Below are positions 1-64,000 of a DNA stretch of 64,000 nucleotides, piece after piece. Below the pieces are notes generated by a model. That model made no database searches. It was not told the DNA's origin and worked only from the letters and a program-made list of their open reading frames with translations. The stretch lies in NCBI RefSeq assembly GCF_020520425.1, contig NC_079488.1:87277285-87341284 (forward strand). The letters run 5' to 3'. The position numbers and the translations under genes were made by a program. Position 1 is the first letter of the stretch. Each line of letters opens with the position of its first letter. Source of the DNA: Spinacia oleracea. Taxonomy: Eukaryota; Streptophyta; Magnoliopsida; Caryophyllales; Amaranthaceae.

Positions 1-812
1 ATCTAATGCTCATAATTATTTTAGGTTTAGCAATATTCCCATCCTCCTAATTATATGGGGAGCAATATGAATGGGTTTATTTGGAACTTTTTATGGTCTC
101 AGACTGTCAATGTTTTATGGTCTCAAACTGTCAATTTTTTATGGTCTCAGACCAGGATATGTCTCACATTTGATAACTAAGGAACCACAATTAGCTTCCG
201 CAACTAACAGTCTGATCTTTCAAATGTTGTTAAAGCGGTGAGCATTTGGTGTAGAAAAATGATCATGTAAACGCGAATTGATCAGTTTTGTAACAGTGTA
301 CGTATTGCATTTTACAGATGAAATGGAGGATGATCAAACTATCTCTCTCAAGCAAGTTACACACTTACACAAGATAGGAAATTACACAAAGCTGCAAACT
401 AGCAGAAAACAGCATTTGTAGCTGCTGTGGTGCTGTCGCCTGGAGGAAGTCTTTGTGTATGTCGGTGAGACTTCTATGCAAAGTAAGGCTGAACAGTGAA
501 CACAGATCAACCTCAATAGGGAAAACCATCTTCTCTAAAATATACTCTGTACATTGGTAAATTTGACGATTTCAGCAAATTTTCAAACAACTCTTGCACT
601 AATCAAGTCTTCCACTGGAAACAGAGAAGAGATGCTTTAAGGAGAAAGAATTAAACATAGTTCCTACTTTACAAAAACCCACATTGTCGCAAGGGGTCAA
701 GGGAGTAAAGAGCCAAAGTGCGGAAGTAACATTGGCAACCACAACGAAAATTAAATAAAGGTTTACCACCACAGGAAACAAGACATTACCCTCAAAAAAC
801 CAAATATTAAAA
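1..812. other. 3' flank of the coiled-coil gene
   Basis: This stretch holds no coding region I can support. It includes the likely 3' UTR of the minus-strand gene that ends at 813. A short tandem repeat of about 24 bp, each unit containing TTTATGGTCTCA, is present in about three imperfect copies at roughly 88-154. Confidence 0.5.
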
Positions 813-3710
813 TCATCTTCTTGATCTCCTCGAGTTATGCCCTTCATCAAGCCTTACCCTAGTTCCATTCCCTTCCATCGTCAAAGGTCTCTGCAGTGCT
901 ACATTGCATGGCTCCCGTGAAGGCCATGGAGGGCCACGTTGGCTAGACGGACTTGCACATTCTCTCTCCAATCCAAACCTAGAACTAGGCAAACCATGAT
1001 CTCGTGGACCTTTCCCTGATTTATGCCTCTGTATCTCATCCCCACAACTTTTTCTAGGAATTTGTTTATCAATTTCATGACTCGAGCCATTGCCCCATTC
1101 AACAATATTAGATACACTTCTAAGTAAAGAAGTGCTTCTTCTAGCTACTTGATTGAATATTGATTTCCTCCCTTTGAGTTGCTCATCAACTGAGTGTCTT
1201 TTCGGATTCTTAGGTGTCATGGATGAATTAGTCAACTTGTAGTTGCTCTTGTAAGGATCATCAATATTCAAATCTATGGAATGAAGATCACTTTCACCAT
1301 CATCGTCAGTTGTATTTTCTACTTCTCCCTCATCACTCTCCTTAGCTTCACTTCGACAAAAGGCCAAATCTACATCCCTTCTCTGATACACCCCATTTTC
1401 TTTACTATTATTACTTCTAAGGAACGATTCAAGCTCATTTCTCAGCTTATCAACTGCTGCATTTTTCTCCTCAAACTGAAGCTTGGCATCTGAGAGTTTC
1501 ATTTGAGCTCTCTCCTCACGCAATGCCTCGGCTATTTGAAGCATTTCTCTTTCCTTTTGAAACTCTTCTTGCATTCTTAATGATTCTCTCTTAAACTCTG
1601 CTACTTCAGCTTTGTCTTCACCGATATTTCCAGCTAGCTCATCACAAACTTGTTCAATAATTCCTCTTGCTCTCTTCTCACTCTGAAGTTCCTTAGACAC
1701 CTTTACAAATGACAACTTTGCCTCTGAAAGTTCTTTACCAAGTTTTTTGTTCAAGCTCTCAAGTCGTCTCCTAAGCTTCCTTTCAGCCTCGAGCTCTCCT
1801 GCTATGGACTCAACTGCTTGTTGTTCTTTGTTCTTCCATGCTTCCTTTTCTTCTGCAAAACGTTTCAGAAGGTAATTGATCTCTTTGTTGTCAGATTGGT
1901 CTTCCTGGATCAACTGATTGATCTGTAAGCGCGCCCTCTCAAGCTCAGCATGTAAAGCAGATATGAGAGACATGCTCGATGAAGGTTGACCATCATGACC
2001 ACGCATGCGACTTATGATTTTCAGCAGCTCCTTAGAAGTGGTCAAAGCATTACTCACATCCTTCAAACGGCTTCTCCCACCAGCGGCTGATCCAGAAGGG
2101 GTCTGGCATCGAGATCTAGTCTCTATCTACATTGTAAAAGGGGGATGGACAAAAAAAGATGAATTATTTCAGAAAACTTTCCACCTTGTGTGTCTCAGTC
2201 TTCTGTAGAATTTTGATTAATATTTCATCACTGAAGCATCATCATATACAAATACATTATAAAACCAAATTTCATTGCCCATCAACAATCTTGAACAGAC
2301 AAACTTTTATACAGTAAAATAATGGCAGGATTGAGCTGCATCATGTATGAGAGAATACAATGTATACAATCTGTTATTGTGAATTGTGATCACTACTTGT
2401 TCCTTGTGGTAGATATACAGATGTCCACTTTCTTCATGCTGTTAAAAATATATTTGGATAACTAATTTAACACACATGAGAGGCAGTAATGCTAAGATAA
2501 TAGATATAGTACTCCGTAAGTGTTATGTAAGATTTGAGATTTCTTTGATCAAACTACTACCTACTTGGTATATCTTATCCACATTTGTGAAAATGGAAAG
2601 AAATTCAGACTTATACCTCCATAAAACTCGCATTACTAACGGAATCAAACTGCTCGATCTTTAGCCTCCTACTTATGGTTGATTCTCTTCTTCCAGATCG
2701 TTCCGTTCTCTATAAGATCAATACAGAAGCGATAGACAAAATATCAGTAACCTTTAATGTTCAACACAAAATGGACTAATACACATCATGCCAATAAATA
2801 TGGATTGACAAGGTACTAAATCTACAGGAAATACGACTCGTGTGGTCTTACCAAATCAAACAAACAGTATTTATCAATTGAAACTGCAAATAAAACACAT
2901 ACTTGTATTAAAAAACAACTTTGGCAAGCCGACAACATACTAACTGAGATTCAAACAAGCAATACTACACAAGTGCCAAATAGTAGTACTTCGGAGAGTT
3001 CTTCTAGATTAAATATTATACAGTATACTAAACCAAACTCTATAGTAAACCCAAACTCGAACCGAGCTTTGACCAAGCCCAGCTGAGTACAAGCAATGTA
3101 TGTTATGATGACAAATTTTCACAGTTCAAGCTATAAACAATGCAACTTCATGTCAAATTATGTAAAATATATATGAAATACAAAATCAAATCACAAAAAA
3201 AGAAAGAAAACCCACCTCAGAAACAGGACTATGAGAAGGATCAGACAAATGGGGAGGAAGAGAACCTGAATTATTCCAAGACCTCCTTATTTTGTCTCTC
3301 CTCCCAACTCTCTTTTCCTTCAAATACCCCTCCTCCTCCTCCCTCATTCTAGGCGATGGCATCTCATTCATCTCCCACAATGTAGCCGCCAATTTCCGTG
3401 CAGAAACAGGTGGTTGCCCGTTCCCCTGCCCCTGCCCAGACCTTGACCTTCCTGAGAGGCTCGGCGGATACCGCGGCGAAGCGACTGCTACCCGTAAAAC
3501 AACCGACGGTGACCTAGACCCCACCATTCGCCAAGTGGGTACTGGAGTAGTGGATCCACCCCCTCCTCCTCCTCCCCCGCCCCCACATCCTTTTTTTCTT
3601 GCCAAAATTGCCCTTTTATATTTGTAGTGCTGGATCACAGATGATGTTGATGAAGATGGTGAACAACCCCTTTTCCTGATGTTTGTTGCATCACCTATTA
3701 ACCTTTCCAT
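813..3710 (-). CDS. BRANCHLESS TRICHOME / USO1-like plant coiled-coil protein, 3 exons
   Basis: Three exons on the minus strand: 3710-3216, 2709-2617 and 2126-813. All have GT-AG junctions in phase 0 and give 633 residues. The 31-residue middle exon is too short to stand out alone; it is placed by clean splice sites and by the family pattern in which ...ME is followed by IETRSR. Residues 1-165 are basic and low-complexity, with a run of Gly at about 42-52, the family-typical stretch SARKLAATLWEMNE (103-116) and SDPSHSPVSE at the exon end. Residues about 249-435 form a long Glu/Lys/Leu-rich coiled coil. The tail is basic and Ser/Arg-rich. Relatives in Arabidopsis are usually annotated as intracellular transport protein USO1-like and are related to BRANCHLESS TRICHOME, which acts in cell shape and cytoskeleton organisation. 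That role is inferred by family only. No break is visible, so this looks like a working host gene. Confidence 0.85.
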
Positions 3711-4767
3711 CTTTTTGGAAATTACACGGAAAATCGTGAGCCCTGAAATTGCTCAAGTTAAGCCATTTCTGAACTCAAATTGACAAATATTTAACCAATT
3801 GGAAATAGAAGAACTGGGTTATCATGGGAACGAGAATTGAAGTTCAAAAATCTGAAATGTTGAATCAAAATTTGACCTTATTTTGTATCAAAAAGAAGAA
3901 TTAAGCTAATTTAACTCAAATTGAGTACAAAAGATGGCAACTTTAGTAAGTTTTAGAAGATTTGAGCAACTGGGTATTCTTGAAAATCAGAAATTAAGGT
4001 AAAGAAAACAAGAGTCATTAGATCAAAATCTGAGGAAGGTTGAAAAAAATGAGGAAGGTTGAAAAAAATGATGAATTGATGAGAAAAAAGGAAAGTTGGT
4101 ATGACAAAATTCACACACAATTGAGAGAAAAAAACGTGATCAGAGCTGGCGTTTTAGAGGGCGTAAAGGTGAAGGAAAAGGAAAGAGAAAGAAAGAAAGG
4201 AAATGATGGTGGTGGGAGGATGAGTGTGTAATGTCATGTGAGAAGATGACATGTAAAATTGTGAATGGCCAGCATGAAATGTCAAAATTCCCTTTTTTGG
4301 ACATACGACTTGCCTCATCTTTGGTTTTTGAATTATTTTGGCAGAAGATTCCTTGTGTAGCTGCTTTTGAATGAATGAATGTTTGAATGAATAGGAGGCA
4401 TGGCTGCTACTAAAGTAGATTTGTAGTTGTGGTTGTCTCTTATAACCCCATCCGTTGGTTGGACTTGTTGTGGACTAATTCAAGACCCACCTAAACCAAG
4501 GCCCTCTAGTATGTTGACTTAAGTCCAAGTTCTTAATAGGCCCATTAGGGATGGTATTTGTTAGACATCGTGACTAACTGTGTTCAAAATTACCTCACCC
4601 GTACACCCATTTTTAAAAAATTGGGTACCTTTTCATCTTTTTTCAAGAATAAGTGGGTCGGGTACCTGACCTGGTAAAAGGTCATGCTAACGGGACAGGT
4701 CATGGGTTGGATGTTTATCTTTATCGGGTACCCGCAAATCTGAGAACTTGAACAATTATCTTACCTA
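3711..4767. other. 5' flank and promoter region of the coiled-coil gene
   Basis: This is AT-rich DNA upstream of the minus-strand start at 3710. A 17-bp unit (GAGGAAGGTTGAAAAAA) is duplicated in tandem at about 4030-4068, in a purine-rich stretch that is probably 5' UTR or promoter. I saw no clear TATA box and no coding region. Confidence 0.4.
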
Positions 4768-5394
4768 CCGTTTGGTAGTCGGTAATAATGGTGAGAATGG
4801 AAATAAATATACGCAGTGAGTGTTATTTAGTAAGAAAGTAACATCATGATGTCTGTTAGATAATGCCTTGAATCAGTCAAGCCCCTTACTGCAACGCCCC
4901 AGCACGGTATCTGTTATTCTGGACTAGGGTTATCTGTTTTGGGTCTATTTTATGGGCTTTTCCGCATATGACTAGAGAGTACTACTCCAATATAAACTCT
5001 CTAGGTCATAACCTATTCGTATTCTGTAATTTGTACTTCTCAAGATCAATAAAACTTTCCTCCCCTCTGCCTGTGGACGTAGCTAACACATTGTTAGTGA
5101 ACCACGTTAAATTCTCTGTGTTCTTTATTACGTTATTTATTCTTTCTTTGCATTCGTTATAACAATGTCCATAGTAATGAAATTTTGTCTCAAACATGAT
5201 GTTTTTCTTCAAAAATTTGCATTGCTAACTAATATCATTCCCCAAATGATAATGGATAGTAATATAAATTTATAGAGAAGAATAGATAATTTTGAGTGAA
5301 CTAACATTACAATGGGAATGTATGTTAATTATCCTAATAAGTTTACATACAAATTCATTCCTATTTATACTATTTATAGTCGGCTACCTAACGG
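4768..5394. repeat. Candidate degenerate TIR element hosting a solo LTR
   Basis: The left end reads CCGTTTGGTAGTCGG and the right end, reverse-complemented, reads CCGTTAGGTAGCCGAC. Together they resemble short, worn terminal inverted repeats. The solo LTR at 4854-5164 lies inside. I could not find a convincing target duplication, so superfamily and exact ends are uncertain. Confidence 0.35.
4854..5164 (+). mobile_element. Solo copia-type LTR, TSD ATGTC
   Basis: The 311-bp sequence begins TGTTAGATAATG and ends GTTATAACA. It is flanked on both sides by the same five bases, ATGTC (4849-4853 and 5165-5169). Inside are a TATA-like AATATAAAC, an AATAAAA signal and a stretch containing GTGGACGTAG and ACCACGTTAAATTC, typical of the 3' part of many plant copia LTRs. 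No internal retrotransposon sequence is present. The simplest reading is an insertion followed by LTR-LTR recombination that left one LTR. Confidence 0.8.
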
Positions 5395-6270
5395 ATCGTA
5401 GGGGTACCTGAGATCTTTGTACCCTGCAATTAAATTGTGCCAATTAAGCAAGGAAAATTTTGGTGTAGGGGGATAACTGAAGTATGGGCCGGGGAAATAT
5501 TTTCAGTAATTGCGCCATAATGCCTGTTTGAGCTGGAATATCAGTGCCTAAAATCGTACTCAAAGTTAAGCGCCCAAACTTTCAGTTGGGAAGTGATTAA
5601 TCCAAGTAAAATTTTGCTTTTTTTAAGAAAATTCACATTTTTTAAAAGTTGATTTTCTTGAAATAAGTGAAATTCTTCCTTGGATTTATCATTTATCCTT
5701 TCAGCTTTTTTTTTAAAAATGAAATACTTCAGGTGATTTCATAACTGTCGTTGTAACTGTATCAACATCATCGATTAAATATTACCGAACTAAACTGAAA
5801 TAAGGTGACTTTCTTATAATTATAGTTCACTTAAGTTTTATTGCTGAATCGAATTCAGAAATTAGTATGATTCATTGTCGTGTTATATATATATACACAT
5901 ATTTTTCTCTTATCTTACTTTCATTAATTCCACTTTTTTCTCCTTCTTTTTTCTTTTTTTTACTTCTGCTCCTTTCTGGTTTGATTGGTGACAATAACGA
6001 TCTCCTACGACGATTCATGTTAGCCGACCCCAAATCATTTTGGGACTAAGGCTTTGTTGTTGTTGTTGTTGTTGTTGTTATGAATAAATAACTATTGGAG
6101 ATGATTTCGAATTATTCTACATCTTTAATTTGTCCATTTTTCATATATAATAGAACAATAAGTTTATTTTATTCATTAGTTTTTGAACATATATGGATCA
6201 TAACACACAAGTCATTAACTAGATATGATTTTACAAATACTAAAAACCCAGAAAGGATAATAAACACTTC
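5395..6270. other. Intergenic, no gene seen
   Basis: AT-rich intergenic DNA. The only recognisable item is the repeat-family tail at 6019-6080, listed separately. Confidence 0.45.
6019..6080 (+). repeat. SINE/LINE-like 3' tail with (TTG)n
   Basis: The phrase GCCGACCCCAAATCATTTTG followed by GGACTAAGGC and a (TTG)n run matches the dispersed 3' end seen in plant Au-type SINEs and related short retroelements. The 5' part is not recognisable here, so only a 3' fragment is claimed. Confidence 0.4.
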
Positions 6271-6273
6271 TTA

Positions 6274-6525
6274 GGCTCTGTTCTGTTCGACTTATTTTGA
6301 CTTATTTCAGACAAAATAAGTTCAGATAATATAAGTTCAGAAAAATAAGTTTTTCTCAAACATTTTTACACACAAATAATTTTATTTCAGACAAAATAGG
6401 TTTTTTCAGATAAAACATGTTCAGATAAATTTAGTTAAGTCCAAATAAGTTAAGATAAGTTCAGCTAAGTTCAGATAAGTTTAGATAATATAGTTCAATC
6501 GAAATAAGTCGAATAGAACGGAACC
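6274..6525. mobile_element. Tourist-like (PIF/Harbinger) MITE, TSD TTA
   Basis: This 252-bp element starts GGCTCTGTTCTGTTCGACTT and ends with the inverted match AAGTCGAATAGAACGGAACC; about 27 bp pair with 4 mismatches. It is flanked by TTA at 6271-6273 and 6526-6528, the PIF/Harbinger target. The interior consists of repeated AAGTTCAGATAA-like words and has no coding capacity. Confidence 0.8.
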
Positions 6526-6528
6526 TTA

Positions 6529-8030
6529 GTCTTACAAAAAAGGATACACTACACCATCAAAATAAAACAAATTGGATAATTAGTACCTAGTAGTCTTTAA
6601 AAAAGAAAACCAACTCCAATTTAAGGACACGTAAGCAACGTTGTTTTGAAGACATATGGCGGATACATAATCATCATGCATTTTACTTTGCCACGTGTCA
6701 TTACCTTATTCCAATCCTTTTTACTAAGCCACGTGCATGTACAATCACCACATTGTTCAATGCTTCCACCTTTTCATCTTCCTTCAATATTGAATGCACA
6801 ACTTCAATGTTACATAAATATGAAAAGAAATAAACTTCAATGTTACAACTTTAATGATTCCACCTTTTCATCTTTCTTCAATATGAATTGAAACGGCAAC
6901 ATGTTTTAAAAAACAATCAATGAGCCATTTAATACATTATTGAAACGACATCATGTTTTAATGGATTTTGTAGTTAAGTGCTCGGTATTTATCAGACCAC
7001 ATTCAATCTTCCATTTTCTTTTCAATTACGTTCTCTATTCTATGATCTTCATCCTCTTTTAATTTTGTACTTTAAGACGATTTAAATAGTTATATATTCA
7101 TTTTGGTTTGCTTATAATTATCCCATCTACATCACATGTAAGCATAACTCCGATCTGTAAATTTTTGGTTGTTTTGGCCTCAGGTATTATCCAATCATTC
7201 GTGTATACTCAAGATGGTTAGAATTACTCTGTAATTTTTTTCGGTTCTTGAACTCATTATAACCAAGATATTTCCCTAATTCGTTCACTATAACTTTTTT
7301 TCATTTGGTCATTTAAATGGTTCAATCTTCAATCATTTGATTATTGCATCCATTTTCCTAAAAATCGGGCAAAATTGCCAGTTATTCTTCAAAAAATTTC
7401 TTCTTACTGCGTTACACCCTTTAAAATTTGGTAATTTATGTTCTATTTGTTGTGTAATTTTTACAAGGTAATAAGTTCAGCTTTAACAGAGTAATCACTT
7501 TTTTCCCATTCAAGGATGGTATATATTTTTACTGTTTTCCCTGATTATGTCATACTTTGTATTGTTTTATGTTTTTACCATGTTAGAAATTTCTTATGAG
7601 CACATTTTTGTGTAAATTTATGGGAATTAATAATAATTTCAATATTGTGGAAATTATATATGTAGTACGACTTATTTAAAAGTTTTACTTTTCTTATGAG
7701 AATTTAGATTCACGATAATTTAGCTTGCTGAAAATATTATACAGTATTCGCTCTTTAAAGTTTCTTGTGATAAAAACAAGTCAGTGGCATACATTGAATT
7801 CAAATACCATAATTTAATAGTTAAAATAAACATATCATTTTACTAAAGTTCTAAACATCTTTCATAATTCAGTCTATATTCGGAATATAATGACACATTT
7901 TTCAAAAAAATATTAACTACTACAGGGGAAAGAAAGTATTACAAAAGGAAAAATAATCAACAAAGACAAATACAATTTTAAGCAAAAATTCCTATGGCAT
8001 TACCTTTTACCAGGTTAAAAATCAATTGTC
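6529..8030. other. Intergenic, no gene seen
   Basis: AT-rich sequence without a supported gene. A roughly 28-bp phrase containing TTCCACCTTTTCATCTT occurs twice about 93 bp apart (near 6765 and 6858), a small local duplication. Confidence 0.45.
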
Positions 8031-8057
8031 CTTACAAGTATCTCCGACCTCATCTTA

Positions 8058-8476
8058 GAGCATGTACATTGGTTGGCTCTTTAAAAGAGCTCTTGGAGGA
8101 CTCTCCCCTCTCTCTCTACCACCATCTCTCTACAAGACACACTCAAGAATTCATTCTTAAAAACACCCAACATTGGCTGGTTACTCAAATGAGCTCTCCA
8201 TTATCATTTTTACCATTTGGTGGTCCACAATTAATTGTGTTTTTAACCAAAGTTACTATCCAATTATCAAAGTTACTCCCCACTTTTCAACAAGAATCAA
8301 TTCTTGATAGGCTCTTGGGCTAGAGCTACCTTGAAATAGCTCTCCATGAAGAGCTACTCAAGAGCCCCTCAAGAACCACTCAAGAGCCCCAATGTTGGCC
8401 AAGAGATAGTTCTTGTTGGAGAGCTACTTGGAGAGCTACTTGGAGAGCCACTCCAAGAGCCCCAATGTACATTCTC
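8058..8476. mobile_element. Non-autonomous TIR element, TSD TTA, inside a 23-bp tandem repeat
   Basis: The termini are GAGCATGTACATTGG and, on the other strand, GAGAATGTACATTGGGGCTC. TTA is found at 8055-8057 and 8477-8479. The 419-bp interior is packed with GAGCTC, GAGAGC and CAAGAGCCCC words that fold on themselves, and encodes nothing credible. The flanks TTACAAGTATCT...GACCTCA are near-identical on both sides (8032 onward and 8477 onward). That is best explained by insertion at the TTA of the second unit of a pre-existing tandem repeat. Confidence 0.65.
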
Positions 8477-8503
8477 TTACAAGTATCTTCGACCTCACCT
8501 TCA

Positions 8504-9627
8504 TCTAGGCAGGAGTACTCATACAAAGAACAAAGGTAATAATTCTGTAGTCTGCAAGATTACATGGCTATATGCAATATGATCAAAAGCTCAAATCCCG
8601 TAACCAAATGTACCAAAAGCAGCAAGGAATATGAGATCGAATGAGCCTTTGAAAACTGAGTCTAAAAAATATTGTTATGGAATGACACACACTATTAATA
8701 CCTACTTCTACAGTTCTATTGAATAAACAACACAAGTTGATGGATAACTCACCTTGTGACTTGGAGGTCACATGTTAAGCCCCTTAATTGTTTTTGAGGG
8801 AACTTTTGTTATACTTCATCCACAGGATTTGCCTATTATTAGGCGTTTGTTCGACTGATTTAGTGGGTGGCTAATAAAAAACTATGTTTTGTTTTTTTAA
8901 CATTCTTGCACAAAGTATTGTCTAATAAATATTACATACATTTTTTTGGAACATTACATCCACTCATACAAAAGAAAATTTATAAAAATAATAGTTATGT
9001 TTTATGTTGTACACTGCTTACCCCAAGTGAAACTCGTGCTTTGTACGTGTCAAAGGACTAGTTATTTTAAGAAAAGATCAAACCAATCCAGTATGTGTAA
9101 ACAATATATAAAAAGGCACTTAATGCAATATTTAACATCGTAAGCTAGAAGACCTCAAGTTTGGAGAATAACTCTCGTTACCATCTTAACCAACCACTAA
9201 TTGTTGTTTATCCATGCACTTTAATTTATAAATACATGTTACATTAAGTATAAAACAACTAAATTTTTATGTTACTTTTATTTCTTATGTAATATATTGG
9301 AATAAAAATAACAATGAAAACATTGTGGAAATCATGAATTAAACACGATATCATAAGTCCTTATCAGCATCAACTATAGAAATGTCATGCATATAACTAA
9401 TTTGATGTTTATTAATTTGATATATGTAGTTCCATTAGAAAATAAATTAAACGAAATTATTTGGCATGATGTAGTGTACATGTATTTAGGTCAAATATTG
9501 ATGTAGTGTTGTAGATAAACTTAATGAATCTTTTCACTTTTATGGACTACATTTAGGACAAATATTGAGCTGAAAAAGAATCTCGAAGTTTAATTATTCA
9601 AATTACGGGGCATCACCAGCCTATGTC

Positions 9628-9658
<31 letters not shown>

Positions 9659-10456
9659 CCGAAGTATCGCCTGAGCTACACACTAATTAGTAGTCTATTG
9701 AGAATCTAGACGCACTTTTGCCAAAAGAAAAAGAAGCCTCGCATAAGTAGAAGCGGACACATGCAAATTACAAACATGAAAGTATGAAACATCTAACAGT
9801 TCACTTAATAATTTTAGCCCAATGGGCCTCGTTAAGTGACACACAACACAACTATACAAGTCCAAAAAAGATTATATAGGAGTTGGGCTGGTAATTTCAA
9901 ACCGATTTATTTTTGCAGTTTTGCCAATTCTATTAACTACGACGCACTTCGTATTAAAAATGGGCATTATTCCCAGCTTCCAACAGCGAAGACCATCTAT
10001 TCATATATGGTGATCAACCTTGTCATCAATGGATTACTCAGTACTGCATAGTTTGATCATTTTGTGATGTATGCTTTTCAATAAATTTATCATAATGATA
10101 ACATAATTCCTTCGCCCTAAACAATAAGCCATACATTTGATTAAGTTCATTCTAGAGTAAATAGTTACATTGTATTCCACAATATTTTGGCATGGGTTCA
10201 GTCCACTTATTCCACAAGTCCGTTGTCTTGTGCTTATGAGCCTAAATATTGGATTATGTTTTAAGTCCACAAGGGGGCTAAATGGGTTTAGCTTATCTTA
10301 GAAATCTTTGAGTTTTTTTTATGTATGTTTATGATCTAAGAGGGAGTTAGGTCATCTTAATAAATCATATCTAAAAATACACACACAAAAAGAGAAGTTG
10401 GTTGCTCGTTTTTCAAGGACATCTTCCACGAAACTATCGTTTTCCATGATTTCAAC
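8504..10456. other. Intergenic, no gene seen
   Basis: AT-rich DNA with a poly(A) run of about 30 at 9628-9656. Two short stretches (about 8700-8780 and 9140-9205) vaguely resemble tRNA-derived SINE promoter boxes but are too worn to call. No gene is supported. Confidence 0.4.
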
Positions 10457-10470
10457 TGTTGGATACTGCT

Positions 10471-10906
10471 TGTTTGGGCTCCCAATTGGAAACCAATTGG
10501 GCCTCTAAGTCCAAAGCCCAAAGACTCTATACAGCAACATCAACCCACGACCAACTCCTTTGGCTTGTCAGCCACCCTAGAGGCCCAAGGCCCAAATAGT
10601 AATAAATGAACTATGGGCACATTTACTACTCAAACACTATAAATAAGCCGCCAAGGCACACACCCCAAGGTACGTCCATTTCACGCCTTAAGACTACTCT
10701 TCTAGAGAACTTCTCTCTCTAGAATCCGAGCATTGTTCTTACTTAGGCATCGGAGGGGCTTTCCTCGGAAACACCCCCGAGGCTAGTAACTTGTTTATTG
10801 TGCAGGTTGATTTGGACACGACACATTCGAGCTAGCAATATCTTCAACGCACACAAAAGAGCCTTCATTCGAAGCCCATTGTTTCATCCACTTCAACACC
10901 GGAACA
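10471..10906 (+). repeat. 5' LTR of the gypsy element (436 bp)
   Basis: A direct copy of 21755-22189, with TG...CA ends. A TATA box (TATAAATA, 10638-10645) in the middle is the likely sense promoter. Confidence 0.93.
10638..10645 (+). promoter_or_regulatory. TATA box in gypsy 5' LTR
   Basis: TATAAATA lies about 170 bp into the LTR and is preserved in the 3' LTR copy. It is in the expected place for the genomic RNA promoter. Confidence 0.6.
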
Positions 10907-10909
10907 ATT

Positions 10910-10927
10910 TGGCGCCGTCTGTGGGGA
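10910..10927 (+). other. Primer-binding site of the gypsy element
   Basis: TGGCGCCGTCTGTGGGGA starts three bases after the LTR. The TGGCGCCG start is complementary to a tRNA 3' end finishing CGGCGCCA. Tat-lineage elements commonly use non-methionine primers of this kind; the exact tRNA is not assigned. Confidence 0.65.
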
Positions 10928-10974
10928 AGAACACTTGAAAGGCTCCGAAAAACACTTCACTTCTCACGTAAAAA

Positions 10975-13900
10975 ATGGAAATTCCCAACAATGACAACCA
11001 GGTGGGAGATGTCCTTGTCCAAACGGATTCGGAATCCGATGGAGGGGAACAACTGCACTCAGTGGCGAGATCGCAGCCAACAAGGGCTACCGCCACAACC
11101 AGCAGACCACTCCCTTCTCGAGAAGAGCTCGCTGCGGCCATGACCATCATGCAGAACTTCCTCTTCAACGAGAAAGAACAAGCCCATGCAGCAGCACGAC
11201 GAGAGGCGAGGAGAGCTAGGCGACAGGTCTTGCTGAACATGCCCTCGACTGACGAGGACAATGTGAGGCCCGAGCAAGATCTCTCCACAATGTCAGGAAC
11301 ACACCTGATGACAATGTGGAGAAAGAGCACGTGGGACACGCAGCAGAGAGCTGCACAGCAGCCAGAGTGGTTCGCAACGCCGTCTCCAACACCGCAAGCT
11401 CTCCAAAGCGGGGCAAGTGATCGCACTCGGATCCGAAGCTCGGTCCATAGCAGACTGCGACCTTCAGTTCATGATAGGCTGGGTAGCCCCTGTGGGTCCA
11501 GTAGACAACCCGAAGGCAGTGGCCAGTCGAGAAGGAGAAGAAGAAGTGACCGAACTCCTAGCCCCCTACACGCCCCCGAGCAATCCCTTAGAGGGAACTC
11601 GAAGAGTGAAGGTATCAGGGCGAGGCTAGGAAAGAGGATCATAACTCCAGCATCGTCCCCATTCTCGGATGACATTGTCATGGAGACGATCCCCAAAGTG
11701 AGGCTGCCAGCACACTTGACATACAGCGGGATTACGGATCCGAGGGATCACGTCATCTCCTATGAACAACAGATGTTTCTAAGTCCCTACTCCGAACCTT
11801 GTTGGTGCAAATACTTCCCAACCACGCTGACAGGAGTCGGGGGAGAATGGTTCAGATCGCTGCCGAAGGGATCGATCAAAAGTTGGAAGAAGCTGAAGAA
11901 AAGGTTCTGTGTGCAGTTCGTGAGTGACAATCACCCAGAACGAACCACTGCCGAGCTAACTTCTATACAGCAAGAAAGGGACGAGAGCCTGCGAGACTTC
12001 ATGGCCAGATTCATGAAAGAATCCACCAACATCCCGAACCTGCAGCCAGACGTGGCAATCTTCGCCTTGAAGCACGCGCTACGGGAGGGAAAATTCCGAG
12101 ACAAACTGACAATGAAAAACCCCTCCAAGATAGCGGACGTGCTCCAAATGGCATATGCGTTCATCAGAACAGAAGAGTTCAACAAGACCGCAGCAAAGCT
12201 AAGAGGATCCTCGGATCCGAAAGATAACAAGGCAAATCAGAGTAAGCCCGAGGGCAACTCGAGAAAGGGGAAAGAGAAGGTGGGTGCGAGAGAGGCGAGC
12301 CCAAAGAAGGATGGGAAAAAGGGTGAATTTCAACCCAAATACACCAACTACACTCCACTCGCCATACCCCGAAGAGAAATATTCAATCTCCACAAAGATG
12401 ATGAAAAGTGGAAGCTACCAGACAAGCTCAGATCCAACCCCCTCCGTAGGAACAAGAACAAGTGGTGTGAGTTCCACGATGACTTCGGCCATACCACTGA
12501 CGAATGCAACTCGCTGAAGGACAACATCGAGGACCTCATTCGTCGAGGTTACCTAAAGCAATATTTGCTCGACCGTAGGACGGAGAGGGAAGAAAAAGAG
12601 AAAGCAACATCTGGAAAGCTACAAGAGCAAGCCCAGAAAAGAGTCCATGAGACCGAGGGGCAAAAGAAGAAACCAATTCTCGTGGTGTTCGGAGGACAGA
12701 GGTCCGGCCACGCCAGCAAGAAACACTTAAGATCTCTCTCCCACCGAGTCAACTTCGGCAATGTTGGGGAGAACCAGCCTACCCCCCCGAACATGACCTT
12801 CACTGCTGATGACTGCCTCGGGACCCAGTACAAACATGACGACCCGTTGGTGATCGAAATGGATCTCAACAACCACAATGTCCACAGAGTACTAGTCGAT
12901 GGAGGAAGCGCCGTCAATATCATCTTCAGGAACTGTTTCGAGCAGCTCATCCTCGAAGAGGGAGAAGAGTCACTGACCAAGGTCAGCTACCCACTGATCG
13001 GATTCAATGGATCCGCAGCTATTCCCCGAGGAAAGATCACCCTACCCGTCACAATCGGCCAAGGCCTGGTGGCGAGAAACGTCCGAGAAGAATTCCTGGT
13101 GATGGACTGCGACTCAGTGTATAACGTCATCATGGGACGAACCATGATCCACAAAATACAAGCAGTCCCATCCACATACCATCAGATGATGATGTACGTC
13201 TCGGATGCAGGCTTCGCCGAGCGGATAAAAGGCGACCAAGAGGTGGCAAGATCAACCTGTCACACGGCCATCCGAAAGCCGAAGCTAGGAGGCAGGCCTG
13301 AGGACGAAGATGAGAAGAGCCCTCCCCCAGGTGGAGAAAAAGAGGCCAAGAGGAGAAAGGCAGAGCCGAGCAGTCTGGTAAAGCCCGCAGAGGTTGATGC
13401 TCGACCAGAGACCCTTTCCCCCGAACCAGACCAAGAAATGGAAGATATTCCCCTAGAGGATGATTCAGACAGAAGTATCCGAATAGGCAAAGGCCTAGGC
13501 TCAGGACTTCGAATAGAGTTGATTCAATTGCTGAGGGATCACAAAGACATTTTCGCGTGGTCGGCGGCTGACATGCCAGGGATAGATCCAAAAATGATCT
13601 GTCACAAGCTGGATGTCAGTCCCGAAGCTCGGCCAATCAAACAGAAGAAAAGAAACTACTCCTCGGAGAAAAACAAAGCTATCGCCGAAGAAATAAAGAA
13701 ACTACAAGAGGCAGGCTTCATCGAGCCATGCATGTACCCCAAGTGGTTGGCCAATGTGGTCATGGTCAAGAAAGCAAATGGCTCATGGCGCATGTGCGTC
13801 GATTTCACTGATCTGAACCGAGCCTGCCCAAAAGATTTCTATCCCCTCCCGAGGATAGATCAGCTAGTGGAATCAACCAGTGGTCATGCATTGCTGAGCT

Positions 13901-14718
13901 TCATGGACGCCTTTTCAGGTTACCACCAAGTGTTCATGCACCCTGACGATAGAGCGAAGACCGCCTTCATCACAAGCGCGGGAGTGTTCAACTACAGAAT
14001 GATGCCCTTCGAATTGAAAAATGCCGGAGCCACCTACCAAAGACTAGTTGATCACGTCTTCGCCGATCAAAAGGGAAGGAACGTCGAGGTTTATGTGGAC
14101 GATTCCATAGTAAAAAGCGTGAAAGAAGAAGATCACATCAAAGACTTGGCTGAGACCTTCGCCAACCTGAGGAAATACAACATGAAATTGAACCCAAAGA
14201 AATGTGTCTTCGGGGTAAAGTCAGGGAAGTTCCTCGGATTCATGGTGAGCGAAAGGGGAATAGACGCAAACCCGGACAAGGTCCAGGCCGCGCTAGATTT
14301 GCCCGAGCCGAAGACAAAGAGAGACGTGCAAAGGCTAACAGGCAGGTTTGCCGCACTGTCAAGATTCATATCGAAAGCTTCGGATAAAGGGGCACCCTTC
14401 TTCAAAGCTCTCAAACCTAAGACCCTCCCAGGAGGAGAAGCAGAACCCATAAAAAAGAAAGGCGTCCCGAGGAAAGTGGACCCCGAGTTGACATGGGAAC
14501 AAGAGCAAAGAGACGCATTCCAGCAACTTAGGGCTCACTTAGCTCAACTGCCGACGCTAGCCAGGCCAAAAGAAGGGGAAACTCTGTACTTGTACGTCGC
14601 AGTCAGCCCCGAAACCGTAAGCGCAGTGCTCCTCCGGGAGGAGGAAAAGAAGCAGCAGCCAATCTATTTTACCAGCCGACCCCTTGACAGACGCCGAAAC
14701 TCGGTACCCGCTTATTGA
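10975..14718 (+). pseudogene. Gypsy Gag-protease-reverse transcriptase (frame broken near 14688)
   Basis: A 1247-residue open frame starts 68 bp after the 5' LTR. It shows, in order: a low-complexity N-terminus; a retrotransposon Gag domain at about 250-350 (WFRSLPKGSIKSW...); a His/Cys cluster CEFHDDFGHTTDEC near 505; an aspartic protease with active site VDGGS near 640; and a reverse transcriptase at about 900-1100 with MDAFSGYHQ and the catalytic YVDD near 1042. Gag packages the RNA, protease matures the polyprotein and RT copies the RNA to DNA. The frame leaves the RNase H region after TSRPL, where one extra base shifts it; the continuation is in another frame from 14684. Only the part before that shift could give a complete domain set. 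Confidence 0.9.
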
Positions 14719-15463
14719 GAAACTAGCATACGCGGTGGTGGTAGCAGCTCGGAAACTGAGACCCTATTTCGATTCCCATCAAATAGTGGTGCTAACTGAC
14801 CAACCACTGGAGAAAGTGCTAGACAAAATAGAGAGATCGGGAAGATTGGTTGCATGGGCTTTCGAGCCATCTGAGTTCGGGATCAAGTATCAGCCAAGGA
14901 CAGCCATCAAAGCGCAAGCGCTCGCAGACTTCTTGGCCGAATGCTCGTATCAGGAAATGCTAGATGACACCAAAAAGACATGGGAGGTCTACACTGACGG
15001 ATCTTCCACTATGAACGGCTCGGGAGCCGGAGTAGTACTGATACCCCCAGTGGGAAAGAGCATAGAGTACGCCCTAAAGTTCGGTTTCAAAGCAACCAAC
15101 AACGAGGCCGAATACGAGGCCGCAATCGCAGGAATAGGGCTGTGCTTATCTCTGGAAGCCGAACATGTTTGTCTCAAGACTGATTCTCAGCTCGTAGCCA
15201 ACCAGATCCGAGGGGAGTATGAGACCAAATGGCCAAGCATGACAGCTTACCTAGCAAAAATCAAATCCTTAACGTCAAAGTTAAGATCCTTCGAAGTCAT
15301 ACTCATCCCCCGAGGTCAGAACGCACAAGCAGATGCACTATCCAAACTTGCAAGCTCAACGCTCACCGACCTAAACAGGTCAGTCCATGTGGAAGTACAC
15401 CAAGAAAGAAGCATCGACATGCCACCCCCAACAGTGTGCAATGTGCGTCCAGAGCCGAGCTAG
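14684..15463 (+). pseudogene. Gypsy RNase H region with a second (archaeal-type) RNase H
   Basis: Continues pol in a new frame. The first part (DAETRYPLIEKLAYAVV) is the tail of the RT-linked RNase H. Further on, YTDGSSTMNGSGAG, NNEAEYEAAI and TDSQLVANQI carry the D-E-D acidic residues of a separate RNase H domain, as described for Tat elements. The frame closes with TAG at 15461-15463. The next frame is the same phase, so this is a nonsense change within pol rather than a natural end. Confidence 0.85.
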
Positions 15464-16717
15464 ATGGACGCAGTCATCGCATACAAAGAGAGAGGAGAAC
15501 TTCCCGAAGACAAGTTGCAAGCAAGGAAGCTGAAAAGGTTCAACCAGTGGTTCATCATTGACGCCAACGGAGAGCTCAAGAGGAAGTCATTCTCAGCCCC
15601 ACTGCTGAAGTGTGTAGGCCCAACCGATGCCGATTATATCCTAAGGGAAATCCACCTCGGCATATGTGGAAATCACATCGGAGGCAGGGCACTGGCACAC
15701 AAGGCACTAAGGGCCGGATTCTGGTGGCCCACCATGGTCTACGAAGCAAAGGCGCTGACAAGGAAATGTGAGAAATGCCAAAAGTTCGCACCTGCAATCC
15801 ACCAGCCAGCCCAAACCCTGCAAGCAACACTCTACCCCTTACCATTTGCACAATGGGGCTTGGATATCATCGGTCCATTCCCTTCGGCTGTGAATCAGAA
15901 AAAGTGGCTGATTGTAGGGGTAGACTACTTCAGTAAGTGGATTGAGGCCGAGGCAGTCTCATCCATCACGTAGCAACAGGTCCGCAAATTCATTTGGCAC
16001 AATATCATCACAAGGTTCGGAATACCGAGGCTAATGGTCTTTGACCACGGGAAACAATTCGACAACACACCACTGCAAAGATGGTGTGAACAGTTCGGTA
16101 TCCGCCTCGCCTACTCAGCAGTGTGCCATCCTCGGAGCAACGGCCAAGCCGAAGCCGCAAACAAACTCATCCTCAATGCACTCAAGAAGAGAGTCGAAGA
16201 CGAAAAGAGCAAATGGCTAGAGGAGCTCCCTGGGACACTCTGGTCCCTTCGGACCACCGAGAAAGAGGCCACAGGACAAACACCCTTCCACTTGGTTTAC
16301 GGTTCCGAAGCTGTCATCCCTGTAGATATCGGAACAGAAAGCCTAAGGGTCCAAGCATACAACAAGTATGATGGAATCCATAGGCAAAGCAACAATCAAC
16401 TTCTGTCCGAATCCTTGGATCTACTAGATGAGGCTCGGGACGAAGCTAGGACTCTCAACGCAGCCTACCAGCAAAGAGTCAGCAAGCACTACAATCGAAG
16501 AGTCAACGCCAGACCTCTAAAGGTGGGTGACCTAGTGCTTAGAAATGCTGCTGCAGTTCAGAAGGGAAAGATCCACGGGAAACTCTCGGCAACATGGGAA
16601 GGACCATACATCATCCACTCTGAAAAGAGGACTGGCACCTTTATGCTTAAACAGTTAGATGGAACAATCTTGAAGAACCATTGGAATGCCGATGTTCCCA
16701 AGAAAGATTTTGTATGA
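15464..16717 (+). pseudogene. Gypsy integrase (internal TAG at 15971)
   Basis: Integrase inserts the element's DNA into the genome. The N-terminal HHCC zinc site is visible (GNHIGGRALAH... CEKCQKF). It is followed by the catalytic core with D in DIIGPFP, D in FDHGKQFDN and E in NGQAEAANKL, then a C-terminal region ending at a natural TGA. A TAG at 15971-15973 splits the core between the first and second Asp. The same phase continues on both sides, so this is one point lesion. The copy cannot make full-length integrase without readthrough. Confidence 0.88.
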
Positions 16718-17976
16718 TCTCACCCCTCCTTTTGTACTCCAAGTAAGTCGTTTAATGAGAAGAGGAAAGCCACTGGCACCATGTGTTTCATTAAACATAT
16801 CCCTATGTCTTTTTATTTTTCTATCACTATGTTTTTATACGAATACATGCAACTTCGGATCTGATCAATCCGAAGCTAAAATCAACCCGAAGTAGCCATT
16901 TCCTGGGGTCAAAAGGCCCAAGAAATAGCTAATTCGAAACAGCCCGCAAGGTACCGTCCAGAATCCTCGGATTCGCGGTACCCACGGACATTCCGTTCGC
17001 AAAAAAGTCTTGAACAGTTATAAAGAGTTCGGCTCAGATCCACGGATCCCCGAAACTCATAACTAAATCAGACTTGCGATTTCTTGCCCAGGTTTCCGAA
17101 CCACAAGACGTCGGAAGAACAGAAGTGGACATCAAAAGAGCTCAAAAGCAGACTCAACAGATCCACGGATCTGAAGAGCTCAGAAGCAGACTCTAAACAT
17201 GTCTACAAACATTAAAAGAGCTCAAAAGCAGACTCAACAGATCCACAGATCTGAAGATCTCAGAAGCAGACTCTAAACATGTCTACAAACATTAAAAGAG
17301 CTCAAAAGCAGACTCAACAGATCCACGTATCTGAAGAGCTCAGAAGCAGACTCTGAACACGTCTACATACGTTAAAAAGCTCAAAAGCACTCTTAAAACA
17401 GATCCACGGATCTAAAGAGCTCAGAAGCAGACTTTAAATACGTCAACAGGTGTTAAAAAGCTCAGAGTAGCCTCCTAACAGCCCCTCGAATCCGAGGAGC
17501 TCGGAAACGAAACTCCAAGGAAATCAAAGACAAGTCTAAAGCTATCAAATCCACCCGCAGAGCCTAAGCAAAGCTCGAAACGAGTCTCAGAAAATCTACG
17601 GATTGGGAGAGCTCGCAAACAAGGAAACAACTTAGCAAAATGGTGGATTCAAAAGCAAAAAACAGATGCTTCGGTAAAAATACGAAACAACAAAGTCATT
17701 TTTTATTCAATATTTGGGGGGGACAAGTATAATCATACCAACTAAAGCTCGGCACAGCCCGATGAGCCCTCAAAAATTGAAAACAAAATGACCTAAGAGC
17801 TAAAATCGGCAGCCATCAACAGACAAAATGTCGGCCTACCGAAGTACTAGGAAAGCAAAAAAAGAAATTATTAAAGTACAACGCAGAACCGAGGCAAAAG
17901 GGGAGAGTGTTAAGCACAAGTTCGGAGAGCCTCAACTGGAGCCAACCGACTCTGAAGAAGACGGCTGCCCGAGTTC
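16718..17976. repeat. Gypsy spacer with about 80-bp tandem repeats
   Basis: Non-coding DNA between integrase and the antisense gene. From about 17121 to 17520 a unit containing AGCTCAAAAGCAGACTC, AACAGATCCACGGATCTGAA and GAGCTCAGAAGCAGACTC repeats 4-5 times. The period is exactly 80 bp between 17201 and 17281 and drifts later. A G7 run at 17716-17722 (ATTTGGGGGGGAC) could be an internal polypurine tract. The function of the repeats is unknown. Confidence 0.75.
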
Positions 17977-20900
17977 CTAAGGGACTTCACCAGCAGGCCC
18001 CTGAGGAGTAGCTTGGGAAGCACCACCAGCAGTGGTGTCACCTTCCGAAGCAACCTCCCGAGCTTGCGCCTCCTTAGCAGCTGCCTCCTGAGCTTTGGCA
18101 GCGTCATCCCTGTCAGCTTGGCACTCCACCTGGTTGTCCTCGGCTGCGAGCCACCTGGGCACATTCTCTGCCCACTTAAAATCAGGCATGTTCTTGGCGA
18201 ACATCTTGCGGCAGCCGAGGATCCCCTCCTAGTACATGTCTTGACACTGCTCGACAGTGTACATATTGGAGCCCCTCTGCTCAAGGTCACGAACCTGCTC
18301 CTTCAGACGCTTGATGTCATCTTCGAGAACAGGAACTCGGTCGACAGAGGCCTGAAGCTTCGTGTTACTCTCCCGAAGACCGACAATCGTGGTATCTTTA
18401 CCTTGGAGTTTGCTCTCCATGTCAGCCTTCTCAGCAGCATGCTTCTTCGACTCGGACTTGTACCTCTCAGCGTCCTCCTCTACTTGGAAAGCGAGAATGC
18501 CAACCTCCTTTCCAATCTCCATCAGGGCATTCCCCCCTTCCTTGGTGAATTCGGCAACCTCCTCCCTTGCCTTCGCAAGTTCGGAGACGACCAAACTGAA
18601 CTTTTGGTCAAGGTTGGGAATGTCCCGAGCATAGAGCGCCTCGAACCTTTGGAGCCTTCTCTTGTCATGAGATTGGCATACAGCAGATAAAGAGCTCCAA
18701 TAGGCGACCTAAAAAGAGGAAACGAACTCAGCTGACGACAAAAAAAGAGGGAAAAGCAATAAGCAAAAATAAGCAAAGTATAAATCACCTCGTTGAGATG
18801 GTACTGAGCCATCTTGGTGGGATGGTTCGACACTTCCCCGGGAATGCGAAACTGCGGAACCCCGCGCAGCAAGTTCTCATGGGCCGCCTTGGGGCCAATC
18901 ATGGAGGTCGCATTGGCAGCAGGATCTTCACCCAAGACCACAGGGCGAGCGTAGCGGGCCATAGTCTCCCGAACCTCCAAAGGAATCCTTTTTAAAGGAA
19001 CTTCGGAGCACGGATCGCCATGAACCAACCCCTCCAAAACAGAGGTAGAGGTGGAGCCCTAGGTCTCACGGCGCCGCTTCGTACCACGCCCCTCCGAAGC
19101 ACCCCCTTCAGAAAAAACCAGAGCTGAGGGATGTTCAGCACCCTCCGCCGCCGAAGGGACATCCTCAGCAGCATCTGAGGCGGTGAGATCCACGAGCACC
19201 CTTGGAGGAGTCTTAGGATCCTCCTCCAAACCTACTGCATCAGCCTCCTCAGAAGCATGCACCTCGGCGGAAGCAGTCGGAATATCCTCCTCCTCCCTCT
19301 CCATTTCAAGGGTGATGTCCTCAACGATCACCCCCAAAGGCTTCAGCGGCGAAGGAATGGTAGCTTCCTCGGCCAAAGGTTGGTCCACCTGTTCATTTGG
19401 CACCAACACAGCAACGCTCTTCAGCTTCTGGCCCAGAACAGGGATGAAGCGACGCAAGTTCTCAGGAAGAACCATCTCCTTCACTTGCCGAGCAAGATAT
19501 CGCTCTCCTGGTTCAGCGAGACTGGGATCCGAGGCAACAACCTGTTGAATCCTCTCCTTAGTCAAAAAAGGTCGCTGGCTCAGAAATTCGAGAACCTCGG
19601 GGCCGGGGGTTACCTTAGAGAACTTCGAAGACTTCTTCTTCTTCCTCCTTGGAGACTTCTCCTTAGCAGCCGACTTCCCTTTTCGAGAAGCTTCGTCCTC
19701 CGAAGACTTCCGCTTTTTCAACCTCTGCGACTCCTGGAGAACACAAGAAGGTAAGAACGCAAGAAAACCCGCAGAAGAACGAAAAACGAGAAGTGGACAC
19801 TCACCTCGGGAACAACGAAGGAAGGAGGAGACGAAGCAGATGAGACAATTGGGGCAGCAACTGTCCTTTCGGGACCCTACACGAAGATAAAACGAGATAA
19901 TCCCCCACATCGGAAAAAAGGCGGAGTACCACACAAACAAACAGCAAGAAAGTTACCGGATCAGAAGTACTTACCAGTTCAGGGAGAACAGTCTGTCTCG
20001 GAACCGCTTCACCAGGACGATCAGCAGACCAAGGATCGGCCCGAACGTCGTCGATATGGGCCAAGGCGTGAGCCGAAAACCGGGCGTTCTCTAACCTCGG
20101 TTGCCGAGGGTTGCTAGCCTTGAAATCGTAAGGAGGGCAGTTAGAAAGAATCTCCCCACCTTCCAACTTGTATCCCAACACCTCGGGATCAAGAGCGGCC
20201 TCACCAAATGCTGCACGAAGAAAAGGAAAAAGGTCAGTCACAAACAAGCCAAGAGAGAGACGAACACCTCCGCCGAAGCACGATCTCAGCACAAGAATTC
20301 TCACCCCTATCGTAGATCCTACTGAGACCGGCAGCAGCAAGGATAGCCTCCCGAGTGATATAATGAAAATTAGGAAGCCAGTGCATAGGCTCCCTAGTTG
20401 ACTTCGCTCGGAACCACTCCAACAGAGCTACGTGATCCGGATTTCCCAGATCCACAGGACCGACCCTTGTCATCTCCGGGTCCACCCTCACGAACCACTT
20501 CGGCTGGGAATAGTAATGAGGATGCTTCGGATCCACAGGCACCCGCACTAGAAGCCATTGCTTCTTCCAGTTGTGAACCGAGGAGACATAAGGAAACGCA
20601 GTTATGTACTGTGAATCCCCCTTCCGAAGCCTTTTGTTGCTAATCGCCCACCAGCCGTGCTCCGCGTTTTGGTTCCTCACCAGCTCGTGCATTTCCTTGA
20701 AAACCTCGATAGATGGAGGGTAACCGAGGAAATCGCACGTCCAGCGGTAAGAGATTATGTGACGCATGGACTTCGGCGTCAACTGGGCCAAGGAGATATT
20801 ATACTCCTCCAACACGCGGGACACGAAGGGGTCCAAAGGGAACCTAAGCCCGTAATCAAAATGGTGGAGATACACCGCTATCCTGCCTGGAGGCGGCCTC

Positions 20901-21292
20901 GTCACCCGAGCATGTGGCTGAATAGGAAGCTCGCACCAGTAGCCCAAGGCATACTGAATGCCGTATAGATCCTCGGCGAGCCGATCATAACGCTCCCGCC
21001 AAGCGGCAACCAACCACTCCCCCTCAAAAGAAATACCGTCGGGACCAGCGATCTCGGTAGGGTCGTTAAACAAAGCTGCGAGCTTACCCTCGGGATCCGC
21101 CTCCTCCCACCTCCTCGGGAAGAAAGGATGAACCACAAATCGACCAGTGGCCCCAGTTCGTTGGCTCGACCCGGCTTGGGCTCCGCTTCCCGAACGTTCC
21201 TCAACCTCGGAAGGAATGTTCCTCACATCCTCCTCCGAACCACTAGAGGAGGACGCTGTGTTGAACTTCCTCTTCCACCTTCCTCCGGCCAT
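17977..21292 (-). pseudogene. Antisense gene of the Tat-type element, 5 exons, two in-frame TAGs
   Basis: Minus-strand exons: 21292-20305, 20210-19975, 19876-19805, 19733-18789 and 18708-17977. Every junction is GT-AG and phases match, giving 991 codons including the stop. The first exon (from MAGGRWKRKF) holds the block known in Pfam as a putative gypsy-type transposon domain (PF04195, Transposase_28), with LRFPLDPFVSRVLEEY and SYRWTCDFLGYPPSIEVF. The fourth exon is Lys/Glu-rich with basic patches. The fifth is a long coiled coil. Two in-frame TAGs, at 19059-19061 and 18229-18231, interrupt it while splice sites and frame are otherwise intact, so decay is recent. Antisense genes in this place are known in Tat elements; their role is not established. 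Confidence 0.8.
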
Positions 21293-21540
21293 GACAAGAA
21301 CTTCGAAAAGGGCAGAATGCCGAAGATACAGAGAGCGGGGGAACGAAAGAAACAAAAGGGAAACAAATTACCTTTTTTGGAGCGGAAATTGCCGATAAAT
21401 CGAACTGAGTGAAAATCCGAAGCTGATTCTCGACGAATTCACGAAGATCTGAAGAAAACTCACAAGAGATGTCACCGAATTTCTGGGAAAGCTTGAGAGA
21501 GATTTGGGTGAATAAAGTTTGAAATGTGGTTTGGGTCGAG

Positions 21541-21548
21541 TATTTATA
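21541..21548 (-). promoter_or_regulatory. TATA box for the antisense gene
   Basis: On the minus strand the sequence reads TCTATAAATACTCG, about 250 bp before the ATG at 21292, with pyrimidine-rich leader sequence after it. It lies outside the 3' LTR, so the antisense gene seems to have its own promoter. Confidence 0.6.
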
Positions 21549-21754
21549 GACCTTGGCACGAAAAACCGCCCAACTTCCGCTTTATCTTGGACCGTACGAT
21601 GGACACCGCATCTGAAGCATCCTTTGGACACCTGTCCCACTAGCGCACGGATTCAAACGCCCCTTTTTGAAAAAAAGAGGGGGAAATCTTTCGACTTCTG
21701 GAACTTGGAAACCCGTCCATTTATTCCTAAATGGACCAGGTCTGGGGAGCATGT

Positions 21755-22189
21755 TGTTTGGGCTCCCAATTGGAAACCAATTGGGCCTCTAAGTCCAAAG
21801 CCCAAAGGCTCTATACAGCAACATCAACCCACGACCAACTCCTTTGGCTTGTCAGCCACCCTAGAGGCCCAAGGCCCAAATAGTAATAAATGACCTATGG
21901 GCACATTTACTACTCAAACATTATAAATAAGCCGCCAAGGCACACACCCCAAGGTACGTCCATTCACGCCTTAAGACTACTCTTCTAGAGAACTTCTCTC
22001 TCTAGAATCCGAGCATTGTTCTTACTTAGGCATCGGAGGGGCTTTCCTCGGAAACACCCCCGAGGATAGTAACTTGTTTATTGTGCAGGTTGATTTGGAC
22101 ACGACACATTCGAGCTAGCAAGATCTTCAACACACACAAAAGGGCCTTCATTCGAAGCCCGTTGTTTCATCCACTTCAACACCGGAACA
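21755..22189 (+). repeat. 3' LTR of the gypsy element (435 bp)
   Basis: A direct copy of the 5' LTR with 8 substitutions and a one-base indel, counted by eye. The purine-rich GGTCTGGGGAGCA just upstream (near 21740-21752) is the likely plus-strand primer site. Confidence 0.92.
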
Positions 22190-22209
22190 CTGCTTATTTT
22201 TGGTCATCT

Positions 22210-24435
22210 TGTTGGGGATACATAGGCCCTTGTTTTGAATAGTTGGATTGTTGTTTTGAGCTCTAGTTTTCTATGGTCGAAGCTGGACATAACTTACGAA
22301 ATTGAGTGATATTCTTCATCTTTTATCTCTCAATTGTTCTTATGTATGGAAGTATTCGTGGGTTGTGAACTTTTGCATGAATGATTTGGGTTCTTTTTCC
22401 CTCAACTTTATCATAATACAGAAATTGACAAGGGTGGACTCATCACAAGTCCCGTGGTTTTTACTCTTCACTTCGAAGGCATTTTCCATGTACAATTCGC
22501 GTGCGTTGATTGTGTTTTATTCTTTTGCATTTGATTATCAATTGTTTTCCATTGTTGGTTTTTTTCTAGGTTGTTTGTTTGGGGGATTATTTGTGGTATA
22601 TTGGAGTTGTATTGTTTGGTTGATTGTCTTGGAGATGATCCTTGTGGGTAGTTGATATCTACTCGGGTCCTATCAATTGTTATCGGAGCGAAGGCTCAAT
22701 AGGAGTGAAGTAAGTCTCGGGCGAGCAGGTTTAATTTGATCATTGTTATCGAGTCTACTAGTGGGTAGTCAAGGTAGTTCAATGGTAAATTTACATCAAC
22801 CAATTATCCATTTGGAGACTGGTGATAGAGGATTTGCTATATTGCAAAAATTTGCATGATCCAATTAAAACAACCACAAAAGTCGATGGCACCATTTATA
22901 AACTTGCAAAACCAGAGAAAGTGAAAGAGAAAGATTGGGGAAAGTTAAAGAGGAAAACTGCATTGGGTTGATATTAGAATTTTAAACCAAGTGGCTCAAG
23001 AGTCTGACCAGTATGATTTGTGGAAGAAATTGGAAGATCTTTATGAAAGGAAGACCGCACATAACAAAGCTTTATTAATCAAGAGACTTGTTAATTTGAA
23101 ATTAAAAGGTGGAAAGTCTGTTTCTAAGCATTGAGTGACTTTCAAGATATTTTTAAGAAGCTGACTACTATGAAGATTGTTCTTAATGATCTATTGCAGG
23201 CTTTGTTCTTGTTGACTTCTTTGCCATATAGTTGGGAAACCTTGGTTGTGACTATTAGTAACTCTGCTCCAGAAGGTGTTCTATCTTTGTATGTGATCAA
23301 AGAAAGCATGTTCAATGAAGAGATAATAAGGAAGGATATGGGAGTTAACAGTTCACATGCTTTTGTTGTTGAGAATCGTGCAAGAAGAAAGATTAGGGGT
23401 CTCAAAGGTCATGGTAACTCAAAAGGGAGGTCCAAGTCTAGAGACAAAGAGACTAGGACATGTCACTACTGCAAAAATCCTGGCCATATCAAAAAGTTTT
23501 CTTAAAGTTGGACGAAAGAAAAAGGTAAGAAGCATGACTCGCAAAAAGAGGGAGATGATAAAAAAAAATACTGCAACAACCATTTCTAAGAGTGATCATG
23601 AGGTCAATTTGATTTGTACAACTAGTGAGTGTCATTATGTAGAGAGTTCAGACACAAAGTGGCTTTTAGATTCATGTGCTTCATATCATTGTGTTTCCAA
23701 AAGGGAGTATTTCACAAACTATCAATCTGGTGATTTTGGTAGTGTGAAGATGGGACACACTAGTGTGAAGACAAGTGATGGGTGCATTCTTACATTGAAT
23801 AATGTGCGTTATATTTCTCACTTACGCCTTAACTTGTTGTCTGCAAATGTCCTTGATCAATAAGGGTTCCGGCATACCTATGGTGATGGTAAGTGAAAAT
23901 TCTCTAATAAGGGCTCGATGAGATTTTCTCGTGGCGAGTTGTGTTGCTCTTTGTATAAAAAAAACATGAGTGTATGTTCTAGTGAGACGAATGCGGATAA
24001 AGAAAAGAATTCTCCAAATTCGTAGCATCGAAGGATAGTGAATATGAGTGACAAGGGAATAAAATTGATGTAAATCTCTTATTCCTCTTGATAATATAGT
24101 TTCTCTTGACCCTTGTTATCATTTTTTGGTAGGTAAGCAACATAGAGCTTCTTTTTCTAGGAAGTCCACTAGAAGGTAAGAAAAGTTGAAATTAGTTCAC
24201 TCCGATGCTTGTGGTCCTGCATTGAAGTGGAGTCTCTTGGTGGTAATAGATATTTTGTCACTTTTACTGATTATGCTACTCGAAGAACTTGGGTGTATAT
24301 GTTGAAGACAAAAAGGCAAGTGTTCAAGATTTTCAGAAAGTTTCATGCCATGGTATAAAGGGAGACCGAAAGAAAGTTGAAACATCTTCGATCTGACAAC
24401 GGTGGTGAGTATACTTCGAATAAGTTCAAGTATTA
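22210..24435 (+). pseudogene. Decayed copia retrotransposon (LTR end, gag, protease, start of integrase)
   Basis: An LTR ends ...GGGTCCTATCA at 22675. A worn primer site, TGTTATCGGAGC, follows at 22678-22689 (two changes from the usual tRNA-Met match). Gag pieces follow at about 22830-23505 with a damaged zinc knuckle CHYCKNPGHIKKF lacking its last Cys. Next come a protease remnant with LLDSCASYH (about 23670) and integrase scraps such as FTDYATRRTWVY and LRSDNGGEYTS (about 24260-24430). Stops and shifts are frequent. The LTR may begin at 22210 (TGTTGGGG) or at 10457 (TGTTGGATACTGCT), the latter if the gypsy element landed inside it. The right side is cut by the opposite-strand copia piece. 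Confidence 0.75.
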
Positions 24436-25103
24436 GGTTTAGGTCCCTTAGAAACAGGTTTATTGAATTTCTTCTTCCCCGAATTTCCATGCCCATAACT
24501 CCCACAGGCTACTAACCCAGCAGCCTAGTTATCTGTACCTATACCAGTCGTCGTATGGCTCAACTCTCTAGTATGGAGGGACGATCTAACCTCCTCTAGA
24601 GAAATAGTATCTCTACCAACAATAAACGATTGCACGAAATTTTCATACGATAATGGTAAAGAAACTAACAGAATTAAAGCAACATCATCATCTTCAATTT
24701 TAACATCAATATTACGCAATTCTAATAAAATTGTGTTTAATTGATCTAAGTGATCTCGGAGAGGCATACCTTCTTGCATTCACAGACTTAACAGACGTTG
24801 CTTCAGAAGCAACTTATTGGTTAAGGACTTTGTCATATACAGACTCTCGAGCTTAACCCACAGACCTTGCGCGGTTTCCTCCTCCGCGACCTCGGTGATG
24901 ATATAGTCAGCAAGGCACAATAAAATCGTCGAGTGTGCCTTCTCCTCCAGAACGACCATCTCATCGATGATTGGATCTACCGACTTCCCAGCAAGCGGCG
25001 CCCACAACCCTTGTTGTTTCAACAAGGCTCGCATCTTGATTCGCCATAAACTGAAACTATTGCTCCCGGTAAAATTTTCGACCTTCACGTTAATACCAGG
25101 CAT
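24436..25103 (-). pseudogene. Copia Gag fragment, internal TGA
   Basis: Starts at MPGINVKVENFTGSNSFSLW (25103) and runs leftward with the copia Gag (UBN2-like) pattern: QGLWVKLESLYM and LRDHLDQLNTILLELRNI. A TGA at 24780-24782 interrupts it in frame. It fits a single change from an Arg CGA codon, since related Gags have Arg there. The frame breaks down near 24535, and the similarity stops near 24436 at the junction with the plus-strand copia remnant, before the zinc knuckle. The rest of this element is missing. Confidence 0.75.
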
Positions 25104-25139
25104 CTTTCTCCACGAAATTTCAAACCCTAGAACAGATCC

Positions 25140-25152
25140 GGCTCTGATACCA
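25140..25152 (-). other. tRNA-Met primer-binding site of minus-strand copia
   Basis: On the minus strand the sequence reads TGGTATCAGAGCC, the standard plant initiator tRNA-Met complement, three bases from the LTR end. Confidence 0.8.
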
Positions 25153-25155
25153 GTT

Positions 25156-25382
25156 TGTTATAACAGATGGGGGGAAAAAGGAGGAAACAAAAGCTCACTA
25201 ACATAGCCCAAGTGAGGTTACATCCTAAAGCCAATTAGGGGAAACAAGGAGGAAACAGAAGCCCACTAACATAGCCCAAGTGAGGTTTCATCCTAAAGCC
25301 CAATTGATTTTAGGATGGAACCTCACTTGGACTATGTTAGTGGGCATCTGCTTCCTCCTTATTTCTCCCGTCTGTTATAACA
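25156..25382 (-). repeat. 5' LTR of minus-strand copia fragment, self-complementary (227 bp)
   Basis: Both ends read TGTTATAACA because this 10-mer is its own reverse complement. The outer 60-70 bases on each side are inverted copies of each other (GGAGGAAACA... and CCCACTAACATAG...CCAAGTGAGG). An internal partial direct duplication is also present. The LTR could fold into a large hairpin. Confidence 0.75.
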
Positions 25383-25740
25383 TCAAGTGTGGCTAAAATT
25401 AATTTGACTATGATGATCATCATAGTAAGAGTTCATAATGATAACTTGTCACTTTGTCGGATAGAGAAAAACTAGTTACTCCTTAGTTACTACTACATCC
25501 GTTTTAAAATGATTTTTTTATTGTTACTATTTGCACAAATATTAAGATAAAGTAGGAAAAATATGTAAAAAGGGGTAGATATAATGAAATATGGATAAGG
25601 TATGGTACACAGGTAAAAAAAAGATAGACGAGTGTAAGAAAAAATGAATAAAGTAAGAGAAAGTGAGTGGAAAGTTGTAAATGTAGTAGGGTAAGAAGGG
25701 TAAGATAGTAATTTTTTATGTCCAAGAATAGAATAAAATA
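25383..25740. other. Intergenic, no gene seen
   Basis: AT-rich DNA between the copia LTR and the first Stowaway element. Nothing was recognised. Confidence 0.4.
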
Positions 25741-25742
25741 TA

Positions 25743-26042
25743 CCCCCTCCGTCCCTTAATACTCACACCGGTCAAACCGGTGCGGAGGTTAAGACACTTG
25801 AATTGACTTATTAATTTAATGGGTGGTAGTTGATAGTGATGTATTTTTTTAATATAGTTAGTGGAAAATGTGTAGGGGTAGAGGTGTGAATTTTTAAATG
25901 ATTTTTTGTAGGGAGTGGGTTAGTAGGTAAGTGTAAGAAATAATATAATATTGGTAAAAAAAGTTCTATTTATAGAAGCGGTGCAAGTATGAAAGGACGG
26001 ACCGAAAAGGAAAACGATGTGAGTATTAAGAAACGGAAGAAG
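25743..26042. mobile_element. Stowaway (Tc1/mariner) MITE, TSD TA
   Basis: Begins CCCCCTCCGTCCCTTAATAC and ends with the imperfect inverse GTATTAAGAAACGGAAGAAG. It is flanked by TA at 25741-25742 and 26043-26044. It is 300 bp long and non-coding. Confidence 0.8.
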
Positions 26043-26044
26043 TA

Positions 26045-26728
26045 ACAAACATTATGAAACATACTAAAACGAAAAATGTAAATATCATTTTAAAAAAGGT
26101 ACTCCGTAGTATTATGTATTTATGTACTCTTAAGACAAGGTGATCTACATTATTCATTTATTCCTAGTAAGTACGGGATAGTGCAGAAAATTGATGGCAT
26201 CGTCAAACTTTTGTTTTTATTTTTTACATTAATTAACTCTCAGTTTCATTAACAGTAACTTGACAGAGTACTTTCCTCTTTTTACCCCATTTGTTACTTA
26301 GTTTGTGGGAGGGGGCAAAACATGTGTCGCATGATAACAAATGATACACTACCTTAAAATGCATATATTTCAACTAACTATACTTTTTTACTTTACCTGC
26401 ACATGAATCTTTGTTTGTTCATCTTCGTATAAAATTCACTATTCACTTTTACCATTACTTGTACTCAAATTAATGCAGACATCAGGTCAATTTTATTTTT
26501 TTCTTTAGTACAATCGTAGCAGTTTAAAGTAGGTGGTTTTTTCTCTGTTACTGCAGATCAGATCATAATTTCAGTCTTCTCAAAAATCACAGGGATTTCG
26601 GTACTCCCTTAGTTCGAAAATTATAATTTTTTTATTTATTTTAAGTGTACTAAATTTATAGTCTTATTTTTTTTTTACATTGTTTTTCTTACTTTCTTAT
26701 ACACTATATTCCACTTTTTACACTTATA
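26045..26728. other. Intergenic, no gene seen
   Basis: AT-rich spacer between two Stowaway elements. No gene or repeat was recognised. Confidence 0.4.
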
Positions 26729-26730
26729 TA

Positions 26731-27083
26731 CTCCCTCCGTTCCTAAATACGTGTCCAGTTCCCATTTATGGCGTTCCATTTTATGTGTCCACTTTCCTTT
26801 TTTGGACATACACCTTTCCCACTTTTTTATACACTTTTCCCACTTTTCCATACACTTTTCCCACTTTTCTATACATCATTATTACCTTTTCTTACACATT
26901 CTACACTTTTCCCACTTTTCAATCACCACCTCCACTTTTATTTATACTTTATCAATAAACAATTATCTACTTTTTCCTTTCCAAAAAAAAAACATTCTCA
27001 ATCATTACCTATTACATACCATTCAATTTTATTAATTACCGTGTACATGTCCAAAGTGGACACGTATTTAGGAACGGAGGGAG
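26731..27083. mobile_element. Stowaway MITE with perfect TIRs, TSD TA
   Basis: The terminal inverted repeats, beginning CTCCCTCCGTTCCTAAATAC, match perfectly over about 27 bp. TA flanks at 26729-26730 and 27084-27085. The interior has a roughly 20-bp pyrimidine repeat (ACTTTTCCCACTTTTC) that creates long meaningless open frames. Identical ends suggest recent activity. Confidence 0.88.
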
Positions 27084-27085
27084 TA

Positions 27086-27806
27086 CTATACTTCTTGTAA
27101 ATCATTACGAAGTACGTATCTTATTTTGAACGAATCAGCATGAATCAAAATAAGCAAGTGTGACACAAAGGTCACGGGTTTAAATTCATCCACTCCCCTT
27201 TTCAAAGTAGAATATTCAGAGTTGGGCATGGGGCTTATGATGCATTCACACTTCAACCTCAAATGACTTTCATGTAAGGGGGTGTGATAGAATATAAAAC
27301 TAATTTTGAGGCTTCAACTATCAACTTAAGCTTTTGTTTGAATTGGTCATCTGATACCAACTTCAACCGACTTGACCAAAATGAACTGAATTATAGTGTT
27401 AAAACTAGTCTATAATTATCCGTGCGATACACATTTTATAATGTAAATGAAAATTTATATAAAATCTAAACTTTATTGGTTGTCAATTATAATCAAAATA
27501 AAGCTTATAGATAATCTCCTAATTAAAATTAATGATGGAGCAAGTACTACGTGGATATGACTATTTGACACTGTAGTTTCCTATTCCTACACAAACTTAT
27601 ATTAGGAAACATAATATCTCTATACTCTAGTAATATACGATAGAATCTATTACATTGTATTAAAACCGACATTAGGAATGACACGTATCATTTCCTGATG
27701 CAAATTTTTTCCGCTAATTTTTTTTAAAAAAAAACCTACATTACTTTTTTTTAGGAAACTAAGATAAAAATGAAATAAAAATGTAATTCAATTACCATAA
27801 ATGTAA
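27086..27806. other. Intergenic, no gene seen
   Basis: AT-rich DNA up to the inferred MULE-1 left end. No gene was recognised. Confidence 0.4.
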
Positions 27807-28327
27807 GGAAAATTTGTCAAAAAGGTCCTTTTAAAACACAAAAATTGTGAGAAAGGACCTTTTTAAAAAAAAAGTTGTCAACCAAGGCCCAAATTGGATT
27901 TTTTTTTTTTTGTCAATCAGGACCAAGTGTCAATTTCCGGCAGTCAACCATCACTTTCCGGCGTTGACTGGCGCGTGACAAGCACGTGATTGACTTTTAC
28001 CCCCTTTTTTTTTTAAGATTTTCCCTCCAAATTTAATTCCCCACCCCACTTGCCCCAACTAACTTATTAAACTTTTTTTAAAAAAAAATCGATCCTTCTC
28101 TCTCCTGCTGAACCCCTTCTCTGCCTCTTCCCCCATTTCTTTCTTCCTTCCAAGCTCGAATTTCTGGTGGAAATTAATCAAATTCGCGAATCCCAATTGT
28201 TATTCGGTGATTTTCGTACCAGGTAAACCTTAAAGCCCTAATTTTTTTTTTGTCTCAATTCTCCAATTTTTAGAAACTTGAAATTAGGGTTCTTTAGCTT
28301 AATTTCTTACCTACTCTATTATACAGG

Positions 28328-28784
28328 ATGAATGTGACCAAGAGAAAGGGTAAGACATGTGGATGTGGTTTTCCTGTAGTTCAAAGAACTTCATGGACCC
28401 ATGAGAATCCTGGACGAAAATTCTTGGGCTGCAAGTTCTATGATTTCGCGACTGGGAAGGCTTGTTGTGATGCGTTCGATTGGGTGGATGAAGAAATTTT
28501 GGAATGGCAGAAGGATGTGACTAATGTACTCATTGCTGAGAAACAACGATTGATTGGTGAAGTGAAAGCCCTCGAGGCAAGGATTGATTGTATTCAACGT
28601 GATAATAACCGGGTGCACGAGGAGCATGGGAAGATGAAGGTTAAGTACGTATGAGAAGATGAAGAAGATGAAAGAAGGTGGTGTGAAGGAAGGGATTAGG
28701 AATGATCATTTGTTAGTTATGATATGTGTTTGTGCTATCGTTTCAATTATCGTTAGTGCAATGTACGTTAAGGTTGTTGGTTAA
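28328..28784 (+). pseudogene. zf-GRF protein with coiled coil and C-terminal membrane segment, frameshifted
   Basis: The ATG at 28328 follows an acceptor (TATACAG); a 5' UTR exon probably ends at CCAG before the GTAAAC near 28223. The first 108 residues hold a GRF zinc finger (CGCGFPVVQRTSWTHENPGR then C...CCDAFDWVD) and a coiled coil (LIGEVKALEARIDCIQ). The frame closes at TGA 28652. A second frame to 28784 encodes a basic linker and a hydrophobic segment (LLVMICVCAIVSIIVSAMYV), the usual tail of small plant GRF proteins. The shift is caused by four extra bases, TA having become TACGTA at 28646-28651. GRF fingers bind single-stranded nucleic acid in other proteins. Being inside a MULE, it is element cargo; its role is unknown. 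Confidence 0.75.
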
Positions 28785-29039
28785 GCAATGCTTAAGAATG
28801 TTGTGGTCACTAGTTGATTTAGTTTGTTGGTTAAGATTAAGATGCTTGAAGTGCGTAGTTGTAAAAGTTTAATGAAAACTTTATGTAAGCGTTTGTGTTT
28901 TGATGAATAAATTCTAGAAATATTATCGTAAAGTATGTTTTTAATCCTAATTCTTAGAAAAAAAATAAAACTAGGAAAATACAAAGGATGAATGGTCTTG
29001 GGCAAGCATTTACCAAAAAAACGAGAGCAACAAAATAAA

Positions 29040-29330
29040 AAACCGATGACAACACAAAAAACCGAGGACAACATAAAATATCGAGAACAACATAAAATAC
29101 TGAGAACAACATAAAAACCCGAGGACAACATAAAATATCGAGAACAACATAAAATACCGAGAACAACATAAAAACCCGAGGACAACATAAAAAACCGAGA
29201 ACTTAATTAAAAACCGAGAACTTAATAAAAACCGAGGACTTAATAAAAAACCGAGAACTTAATTAAAAAACCGAGAACTTAATAAAATACCGAGAACTTA
29301 AAAAAAACCCGAGAACTTGAATTATAGATG
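29040..29330. repeat. About 20-bp minisatellite in MULE-1
   Basis: Units such as CCGAGGACAACATAAAA and CCGAGAACTTAATAAAA repeat about 14-15 times with a period near 20 bp. The first half uses the ACAACAT form, the second the CTTAAT form. It lies between the 3' ends of the two converging MULE-1 genes. Confidence 0.85.
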
Positions 29331-29464
29331 GAGTAACCAAAGTTGAATTTTACAAAGTCACCACAAAATAACTTAAAAAGTTGATTGTTTTAAACTAACC
29401 AAAAGTACACAAAATAAGGCAAATGTTGACTTTTACTACATAACTAAAGTTGACTTTTACAAAC

Positions 29465-32400
29465 TTAGATGTTGTTTTGAGAGATGCAACTCTTTTGGGA
29501 AGGTTGTGAGCCTTGTATGGCATTCACAGAGGCTGTTTTCTTCTTTTTAGGGACATATGCACTCTTTCCTTTGTTTTGGGAGGTGGTAGCTGTTGTGGCC
29601 TTCTTCTTGCCTACAACATGCTTCTGCTTCATTGGCCTTGGTTGTGGCCTAGGTACTGCATTTGTGGGTTGGGGGCTAGGTGCTGCAGGCTGTGATGGAT
29701 GTTGCTGTGCAGGCTGTGCTGGCAGTGGCTGTGCTGGCAGTGGCCTTGTTCTTGGCCTCCCCCTCTGTTTTGAACAACACCATCAGCCATGGGGGGGTCT
29801 GATACAGCTCTTTTGGTAGTGGCCCAATCCACCACACCTCTTGCACATGTTTTGCCTCTTAGGTCTCTTCACCCAACTGCTTCCCTTCCCCTTCTTTCCT
29901 TCCCCTGGATCCTTTCTTCTCTTCCTCTTTGATGGCCTACCAGGCATAATCTTATAAGATGGGGGGAGAGGTTGTGGATATGGTGTTACTTCCCATTGAT
30001 TTTGTCCAGGCATTGCATTGAATTTGGGTGCATAAGTTCTGGCATAAGTTGCAACATGATAGGCTTGATGAACATAATCTTCATAATCAAGTCTCCTTTG
30101 GGCTAAACAAGCCAAGGCATGCCAACAAGGGATCCCCATCAATGTCCACCTGTAGCAACCACATAATTTGTTCTCCAGATTCACCACAAAACAGTCTCCA
30201 CCATGTTGAACCTCAAAAACATGCAAATCTGCTTGTATCAGCCTCATGTTGTATATTTCCTTCTGCCCCCTTTCTATCATTTTCACAACTGAAGGCATGA
30301 TTGTACCCTCAAAGTTTTGCAAGCCTTGTCTCTTTGCACAGCATCTCATCATCACATATCTCCTGATCCATTCCATCAGAGACAAGATAGGTTTTGTCCT
30401 TGCATCCTTCAACACATTGTTGAAGCTTTCACAACAATTATTCAACAGCATTCCTGACTTGGCCCTAGGACTAAAACCATGCCTAGACCAATTACTAACA
30501 GGAATTGCAGTGAGGTACGTAATTGAAAGCATCAACACTAAGCTTCTTAATCTCAGCCATGTTTGCTTGGAATTCATGTTGTACATTAAAAAACAAAAAA
30601 AATCCAGAAACTAAGACCAATAGATGACTCACTAAATCTCAACAAAAAAATGGATGTGAAGGTATTAGTTTACCTTGGTTGATGACCTTGCTGCCTTCCA
30701 AAAGAACTCCTTGTAAACCTCCCCTGGGAATTTAAGTATGAAGTTGGCCCATATATGCCTACAACAGAACCTTGTTTCAGCATTTTGGATGACTGTTCTG
30801 AAGGCATCAAGCAACCCCTACATTGTCACAGAGATGCATTAGACATATCTTTAGTTAAGTTGACTTTCACATTATCATAGTGACCTAAGTTGACTTTTAC
30901 AAAGAACCATTGATACAAGTGTGAGTGAAGCAAGTGTGAGTGAAGCAAGTGTTAGACTTTTACAAAAAAATGGATTAGTTGAGACATAAATAGTGAGTGA
31001 AGCAAGCAAAGTGTAGTGAAGCAAGTGTGACTGAAGCAAAGTTGACTTTCACATAGTGACCAAAGTTGACTTTCACATAGTGACCAAAGTTGACTTTCAC
31101 ATAATCCCAAAACCAAAGTTGACTTTCACATAATCCCAAACCAAAGTTGACATAGTGAGTGAAGCAAGTGTTAGACTCGGGTACGTGTCCAAGTGTTAGA
31201 CTCGGGTACGTATCCAAGTGTTAGACTCGGGTACGTATCCAAGTGTTAGACTCGGGTACGTGTCCAAGTGTTAGACTCGGGTACGTGTCCAAGTTTTATA
31301 CCATTATAAGTCCAGCTAATAATAATAAGAAATAACTTCATCTAATAATAATAAGAAACAACTTGCTTCACAACTGAAAACAATAAGAAACAACACAACC
31401 AGGCATCAAGTCAACAAATTTAAGAACAAAAACAACCACATACCTTCTGCCTGTCAGATATGAAGGCCACAGTATCATCTGCTCCTTCCACAGCTTCATC
31501 TCCTTTCTCATGCACCCAAGTAACTGCATCTGCTACAGAACCAAGATCCTTAACCAGCAGCTCCAAAAACCAGATCCAAGTTTTTGAGTTCTCTGTCTCA
31601 ACCACAACCCAAGCAACTGGGAAAATGTTGTTGTTCCCATATTTCCCAACAACAGTCAGTAATATCCCTGGGTATGGACCTCTAAGGTGACACCCATCCA
31701 CACCCAAAATTGGCCTACAACCATCCCTGTACCCTTCTTCGCAAGGTTGTAAGCAAATGTACATCCTTTGGAACAGGGGAGAGGGGTTATCAAAGCTCTC
31801 AAGCTTGACCACAGCTGTGCTACCTGGAAAGTATGTTCTAATTGCCTCAACATAATCCCAAACCCTCTTGTACTCATCTGCTGCACTACCATTAATCATG
31901 TTCCTAGCTAATCCCCTTGCATTGTAACATTTATAGTATCCCACATCTGACTTCACCTCCCTCCTGACTCTCTTGATAAAGTACTCCATGCTCATTGAAG
32001 GTTCATCCCTAAAATCTTCCAAATATCTCTCTGCTAAATACTCAGCAGTCACCTTATCATTGTCATGTTGATGACCACATATATGCTTTAGGTTTAAGCT
32101 TTTGATTTGTATGTCTCCTCACCCTTCAATTTCCTACAATGAACCTTAAAGGGGAACTTCTTCTTCTGCTTGCAAGTACATTTCACTATCCTACCAGCTT
32201 TCCTAGGGCATCCACACTTCTTTTTACAGTAAACACTCACTCTGTGGCTCTTGTTATGCAAAAGATAATAATTTCCACCAGCATATATCTGATGGTGCCT
32301 CAAAGCCTTCCTAAAAACCTTATTTGAAGGAAATTTTAGCCCAACAGTTAGGTTAATCTTGTGCTTAAAAATCTACATCTGGGTTAAAAAGTGGGTATTT

Positions 32401-32934
32401 CCCCCCTCATCATCAGATCCAGCTGGACTATTTAGTTCCTCATCAGTGTCATTCAGATCCTCATCACTGTCTAAGTGATATTCCTCATTATCACCTTCCC
32501 CTACAACTGGATCTTGCACCACTACCTGCTCCACTGGCACCTCTCCCTCAATTGGCTGTCTGTTTTCAACCCCACCAACTAACCCACTAGACAAAACCTC
32601 CCTCACTTCTGTGTCAACAAACTCAGCAAACAAGTCATCATCACTCTCATCCTCATAGTCTCCCTCACTCAAATACACAGACTCATCAGTGCTAGACCCA
32701 ATGTCATACCCAAAATCTAGGTCAGACCCAAAACCACCTGGTTCATCAGTTTCTGGGATTGCATCAAGCCCTAGATTAGCCCTACTAGGAACAAATTTCC
32801 TTTTGCTTTGATTTGCCTTAGAAGGTGCAGATGTTTTTTTTAGTTTCTGGGATTGTTTGTGAGGTGGGAACTGAATCTGCAGGGGTTTGAGTTGTCTGTG
32901 GGATAGTTTCTGGTGTGGGAATAGGGTTGGTTGG
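29465..32934 (-). pseudogene. MuDR-type MULE transposase, multiply broken
   Basis: Read on minus from 32934, where the N-terminus is cut by the LTR insertion. An acidic N-terminal region is followed by a MuDR DNA-binding-like Cys/His block (about 32100-32300), and a transposase core to 31444 with the first catalytic D in GVDGCHLRGPYPG. After an intron (31443-30818), the exon 30817-30674 carries RFCCRHIWANF. The last part (about 30586-29465) has NNCCESFN, a SWIM zinc finger (CGCYRWTLMGIPCWHA) and a zinc knuckle CKRCGGLGHYQKSC. Lesions: an A8 run frameshift near 32840, TAG at 32373, a frameshift near 32110, a 4-bp TACGTA insertion at 30516-30521 and an in-frame TGA at 29783. It cannot encode a working transposase. 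Confidence 0.85.
31166..31290. repeat. 25-bp x 5 minisatellite in the MULE-1 transposase intron
   Basis: Five near-perfect head-to-tail copies of a 25-bp unit (AAGTGTTAGACTCGGGTACG plus TGTCC or TATCC). Upstream (30840-31160) are looser repeats of AAAGTTGACTTTCACATAGT and GTGAGTGAAGCAAGT. All lie within the transposase intron. Confidence 0.9.
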
Positions 32935-33639
32935 TGAAGGAAATAATGCCCTTGGTCCAAGTATGCATTCTATGTTAAGTCTAATAAATGCGGTTCAGTA
33001 TTAATTAACAAGTTAATAATTCAGTGAGATCAAGTGAGCTGAATGCCTAGCTAGAGGCCGCTTCAGTTCAAGTGGAATTAATGATATTAATCCACAGCTC
33101 ACTCTTGACTGAACCCGTAGGGTCACACAAATAGTACGTAAACGGATCAAGTATTTAATGTCATTAAATACTCCATCTATGGATATTCGGAATCGACGGA
33201 TCTTGGTTTCAGTGGGAGCTGAGATCGTCACAGGCAAGAAATGAATACTCCGGAAACGATGATATTGCCGAAAACGGAAATATGGATCGTATCGGAAATA
33301 TAAATATTATCCAAGTCGTAGATGTTGCCGGAAACGGAAACATGGTACGTATCGGAAAATATTATCGGAAATGGAAATATTGCCGGAATCGGAAATATTG
33401 CCGGAAACGGAAATATTGTCAGAATCGGAAATATTATCGGAATCGGAAAATAATTCCGGAAACGGAAATATTAAATATTTGTTCGAAACGGAAATTAATT
33501 CCGGAATCGGAAATATTAAATATTGTTCGTATCGGAAATGAATTCCGGAACCGGGAATTTAATCGGAAGCGTATCGTACGAATAAGCATCGGACGAGGCC
33601 AGCCGGACGAGGGCCCAGCACGAAGCCAGGCCATCGCCC
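32935..33639 (+). repeat. Copia LTR 5' part, truncated
   Basis: Starts exactly at the LTR terminus TGAAGGAAATAATGCCC and matches the LTR at 55375-56728 (opposite strand) until CCAGGCCATCGCCC. There it is cut and LINE sequence begins. From about 33245 to 33560 it consists of diverged units such as CGGAAACGGAAATATTGCCG. It is about 44 bp longer than the matching part of the other LTR, in keeping with variable repeat number. Confidence 0.85.
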
Positions 33640-35209
33640 TCTGGCGTGGCATATGCTCGTCCTTCTTGCTGCACCCTAAGGCAAAACAACTAGCCTTAAG
33701 TGGCATCCGCAAAAGAGTGGGCGATGGATCAAACACCCTCTTCTGGCATGAAACTTGGCTGGACTCAACCCCCTTAAAAGCCCGATTCCCTCGTCTCTTT
33801 CGAATTGCAATAAACCAAGATGCAACAGTGGCCTCCTATGCGGCCTGGGATGGCCTTATGTGGGCATGGAGTTTCTCATGGACTCGCCATCTAAGGCCAA
33901 GTGACATTGCTGCTAAAGAGGAGTTGTTATTCCTTCTCCAACAGGCACATCTATCATTGTCAAACTCCGATATCTTGGCCTGGACACATGACAAATCAGG
34001 CACCTTCTCATCAAAATCCTTCACAAAAGAACTGGCAAAGGCAACCCCTCACCCCCAGGGGGATGCAATTAAAGGCATCTGGTGTGGACTAGTACCCAAT
34101 AGAATCGAGATCTTTGTATGGACTGCCCTCCTTGGCAAAATAAATACAAGAAACAAGCTTGCTAGATTGGGTATCATCCCAAACTCAGAAAACGTATGCG
34201 TGCTCTGCAACTCCAATGTCGAAAGCCACGACCACCTTCTCCTTCATTGCTCGTTCTCCGGGCAATTATGGGCCGCTTGGCTCGACCTATGGAATATCAA
34301 ATGGGTCCAACCCAGCAGCATTAGAGTTGCTTTTGATCAATGGAACTCCCCCATCAAGAACACATTTTTCAAAAAGGTTTGGTCAGCCGGTTTCTTCATA
34401 ATCATATGGACCATATGGAAGGAAAGGAATGCACGAATATTCAATAACTCGACCAGCAACATCACAACCTTGCATGACCTAGTTCTTTTGCGACTAGGAT
34501 GGTGGATCAGTGGCTGGAACGAACCCTTCCCATATTCCCCCTCTGATGTTCAGCGAAATCCACATTGTTTACTATGGGGTGGAAACAAACCATCCTCACA
34601 AAGCCACAATATCACTGCAGCACAACAATTATGGACTCCTCCAGATAAAGAGCAATTGAAATTGAATGTCGACGCTTCTGTTGACCCAACCTCATCAAAG
34701 TCGGCAATCGGGGGTGTCTTACGTGACCATCAAGGCAACTTCAAATGCTTATTCTCTTCTCCAGTCCCCCCAATGGAGATTAATTGTGCCGAGGTTCTGG
34801 CCATTCATAGAGCCATCACCATTACGTTAGCAAGCAGTCAATTCTGTCATTCCTCTTTCGTGCTAGAATCCGACTCCGCAAATGCGGTGGCATGGTGCAA
34901 TAGAGACACGGGCGGTCCATGGAACCTGAATTTTCACCTCAATTACATCAGGAACACAAGCAAATATGGTCCAACCTTTGCTATTGTCCACAGGGGACGT
35001 TCATCAAACATGGTAGCAGACTCCCTGGCCAAACAAGGCCTTCATCGCAGCTCCGAGTTCATAGCATGGACTTAAGTCACTATTCGTACTAATATCACAT
35101 GATTTACATGATTTTTGTACTATAGCTGCTAGTTTGCTACTCTAGCTTCGTTCCCTTGAAACTCTGTAATCTTATCATTAATAAAGATTACAAATTATCA
35201 AAAAAAAAA
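33640..35209 (+). mobile_element. 5'-truncated LINE (zf-RVT plus RNase H) with poly(A) tail
   Basis: The 3' end of an L1-type LINE. The open frame to TAA at 35073-35075 holds a zf-RVT zinc finger region (GLVPNRIEIFVWTALLG ... CVLCNSNVESHDHLLLHC) and an RNase H domain with its four acidic positions visible (LNVDAS, INCAEVLA, LESDSANA, MVADSLAKQG). The reverse transcriptase and endonuclease are absent, lost by 5' truncation. An AATAAAG-type signal and a short A run at 35200-35209 mark the 3' end. The roughly 1.4-kb frame is unbroken, so the insertion is young. The upstream part of the same long open frame is LTR sequence and not protein. No target duplication was found. Confidence 0.8.
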
Positions 35210-38200
35210 TACAATTACACAACTATAATCCTTAACTTTGTATTGTAATATGCAAATTTAATTCATTTAAATATTTATTATTTTTTACACTTGCGTACTA
35301 TTATTTGGAATAAGAACATGAAAACAATATTCTATAATTATTCTGGTCCTTTTGGATGTTAACAAATAAAAAAAGTCTACTTAGTACACTGAAATCATGC
35401 TGGTTCACATACACACAAAATACAAACTCGACTTAGTACACTGAAATCTTGCCACAAGCCAGCTTAACTAGTGCGCGCCATGCATCTTTAGCACAATGTA
35501 TATATATTATCTAATTAATAACCTCGCTCCTTAATGTATATTTTGGTTTGTAATATATAAAAAAATATAAGCAAAAAATTGACATAATGAACATGAATAA
35601 TGAGAAGTTTAGGTAAAGAGTTAAGAGTATGCATGTAGTCCGTACCAATCTATACTACAAGGATCGAACACCAAACTTTTTTTGTTAAAAGTTACACTTC
35701 TTACCCTCTTAACCAACTACAACTTATGTCATATCTTTCTATATAAACCTATATATATTCTTTTTACAATGAACAATACATTGAATAAAAGTGAATGCAA
35801 AAAACAGAAATGATTACTTAATTCATAAATTTACAATTATTACTTTGAAGAAAAGGATCCGACTTTGTTTATATTTTGGATGTGGGGTTTAATCGGGGAG
35901 GTTGTTGATCGGCCACTAATCTTATGTCACCACCGTAATTCGATGATGACACCATCTCTACGTGCACATATTTTTAAAAAAAACCCGAATAAAAGTCAAA
36001 CCCGAGGCAACACCCGAATTACATACTAGTTGTAATTAAAACTTGGCAAGATAGAGAAATATAGAGATGGATCAGAGCACAAAAGGGACAAAAGTTGTCC
36101 AAATTCTTTGGTTGTAGGATAAAAGAGGAACCCTACAAAAATAATCCATAAGAAGGAATCCATATCTGATATCTGAAATAGTGGTGATTGGTGAAGATAA
36201 TCAACCAGCAATCATGATTCATGACTTGTATTGTTGTATGTATTCATGCTTTAGTGCAAATTATTCATGTATATTCTTTGAAGGGCCGGGTATCGTATAT
36301 TTTAGGGACTTTCGAGTCTCCTCACTACACCCAAATTAATCTCAAATCTATTGATTTTTGCCGACAAATGTATTTGCCATCCTTTAACAGTATTTGGATT
36401 CGGACAATGCCCCGAATTATTATGTGTATAACTAATATATTTTTTAGGAAAATTATGTTTGAATTCTTTTTCACAAGATAATTATTTAATATTATATTAA
36501 TAATAATTTTGTAAAGATAACATGAAAAAAGGTTATATCTCAATTGGTAAAGCTCTTATGTTTGAAACTAGATTGAGGGAAGAGCGACACGTGCTATATA
36601 GACAGACGTTTGTATAAACACCTTTTAATATATAGTAATATATGGGCCCTCGTCGATAATCAATCACGTACATGCAACTATGGTAGTTGAACATTACCAA
36701 CCGATCGAGACACTGACTATTGCTACTGTACTATACACTTACACCTCAGGTTGTAATCATTTTCACAAAGATATCACATCTCTTTCAATTTACACCACAT
36801 TTTATTTACATTCACAATAACCATACTTTAATATATTTTCAAACAAATTCCGATCATTTTTTCTTAAACATCTAAGCCAACTCAAACTATAGATATGAAT
36901 TACAGAGGATAACTTTCTTATGTGTTTAAATAATAACACAGATGTTAGTTGACGAAACTTGGCTGTAACCTTTTATTTGAAAGAAAGAACAAGTTCAGTT
37001 GCATGATAATCAACTCTTAAAACGTCAATATTATGTGGTTTTGCTACCCAGTGATGTAATCTTTTTTAGGAAAACCGAGTGATATAATCTTATCGAGTTA
37101 GGTTGATGTTTTTCTCAATAACTACATATTCAACACAAATCGAATTAGTACCCGTAAACTTTAGATGAATACTCCACGATAGTTCATTTTGAAAATTCCT
37201 ATATCTTAAAACTAAAATAAAAATGATAACAGAAATAACAAAAACAAAGTGAATCTACAAGATTACTTCTCATTTCTCTGGGAAGATAATGTTAGAAACT
37301 AAAAGTGGGCCTTGAAACTATTTTGGGTTCTCAAAAGTACAATTTATACTCGCGTGTTCGTGTTACGGAGTATTTCACCGATGCTAATTAATTCACCCTC
37401 CTGAATCAAAAAATCTGGAGGCAAATAGATTCTTTGGAAGGTATAGAACCAAAGTGCCACGTGTTGGAAATGGGCAAATTGTACTTATAAGCCAAATATC
37501 ACAGATATCGATGCAACAAAAAGTAGGGCCCACGCCATACCTCTTCTCCTGTGCTGTCAATTTCTCCTCCATTCCTTTGCCTTTGGGACTCTCTTTGTCA
37601 GAGAAAAATGAGTAGTGTACTACTCCCTGTTATAGGTTTTTTCCAAAATTAAATTAACATTAAAATTAAAAAGAGAATATGCCTGAAATTATGGGATTTT
37701 CTCTCTCCTTCAATTTTTTTTTTTTTTTTTTTTTAATAATTTGGGGTGTGTAGTAAGTTTGACATCTTGCAAGTTGGGATAGAGGGCACCTCACATCCTC
37801 ATCTGGTTGACATCTTGTGGGTAATTCATATCCTGTTACAGCCACATGGTCCAATTATTATGATACTTAATTAATAGTAATAATAAAAAAGAATACAGTT
37901 GATCTTTGTAGAGATTAAAATATAAAGTGTATAAACAGGAAGAAAACAGAGTTAAGCATAACATATTGTCTACTCTAAAAGTTATGCCAAATCCAATCAA
38001 GTATCACTTCAAAGTGTAAATTTTCAGCCCTGTTTATACAACTCATTCATGTGCCAAGCATTCTCATTGGTCCACAAAGAAAATTAGTGCACCTTATCTT
38101 GGTGCAATTAGAAAATTTTCAACTATCCTATACTGAATATTAGGCTACTTTTATAAACTATTCAATTCCATATTAATCTATTTATCTTGGTGCCATTGCA

Positions 38201-39128
38201 AATTGGCAATGTCAACTTTTACGGTGAACTTCCAACTTAAAACCTAATGTAATTCCACAAAAAGGACAAAGATGTTGGGGCAATATGGTGGTTTTTGTTA
38301 AGGTGTTAAAATGACGTATCAACGAAAACCAAGGCCCAATTAAAAATAGAGATGGGTTAAGGACTAAGGAACATGCATGTATAGGCTACCCCAAACCCAA
38401 TGTAGTTGCTAACGAGTACTTGTTAATGGACCACCTGGGACCAAAACAAAATTAAAACATAAACACTAGTAATAATTTGTAAGTTGATGAAATAATTAAA
38501 TTAATAAACTAGGGGCCAGCTACGTAATATGGATGGTATCTGTGGTCCATGGCCAAAGGCAAGGAGTGTAGAAAACAGGCACATGATAATGTAACCCCGC
38601 CATTTACATTTATATTGGTACGCGTGATTTAATATTGTCAACACTAAACTTGGAAATTTCACATGCATGCTTCCAAACTAACCTCCCTTCACAACAATAC
38701 AAACCTTTTTTTAATTCTTCTGCTTTTCCCTCTATCCAGGGAAATTTATTTTTGTCACTATAATTTGGCCCATCATCTACAACACTACAACTACCATTAA
38801 TTACCAACTTGATGAAAATTATAAATTATATTCACCTGCTTCATGTCATGCAAATTTAACCTTTTATACTCTACTCAACATTGCTTAATCATTAAGGGAC
38901 AACTTGAAGGTAATACAAACTATTTATTACTCTCTACCAAATGTAGCAATAAAAGTCGGGGTTGAATCACCCCTCTGATTATTAGATATCTCATTCCCAT
39001 ATAATCTTAATCCTAATCCTAATCATGTAATCTTGTACAATGCCCCACAAGTCACAACCCTGACCAGCGACCACCCCTCCATCTCACCCTTTGAAAATGA
39101 CACCTTCTGATTCTTCCGCTATTTATTC

Positions 39129-39166
<38 letters not shown>

Positions 39167-40479
39167 CATGTAGAAAACTCACACACGGCAGATATACAAA
39201 CTACGTGTAAATTGACACTTTCAAGTCCAACAAACTTTTATTTTAACAATAAATAAATTATTCTTTAATTAAAATTTCAATTTGTGTTAGTCTTGGTCTG
39301 CAGGTTTGTTCGAGCAGTATTATAAAGTAAAGAGTAGTACGGAATAGTAGTAGGAGTATTCAATTCTCCTAACATATATTTGTGGCAAAATTCTCCTCGT
39401 TCAACGTGAATCGTGATAGCTCACCGTCCTTGACCCCCGGCCTCTTTTTCTCTCTTACATATATATTTGGTCTGCAAACCAAGACAGTGACCAATCCTCG
39501 TGCTAATCATCATAATAATCCTCATCTACGGAGTATATTTTTTTTTATTATGTCCATCCTTTTCAATCGGGACCTTCATTTCCCAATTCCAACCCACACA
39601 CTACTCCTACTAATAGTCTACTTTCTCATTACTTCATAATTAGATCTCCTTTATTTATCTTCTAATCCCTCCAAAAACACGAGCAAGGTACACGTATCCG
39701 TATTATTTAATTATTTAGTTACGTGCACGGTGCACCTAACACTCATTTCAAAAGAATAATATGGACTTATGGAGTACCTAAATCATTAATTACCTATTAT
39801 CTTCCCTCTTAACCATCACCACTTTTGCACAACTTCTGAAATTTACCAACTTGGAATTATTTAGTTTTATCCAGAGGCAGAAATATTTATTCTAAAGAGT
39901 AAAGAGTAAAGAGTATAAACTAAGACTGCACTTGATCGGTGTAAAACATTAGATTTTGTTACATGCACCTTACGCACATTTCAAAATATCCTAACCGTAC
40001 CCTTACTCGTACCCTTGATTAGAGACTTCTATTACTTAATTATTTATTTAACTTTTACACAACTTCTAAATGTACCGACATGGAATAACTTAATTAATTC
40101 AACGGCTAGGATAAGCGAACTATTTAATTATAAGATAAGACTATACTTAATCAGTCTAAAACAGGTTATTATAATTAAACAAATTGATATCGCGGTAATC
40201 TAGAGATTATATACACAGGTGCAGAGATAATGAAGACAGCAAGACCACATTAGTCTACGTTGAAAGTCAATAATACATCCCCTAATGCACACTATTAGTG
40301 TTTACCACTTTACCAGATATGAGATATCCCATTATAGTAAAACCATCTTCATTTTGTCTCATTAGTGGGAGCAAATAATTAGGGATTTGAGCAGGAAGAT
40401 TCCAGGTAATTAACAGTAAAAACTCCCCCATTTATTATTAATTAATAATTAAATAATTAATAACTCAGATTTAAAGAAA
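35210..40479. other. Intergenic, about 5.3 kb, small repeats only
   Basis: AT-rich DNA with no supported coding region on either strand. Items seen: a poly(T) run near 37714-37734, a 7-bp microsatellite ATTCATC about five times at 39130-39170, an AAAGAGT run at 39895-39915, and a diverged tandem duplication at 39719-40166. The right end is the 3' flank of the B3 gene. Confidence 0.5.
39719..40166. repeat. Diverged tandem duplication, about 210-235 bp
   Basis: Copy 1 (39719-39951) and copy 2 (39958-40166) share ordered landmarks: TTACRTGCACC, CATTTCAAAA, TTTTRCACAACTTCT, TGGAAT and AAGACTRYACTTRATC. They are clearly homologous but well diverged. The position is 0.3-0.8 kb downstream of the B3 gene. 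Confidence 0.55.
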
Positions 40480-42380
40480 TCAACGCACCATGTGAGAAGA
40501 AGGGTAATGGTTGTTATTCACGTAGTCAAAGTAATTGTATGCAGGGGGACCCACGCCAAAAACCTGACCTTGACCTTGGCTTGATAAAGATGACCCATCT
40601 GAAGTTTGAGCCTCCTCATCTTCTTCTTGTTCTCCATCAATTTGGCATTCCAAATTTACCCCAAATAATCTCACGCTTTTTGAATTCCCACCCCCTGATT
40701 TTCTTCCCTTTTGCCTAACTTCTGTCCCTACAAAATCAACCCATCATTTAATTAATCAAGCAATTAAATATTTAACTAATGCCTTTAACTAACTGTTATG
40801 AACGTTTAAGCAGAAATTATATGGAGTATTATTTAATTAATGTTATCCCACGTGCCTGTTTCATTATACGTCACCATCTAACTGATCGAGTTAGCACGTA
40901 ATGATTAAGCTACGGAGTACTGTAATAATTCAGGAATATTAGGGTTAATCACACATTGAGTGATAAAATTTGGGTTCAAAGTGACTTTTCAGATAACTAC
41001 TCCTCGTAACTAATTTATCATATCAGATATTATTTGACAGACTTGAAAGATAAAAGTCAGAGTTATAGTTGTACTCCTAGAGAGTACAAGGAGGAAATGG
41101 TTATTTCCAGTTTATGATGCTTGTCTCGGCCTATCCTTGTCCCGGGACCGTTGATGAACATATAGTTCAAAAACACGAGAGCTCCACGTAGCGGAGGACT
41201 AGAAAACAATGTACTACGGAGTATGTAGGAATGAGGCACATTCCTCCTAAGTAATTGGAGGGTGTCAGTCACGCACTCCCATAAGCGTCACCGTACATTT
41301 ACTCATTTTAACAATTTTGGATTTACACGAATTTTACGGGGAAGTTAAAAAAAAAAGGGCTCGAAATCTTGATTTTAGTTTCTTGGGGAAGTTTAAAAAA
41401 AGGGATGAAATCTTGATTTCATTTTCTTTAAAAAAAGAACAAACTTAACAAAAAATAAGGGAACAGATAAACAAAAGAAGTCCAAACACTGGTTCATCTG
41501 AGTTGACGATTGCGAAACGATACAGTTCATGTTTTCTTTTATTTTTATTTTCACCTCTTAAAAAAATAAAAATCAAACGAAGCTACACTCAATTTTTTAT
41601 TTTGAGGGGTTTACCTGTATGAAGACCGTCAGGTCGGTAAGACGGAAAAGAAGCAATCTGGTGTTGCTGAGGTGCACCATTGTAGCTCTGCGACTGCACA
41701 ACGCCGTAATTCTGACCATTATTATTATTATTATTATTATTATTATACCGAACCGGGTTACTCTGAGACAGCGGTGCAGAACCGCGACGGCGCCAACCAA
41801 TAAAAAATCGGTCAGACTCAAGCCGATGCCGTTGAAATAAAACGACGTCGCCGGCGTCAAGTTTCTTCTCTTTAACGTAACGACTCCAACCTTTGGTTAA
41901 CACGTAGCTTTGACTACTATTCCAGTAAGAGTACCTAAACTTCCAGCACTTTCCAGACTCGTCTTCAAACCCTAACAAAACCCCGCCGCCTCCAACTCCG
42001 CCGGTGGATTTATCTCCGACCGAAGAGGTAGATGAATCGACGGTGGAAGAACCGGCGAGAGGGAAGTACTTCTCAGCGTGCTGTTTGGGGATAACAAGAC
42101 GGTTTAATTTGCCGACGTCGCTTGGAGTCAAGGGTTTTTCAAACATGTATTCTTGGTCAGCAGAAGAAGGAGACGACGACGTGGTTTCCGATCGGTCAAT
42201 GGCATTGGTGGCGGCGATGTTGTTAGTGGAACTGTTGTCGGAATCAACGTCATCATGTTTGGAAGAGAGAGAAAGGGAAGAATGATAGAAGAAGGGTAAG
42301 GATTTAGGATGGTGTTCCATTGTAGTAGGGGTATACCAGAGTGTATCGGAAGAAGGGAGGTTTAAGGAGAAATGGTTCAT
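40480..42380 (-). CDS. B3-domain transcription factor, NGATHA-like (SOD7/DPA4/ABS2 type), 2 exons
   Basis: Exon 1 is 42380-41615 and exon 2 is 40727-40480, joined GT-AG in phase 1, giving 337 residues. A Ser/Asn-rich N-terminus precedes a B3 DNA-binding domain at about 78-199: [63 protein letters not shown] loop of about 24 Ser/Thr/Gly residues (about 110-133) is inserted within the B3 domain. An Asn run (about 217-225) comes from an ATT/AAT microsatellite. Exon 2 has the repression motif RLFGV (about 275-279) in the context [10 protein letters not shown], which favours the NGATHA-like group over NGATHA proper. Such proteins repress growth genes in nuclei of seeds, leaves and petals; that role is by family. 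A MULE lies about 0.5 kb upstream. Confidence 0.88.
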
Positions 42381-42486
42381 TAGGGATGGGAAATTGAGAG
42401 AAGAGAGAAAAGGGGGGAAATGTAAGGGAGTAGTTGGAATTGGGGGATTATGATGGGAATGAGTATTTTTGTGGGTTGAGGAAGGA

Positions 42487-42495
42487 GAATATATG
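42487..42495 (-). promoter_or_regulatory. Candidate TATA box of the B3 gene
   Basis: CATATATTC on the minus strand, about 110 bp before the ATG, followed by pyrimidine-rich CTCTCTTTCTCTCTC-type sequence typical of plant 5' leaders. Confidence 0.4.
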
Positions 42496-42723
42496 AAGGG
42501 GCGGGGGAGAGAGAAAGAGATGGTTCAGATGGACAGATGGTGATATTTAGCCAGAGGAAACAAAGGGGTAAAAAAAAATATTTCTCATGAAAATTCAGAG
42601 ACCCAATTTAAGGTTTTTTACGTGATCAACTCAAATCTTTACCCATTAGTCATTAGTATTACTGGTAGTGGTACTCTACAAAAATTAGATATTTTCTTTT
42701 GAGGGGAAAATATAATGGTTGTA

Positions 42724-42850
42724 CTCCCTTTGTCCCTTAATACTCGATCTGTTTTGATTGGACATGCTTATCAATGCACAACTTTGACCACTAATTTTTT
42801 TATCTACATATTAAAAAAAACTTATAAAAATATTAATATTTTGAAAATCT
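42724..42850. mobile_element. Stowaway MITE, left part only
   Basis: CTCCCTTTGTCCCTTAATAC at the left end, preceded by TA, followed by interior typical of this MITE family. The right terminus is not found before MULE-2 begins at 42866, nor between MULE-2 and the copia LTR at 55375. It may lie beyond the window or be lost. Confidence 0.55.
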
Positions 42851-43379
42851 AATATAATATATATACAATTCCGCTTGCATGGACCCGGTCCACCATTAAG
42901 GTTACCATGGACCAGGGTAATTAGGTAATTTGCAGCGCTGAACCGTTTGAAATCACGTGTTCCAAAATAACAGAATGCGCGAAACCCTAAAATTGAAATC
43001 TCTCTCCTCCAGCAGCAACTTCTCTCTCCTACAGCAGCTTCTCTCTCCTCCAACAGCTTCTCTCTCTTCGAGTTTCAACAATGGAGGACGATTTAATCGA
43101 TTTGAATATCGATTTAAATCGCGCAATAGAAGAAAAATTGTATAATTATGATGGTAATATTCGAATCCTAATAACTAACTACGAAGAAAATTATAGTAAC
43201 GTTCATACTCATTGAGTAATTATTATTATTTTAGAAAACTTAGAGAATCATAGAGAAGTATATGATGTTGAAGATGAAGATGAAGGCACATCTCAGCAAG
43301 TTATGGTTGCAAATCAATGTATTGAAGAAGGTATGATATAGTATCTTTTAATATATATATAGTAACTGTTATATTGATA

Positions 43380-44530
43380 TAGTTAACATATTATAATTGC
43401 AGTAGTGTAACTAACATAGAAAGAAGAATTATATTTAACGCAGAGTAACTATAACATACAAAGAGAAACTATGTTTAATGTAGAGTAAATATCTCATATA
43501 GACAGGACTTATAGTAACTGTAGAGTAACTATAAACTATAGAGACTAACTATATAAAATGAAGAGTAACTATCACATATAAAGAAGAACTATATACTGTA
43601 GAGTAACTATCACATATAAACAGGAGTTATATTAACTGTGAGTAACTATAATATATAAACAGTAACTATATAAAATAAAGAGTAACTATCACATATAATG
43701 ATAACTATATTTAAAATAAAGTAACTATAATTCATGAATGGTAACTATATTAATTATAGAGTAACTTCACATAACGAAATAATATAAATAAGAAATAACT
43801 ACATTTAATTTATAGTAACTATAACATATAAAGAATAACTATATTAACTGTAGAGTAACTATAACAATCAATTGATCCTAAGTAAGTATGTTAAATATAG
43901 AGTAACTATAACATGTAAAGAGTAACTATATGAACTGTAGAGTAACTATAACAATCAATAGATCTTAAGTAACAATGTTAAATATAGAGTAACTATAACA
44001 TATAAAAAGTAACTATATTAAATGAAGAGTAACTATCACATATAAAGAAGAACTATATACTGTAGAGTAACTATCACATATAAAAAGGAGTTATATTAAC
44101 TGTGAGTAACTATAATATATAAACAGTAACTGTATAAAATGAAGAGTAACTATCACATATAATGATAACTATATTTATAATAAAGTAACTATAATTTATG
44201 AAAGGTAACTATATTAATTATAGAGTAACTTCACATAACGAAATAATCTATATAAGCAATAAACTACATTTAACTTATAGTAACTATAACATATAAAGAA
44301 TAACTATATTAACTGTAGAGTAACTATAACAATCAATAGATCCTAAGTAAGTATGTTAAATATAGAGTAACTATAACAAATAAAGAGTAACTATATGAAC
44401 TGTAGAGTAACTATAACAATCAATAGATCTTAAGTAACTATGTTAATTATATAGTAACTATAACATACAAAGAGTAACTATATAAATATTAAGAGTAACT
44501 ATCACATTTAATGATAACTATATTTGTATT
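43380..44530 (+). repeat. 20-bp AGTAACTAT repeat array, transposase intron 2
   Basis: Nearly the whole 1.2-kb intron is a diverged array of units like AGAGTAACTATAACATATAA with period about 20-22 bp. A larger-scale duplication is visible: the order of variants around 43540-43990 recurs at about 44020-44430. Confidence 0.9.
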
Positions 44531-45589
44531 TGTACAGGTTCAATAATACATTCAATTGATACAAACCACAACATCTTTGAAAATCCAAATAATGAGCAGG
44601 AAGAAAACATTGATAAAGAATTAGATGGCAGTTTAATTGGAGAAGCAAGGAAAACAACCGATGAGATTTATGATCTATATTGCAAACATGCTGCTATTAT
44701 TGGTTTTAGTGTACGAAAAGGGAAGAATAGATATAAAGAAGGAACCACAATTGTTAATGGAAAATACTTCTACTGCTCTGCTGCTGGAATAAGAGACCCT
44801 CCTAAAAACAAAAAACTCAAAAATGAAGATGATCAATCAGATGCAAAAAAGAAAGAAAGGAGAAAGAGGGTTATGATAACAAGAACAAAATGTGAAGCTC
44901 AAATATTTGCAAAGAAGAATGAAAATGGAGATTTTGAAATAGAAAAGCATGTAGTGGTACATAATCACCCATTGACAAGAGAAATAAGTAATTATCTCCA
45001 CCGATCGGAACGACAAATGACAGAACCTAAAAAAGAAGCTATTGAGGCAATGTCAGAATGTGGTCTAAGACCAATGGAGTCTTATAGGTATATGTCAACA
45101 GAAACTGGCGGAGACGACTGTGTAGGTCATACGATGATTGATCATCTAAACTACTGCTACAAGTTAAAAATGAAGCAAATTGATGGCAAGGATTCACAAA
45201 CACTAGTGAACAAACTGTATGACATACAATCAATAGATCCCGAGTTTTTTTTTCAGAGTAAGACTCAATGCTGAAGGAAAAGTTGAGTGCCTATTTTGGA
45301 GGGATTCTATGATGAGAGAAGATTACAAAATATATGGAGATGTTCTAGTTTTTTATACTACATTCAGAACCAATAAGTACAATCTCATATGTGCACCATT
45401 TGTTGGTATCAATAACCATTGGAAAAACACAATGTTTGCTTGTGCTTTCATTGGGGATGAAACCACATAATCTTTCGTTTGGGTGTTTGAAACTTTTCTG
45501 AAGGCTATGGGAGGAAAGCACCCTATATCAATCTTCACTGATCAAGATGCAGCTATTGCTGCTGGAATAGAACATGTACCTCTTCATAT

Positions 45590-45945
45590 ATTATACTTAC
45601 TATTTTGACAATATAGTAACTCTTTATAAAATATAGTTACTATTTTAACAATATAGTAACTCTTTATAAAATATAGTTACTATTTTGACAATATAGTATC
45701 TCTTTATAAAATATAGTTACTATTTTGACAATATAGTAACTCTTAATTCAATATAGTTACTATTCTGAAATTATAGTAACACTTTATAAAGTATAGTTAC
45801 TATTTTGACAATATAGTAACTATTTATAAAATATAGTTACTATTTTGAAAATATAAAAACTCTTATTAAAATATAGTTAATATTTTGACAATATAGTAAT
45901 TCTTTATAAAGTATAGTAACTCTTTATAAAATATAGTTACTATCT
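45590..45945. repeat. Alternating-orientation AGTAACTAT/ATAGTTACT array, transposase intron 3
   Basis: A 40-bp dimer made of AATATAGTTACTATTTTGAC followed by AATATAGTAACTCTTTATAA, repeated about eight times. The two halves carry the motif in opposite orientation, unlike the single orientation in other arrays. Confidence 0.88.
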
Positions 45946-47404
45946 TGTGGAACTATATATATTCATTATTGTTTTTCAGGTTTTTCCTTCTTCAAGACAC
46001 AGTTTATGCTTGTGGCACTTGAGTAAAAATGCAAACAGTAGGTTTGGTTTATTGAAGTCTGATAAAAACTTCAAAAACAAATTCTACAAGTGTTTAAGTG
46101 GGTGTATAACACCAAATGATTTTGAAGAAACTTGGAAATCTATGATCAACACTTTTAAGCCGGAAAAAGATGACTGGTTCAACAGATTGTATGGTCTTAA
46201 AGAAAAATGGTGTACAGCTTTAAGTAAAGATTTTTTTTCTGCCGGTATACTTTCTTCACAAAGAAGTGAAAGTACAAACCATGCTGTTGGTTTTAAAGCA
46301 AATAAAAGTACAACATTAACAGAGTTCTATAGTATTTTTCAAGCTACAATAAATCGATGGAGAAAAACCGAAGAAAAAGACGACTTTGACTGTACAAGGG
46401 GAATACCAACTTCAGAGCTAAGTATGAGTGCTATATTAAAACAGGCAGCAAATGTATACACAATAACACTTTTCCGTGATTTTGAAGAAGAGTTCAAGCT
46501 TTCTGTGGCAAGTAGTACAATGTTCAAGGGAAGTGTAGGAAGAACAGTATTTTTTGAAGTGTGGATAGAAGGAATAACAGGTAAAAAAACCATAAATCTT
46601 TATTTAATATTTAGAGTAGATGTTCTTTTGAATAATATTACATTATATGTAAATAATCTAACAGGACCAAGGCAAGAAGTTCAATACAAAATGGAAGATT
46701 CAACCGTCACTTGCACATGCAAAAACTTTGAAGAATCTGGATGGTTGTGCTTCCATTGTTTAAGAATATTGCATTTACATTCAATCAATACAATTCCAGA
46801 TCGTTACATAACAACAAGATGGATTAGATATGCAAAGAAACAGATATGGGAAAGGGTTGATACAATAAAAAGGGAGAAAGGTGAAATCAACAATTTTACT
46901 GGTTGGAGATTACATATGATCAGAAGGTAATTTTTTCAATATACATTAGTTCATTTTCATATAGTTACAATTACAGTTGATATTTTACTTAACACTTAAA
47001 CTCTATACCACAGATACTATAACTTAATTTTGAAAGGGCATAAGATAGCAAAGGCCAGAAAATTTATCGAGGAGAAGTTTAAAATGGATAATAAAGCAGT
47101 TGATGAAATCATAAAAAAGGAAGAAGAAAGAAAGGCAAAAGAAGAAGCTGCAAAGATAGCAGAACAAGAAAAGGCAAAAGCTGAAGCACAACGAGAAACA
47201 CAAGACGGGGAATCAACTAATTCTGAAATAACAATTGTGCTTGATCCTGATCGTGCTAATACTAAAGGAAAGAGTAAGAAGAGAATAAAGGGTCAATATG
47301 ACAATTACAAGCAGCCATCAAAGAAAGGAAAAAAGAAACACAAAGAATTTGGATCCAAGACACCCAATATTCAATTATTTACACCTAAAGAACAACTATT
47401 TTAG

Positions 47405-48351
47405 TGATGTTCTTGTTTTATTATCATATACAGTTACTTCAACATTTTTAAACAAATTTATTGAGTGTTTATACTATAGTTCTCCTTTACAATACATAGT
47501 TACTATACATTCAGTATAGTAACTCTCTATAAACACACAATTTTTATTTATAGTAACTCGTTATAATATAGTTACTATTTTGACAATATAGTATCTCTTA
47601 ATACAATATAGTTACTATTCTGAAAATATAGTAACTCTTTATAAAATATAGTTACTATTTTGACAATATAGTAACTCTTAATAAAATATAGTTACTATTC
47701 TGATAATATAGTAACTCTTTATAAAATATACTTACTTTTTTTACAATATAGTAACTTTTTATAAAATATAGTTACTATTTAAAAAATATAGTAACTCTTA
47801 GAACAATATAGTTACTATTCTAAAAAAATATAGTAACGTTTTTTATGCAATCAAAATGACTTATAGTAACTATATGTTACTCAAATAATAAAATACCATA
47901 AAAAAGAGAGTAATTGTATCTTATTAAAGATAACTTTATCTGTAAGATAGTAACTATTTGAATTTATACACAAAATTATTCACTTTTTATATATACCAAC
48001 TCTTCACATTTAGTGGTCACCCTTCTTTTCAAATAGTAACTCTATATAAAATATAGTTACTATTTTGATAATATAGTAACTTTCGTTATGCAATCATATG
48101 ACTTACAAATTTATAAGAGTAACTATATTTGAAGAAAGGTAACTATTTCATTCAAATAGAAACTATATTTAAAATAAGTAAATTGAACAATATTACACAA
48201 ATACTGCAAAAGTTATAATTACTCTCATATATCAAACAATTAAAAACCATTGAGAGTAACTATATCAAACTTAGAATTAATTGTACATTCTAAGTAGTAA
48301 TTCGACTACATACAAACACAAAAAATTAAATTGTTTTTTCAGCAATAATTA
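47405..48351. repeat. AGTAACTAT arrays in the spacer between the two MULE-2 genes
   Basis: The region between the converging stop codons. It contains the same 20/40-bp units in both orientations (about 47480-48240). No gene was seen. It must contain both 3' ends and polyadenylation sites. Confidence 0.85.
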
Positions 48352-51300
48352 TTAACCACGTGAAGCACCTCGTCCACGTGCCTTCCCGCGTCTGCCTCCT
48401 CGGGTGCGTCTCCCGCCTTTGCCACGTCCTTTCCCTTCAACATTGACATCTGTCTCAGCTTCATCTTCTGTTTCAACATGTTTGGATTTCCTTGCTGAAC
48501 TATTTCTTGCAACAATTTCAATTTTTGAAGCATCATTCATGTATTTCTGCGTCAACTCTTCCCTTTGTTTAATTAGGGCATCCAAAACATCTTGTTTCCT
48601 GTATTTCCTGAATGCAACCATTCGTTTCAGATATTCATCTCTGTAACAATTCAAATCTGACAACACAATGGTGCCACAAATACAAGCCCTGAGAAACTTC
48701 CTGAAATCTTTCTGCAAATATTTGAGCAGTAACTATTAGAATAAAAACAGTAACTATGATAACAAAACAATAACTATAAAGAATGAAAAGAAAAATATGA
48801 ATAACATTAATTATTTTTAACACAAAAACTTACATCTGCCAAGGGATCAAAGTCAAAAATCCCAACACCATCTTGTACCGTTTCAACACCATGAAAAACC
48901 ATCATAAACATCATCAAATAGACACAACAGTCTTTGTCATAAGCACCTCGCTTCCAATTACCACCGACCGGGATAAATTTGAAGCTTTTAATATCTTCAT
49001 GATGAATGTTATCCATATTTTTCAGTAGTTTTTCCAATGAAGAACACTGTACAAAACATATAGTAAGTATTATCAACATATAGTAACCTTTGAAATCATA
49101 TAGTAACTATTACCAACATATAGTAAGAATTAAAATCATAGAGTAACTATTAAAAGGAAAATTTGGTAATATTAATCCAACCTTTTGCCGGTTTTCTTTT
49201 ATTAATCCCACCTACGACATATTTTTTAATAATCTCACCTTTACTACCCAACGACTTTTATTGGGCTTAAGTGACCGATAAACTTGTGAAAAATCATCGA
49301 GATGGTGATGAATTGATTATGATGACGGAATATATCGAGAGAGAGTATTTCCACGTAGGGACATATTACCGCCTATAATAGGTTTATGACGTGTTGGGCC
49401 CAATAAAAATCGTTGGGTGGTAAAGGTGGGATTATTAAAAAATATGTCGTAGGTGGGCTTAATAAAATAAAATCGGCCAAAGGTTGGATTAATATTACCA
49501 AATTTTCCCTATTAAAATCATATAGTAACTATTACCAGTTGGTTAAAAATCATATAGTAACTATTAAAATCATATAGTAACCATTAAAATCATATAGTAA
49601 CTATTAAAATCATATAGTAACTATTAGAATCATATAGGAACCATTAAAATCATATAGTAACCATTACCAACATATAGTAACCTTTGGAATCATATAGTAA
49701 CTATTTTATAAAGATAGTAACTATTTTAAAAACATAGTTACTGTTTTAAACAAATAGTAACCTTGTCAAAAATATAGTTCCTCTAAAAAAGAAAGACTAA
49801 TATAAAGGTAACTATAACATTTATAGAGTAACTACAACAACAAAAAAGGTAACTATAAAAAAACTTACCAAGACAGAATAAGCTTTCTTCCTTTGTTCCA
49901 TCTCTTTTGGTTCCAGAAGCATATTATCAAAGAAATAGACACTTTTGTCTTTCATACTAATGACAAACAGGTAATAATGCTTCGGGTCTTCAATCAGAAC
50001 AGGAGCAAAAATCTATATAAAAAAAGAAAAACAACAGATTACAACTACAAGAAAGGAGACAAAAAAAAAAAGATAATATGGTTATATAAAGAAAATATAA
50101 ATCATACCATATTACAATCTTTCAACGATTGAACTCCATTTACATCTTTCACACCATAATTAAGACAAACACACAATTCAGACAAGATTTTTTCATTGCC
50201 TGGTTTCTCAATCAAATCAGCAACATATTTCTGCAAATCAATATTAAAAGAAAAATTAAACAAAGGCCAAAAAAATTTAAAATAATTAACATTTTATATT
50301 ATTAAAAATATAACTTACACAATATGTGCCACCTAAAAACAGCTTCTGAGGAGAACCGGCAGGATTCCTTTCATTTTCATTCAATAAAAAAGCCCAAGCT
50401 TCAATATGAATCAAAAGAATATCAAATGTGGAAGGAAGGGTCCACATGTCATCTCTTCCTACCGCAATAAAATGATTGTATTCTATAACTTTATCACTGA
50501 AAAACATAAAAAAGAAACAATAAATATGTCAGAAGAATTATAAAGGTTACTATAATAAATAAAAGGTAACAATAGAATATAAAAGGTAAATATAGTAAAC
50601 AAAAGGATACTATAGTATACAAATAGTAACTATATTATATGAAAGGTTACTATAAAGTTAGGGCAACAACTTCACTTTTAAGAAAGGTAACTATATTATA
50701 TGAAAGGTAACTATATTATATGAAGGGTTACTATAAATAATGAAAAGTAACTATATTATATGAAAGGTAACTACATTATATGAAAGGTAACTATATTATA
50801 TGAAAGGTAAATATAATATATGAAAGGTAACTATAATATATGAAAGGTATCTATTTTATATGAAAGGTAACTATATTATTTGAAAGGTAACTATAAATTA
50901 TTAAATGAGAAAACTTCTACTTACTCAGTCAAAATACCCTCTCCATCAGTCAGAGCAGCAAAGTCCACAACTTCTTGAACAAATGCTGGAAGATGCCTCA
51001 TTAAATCTTCAAATGCTATCATAAACGGAGACATAAACATCACATTTTCCTCTATGCCATAGACACTGACATTCACTCTTGATACAGCATGGTTGTTAAT
51101 GATGCATTTTTGAAATGCAACCCACACGCGCTCATATTCTTCTATTTCTTCATCATCATCCTCCGTAATTTCTTTAGCTTTGCTTTTCAAAGAATCAAGA
51201 ACTGCATTTATTTGAGTGTCAGGATCAACTTCTCGAATAATTGCTTCGGTAGATGTTGTTGCATCAACAACAGCAGCTGTAACAACTGCAGGCTCAGTTG

Positions 51301-54300
51301 GAACAACGACAGAAGGTTGAGGGGCAGCAGTAACAACTGGATTGTTACTTGAACCAAAAATGTCATCCCAACCATTTGGTAGATTCTTCACCAATTGATG
51401 AATCTCCACCAACTCATCAACCATCTTTTGATAAGTGGAATTTTCCAAAATATCATCGCCATGGTTCTGCGAAGGCATTGAAGCCTTTAATTTGAACAGC
51501 TCTTCAGCATGGATGGCTGAAACTACATCCAGATCTCTCTTCATCAACAACCACTGACCATGAAAATCCTAATAACAAAATACATAAATTTAAATATGGA
51601 ACATAATATGAAAATTTAACTAAAAATACAAAAAATATTATAAGAAAAGGTATCTATAGTATATAAAGATAACTGTATAAAAGTTAACTATAGTATATGA
51701 AAAGTAACTATAGAATATAAAAGATAACTATAGAAAATAAAAGATAACTATAGTAAATAAAAGGTAACTATAGTATATAAAAGATATCTATAGTATACAC
51801 AAGATAACTATAGTACATAAAACATATAGTAACTATTTATACCATATAGTAACTGTTTAAAACATATAGTTACTATTTATCAAAACAAAGTAATGGTAAC
51901 TTAGTGTATGAAAGATAACTATAGTACATAAAAGATAACTATAGAATATAAAAGATAACTATATATACCTACATTTACTAAACCAAAGATAATGATAACA
52001 ATAGTGTATAAAAGATAACTATAGCATATAAAAAATAACTATACTATATATTGACAAATATATCAATAATAAAGTAAACTTACATCAGTGGCTTTAGAGA
52101 AAATTTCTTCATCTGTAGGATGAGAATTAGGGATTTCAAACTGAAGAATCCTAGGACGCCGACTTGGAAGTCGACGCCCAACATAGGGCTGTTCAGCTCT
52201 TCCCCCACTGCTGCCAGCTTCATTTTCTTTCGAAATAGATTTGATTTGGGTCAAATCTATTTGACCATCAACAAAAACAAACTTTTTGGAAATTGGATAC
52301 TTCTCCTTCTCCAATATACCAGAACCATATAATGCACTCATATTGGCATTTTCAGCATGAATCCGATCGGTTACCATCTTCGATGTCCAATGCTGAATAA
52401 GAGGTAATTGATCAGGAATACCACTGGAATTCCTAAACTTAATCCTCTGAAAATACACAAGTTGCAAAAACACAACACAGCCTCCAAATGTCTTTTGATC
52501 TTTGCCTTTCAATAAACAATTTTTAAATTTCACTGTTTCCTCACATAATACGTCAAGAACGTATTTACACCAATTGTATTTGGGAATCATTTTAGGATCT
52601 TCCAAAGCCTTAGCCAATCTCAAATCTACAGTCCTATTGGCTGTTGGAGTAAAAAATGTAGAGAAAGCAACAAAAACAAATAATTGTTTAAACAGATCAC
52701 CACCATCTGTCAACAATTTAATCTTGTCCTCGAGCAACCTTATAGGAATTTGAGCATTGACCTCTTCAAAACCGAACTCTTTTCTCCAGTTGATCTTCAA
52801 ATCAAAATCAGGATTAGTGGAATTGCGCCCACGTTTAACCCCTTCAACCTCCAACTCAGAAAGGGGGAGCATAAACAAATCGTACACATCATAATCAGTG
52901 ATTTCAAATTGCTTGGAATCACTGATTGTAAACAGAGAACTCACACCATCAAAGCACTTGATGCACCAGTACATCATTTGAGTGTTTTTTCGACTTAATT
53001 GAAGGCCTAACAATCCTCCAAACCCTATCTCTTGAACAGCTGCCTTTTGATCAGGAGAGAAGTCTTTAATTAATTTACACAATGATCCTCCTGAACATTG
53101 TGTATCAAAATTAAACCTGAAAAAAATGAATAATGAAAGTAAGTCAGCTTTATATATCATATAGTAACTATTTAGAACACATAGTAACTGTTTAAAACAT
53201 GTAGTAACTATTAGAAACATATAGTAACTATTTAGAAAATATAGTAACTATTTAAAACATATAGTAACCTTTCAAATAATATAGTAACTATACTACACAT
53301 AGTACACATAGAACCTATTTATAACATATAGTAACTATTTAGAAGATATAGTAACTGTTTAAAACATAAAGTAACTATTTAGAACATATAGTAACCTTTG
53401 ATATAGTCACTATTGTAAACATAGTACACATAGAACCTATTTAGAACATATAGTAACTGTTTAAAACATATAGTAACCTTTGGAATCATATAGTAACTAT
53501 TGTAAACATAGTACACATAGAACCTATTTAGAACATATTTAAAAACATATAGTAACTATTTAAAACATATAGTAACCTTTGGAATCATATAGTAACTATT
53601 TAAAACATGTAGTAACCTTAGGAATCATATAGTAACTGTTTACAACATATAGTAACTGTTTACAACATATAGTAACTATTTAAAAAAATATAGTAACTAT
53701 TTAGAACATAGTAACTATTTTGAACATATAGTAACTATTTAGAACAATTAACTAAATTAAACTAACACTTAAACGATAGGCAGGCCATCAGCGCCAACTT
53801 CTTTAAAACTTGTGAATGAAGTTGATGAGATTCAGGCTGTGGAACGTCAACCAGAGAAGAATTTTGTAAAACTAGTTGATTAGGTTGTTCTTCTTCAATT
53901 GGTTCTTTTTCAGGTACAAGCTCAATTGCTTTTGATTTCGGATTGCCAGCCTTTTTGTACTTCTTTATAGACACAGATTCCTTAGCAACTGAAACAAAAC
54001 AATTATAAAACAAAATATTACTATATAGTAACCATTACAATCACATAGTAACCAATAAAATCATATAGTAACCTTTCAAATAATATAATAAATACATAAA
54101 CATAAAGTATCCATTTAAATCAGATAGTAACTATTTATTAGACATAGTAACTGTTTAATTTTATAATAACATTTAAGAAAGATAGTAACTATTTATAACA
54201 CATAGTTACTGTTTTAAAGTTATATTTACTTTCTAAAAACGATAGTAACTATTTATAACACATAGTTCCTATTTTAAAGTTTATTTACTTTCTAAAAACA

Positions 54301-55067
54301 CAGTAACTATTTATAACACATATTTACTGTTTTAAAGTTATATTTACTTTCTAAAAAAGATAGTAACTAATTATAACACATAGTTACTATTTTAAAGTTA
54401 ATTTACTTTCTAAAAAGACAGTAACTATTTTAAAAACATAGTTACTGTTTTAGAAATATAGTAACCTTTTAAAAATATAATTACTCTGAAAAACTACGAA
54501 CAAACCAGTCACTAATAAAAACACTTAAAAACTTCGTAACATAAAATAAAAAGTAACTATATCTTTGAAACAGTAACTTCAAACAAAAACCACAAACATT
54601 TCAATAATTCAAAATCAAACAAAAATAAGTTCGAATTACTAGAAATTTCTTCAGAAACAGCAAATAAAAGGTAACTATATCTTTGAAACAGTAACTGCAT
54701 GAAACACTAAACCTAATTTCAGCAAAAACCACAAACATTTCAATAATTCAAAATCAAACAAAAAATAAGTTCGAATTAACAGGAATTTCTTCAGAAACAA
54801 CAAATAAAAGGTAACTATATCTTTGAAACAGTAACTGCATGAAACACTAAACCTAATTTCAGGAAAAACCACAAACATTTCAATACTTCAAAATCAAACA
54901 AAAAATAAGTTCGAATTACCAGGAATTTCTTCAGAAACAGCATTTGGCCTTCTTCCTCGCCTTCGAGGAGCTTCAACAGCCATTTCAGCGACGGAATTGT
55001 CGAATTCAAGTTTCTTCGCTGCCGGTTTCTTCGCTGCCGGATTCTTCGGTGCCGCTTTCTTCACCAT
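48352..55067 (-). CDS. Ulp1-type (C48) cysteine protease of MULE-2, 9 exons, apparently intact
   Basis: Minus-strand exons: 55067-54920, 53988-53769, 53116-52084, 51568-50925, 50496-50319, 50230-50108, 50012-49869, 49046-48834 and 48711-48352. All eight introns are GT-AG, all phases agree, and the sum is 3063 bp, or 1020 residues plus stop. N-terminus: basic AAKKPAAKK repeats and RRRGRR (nuclear-signal-like). Residues about 123-460 resemble the conserved N-terminal region of plant transposon Ulp1 proteins (IGFGGLLGLQL, ITDYDVYDLFMLPL). A Pro/Thr-rich linker follows. The protease part is in exons 5-8: His794 (PKHYYLFVI), Asp811 (FFDN) and Cys870 (DKDCCVY), with family-like spacing. The C-terminal tail is RGKGGRRTRGGRRGKARGRG. 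Ulp1 enzymes cleave SUMO-type conjugates; the substrate here is unknown. Six of eight introns contain the 20-bp repeat. Confidence 0.85.
48720..49146. repeat. AGTAACTAT repeats, protease introns 7-8 (part)
   Basis: Three copies lie in the short intron 48712-48833. Several ATATAGTAACTATTAAAATC-like units at 49050-49146 lead up to the MITE at 49156. The exon 49046-48834 lies between and is free of the motif. Confidence 0.8.
49156..49508. mobile_element. Mutator-type MITE in a protease intron, 9-bp TSD CTATTAAAA
   Basis: Long terminal inverted repeats start GGAAAATTTGGTAATATTAA. The duplication CTATTAAAA is present at 49147-49155 and 49509-49517 and is itself part of the 20-bp repeat unit. The element is 353 bp and non-coding. 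It sits in the 49047-49868 intron, so it does not break the coding sequence. Confidence 0.88.
49518..49860. repeat. AGTAACTAT array, protease intron 7 (rest)
   Basis: Units such as AAAATCATATAGTAACTATT with period 20, becoming AAAAACATAGTTACTGTTTT near 49730. Confidence 0.88.
50497..50924. repeat. AGTAACTAT-type array, protease intron 4
   Basis: Homogenised units ATATGAAAGGTAACTATATT, period 20, especially 50690-50900. The high similarity between units suggests recent expansion or gene conversion in this intron. Confidence 0.9.
51640..52060. repeat. AGTAACTAT-type array, protease intron 3
   Basis: Units like AAAAGATAACTATAGTATAT, period 20, a different local variant (GATAACTATAG) from neighbouring introns. 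Confidence 0.88.
53150..53760. repeat. AGTAACTAT array, protease intron 2
   Basis: Units ACATATAGTAACTATTTAGA and ACATATAGTAACTGTTTAAA, with a superimposed longer unit (ATAGTACACATAGAACCTAT) recurring three times. Confidence 0.9.
54020..54500. repeat. AGTAACTAT array, protease intron 1
   Basis: Units such as ACATAGTAACTATTTATAAC with a higher-order block of about 55-60 bp (AAAGTTATATTTACTTTCTA) repeated four times. Confidence 0.85.
54545..54955 (-). repeat. 118-140-bp tandem triplication containing the exon 1 splice donor
   Basis: Three tandem copies, each with GGTAACTATATCTTTGAAAC, CACAAACATTTCAATA and TTCTTCAGAAACA. The last copy holds the end of exon 1 (CCTG before GTAATTCG on minus). 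In the middle copy the donor GT reads TT; in the farthest copy it reads CTA before GTAATTCG. The exon end and donor have thus been copied into the intron. Confidence 0.8.
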
Positions 55068-55374
55068 TTTTTAGAAAAAAGAAGATCGGAAGAGTAATTT
55101 GATGCAAATGGATGAAAATAATCACTGAAATTAAATTTGAAATGGAGAGAGAAATTCAGAGAGAAGTTCGAAAGCAGTTTAGAGAGAGAAGTTGAGTGAG
55201 AAGTTCAAAAGCCGGGAAAAAGGAAATTAAAAAAAAACATATATATAATTAGGAAAGCACGTGGAAGTTACACGCAACTTCTCGCACGCAACAACGCAAA
55301 GACTATAATACCCTAGTCCATAGCATGGACCAGGTTTACTATAGTGTAAATGATATATATATATATATATATAT

Positions 55375-56728
55375 TGTTAGGTTATGATACATATGACAAT
55401 TCATAAATCATGCGGAAAAACCATAAAGCCAGGAAAACATATTATTTACACATAATCATTTAGCATAGTTTAGATGCATACTCTTTGTTGCGTGCCTTCC
55501 CTAGCTGCGCCCGAACCGAACAAGAACAAGTCTTTAGGACTCCAAGTGTCGTCCCTCCGTAGATAGTCCACAGCACGTCCGGATCCGCCTTAAGATTGAC
55601 CAACTAGAATCGCCCTTAAGGTACTATTAATTTCGGCACTTTATAGGCAATTGTGTAATTGAATTTTGCTCTCAAAAACTCACTTTGAATACTTGAATTC
55701 TCGATGTAAATATGTGACCCTAGGCACCTATTTATAGAGTTATGGAAAAGGATTTGGAATCCTATTAGGATACTAATTTATTTAATTATAATCCTACTAG
55801 GACTCTAATTAAATAAACTAAATCTTTTAGGATTAGATTTAATCATATGACAAATCCCGGTAGCTTTAGGATTCGAGTAGCACACAAACACACACGCACG
55901 CACGCACAGCAGCCCACGAGGGGCGCTATGCGCGCGCGCGCAGCCCGCGAGCTCGCAGCCCACTGCCGCAAGCCCACACGCTGCCGCAGCCTTGGCGCGC
56001 GCTGGGCCTGCCTTGCGGTGGGCCTGGCGCAGCCTTGGCTGGTGCGTTTGTGGCGCGCTGGCTTGCTGGGCGATGGCCTGGCTTCGTGCTGGGCCTTCGT
56101 CCGGCAGGCCTCGTCCGATGCTTATTCGTACGATACGCTTCCGATTAAATTCCCGGTTCCGGAATTCATTTCCGATACGAACAATATTTAATATTTCCGA
56201 TTCCGGAATTAATTTTCCGATTCCGATAATATTTCCAATTCTGACAATATTTCCGTTTCCGGCAATATTTCCGATTCCGGCAATATTTCCATTTCCGATA
56301 ATATTTTCCGATACGTACCATGTTTCCGTTTCCGGCAACATCTACGACTTGGATAATATTTATATTTCCGATACGATCCATATTTCCGTTTCCGGCAATA
56401 TCATCGTTTCCGGAGTATTCATTTCTTGCCTGTGACGATCTCAGCTCCCACTGAAACCAAGATCCGTCGATTCCGAATATCCATAGATGGAGTATTTAAT
56501 GCCATTAAATACTTGATCCGTTTACGTACTATTTGTGTGACCCTACGGGTTCAGTCAAGAGTAAGCTGTGGATTAATATCATTAATTCCACTTGAACTGA
56601 AGCGGCCTCTAGCTAGGCATTCAGCTCACTTGATCTCACTGAATTATTAACTTGTTAATTAATACTGAACCGCATTTATTAGACTTAACATTGAATGCAT
56701 ACTTGGACCAAGGGCATTATTTCCTTCA
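55375..56728 (-). repeat. 3' LTR of the minus-strand copia element (1354 bp)
   Basis: On minus it begins TGAAGGAAATAATGCCC, right after the polypurine tract AAGTGGGAGAC, and ends CCTAACA at 55375. It includes a block of diverged GGAAACGGAAATATTGCC units (about 56160-56420) and a GC-rich block (about 55886-56100). The same LTR, truncated, occurs on plus at 32935-33639. Confidence 0.85.
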
Positions 56729-56743
56729 GTCTCCCACTTGTCC
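56729..56743 (-). other. Polypurine tract of the copia element
   Basis: On minus the sequence is GGACAAGTGGGAGAC, purine-rich and directly abutting the LTR TG, as expected for plus-strand priming. Confidence 0.7.
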
Positions 56744-57593
56744 TTAGGGACAAGTGTGCATTTCCTAATTCCTTTGTCGCTCGATGCTTGCTCTTGAACA
56801 TAAGGTAAGAGTTGTCATCCTTATTATGTCAAGAGGTGTTCCTCGGTTTCAGAGTTCAACTGATCAAATAAACAGATAATCATAGCCTATGATTCATCCG
56901 AGCACGGCCATGCATTTCACAGTTTCTAGCTCTCCGAGTGGCCTTGTACAACTTTTAAGCATCTCATCCCGATTTATGGGAGGACAATCCCAATCTTGCG
57001 ATCTTGAGATTAGACTTTTTTTGATAGGTGATTACCTGAGCGTTGCCTTTATAGCCTCCTTTTACGGTGCGACGGTTGGTCAACGTCAAAGCAACCAGTT
57101 CTCAAAGAAGTAATCTCAAATCACTCAGGTATTGAGGATTTAGTGTCTAATAATTTTAATGAAATTTACTTATGACAGATTTTCATCTCTTACAGTAAAG
57201 TTTCATAGGTCTTGTCCGATACTAGTCTTCCCAAAGTAAGTATCTATGCAAATGATTATGACATTGCCATGTCCACATAGTTCAAGAAACAGAACTACTA
57301 GTCATCTTGCATTCTAGTCGTCTAACGTTTTCTATGCGTCCAATTTTATAGAAAACTCCGACTAGGGACCATTTTCCACCTTTGACATTCAAGTTCACTT
57401 GATAGACATTTCTTAGTCACAGGACTGGTCCTGACAGTCTATCTTGAATATATTGTCAAATTGAAGGGACTCATCATTTAATAAACCACAAATTAAATGG
57501 AAAAATGAATTCTTTTCATTTATTGTGAATGATTAACCAATAATGTTTTACAAAGATTTAAACTCTAAAACTTTAAAACATTAAACAGGGACA
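56744..57593. other. 3' untranslated part of the copia element
   Basis: Sequence between the pol stop and the polypurine tract. No coding region. A short palindrome CTTGTCCTTAGGGACAAG lies at about 56737-56754. Confidence 0.6.
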
Positions 57594-59102
57594 TCAAAGC
57601 CATTCTCCAATATGCTTGATTCCCATAGCTGCAGTGTGCGAGTTGTGCTTCGCCTGCGGCAGAGGTTTAGTCAATGGATCTGATATGTTGTCATCAGTTC
57701 CAATTTTGCTTATCTCGACTTCTTTTCTTTCAACGAACTCTCGTAGAAGGTGAAATCTACGAAGTACATGCTTGACTCTCTGGAGGTGTCTAGGCTCCTT
57801 TGCCTGTGCAATAGCTCCGTTATTATCACAATACAGGGCTATTGGTCCTATAATGGAGGGGACTACACCAAGTTCACCTATGAACTTCCTTAGCCATATA
57901 GCTTCCTTTTCTGCTTCATGTGCAGCAATGTACTCCGCTTCAGTTGTAGAATCCGCAATGGTGCTTTGCTTAGCACTTTTCCAGCTTACTACTCCTCCGT
58001 TGAGGCAGAAGACAAACCCAGACTGTGATCTGAAATCATCTTTGTCGGTTTGGAAATTTGCGTCCGTATAGCCTTTAACAATTAATTCATCATCTCCACC
58101 ATAGACCAGGAAGTCATCTTTGTGCCTTTTCAGGTACTTCAGAATATTCTTGGCAGCAGTCCAATGCGCCTCTCCTGGGTCTGACTGGTATCTGCTCGTA
58201 GCACTGAGTGCGTACGCAACATCCGGGCGTGTACATATCATAGCATACATTATTGAACCAATCAATGATGCATATGGAATCCCATTCATTCGTCTACGCT
58301 CATCAAGTGTTTTTGGGCACTGATTCTTGCTTAGAGTCATTCCATGAGACATGGGTAGGTAGCCTCGCTTGGAGTCCGCCATCTTGAACCTATAAAGCAC
58401 CTTATTGATATAAGTGCTTTGACTAAGTCCAATCATCCTTTTAGATCTATCTCTGTAAATCTTGATGCCCAATATGTACTGTGCTTCTCCTAGATCTTTC
58501 GTCGAAAAACATTTCCCAAGCCAAATCTTGACAGAGTTCAACATAGGAATGTCATTTCCGATAAGTAATATGTCGTCGACATATAATACTAGGAAAGCAA
58601 TTTTCCTCCCACTGACCTTCTTGTATACACAAGATTCGTCTACGTTCTTGATGAAACCAAAGTCACTGACTGCTTCATCAAAATGTATATTCCAGCTCCT
58701 GGGTGCCTGCTTCAATCCGTAGATTGACTTCTTTAGCTTGCATACCTTTTTAGAATTCTTTGGATCCTCAAAACCTTCAATCTGTGTCATAAACACAGTT
58801 TCTGTTAAAACGCCGTTTAAGAAAGCAGTTTTGACATCCATCTGCCATATTTCGTAATCGTAATATGCAGCGATTGCTAACATTATCCGAATAGACTTTA
58901 GCATTGCAACTGGTGAAAAGGTTTCATCGTAATCCACACCGTGGACTTGCCTGTAACCTTTTGCAACCAATCTAGCTTTGAAAACTTCAAGTTTCCCATC
59001 TTTGTCCTTTTTCAGTTTGAAAACCCATTTGCTTCCAATGGCTTGGTAGCCATCTGGCAAATCGACCAAATCCCATACTTGGTTTTCAGACATGGAGTCT
59101 AA
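57594..59102 (-). pseudogene. Copia reverse transcriptase and RNase H
   Basis: An open frame of about 499 residues from MSENQVWDLV. It has the RT start (WVFKLKKDKDGKLEVFKARL, WQMDVKTAFLNG), catalytic YVDD at 171-174, and copia RNase H (GYTDANF, SQSGFVF, STTEAEYIAA), ending ...IKHIGEWL. This part itself is unbroken, but it is cut off from the upstream frame by TAA at 59103-59105. Confidence 0.88.
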
Positions 59103-60136
59103 TTAAAATTGCATGGCTTCTTGCCATTGCTTGGAGCTAGGGCTCGTCATAGCTTGTTTGTAAGTCGCAGGTTCATCACTTTCAAGTAATAGAACGTCAT
59201 AGCTCTCGTTCGTCAAAATACCTAAGTACCTTTCCGGTTGAGATCTATATCTTTGCGATCTACGCGGGGTAACATTTCTAGATTGACCATGATTCTCACC
59301 AGATTCTTCTAAAGGTCTCTGAGTTTCAACTTGAATGTCATCTTGAGCATTCTCTAGAGTTTGTTGTTCGACTCGAATTTCTTCGAGGTCTACTTTTCTC
59401 CCACTTGTCATTTTGGAAATGTGATCTTTCTCCAAAAAGACACCATCTCGAGCAACAAACACCTTGTTCTCAGATGTATTGTAGAAGTAATACCCCTTTG
59501 TTTCCTTTGGATAGCCCACAAGGATACATTTGTCAGATTTCGGATGAAGTTTGTCTGAAATTAATCGTTTGACGTATACTTCACATCCCCAAATCTTTAG
59601 AAAAGACACATTTGGAGGCTTTCCAAACCATAATTCGTATGGAGTCTTTTCGACAGCTTTAGACGGAGCTCTATTTATAGTGAGTGCAGCTGTATTTAGT
59701 GCATTCCCCAAAATTCTAATGGAAGTTCGGCCTGACCCATCATTGACCTGACCATGTCTAGCAAGGTTCTGTTCCTCCGTTCCGACACACCGTTCCATTG
59801 TGGTGTTCCAGGAGGAGTCAATTCTGATAGAATTCCACATTCTTTCAGATGGTCATCAAATTCATAGCTCAGATATTCACCGCCTCTATCAGACCGCAGT
59901 GCCTTAATCTTCTTGCCTAATTGATTCTCTACTTCACTCTGAAATTCCTTGAATTTGTCAAAGGATTCAGACTTATGCTTCATTAGGTAGACATAACCAT
60001 ATCTACTGAAGTCATCAGTGAAAGTGATAAAGTAGCTGAAACCACCTCTAGCATTTGTACTCATTGGTCCACATACATCTGTATGGATTAAACCCAATAG
60101 TTCATTTGCTCTTTCTCCAACTTTAGAGAAAGGTTG
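59103..60136 (-). pseudogene. Copia integrase, one-base frameshift
   Basis: The core shows the catalytic Asp in IHTDVCGP, the Asp in LRSDRGGEY and the Glu in WNGVSERRNRTLL. The frame is lost near 59706-59709, where a run of four C (G on minus) is one base short, then resumes at NALNTAALTINRAPSKAVEK and continues to the linker before RT. It is bounded by TAG (60137) and TAA (59103), so it has three lesions in all. Confidence 0.85.
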
Positions 60137-61558
60137 CTATGTCATTTTGCCAAGTAAACATGATTCGCATTTACCATAATCCTCTAAGTCAAATGGTTCT
60201 AGAATTCCTTCCTTTTGAAGTCTTTCTAAGCGTTTCAAGTTTATATGGCCTAATCGACAATGCCACAGATAGGTGAGATCTGAATCATCCTTTTTGGCCT
60301 TTTTGGTATTTATGTTATATACTTGTTTGTCGTGATCTAATAAATAAAGTCCATTGACTAATCTAGCAGATCCATAAAACATCTCTTTAAAATAAAATGA
60401 ACAACTATTGTCTTTTATTAAAAAGGAAAATCCCTTAGCATCTAAGCAAGAAACAGAAATGATGTTTTTAATAAGACTTGGAACATGGAAACATTCTTCC
60501 TGTTCCAAAACTAGCCTAGAGGGCAACGACAAATAATAAGTTCCTACAGCTAATGCAGCAATCCGTGCTCCATTTCCCACTCGTAGGTCGACTTCACCCT
60601 TGCTTAACCTTCTACTTCTTCTTAGTCCCTGCGAATTGGAACATAAGTGTGAGCCACAACCTGTATCTAATACCCAAGAAGTTGAATTAGCAAGTATACA
60701 GTCTATAGCGAAAATACCTGAAGATGGAACGACTGATCCGTTCTTCTGATCTTCCTTAAGCTTCAAGCAATCTCTCTTCCAATGCCCCTTCTTCTTGCAG
60801 TAGAAGCATTCGGATTCAGAAGTGGGTTGACTGACCTTCCTCTTTACAGATTTGGCGCCAGTTTGCTTAGTTGGGCTGGCCTTGTTGCCACCTTTCTTAG
60901 CATTCCTCTTCTTTCCAGATTTCTTGAACTTGCCCCCACGCACCATAAGCACATCCTGCTTATCACTTTTGAGCGTCTTTTCAGCGGTCTTCAGCATACC
61001 GTGAAGCTCAGTGAGCGTTTTGTCCAGACTATTCATACTGTAGTTCAGTTTGAACTGATCATACCCGCTATGAAGAGAATGGAGGATGGTGTCTATAGCC
61101 ATTTCCTGAGAAAATTGTTGATCCAGCCGACTCATATTCTCAATGAGTCCAATCATTTTGAGAACATGTGGACTTACGGGCTCGCCTTTCTTAAGCTTGG
61201 TCTCAAGAATTTGCCTATGAGTCTCGAATCTTTCGACTCGAGCCAGATCTTGGAACATGTTCTTCAACTCACTGATGATTGTGAAAGCATCTGAGTTGAT
61301 GAACATTTTCTGCAGATCCGCACTCATGGTGGCGAGCATTAGACATTTCACATCCTTGTTGGCATTAATCCAACGATTGAGGGCTGCCTGAGTGACCCCG
61401 TCGCCTGCGGCTTCGGGCATCGCCTCTTCTAGGACATACTCCTTTTCTTCCTGCATAAGAACTATTTGCAAGTTCCTTTGCCAGTTAAGGAAGTTCTTCC
61501 CGTTCAACTTCTCCTTTTCGAGAATTGATCGAATGTTGAATGAATTGTTATTTGCCAT
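60137..61558 (-). pseudogene. Copia Gag and protease
   Basis: A 473-residue frame from MANNNSFNIR. It has a Gag (UBN2-type) region, a Lys-rich stretch, the zinc knuckle CFYCKKKGHWKRDC, a protease with active-site LDTGCGSH, and the pre-integrase zinc region (LWHCRLGHINLKRL ... CESCLLGKMT). It closes with TAG at 60137-60139 in the middle of what should be a continuous polyprotein. Confidence 0.88.
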
Positions 61559-62868
61559 ATTTAAAACTACAATTGAAAAGAATAAACAAATAAATAACCA
61601 TTCACAGTTTCTCTTAATAAACTTAAATTCTAGCATACATGCATAATTCAATGTTTATTAAGCATTTTATTCAAGTTATGTGTTCCGGCAGGTGTGAATA
61701 AAATGATTCCAAGATCCTAAAATCATTGAAGAACTAAGCACAGTTTGTCGACTTAATCCTAAAACATCTTAGGTAAGCAAAAGCCTTTTGCTAATAGTCT
61801 AGAAACTATTCTTGGTTGATAGGTACGTCTAAGAACTTATTAGGTAAACCTATCGATTTTGCTACGACATAAAAGGACTCCTTACTTATATCGTTGAGTT
61901 TCACCAAAACTAACATGTACTCACAATTATTTGTGTACCTTGCCCCTTTAGGACCAATAAGTAACACCTCGCTGAGCGAAAACTATTACTAGATTGATGT
62001 AAAGGATATCCAAGCAAGTGTATATTTTGGCATGGCACCTTTTAACTCAATTTTTTAAGTTTGGAACTTAAGGCTCTTACTATGTTGGTTAGATTTTAAG
62101 TGAACTAAAATCCTTAATCATGCAACATAATCAAGCTTTTGATCTCATGCATTTTAAGACATATTTTAAAACTATAAATAACTTAAAACATGCATAAGAT
62201 AAATGTGATCTAGTATGGCCCGACTTCATCTTGAAGCTTTAACTTCAAAGTCCGTCTTGAAAATCTCCGTGGGAGGCACCATTTTCTTCAAATAGGATAA
62301 GCTATAATTAAAACTAATTACAACTATTTGATGGTACGCAGACCATATTTGAATTGAAAAACAACTTTGGTACTTTAGACCAATTACATTCAAATTAATG
62401 GTACGCAGACCATATTTTACTAGTCACTTCATAACCTGCAAAACAGTACATATACAATATATACCATTCACCCATTCATTATCATGAATGGCCCACATAG
62501 CTGGTTAGTAAAACACATTATGCATCACGTAAACATTTGCAGCAATTAATCAAGGGCACCAATAATCTACCAATTATTCAGTCCTTATTAATTCTAATCA
62601 AGTTGTTTTAACCTTAAGGATTTGTAGACCTAATCAAGAGTTTATGACTAAAAGGGCTCCCACTTAACCCAATAAATTCATATGCTTTACTAATTTTAAA
62701 CATAAAAATGTATTTCTAGTCTAACCGGAAACATACAAATTTAATTAAAATTTAAAGCTCATATAAATTTATAATTGAATCCAAAAAGTTTAATTTAATT
62801 TCAGTCGTATTTAAATTAATTCATGATTTTAATTTTAGTAAAATAATTAGAATAAATAAAATTTATTA
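61559..62868. other. Leader of the copia element
   Basis: A non-coding AT-rich leader. The phrase ATGGTACGCAGACCATATTT occurs twice (about 62332 and 62399). No gene was seen. Confidence 0.5.
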
Positions 62869-62877
62869 TAATTACAA

Positions 62878-63421
62878 GGAAATTTTGGAATTTACTACCT
62901 TTAAAATACACCACTTTTGTATTTACTACCTTATGAAATTTTTATTTTAAATTACTACCTTAAACTTCCAGATTTTTTTCATTTACTACCACTTTACAGT
63001 TTTCTCATTTTAAAATTAAGATATCTATTTCGTTTCTTAATCGTTTAAAGTGATTCAAAGTTCATTATTTTCCTTTTTCTATAGGGATTTCATTGAAAAC
63101 GTCATTTTAAAAAAATTCGTTTGATAATTCATAAATATTTTAAACTTTTAAAAATAATATTTAATTTGTTTAAACTTTTACGAAATGTTAAAAAGTAAGA
63201 TCCATATGGAATCCTTACATATAAATGAGAAGAATGAGTTTTGAATCACTTAAAATGATTAAGAAACGAAAGAGATATCTCAATTTTAAAATGAAAAAAC
63301 TGTAAAATGGCAGTGAATACAAAAAAAATGAAACTTAAAGGTAGTAATTTAAAAAAAAAAATTCATAAGGTAGTAAATACAAAAGTGGTGTATTTTTAAG
63401 GTAGTAAATACCAAAAAATCC
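62878..63421. mobile_element. Long-TIR Mutator-type MITE, 9-bp TSD TAATTACAA
   Basis: Inverted repeats of about 200 bp on each side (ATTTACTACCTTATGAA..., AAATTAAGATATCT...) with termini GGAAATTTTGG and CCAAAAAATCC. TAATTACAA is found at 62869-62877 and 63422-63430. No coding capacity. The arms differ at scattered sites, so it is not brand new. Confidence 0.88.
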
Positions 63422-63430
63422 TAATTACAA

Positions 63431-64000
63431 TATTCAAAATTAAAATCCAAGAAAATAATTTAAATTATTAAAATTAAAATTAATTAAAATTACGTAAACT
63501 GAAAATTTCAAATTAAAATTTCAAAACGATCTAATCGTAACGTAACAACCCCACGCAACGCACGCCCATGGGCCACACGCACACATCCATCGCTGGCCAT
63601 GTGCGCGCAGCCCATGCGCTGCGTCGCATCGCTGCTGCTGCTCTCCTTCGCAAGGCACCACGCGAGCTGGTGCTCGCTGCGCGCGCCAGCATTCGATGCA
63701 CGCGAGCCATCGCTCGCTGCGCTCGCTCGCCAGCGCTCGCTGCATGCGAGCCAGCGCTCGCTCTATGCGGGCCAGCGCTCGCTTTGTGCGAGCCAGCGCT
63801 CGCTGCGCGCGCTTGCCAGCGCTCGATCCTGCGAGCCATCGCTCGCTGCGTGAGGCTTGACGCTGGGCGTAGCACTCGTGGCACGCGAGCTTGCGCTCGC
63901 TGCGCGCGAGGCTCCGCACGCACACGCGACTGCTATGCCTTGCTTTCGCCCTCGCCCATTCGTCCATTGCTCACAGCCCACGACACAAGGCAGGGCTGCT
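63431..64000. repeat. GC-rich short-repeat block in the copia leader
   Basis: After an AT-rich 100 bp the sequence turns strongly GC-rich, with many CGAGCCAGCGCTCGCTGCG-like units (about 63690-63870). It resembles in style the GC-rich block in the element's LTR at 55886-56100. Long open frames here come from the repeats and are not genes. Confidence 0.6.

Follow-up and report, generated by a model that had tools for sequence, protein, structure and literature searches.

The window, a 64,000-nucleotide stretch of Spinacia oleracea DNA (NC_079488.1, positions 87,277,285 to 87,341,284), contains a MULE with two convergent genes, one for a FAR1/MULE/SWIM transposase and one for a protein with an Ulp1 (C48) domain (Table 1). 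The element exceeds the span 43380..54870 given in the preliminary description. Its right end agrees with those of copies L024-L028 and its left end with those of L031 and L035; over their outermost 27 bp the two ends agree at 17 positions, a weak inverted repeat. The flanking 9-bp target site duplication is weak evidence by itself because of its low complexity; inspection by eye showed 9-bp duplications in two further copies as well (GATGAAAAG and ATATAGACT). An inverted repeat pair (32935-33519 and 56145-56728) was first considered to be the terminal repeats of a 24-kb element. This was rejected because the pair looks LTR-like by eye, with a TG start and a purine-rich stretch alongside, and because independent MULE copies stop at the place matching 55352. 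The transposase has Pfam matches to FAR1 (7.6e-15), MULE (2.3e-12) and SWIM (9.1e-5), and two lesions break its gene in the window copy: the reading frame shifts near 45250, within a poly-T run, and a TAA stands in frame near 45468.

The introns of the second, ULP/DUF1985-like gene are GT-AG throughout. Its protein contains a Peptidase_C48 (Ulp1) match above the cut-off (5.2e-7; 30.2 bits, cut-off 20.7). The similarity to DUF1985 is weak, with scores of 13.6-19.2 bits against a Pfam cut-off of 35.1: it is below the cut-off in the 1018-aa protein (0.066) and in exon 3 (0.023, 15.1 bits), where it is the sole Pfam family listed, and still below it in the relative L009 (0.0012, 19.2 bits). A reversed exon-3 control, checked letter for letter, did not list DUF1985. 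DUF287 was not listed by Pfam for the ULP protein at E up to 1, nor PMD for exon 3 of the window copy at E up to 10; PMD lies above the cut-off in the exon-3 protein of relative L015 (6.5e-9). Viral contigs searched with the exon-3 protein gave no relative, and solved structures searched with the C48 region gave one match, an unrelated enzyme (E 0.99). Exon 3 of the gene is under purifying selection, with dN/dS relative to the window copy of 0.15-0.32 for 11 of the 12 close relatives compared (0.15-0.22 in L017, L018 and L021-L024 at dS 0.09-0.48; 0.32 in L019 at dS 0.62; 0.25 in L020 at dS 0.96) and of 0.39 for L027. Many copies may be decaying, because dN/dS within subclades is mostly high (15 pairs: 11 at 0.42-0.89, two at 0.24-0.25, two without a value).

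Table 1. Features of the MULE and of its repeat arrays (positions in the window).
Feature	Position	Strand	Remarks
Whole MULE	42866..55352	.	12,487 bp
MULE ends			left CAATTCCGC..., right ...GTGTAAATG
Left target site duplication	42857..42865	+	9 bp, ATATATATA
Right target site duplication	55353..55361	+	9 bp, ATATATATA
MULE transposase gene	43081..47404	+	FAR1, MULE and SWIM domain matches
Transposase exons	43081-43330, 44538-45575, 45980-46580, 46665-46926, 47014-47404	+
A1, transposase intron 1	43331..44537	+	29 exact AGTAACTAT, every one on +; ~457-bp tandem duplication inside
A2, transposase intron 2	45576..45979	-	40-bp dimers, word orientation alternating
A3, spacer between the convergent genes	47405..48351	.	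TRF and word count
ULP/DUF1985-like gene	48352..55067	-	9 exons, intact 1018-aa frame
ULP exons 1-5	54920-55067, 53775-53988, 52084-53116, 50925-51568, 50319-50496	-
ULP exons 6-9	50108-50230, 49869-50012, 48834-49046, 48352-48711	-
A4, ULP intron 8	48712..48833	+	three units only
A5, ULP intron 7	49047..49868	+	interrupted by nested MITE, 49156-49508
ULP intron 6	50013..50107	-	short, array-free, 95 bp
ULP intron 5	50231..50318	-	short, array-free, 88 bp
A6, ULP intron 4	50497..50924	+	unit AAAGGTAACTATATTATATG
A7, ULP intron 3	51569..52083	+	variant unit AAAAGATAACTATAGTATAT
A8, ULP intron 2	53117..53774	+	unit CATATAGTAACTATTTAGAA
A9, ULP intron 1	53989..54919	+	20-bp and 58/118-bp units, followed by a 140-bp unit in 2.6 copies

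Tandem Repeats Finder (TRF) detects units of about 20 bp, or 40-bp dimers, at every place where the preliminary description had put them: six of the eight ULP introns (1, 2, 3, 4, 7 and 8), the two long transposase introns and the spacer. The two short transposase introns have no array, and ULP introns 5 and 6 are free of it, as had been described. Counts were based on explicit gene models, with the nested MITE excluded from the array introns and spacer. The element contains 103 copies of the 8-mer GTAACTAT, all of them outside exons, and the earlier claim that arrays are confined to noncoding DNA is supported by the exact 9-mer AGTAACTAT: array introns and spacer (5,679 bp) have 88 copies, whereas exons (5,599 bp) and the window beyond the element (51,513 bp) have none. 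With one mismatch allowed, the corresponding counts are 154, 3 and 17, and with two they are 227, 20 and 196; exons are therefore at background level even then. The original figure of about 200 copies is reached with two mismatches allowed, and not by the exact count of 88. GTAACTA occurs 107 times in introns and spacer, where dinucleotide shuffles of the same regions predict about 4.9; shuffled exons give only about 0.3, so the contrast is an excess in noncoding DNA.

No 8-mer other than GTAACTAT has two or more copies in each of the ten noncoding arrays, and conservation across arrays (nine of the ten having enough sites) peaks at A-x-A-GTAAC-T-A-T and sinks toward background in the linkers. 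Of 144 intervals between sites with up to one mismatch, 64 are of 20 bp, 20 of 40 bp and 12 of 18 bp. The linkers differ from array to array, except that A3 resembles A2 (88.6% over 290 bp). Local variants had thus been recognised correctly, but they do not stem from a recent spread within the window copy, since orthologous introns of other copies keep the same linker, most clearly introns 2 and 3. The 140-bp-unit array of A9 (TRF 54584-54942) extends 23 bp into ULP exon 1. The exact word has a single orientation in A1, A4, A6 and A8, mostly so in A5, and is mixed in A2, A3, A7 and A9a; with up to one mismatch A8 is mixed too (14+/6-). The near-palindromic site blurs strand assignment. In transposase intron 1 the exact 9-mer is found at 29+/0-, and in the ULP introns GTAACTAT lies 45 times opposite to the gene and five times in its orientation. 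Among the roles guessed at earlier, protein binding is retained; a role in splicing or RNA is disfavoured, because the word mostly keeps one orientation though the genes converge, and because the spacer, as well as derivatives that have no intact genes, is filled with it too.

CG is absent from A2, A4, A6, A7 and A8, reaches 2.5-6.4 per kb in A1, A3 and A9, and 15.8 per kb in A5 including the MITE, while CHG amounts to 4-25 per kb in arrays versus 20-68 per kb in 13 of 14 exons. Such a composition would suit arrays that serve as length padding or as low-methylation DNA, escaping maintenance methylation through their few CG and CHG whatever binds them. We give this explanation the lowest probability of those considered: any AT-rich filler would serve, a conserved core with free linkers would be left unexplained, and the four small array-free introns likewise have no CG.

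Twelve close copies (59-99% identity) were picked over the identity range from 54 close ULP copies. All 12 carry the word in introns (8-48 sites), with no exonic site. Among copies, intron 4 varies from 292 to 900 bp and intron 7 from 157 to 822 bp, the longest with the MITE. Introns 5 and 6 span 87-91 and 93-145 bp in the window copy and the nine measurable of the 12 close copies, in line with the earlier suggestion that short introns show the unexpanded size. None of eight distant relatives (41-47% identity) has an array of the word. Six of them have dispersed ATAGTRAC sites, sometimes paired at 21 bp, and this pattern, picked after the top k-mers of two distant relatives were seen, lies above shuffles in L009 (12 vs 0.38) and L010 (14 vs 0.49). 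The distant clade has a changed word, ATAGTGACC.

Retention of core versus linker words was compared in orthologous introns of other copies, using repeated 9-mers, a restriction that lessens but does not remove the part of any core excess that may reflect more core words in the target introns. The fractions retained were 27/32 vs 37/102 in L021, 27/44 vs 68/186 in L017, 16/23 vs 33/85 in L018, 10/17 vs 26/68 in L019 and 3/10 vs 4/31 in L020; in the four closest copies both lie at 0.92-1.00. Core words outlast linkers in the five more diverged copies (dS 0.34-0.96). These data bear on neutral minisatellites, meaning functionless slippage in AT-rich introns with exons kept clean by purging of insertions. 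Slippage could account for the length differences of array introns 4 and 7 between copies, for tandem duplications at several scales and for A2 and A3, which look like mutual copies. As an explanation of the arrays it is nevertheless unlikely, given that the core and not the linkers recurs in ten separate noncoding regions and outlives them over the dS range above, and that dispersed ATAGTRAC, although chosen post hoc, exceeds shuffles in six of eight distant relatives.

Genome-wide, 3,639 array pairs were found, whereas the reversed pattern gave 17. C1 up to 28.8 Mb has 17 array clusters, with the first 100 of these pairs. All 11 clusters examined, which hold 92 of the 100 (the other six hold 8), are tied to the family, seven through an exon-3 match or an exact left end within 15 kb and four through a family-like terminus. 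Clusters without ULP exon 3 had a family-like terminus in six of six fetched. In the part sampled, the word is thus restricted to the family and its derivatives and does not form a common satellite independent of any one transposon family, which the preliminary description had named as a refutation. At least 11 DUF1985 matches (10 above the cut-off) on the same part of C1 have no array within 15 kb, the nearest being 38.6 kb away, and DUF1985 as such is therefore not linked to the array. Two mobile derivatives of 3.7 kb, L029 and L030, are 96.8% identical and differ, by eye, in their target duplications. Neither matches the transposase, and all that they retain of the ULP gene is a 3′-exon remnant, yet they keep 33 and 31 sites.

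A host DNA-binding factor, presumably GT-element/trihelix- or MYB-like, could occupy GTWAC cores that the element uses as enhancers or boundaries. The core is short and near-palindromic, like some host factor sites, and each of the 12 close copies examined retains it. A host factor alone would give no reason to expect that the word stays within a single MULE family and its derivatives, as it does in the part sampled, or that it changes in the distant clade, which makes this a very improbable explanation. Equally slight is the chance that binding falls to the FAR1-type transposase, or to its DNA-binding domain, and that the arrays aid transposition or recruit the transposase. A FAR1 DNA-binding domain is present, at least 40 of the 54 close ULP copies have a transposase match no more than 10 kb away, and array-bearing derivatives have moved. 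Transposases usually bind the outer ends of elements, however, and the outer 215 and 285 bp of this one contain no GTAACTAT site; moreover, of the eight distant ULP relatives, none of which has an array of the word, five are accompanied by a related transposase (54-61%) no more than 30 kb away.

The arrays are probably, in our view, DNA-level docking sites for a protein that the transposon encodes, the ULP/DUF1985-like protein being the likeliest, with VANC-like hypomethylation as the outcome. The putative site is nearly palindromic about GTWAC, reading ATAGTWACTAT in many units, and recurs about every 20 bp, or two helical turns. Dense binding of the protein along noncoding DNA would maintain or establish low methylation in the element and its relatives and leave them open to transcription, in the way that VANC acts on Arabidopsis VANDAL elements; we infer both the identity of the binder and the removal of silencing by its binding. 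Dispersed sites and 21-bp pairs like those of the distant relatives may have been the precursors, from which slippage and unequal exchange would have grown intron-specific arrays in the lineage of the close copies. Protein coding would exclude arrays from exons, while introns, spacer and derivatives would permit them. More tentatively, a FAR1-type MULE lineage may have evolved anti-silencing on operators of its own, in which ancestral GTRAC pairs two helical turns apart became phased 20-bp arrays before multiplication. The reader could then combine a DUF1985/PMD-like part with Ulp1, possibly a degenerate protease, and be exploited in trans by array-rich derivatives without intact genes.

The preliminary description knew of no such repeat, but Arabidopsis VANDAL21 and, by motif, VANDAL6 are precedents (PMC5735166). 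In VANDAL21, motif arrays bind VANC, a transposon-encoded anti-silencing protein with the named domains DUF1985 and DUF287; the arrays lie in introns, intergenic and terminal noncoding DNA in the same orientation, with a motif that varies between related families (Hosaka 2017, PMC5735166). None of the reports listed in a literature search names the spinach family, although an earlier one is possible, the 2013 and 2022 EMBO J work on VANC and eudicot systems lying outside its scope; in a search with the motif letters, the matches listed were bacterial and unrelated. The Arabidopsis VANC motifs YAGTATTAY and AGTTGTMC are both absent from the spinach element, which excludes those two only, since VANC families differ in motif. 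A likeness of ATAGTAACTAT to the VANC21 motif YAGTATTAY (five letters in common) was discarded as evidence, being at chance level (equalled in 7,372 of 20,000 permutations). For a VANB gene, ORFs of at least 100 aa in the element were inspected, and these are the two genes and ORFs of 101 and 104 aa opposite the ULP gene.

The spinach element shares with VANDAL21 (Hiun)/VANC21 a MULE, here evident from transposase domain matches and 9-bp target duplications, tandem arrays of one motif (~9 bp) in noncoding DNA and none in exons, units that evolve together with copy-to-copy gain and loss, and a second gene with DUF1985, weak and sub-threshold in spinach. It differs in its motif, Ulp1 domain, FAR1-type transposase, unlisted DUF287 and lack of a detected third gene and of the motif near its termini, and motif binding and demethylation are predictions for the spinach protein. 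VANDAL6/VANC6 is likewise a related family with its own motif (AGTTGTCC, AGTTGTAC; PMC5735166) in tandem arrays in noncoding DNA, the VANDAL6 motif being absent from the spinach element. The KIU/Kaonashi elements of Arabidopsis, with similar ones in grapevine, melon and rice, are MULEs that carry ULP1 and, according to a review, likewise target particular noncoding motifs of elements of their own type (PMC13317346); the second gene of the spinach MULE also has a Ulp1 (Peptidase_C48) domain. The plant mobile domain (PMD) proteins MAIN and MAIL1 are transposon-derived and act in silencing (PMC7156037), and the exon-3 protein of relative L015 has a PMD match, in contrast to exon 3 of the window copy, for which PMD is not listed. 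VANDAL-type intron-borne motif arrays would thus extend to a large transposon family of another plant genome. This one genome holds an unusually complete series, from distant relatives whose sites are dispersed or paired, through 54 close copies, to array-keeping derivatives, which makes it directly testable how protein and short target co-evolve and whether arrays grew before amplification. The spinach element is best read as a system of the VANDAL/VANC kind, belonging to a new family that has a different motif and a protein fused to ULP.

The repeat of the MULE lies in its introns and spacer and not in its exons. Arrays with a period of about 20 (or 40) bp were found by TRF at every site named in a preliminary description of the window, and its remark that the exons are free of the repeat is borne out by the exact form AGTAACTAT, which occurs 88 times across the array introns plus the spacer (5,679 bp) versus 0 times in the exons (5,599 bp). 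It is also absent in exact form from the 51,513 bp of the window outside the element; at one mismatch, the counts are 154 (array introns and spacer), 3 (exons) and 17 (window outside the element). The earlier estimate of about 200 copies is reached if two mismatches are permitted (227) but not by exact matches (88). GTAACTA occurs 107 times in introns and spacer versus approximately 4.9 in dinucleotide shuffles. GTAACTAT, hereafter the word, is the sole 8-mer with two or more occurrences in every one of the 10 arrays. The modal spacing is 20 bp (64 of 144 intervals), and the core with flanks forms the near-palindrome ATAGTWACTAT (47 in the element). With GTAAC as anchor and arrays weighted equally (n = 9 with at least three usable sites; array A4 left out), positions A(-3), A(-1), T(+5) and T(+7) remain informative between arrays (0.76-1.06 bits). 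Most linker columns hold 0.04-0.26 bits between arrays versus approximately 0.3-0.9 bits inside one array. The linkers thus differ from array to array around a shared core; the variant in intron 3 of the ULP gene, the Ulp1 (C48) second gene of the element, is GATAACTAT.

Gene models of the ULP and transposase genes were assembled by hand. Both element ends are common to independent copies, and 9-bp duplications (GATGAAAAG and ATATAGACT, by eye) occur in the flanks of two independent copies. The left end was matched in two of five fetched left-end stretches (L031 and L035), and the termini form a weak inverted repeat (17 of 27 positions matching). Intron 7 of the ULP gene is 822 bp long in the window copy versus 441-461 bp in the near-identical copies L025-L028, and the MITE insertion within it is therefore probably recent.

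Features of the element and of the surrounding window (window positions)
Feature	Positions	Strand	Remarks
MULE under study	42866-55352		Bounded by ATATATATA repeats; limits set by ends of other copies
ULP gene		minus	Nine exons, introns all GT-AG, 1018-codon frame intact
Transposase gene		plus	Five exons; one poly-T frameshift and one in-frame TAA
MITE	49156-49508		Nested in array of ULP intron 7; inverted termini GGAAAATTTGGTAATATTAATCC, 9-bp duplication CTATTAAAA
Open frame with B3 domain (9.2e-25)	41592-42524		Presumably NGATHA-like; the MULE lies approximately 340 bp upstream
Second MULE	28328-32800		MULE and SWIM domains (minus strand), GRF-like zinc-finger ORF (plus strand, by eye)
Array in second MULE	29016-29316		19-bp unit, core CCGAGAAC, seven exact
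Array in second MULE	31037-31298		24/25-bp units in apparent transposase intron
Related LTR-like sequences	55376-56728, 32935-33639		Opposite orientation, 93-98% over matched parts; with GGAAATATT-rich repeats; the first adjoins the right flank of the MULE
LTR retrotransposon (by eye)	10470-22189		437-bp direct repeats, 97.9%, 11 kb apart, long ORFs between

The transposase carries FAR1 (7.6e-15), MULE (2.3e-12) and SWIM (9.1e-5) domains, and the ULP protein has a Peptidase_C48 match above the cut-off (5.2e-7). DUF1985 is sub-threshold in the ULP protein (0.066 for the whole, 0.023 for exon 3 alone; 13.6-15.1 bits versus a cut-off of 35.1), and was not listed for the reversed-sequence control. 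DUF287, the other named domain of VANC, was not among the matches listed for the ULP protein at E up to 1. Among the distant relatives, the L009 protein matches DUF1985 at 0.0012, while that of L015 matches the plant mobile domain above the cut-off (6.5e-9) and DUF1985 at 0.043. Such similarities are suggestive of a DUF1985/PMD-like superfamily to which the ULP protein would belong. Its Ulp1 domain may be degenerate, and the protein could possibly be a pseudo-protease serving as a DNA-binding scaffold. By eye, the Ulp1 domain of the window copy (exons 7-8, 48834-50012) reads DCC where the Cys is expected, and no Gln is obvious; the same position is DSG in L015 and DDA in L009.

Relatives were searched in the 894,210,420-bp assembly that contains the window. 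Exon 3 has at least 118 matches among the 117 candidates scored out of 1,246 from the first look. At least 54 matches, window copy included, span 307 or more of the 344 residues at 89-100%, and for at least 40 of these 54 a transposase match is listed no more than 10 kb away. Twelve closer copies (59-99%, L017-L028) and eight distant ones (41-47%, L009-L016) were fetched. In all 12 closer copies the word occupies 8-48 intron sites and is absent from exons; the eight distant copies have 0-1 intron sites. ULP introns 5 and 6 are short in the nine measurable closer copies, and the lengths of array introns vary. Orthologous introns have the same linkers between copies, most clearly introns 2 and 3 and more weakly introns 4 and 7 of L017-L021; the intron variants are therefore older than these copies. 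The word is also retained: of the 9-mers that recur in the window introns, core words persist more often than linker words in each of five tested copies with greater divergence, and retention of both is 0.92-1.00 in the four closest copies tested.

Exon 3 is conserved, with dN/dS against the window copy of 0.15-0.25 for L017, L018 and L020-L024, and 0.32 for L019. The values for L025-L028 (0.26-0.39) rest on few counted changes, and dS is saturated in the eight distant copies except L015 (dN/dS 0.27 at dS 2.1). Other subclades supplied 15 further pairs, within or between them: 11 gave 0.42-0.89, two gave 0.24-0.25 and two gave no value; ratios this high would accord with decay of many copies.

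The paired pattern GTAACTAT N9-13 GTAACTAT occurs 3,639 times genome-wide versus 17 times for the reversed pattern. In the sampled part, comprising the first 100 pairs (C1 to 28.8 Mb) in 17 clusters, the word belongs to a single family. Seven clusters (78 pairs) lie within 15 kb of an exon-3 match or of an exact left end, and at least one family-like terminus is present in all six fetched clusters that lack an exon-3 match (L029, L030 and L036-L039), the weakest cases, L037 and L039, showing short matches. All 11 clusters examined among the 17, which hold 92 of the 100 pairs, are thus tied to the family. No array was found within 15 kb of 11 listed DUF1985 matches (10 above the cut-off) in C1 to 28.8 Mb, with 150 of 893 candidates scored. 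L029 and L030, each 3.7 kb and 96.8% identical, have differing target duplications (by eye), only a ULP 3'-exon remnant, no transposase match, and 33 and 31 sites, respectively; they are moved derivatives that retain their arrays. L037, in which ULP exons 1 and 2 are still matched (at only 39-43%) and the right terminus resembles that of the family, is a further subfamily having the same word, rather than a derivative.

In the distant relatives L009 and L010, ATAGTGACC is the commonest 9-mer passing the composition filter. ATAGTRAC, a pattern picked after this result, exceeds all 200 shuffles in six of eight distant loci (L009, 12 versus 0.38 shuffled; L010, 14 versus 0.49; L011, L013 and L014, 5 each; L012, 3), and is not above all 200 in L015 and L016. 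Pairs spaced by 21 bp recur in L009 (6060/6081, 3977/3998) and likewise in L010, L011, L013 and L014, partly through common descent. In L015, 22-bp arrays whose words are unlike GTAACTAT are present at 4045-4137 and 1563-1705, one in the stretch separating exons 3 and 4, the other beyond the last exon. These sites and arrays look like possible precursors or alternative states. The second MULE of the window, possibly a second motif-array system, contains ATAGTGACC three times (30877, 31053 and 31077).

The ULP protein would bind the word and, once bound, block or remove silencing along the element; it could also act in trans on the silencing of derivatives. The mostly one-way orientation of the word despite convergent genes, together with its presence in the spacer and derivatives, points to a role at the DNA rather than the RNA level.

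The anatomy of the element closely fits the VANDAL/VANC kind. The preliminary description had regarded such intron arrays as novel, a claim that does not survive comparison with VANDAL21: according to Hosaka (2017; PMC5735166), its DUF1985 protein VANC21 binds YAGTATTAY in vivo as well as in vitro, and this motif is mostly noncoding, often arrayed in tandem within introns or in intergenic or upstream sequence. The same paper describes arrays that expand and contract between VANDAL21 copies, and other motifs in a related family. RdDM is directed at the same noncoding regions according to Sasaki (2023; PMC10398659), and KIU elements, MULEs carrying ULP1, likewise act on motifs of their own according to a 2026 review (PMC13317346). 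Known VANC motifs occur 0 times in the window element, and the letter likeness of the word to the known VANC motif is no better than chance. Both outcomes are what family-specific motifs would predict, and neither lends any support. Some features are new, namely the FAR1-type transposase, the ULP fusion, the near-palindromic word and the 20-bp phase.
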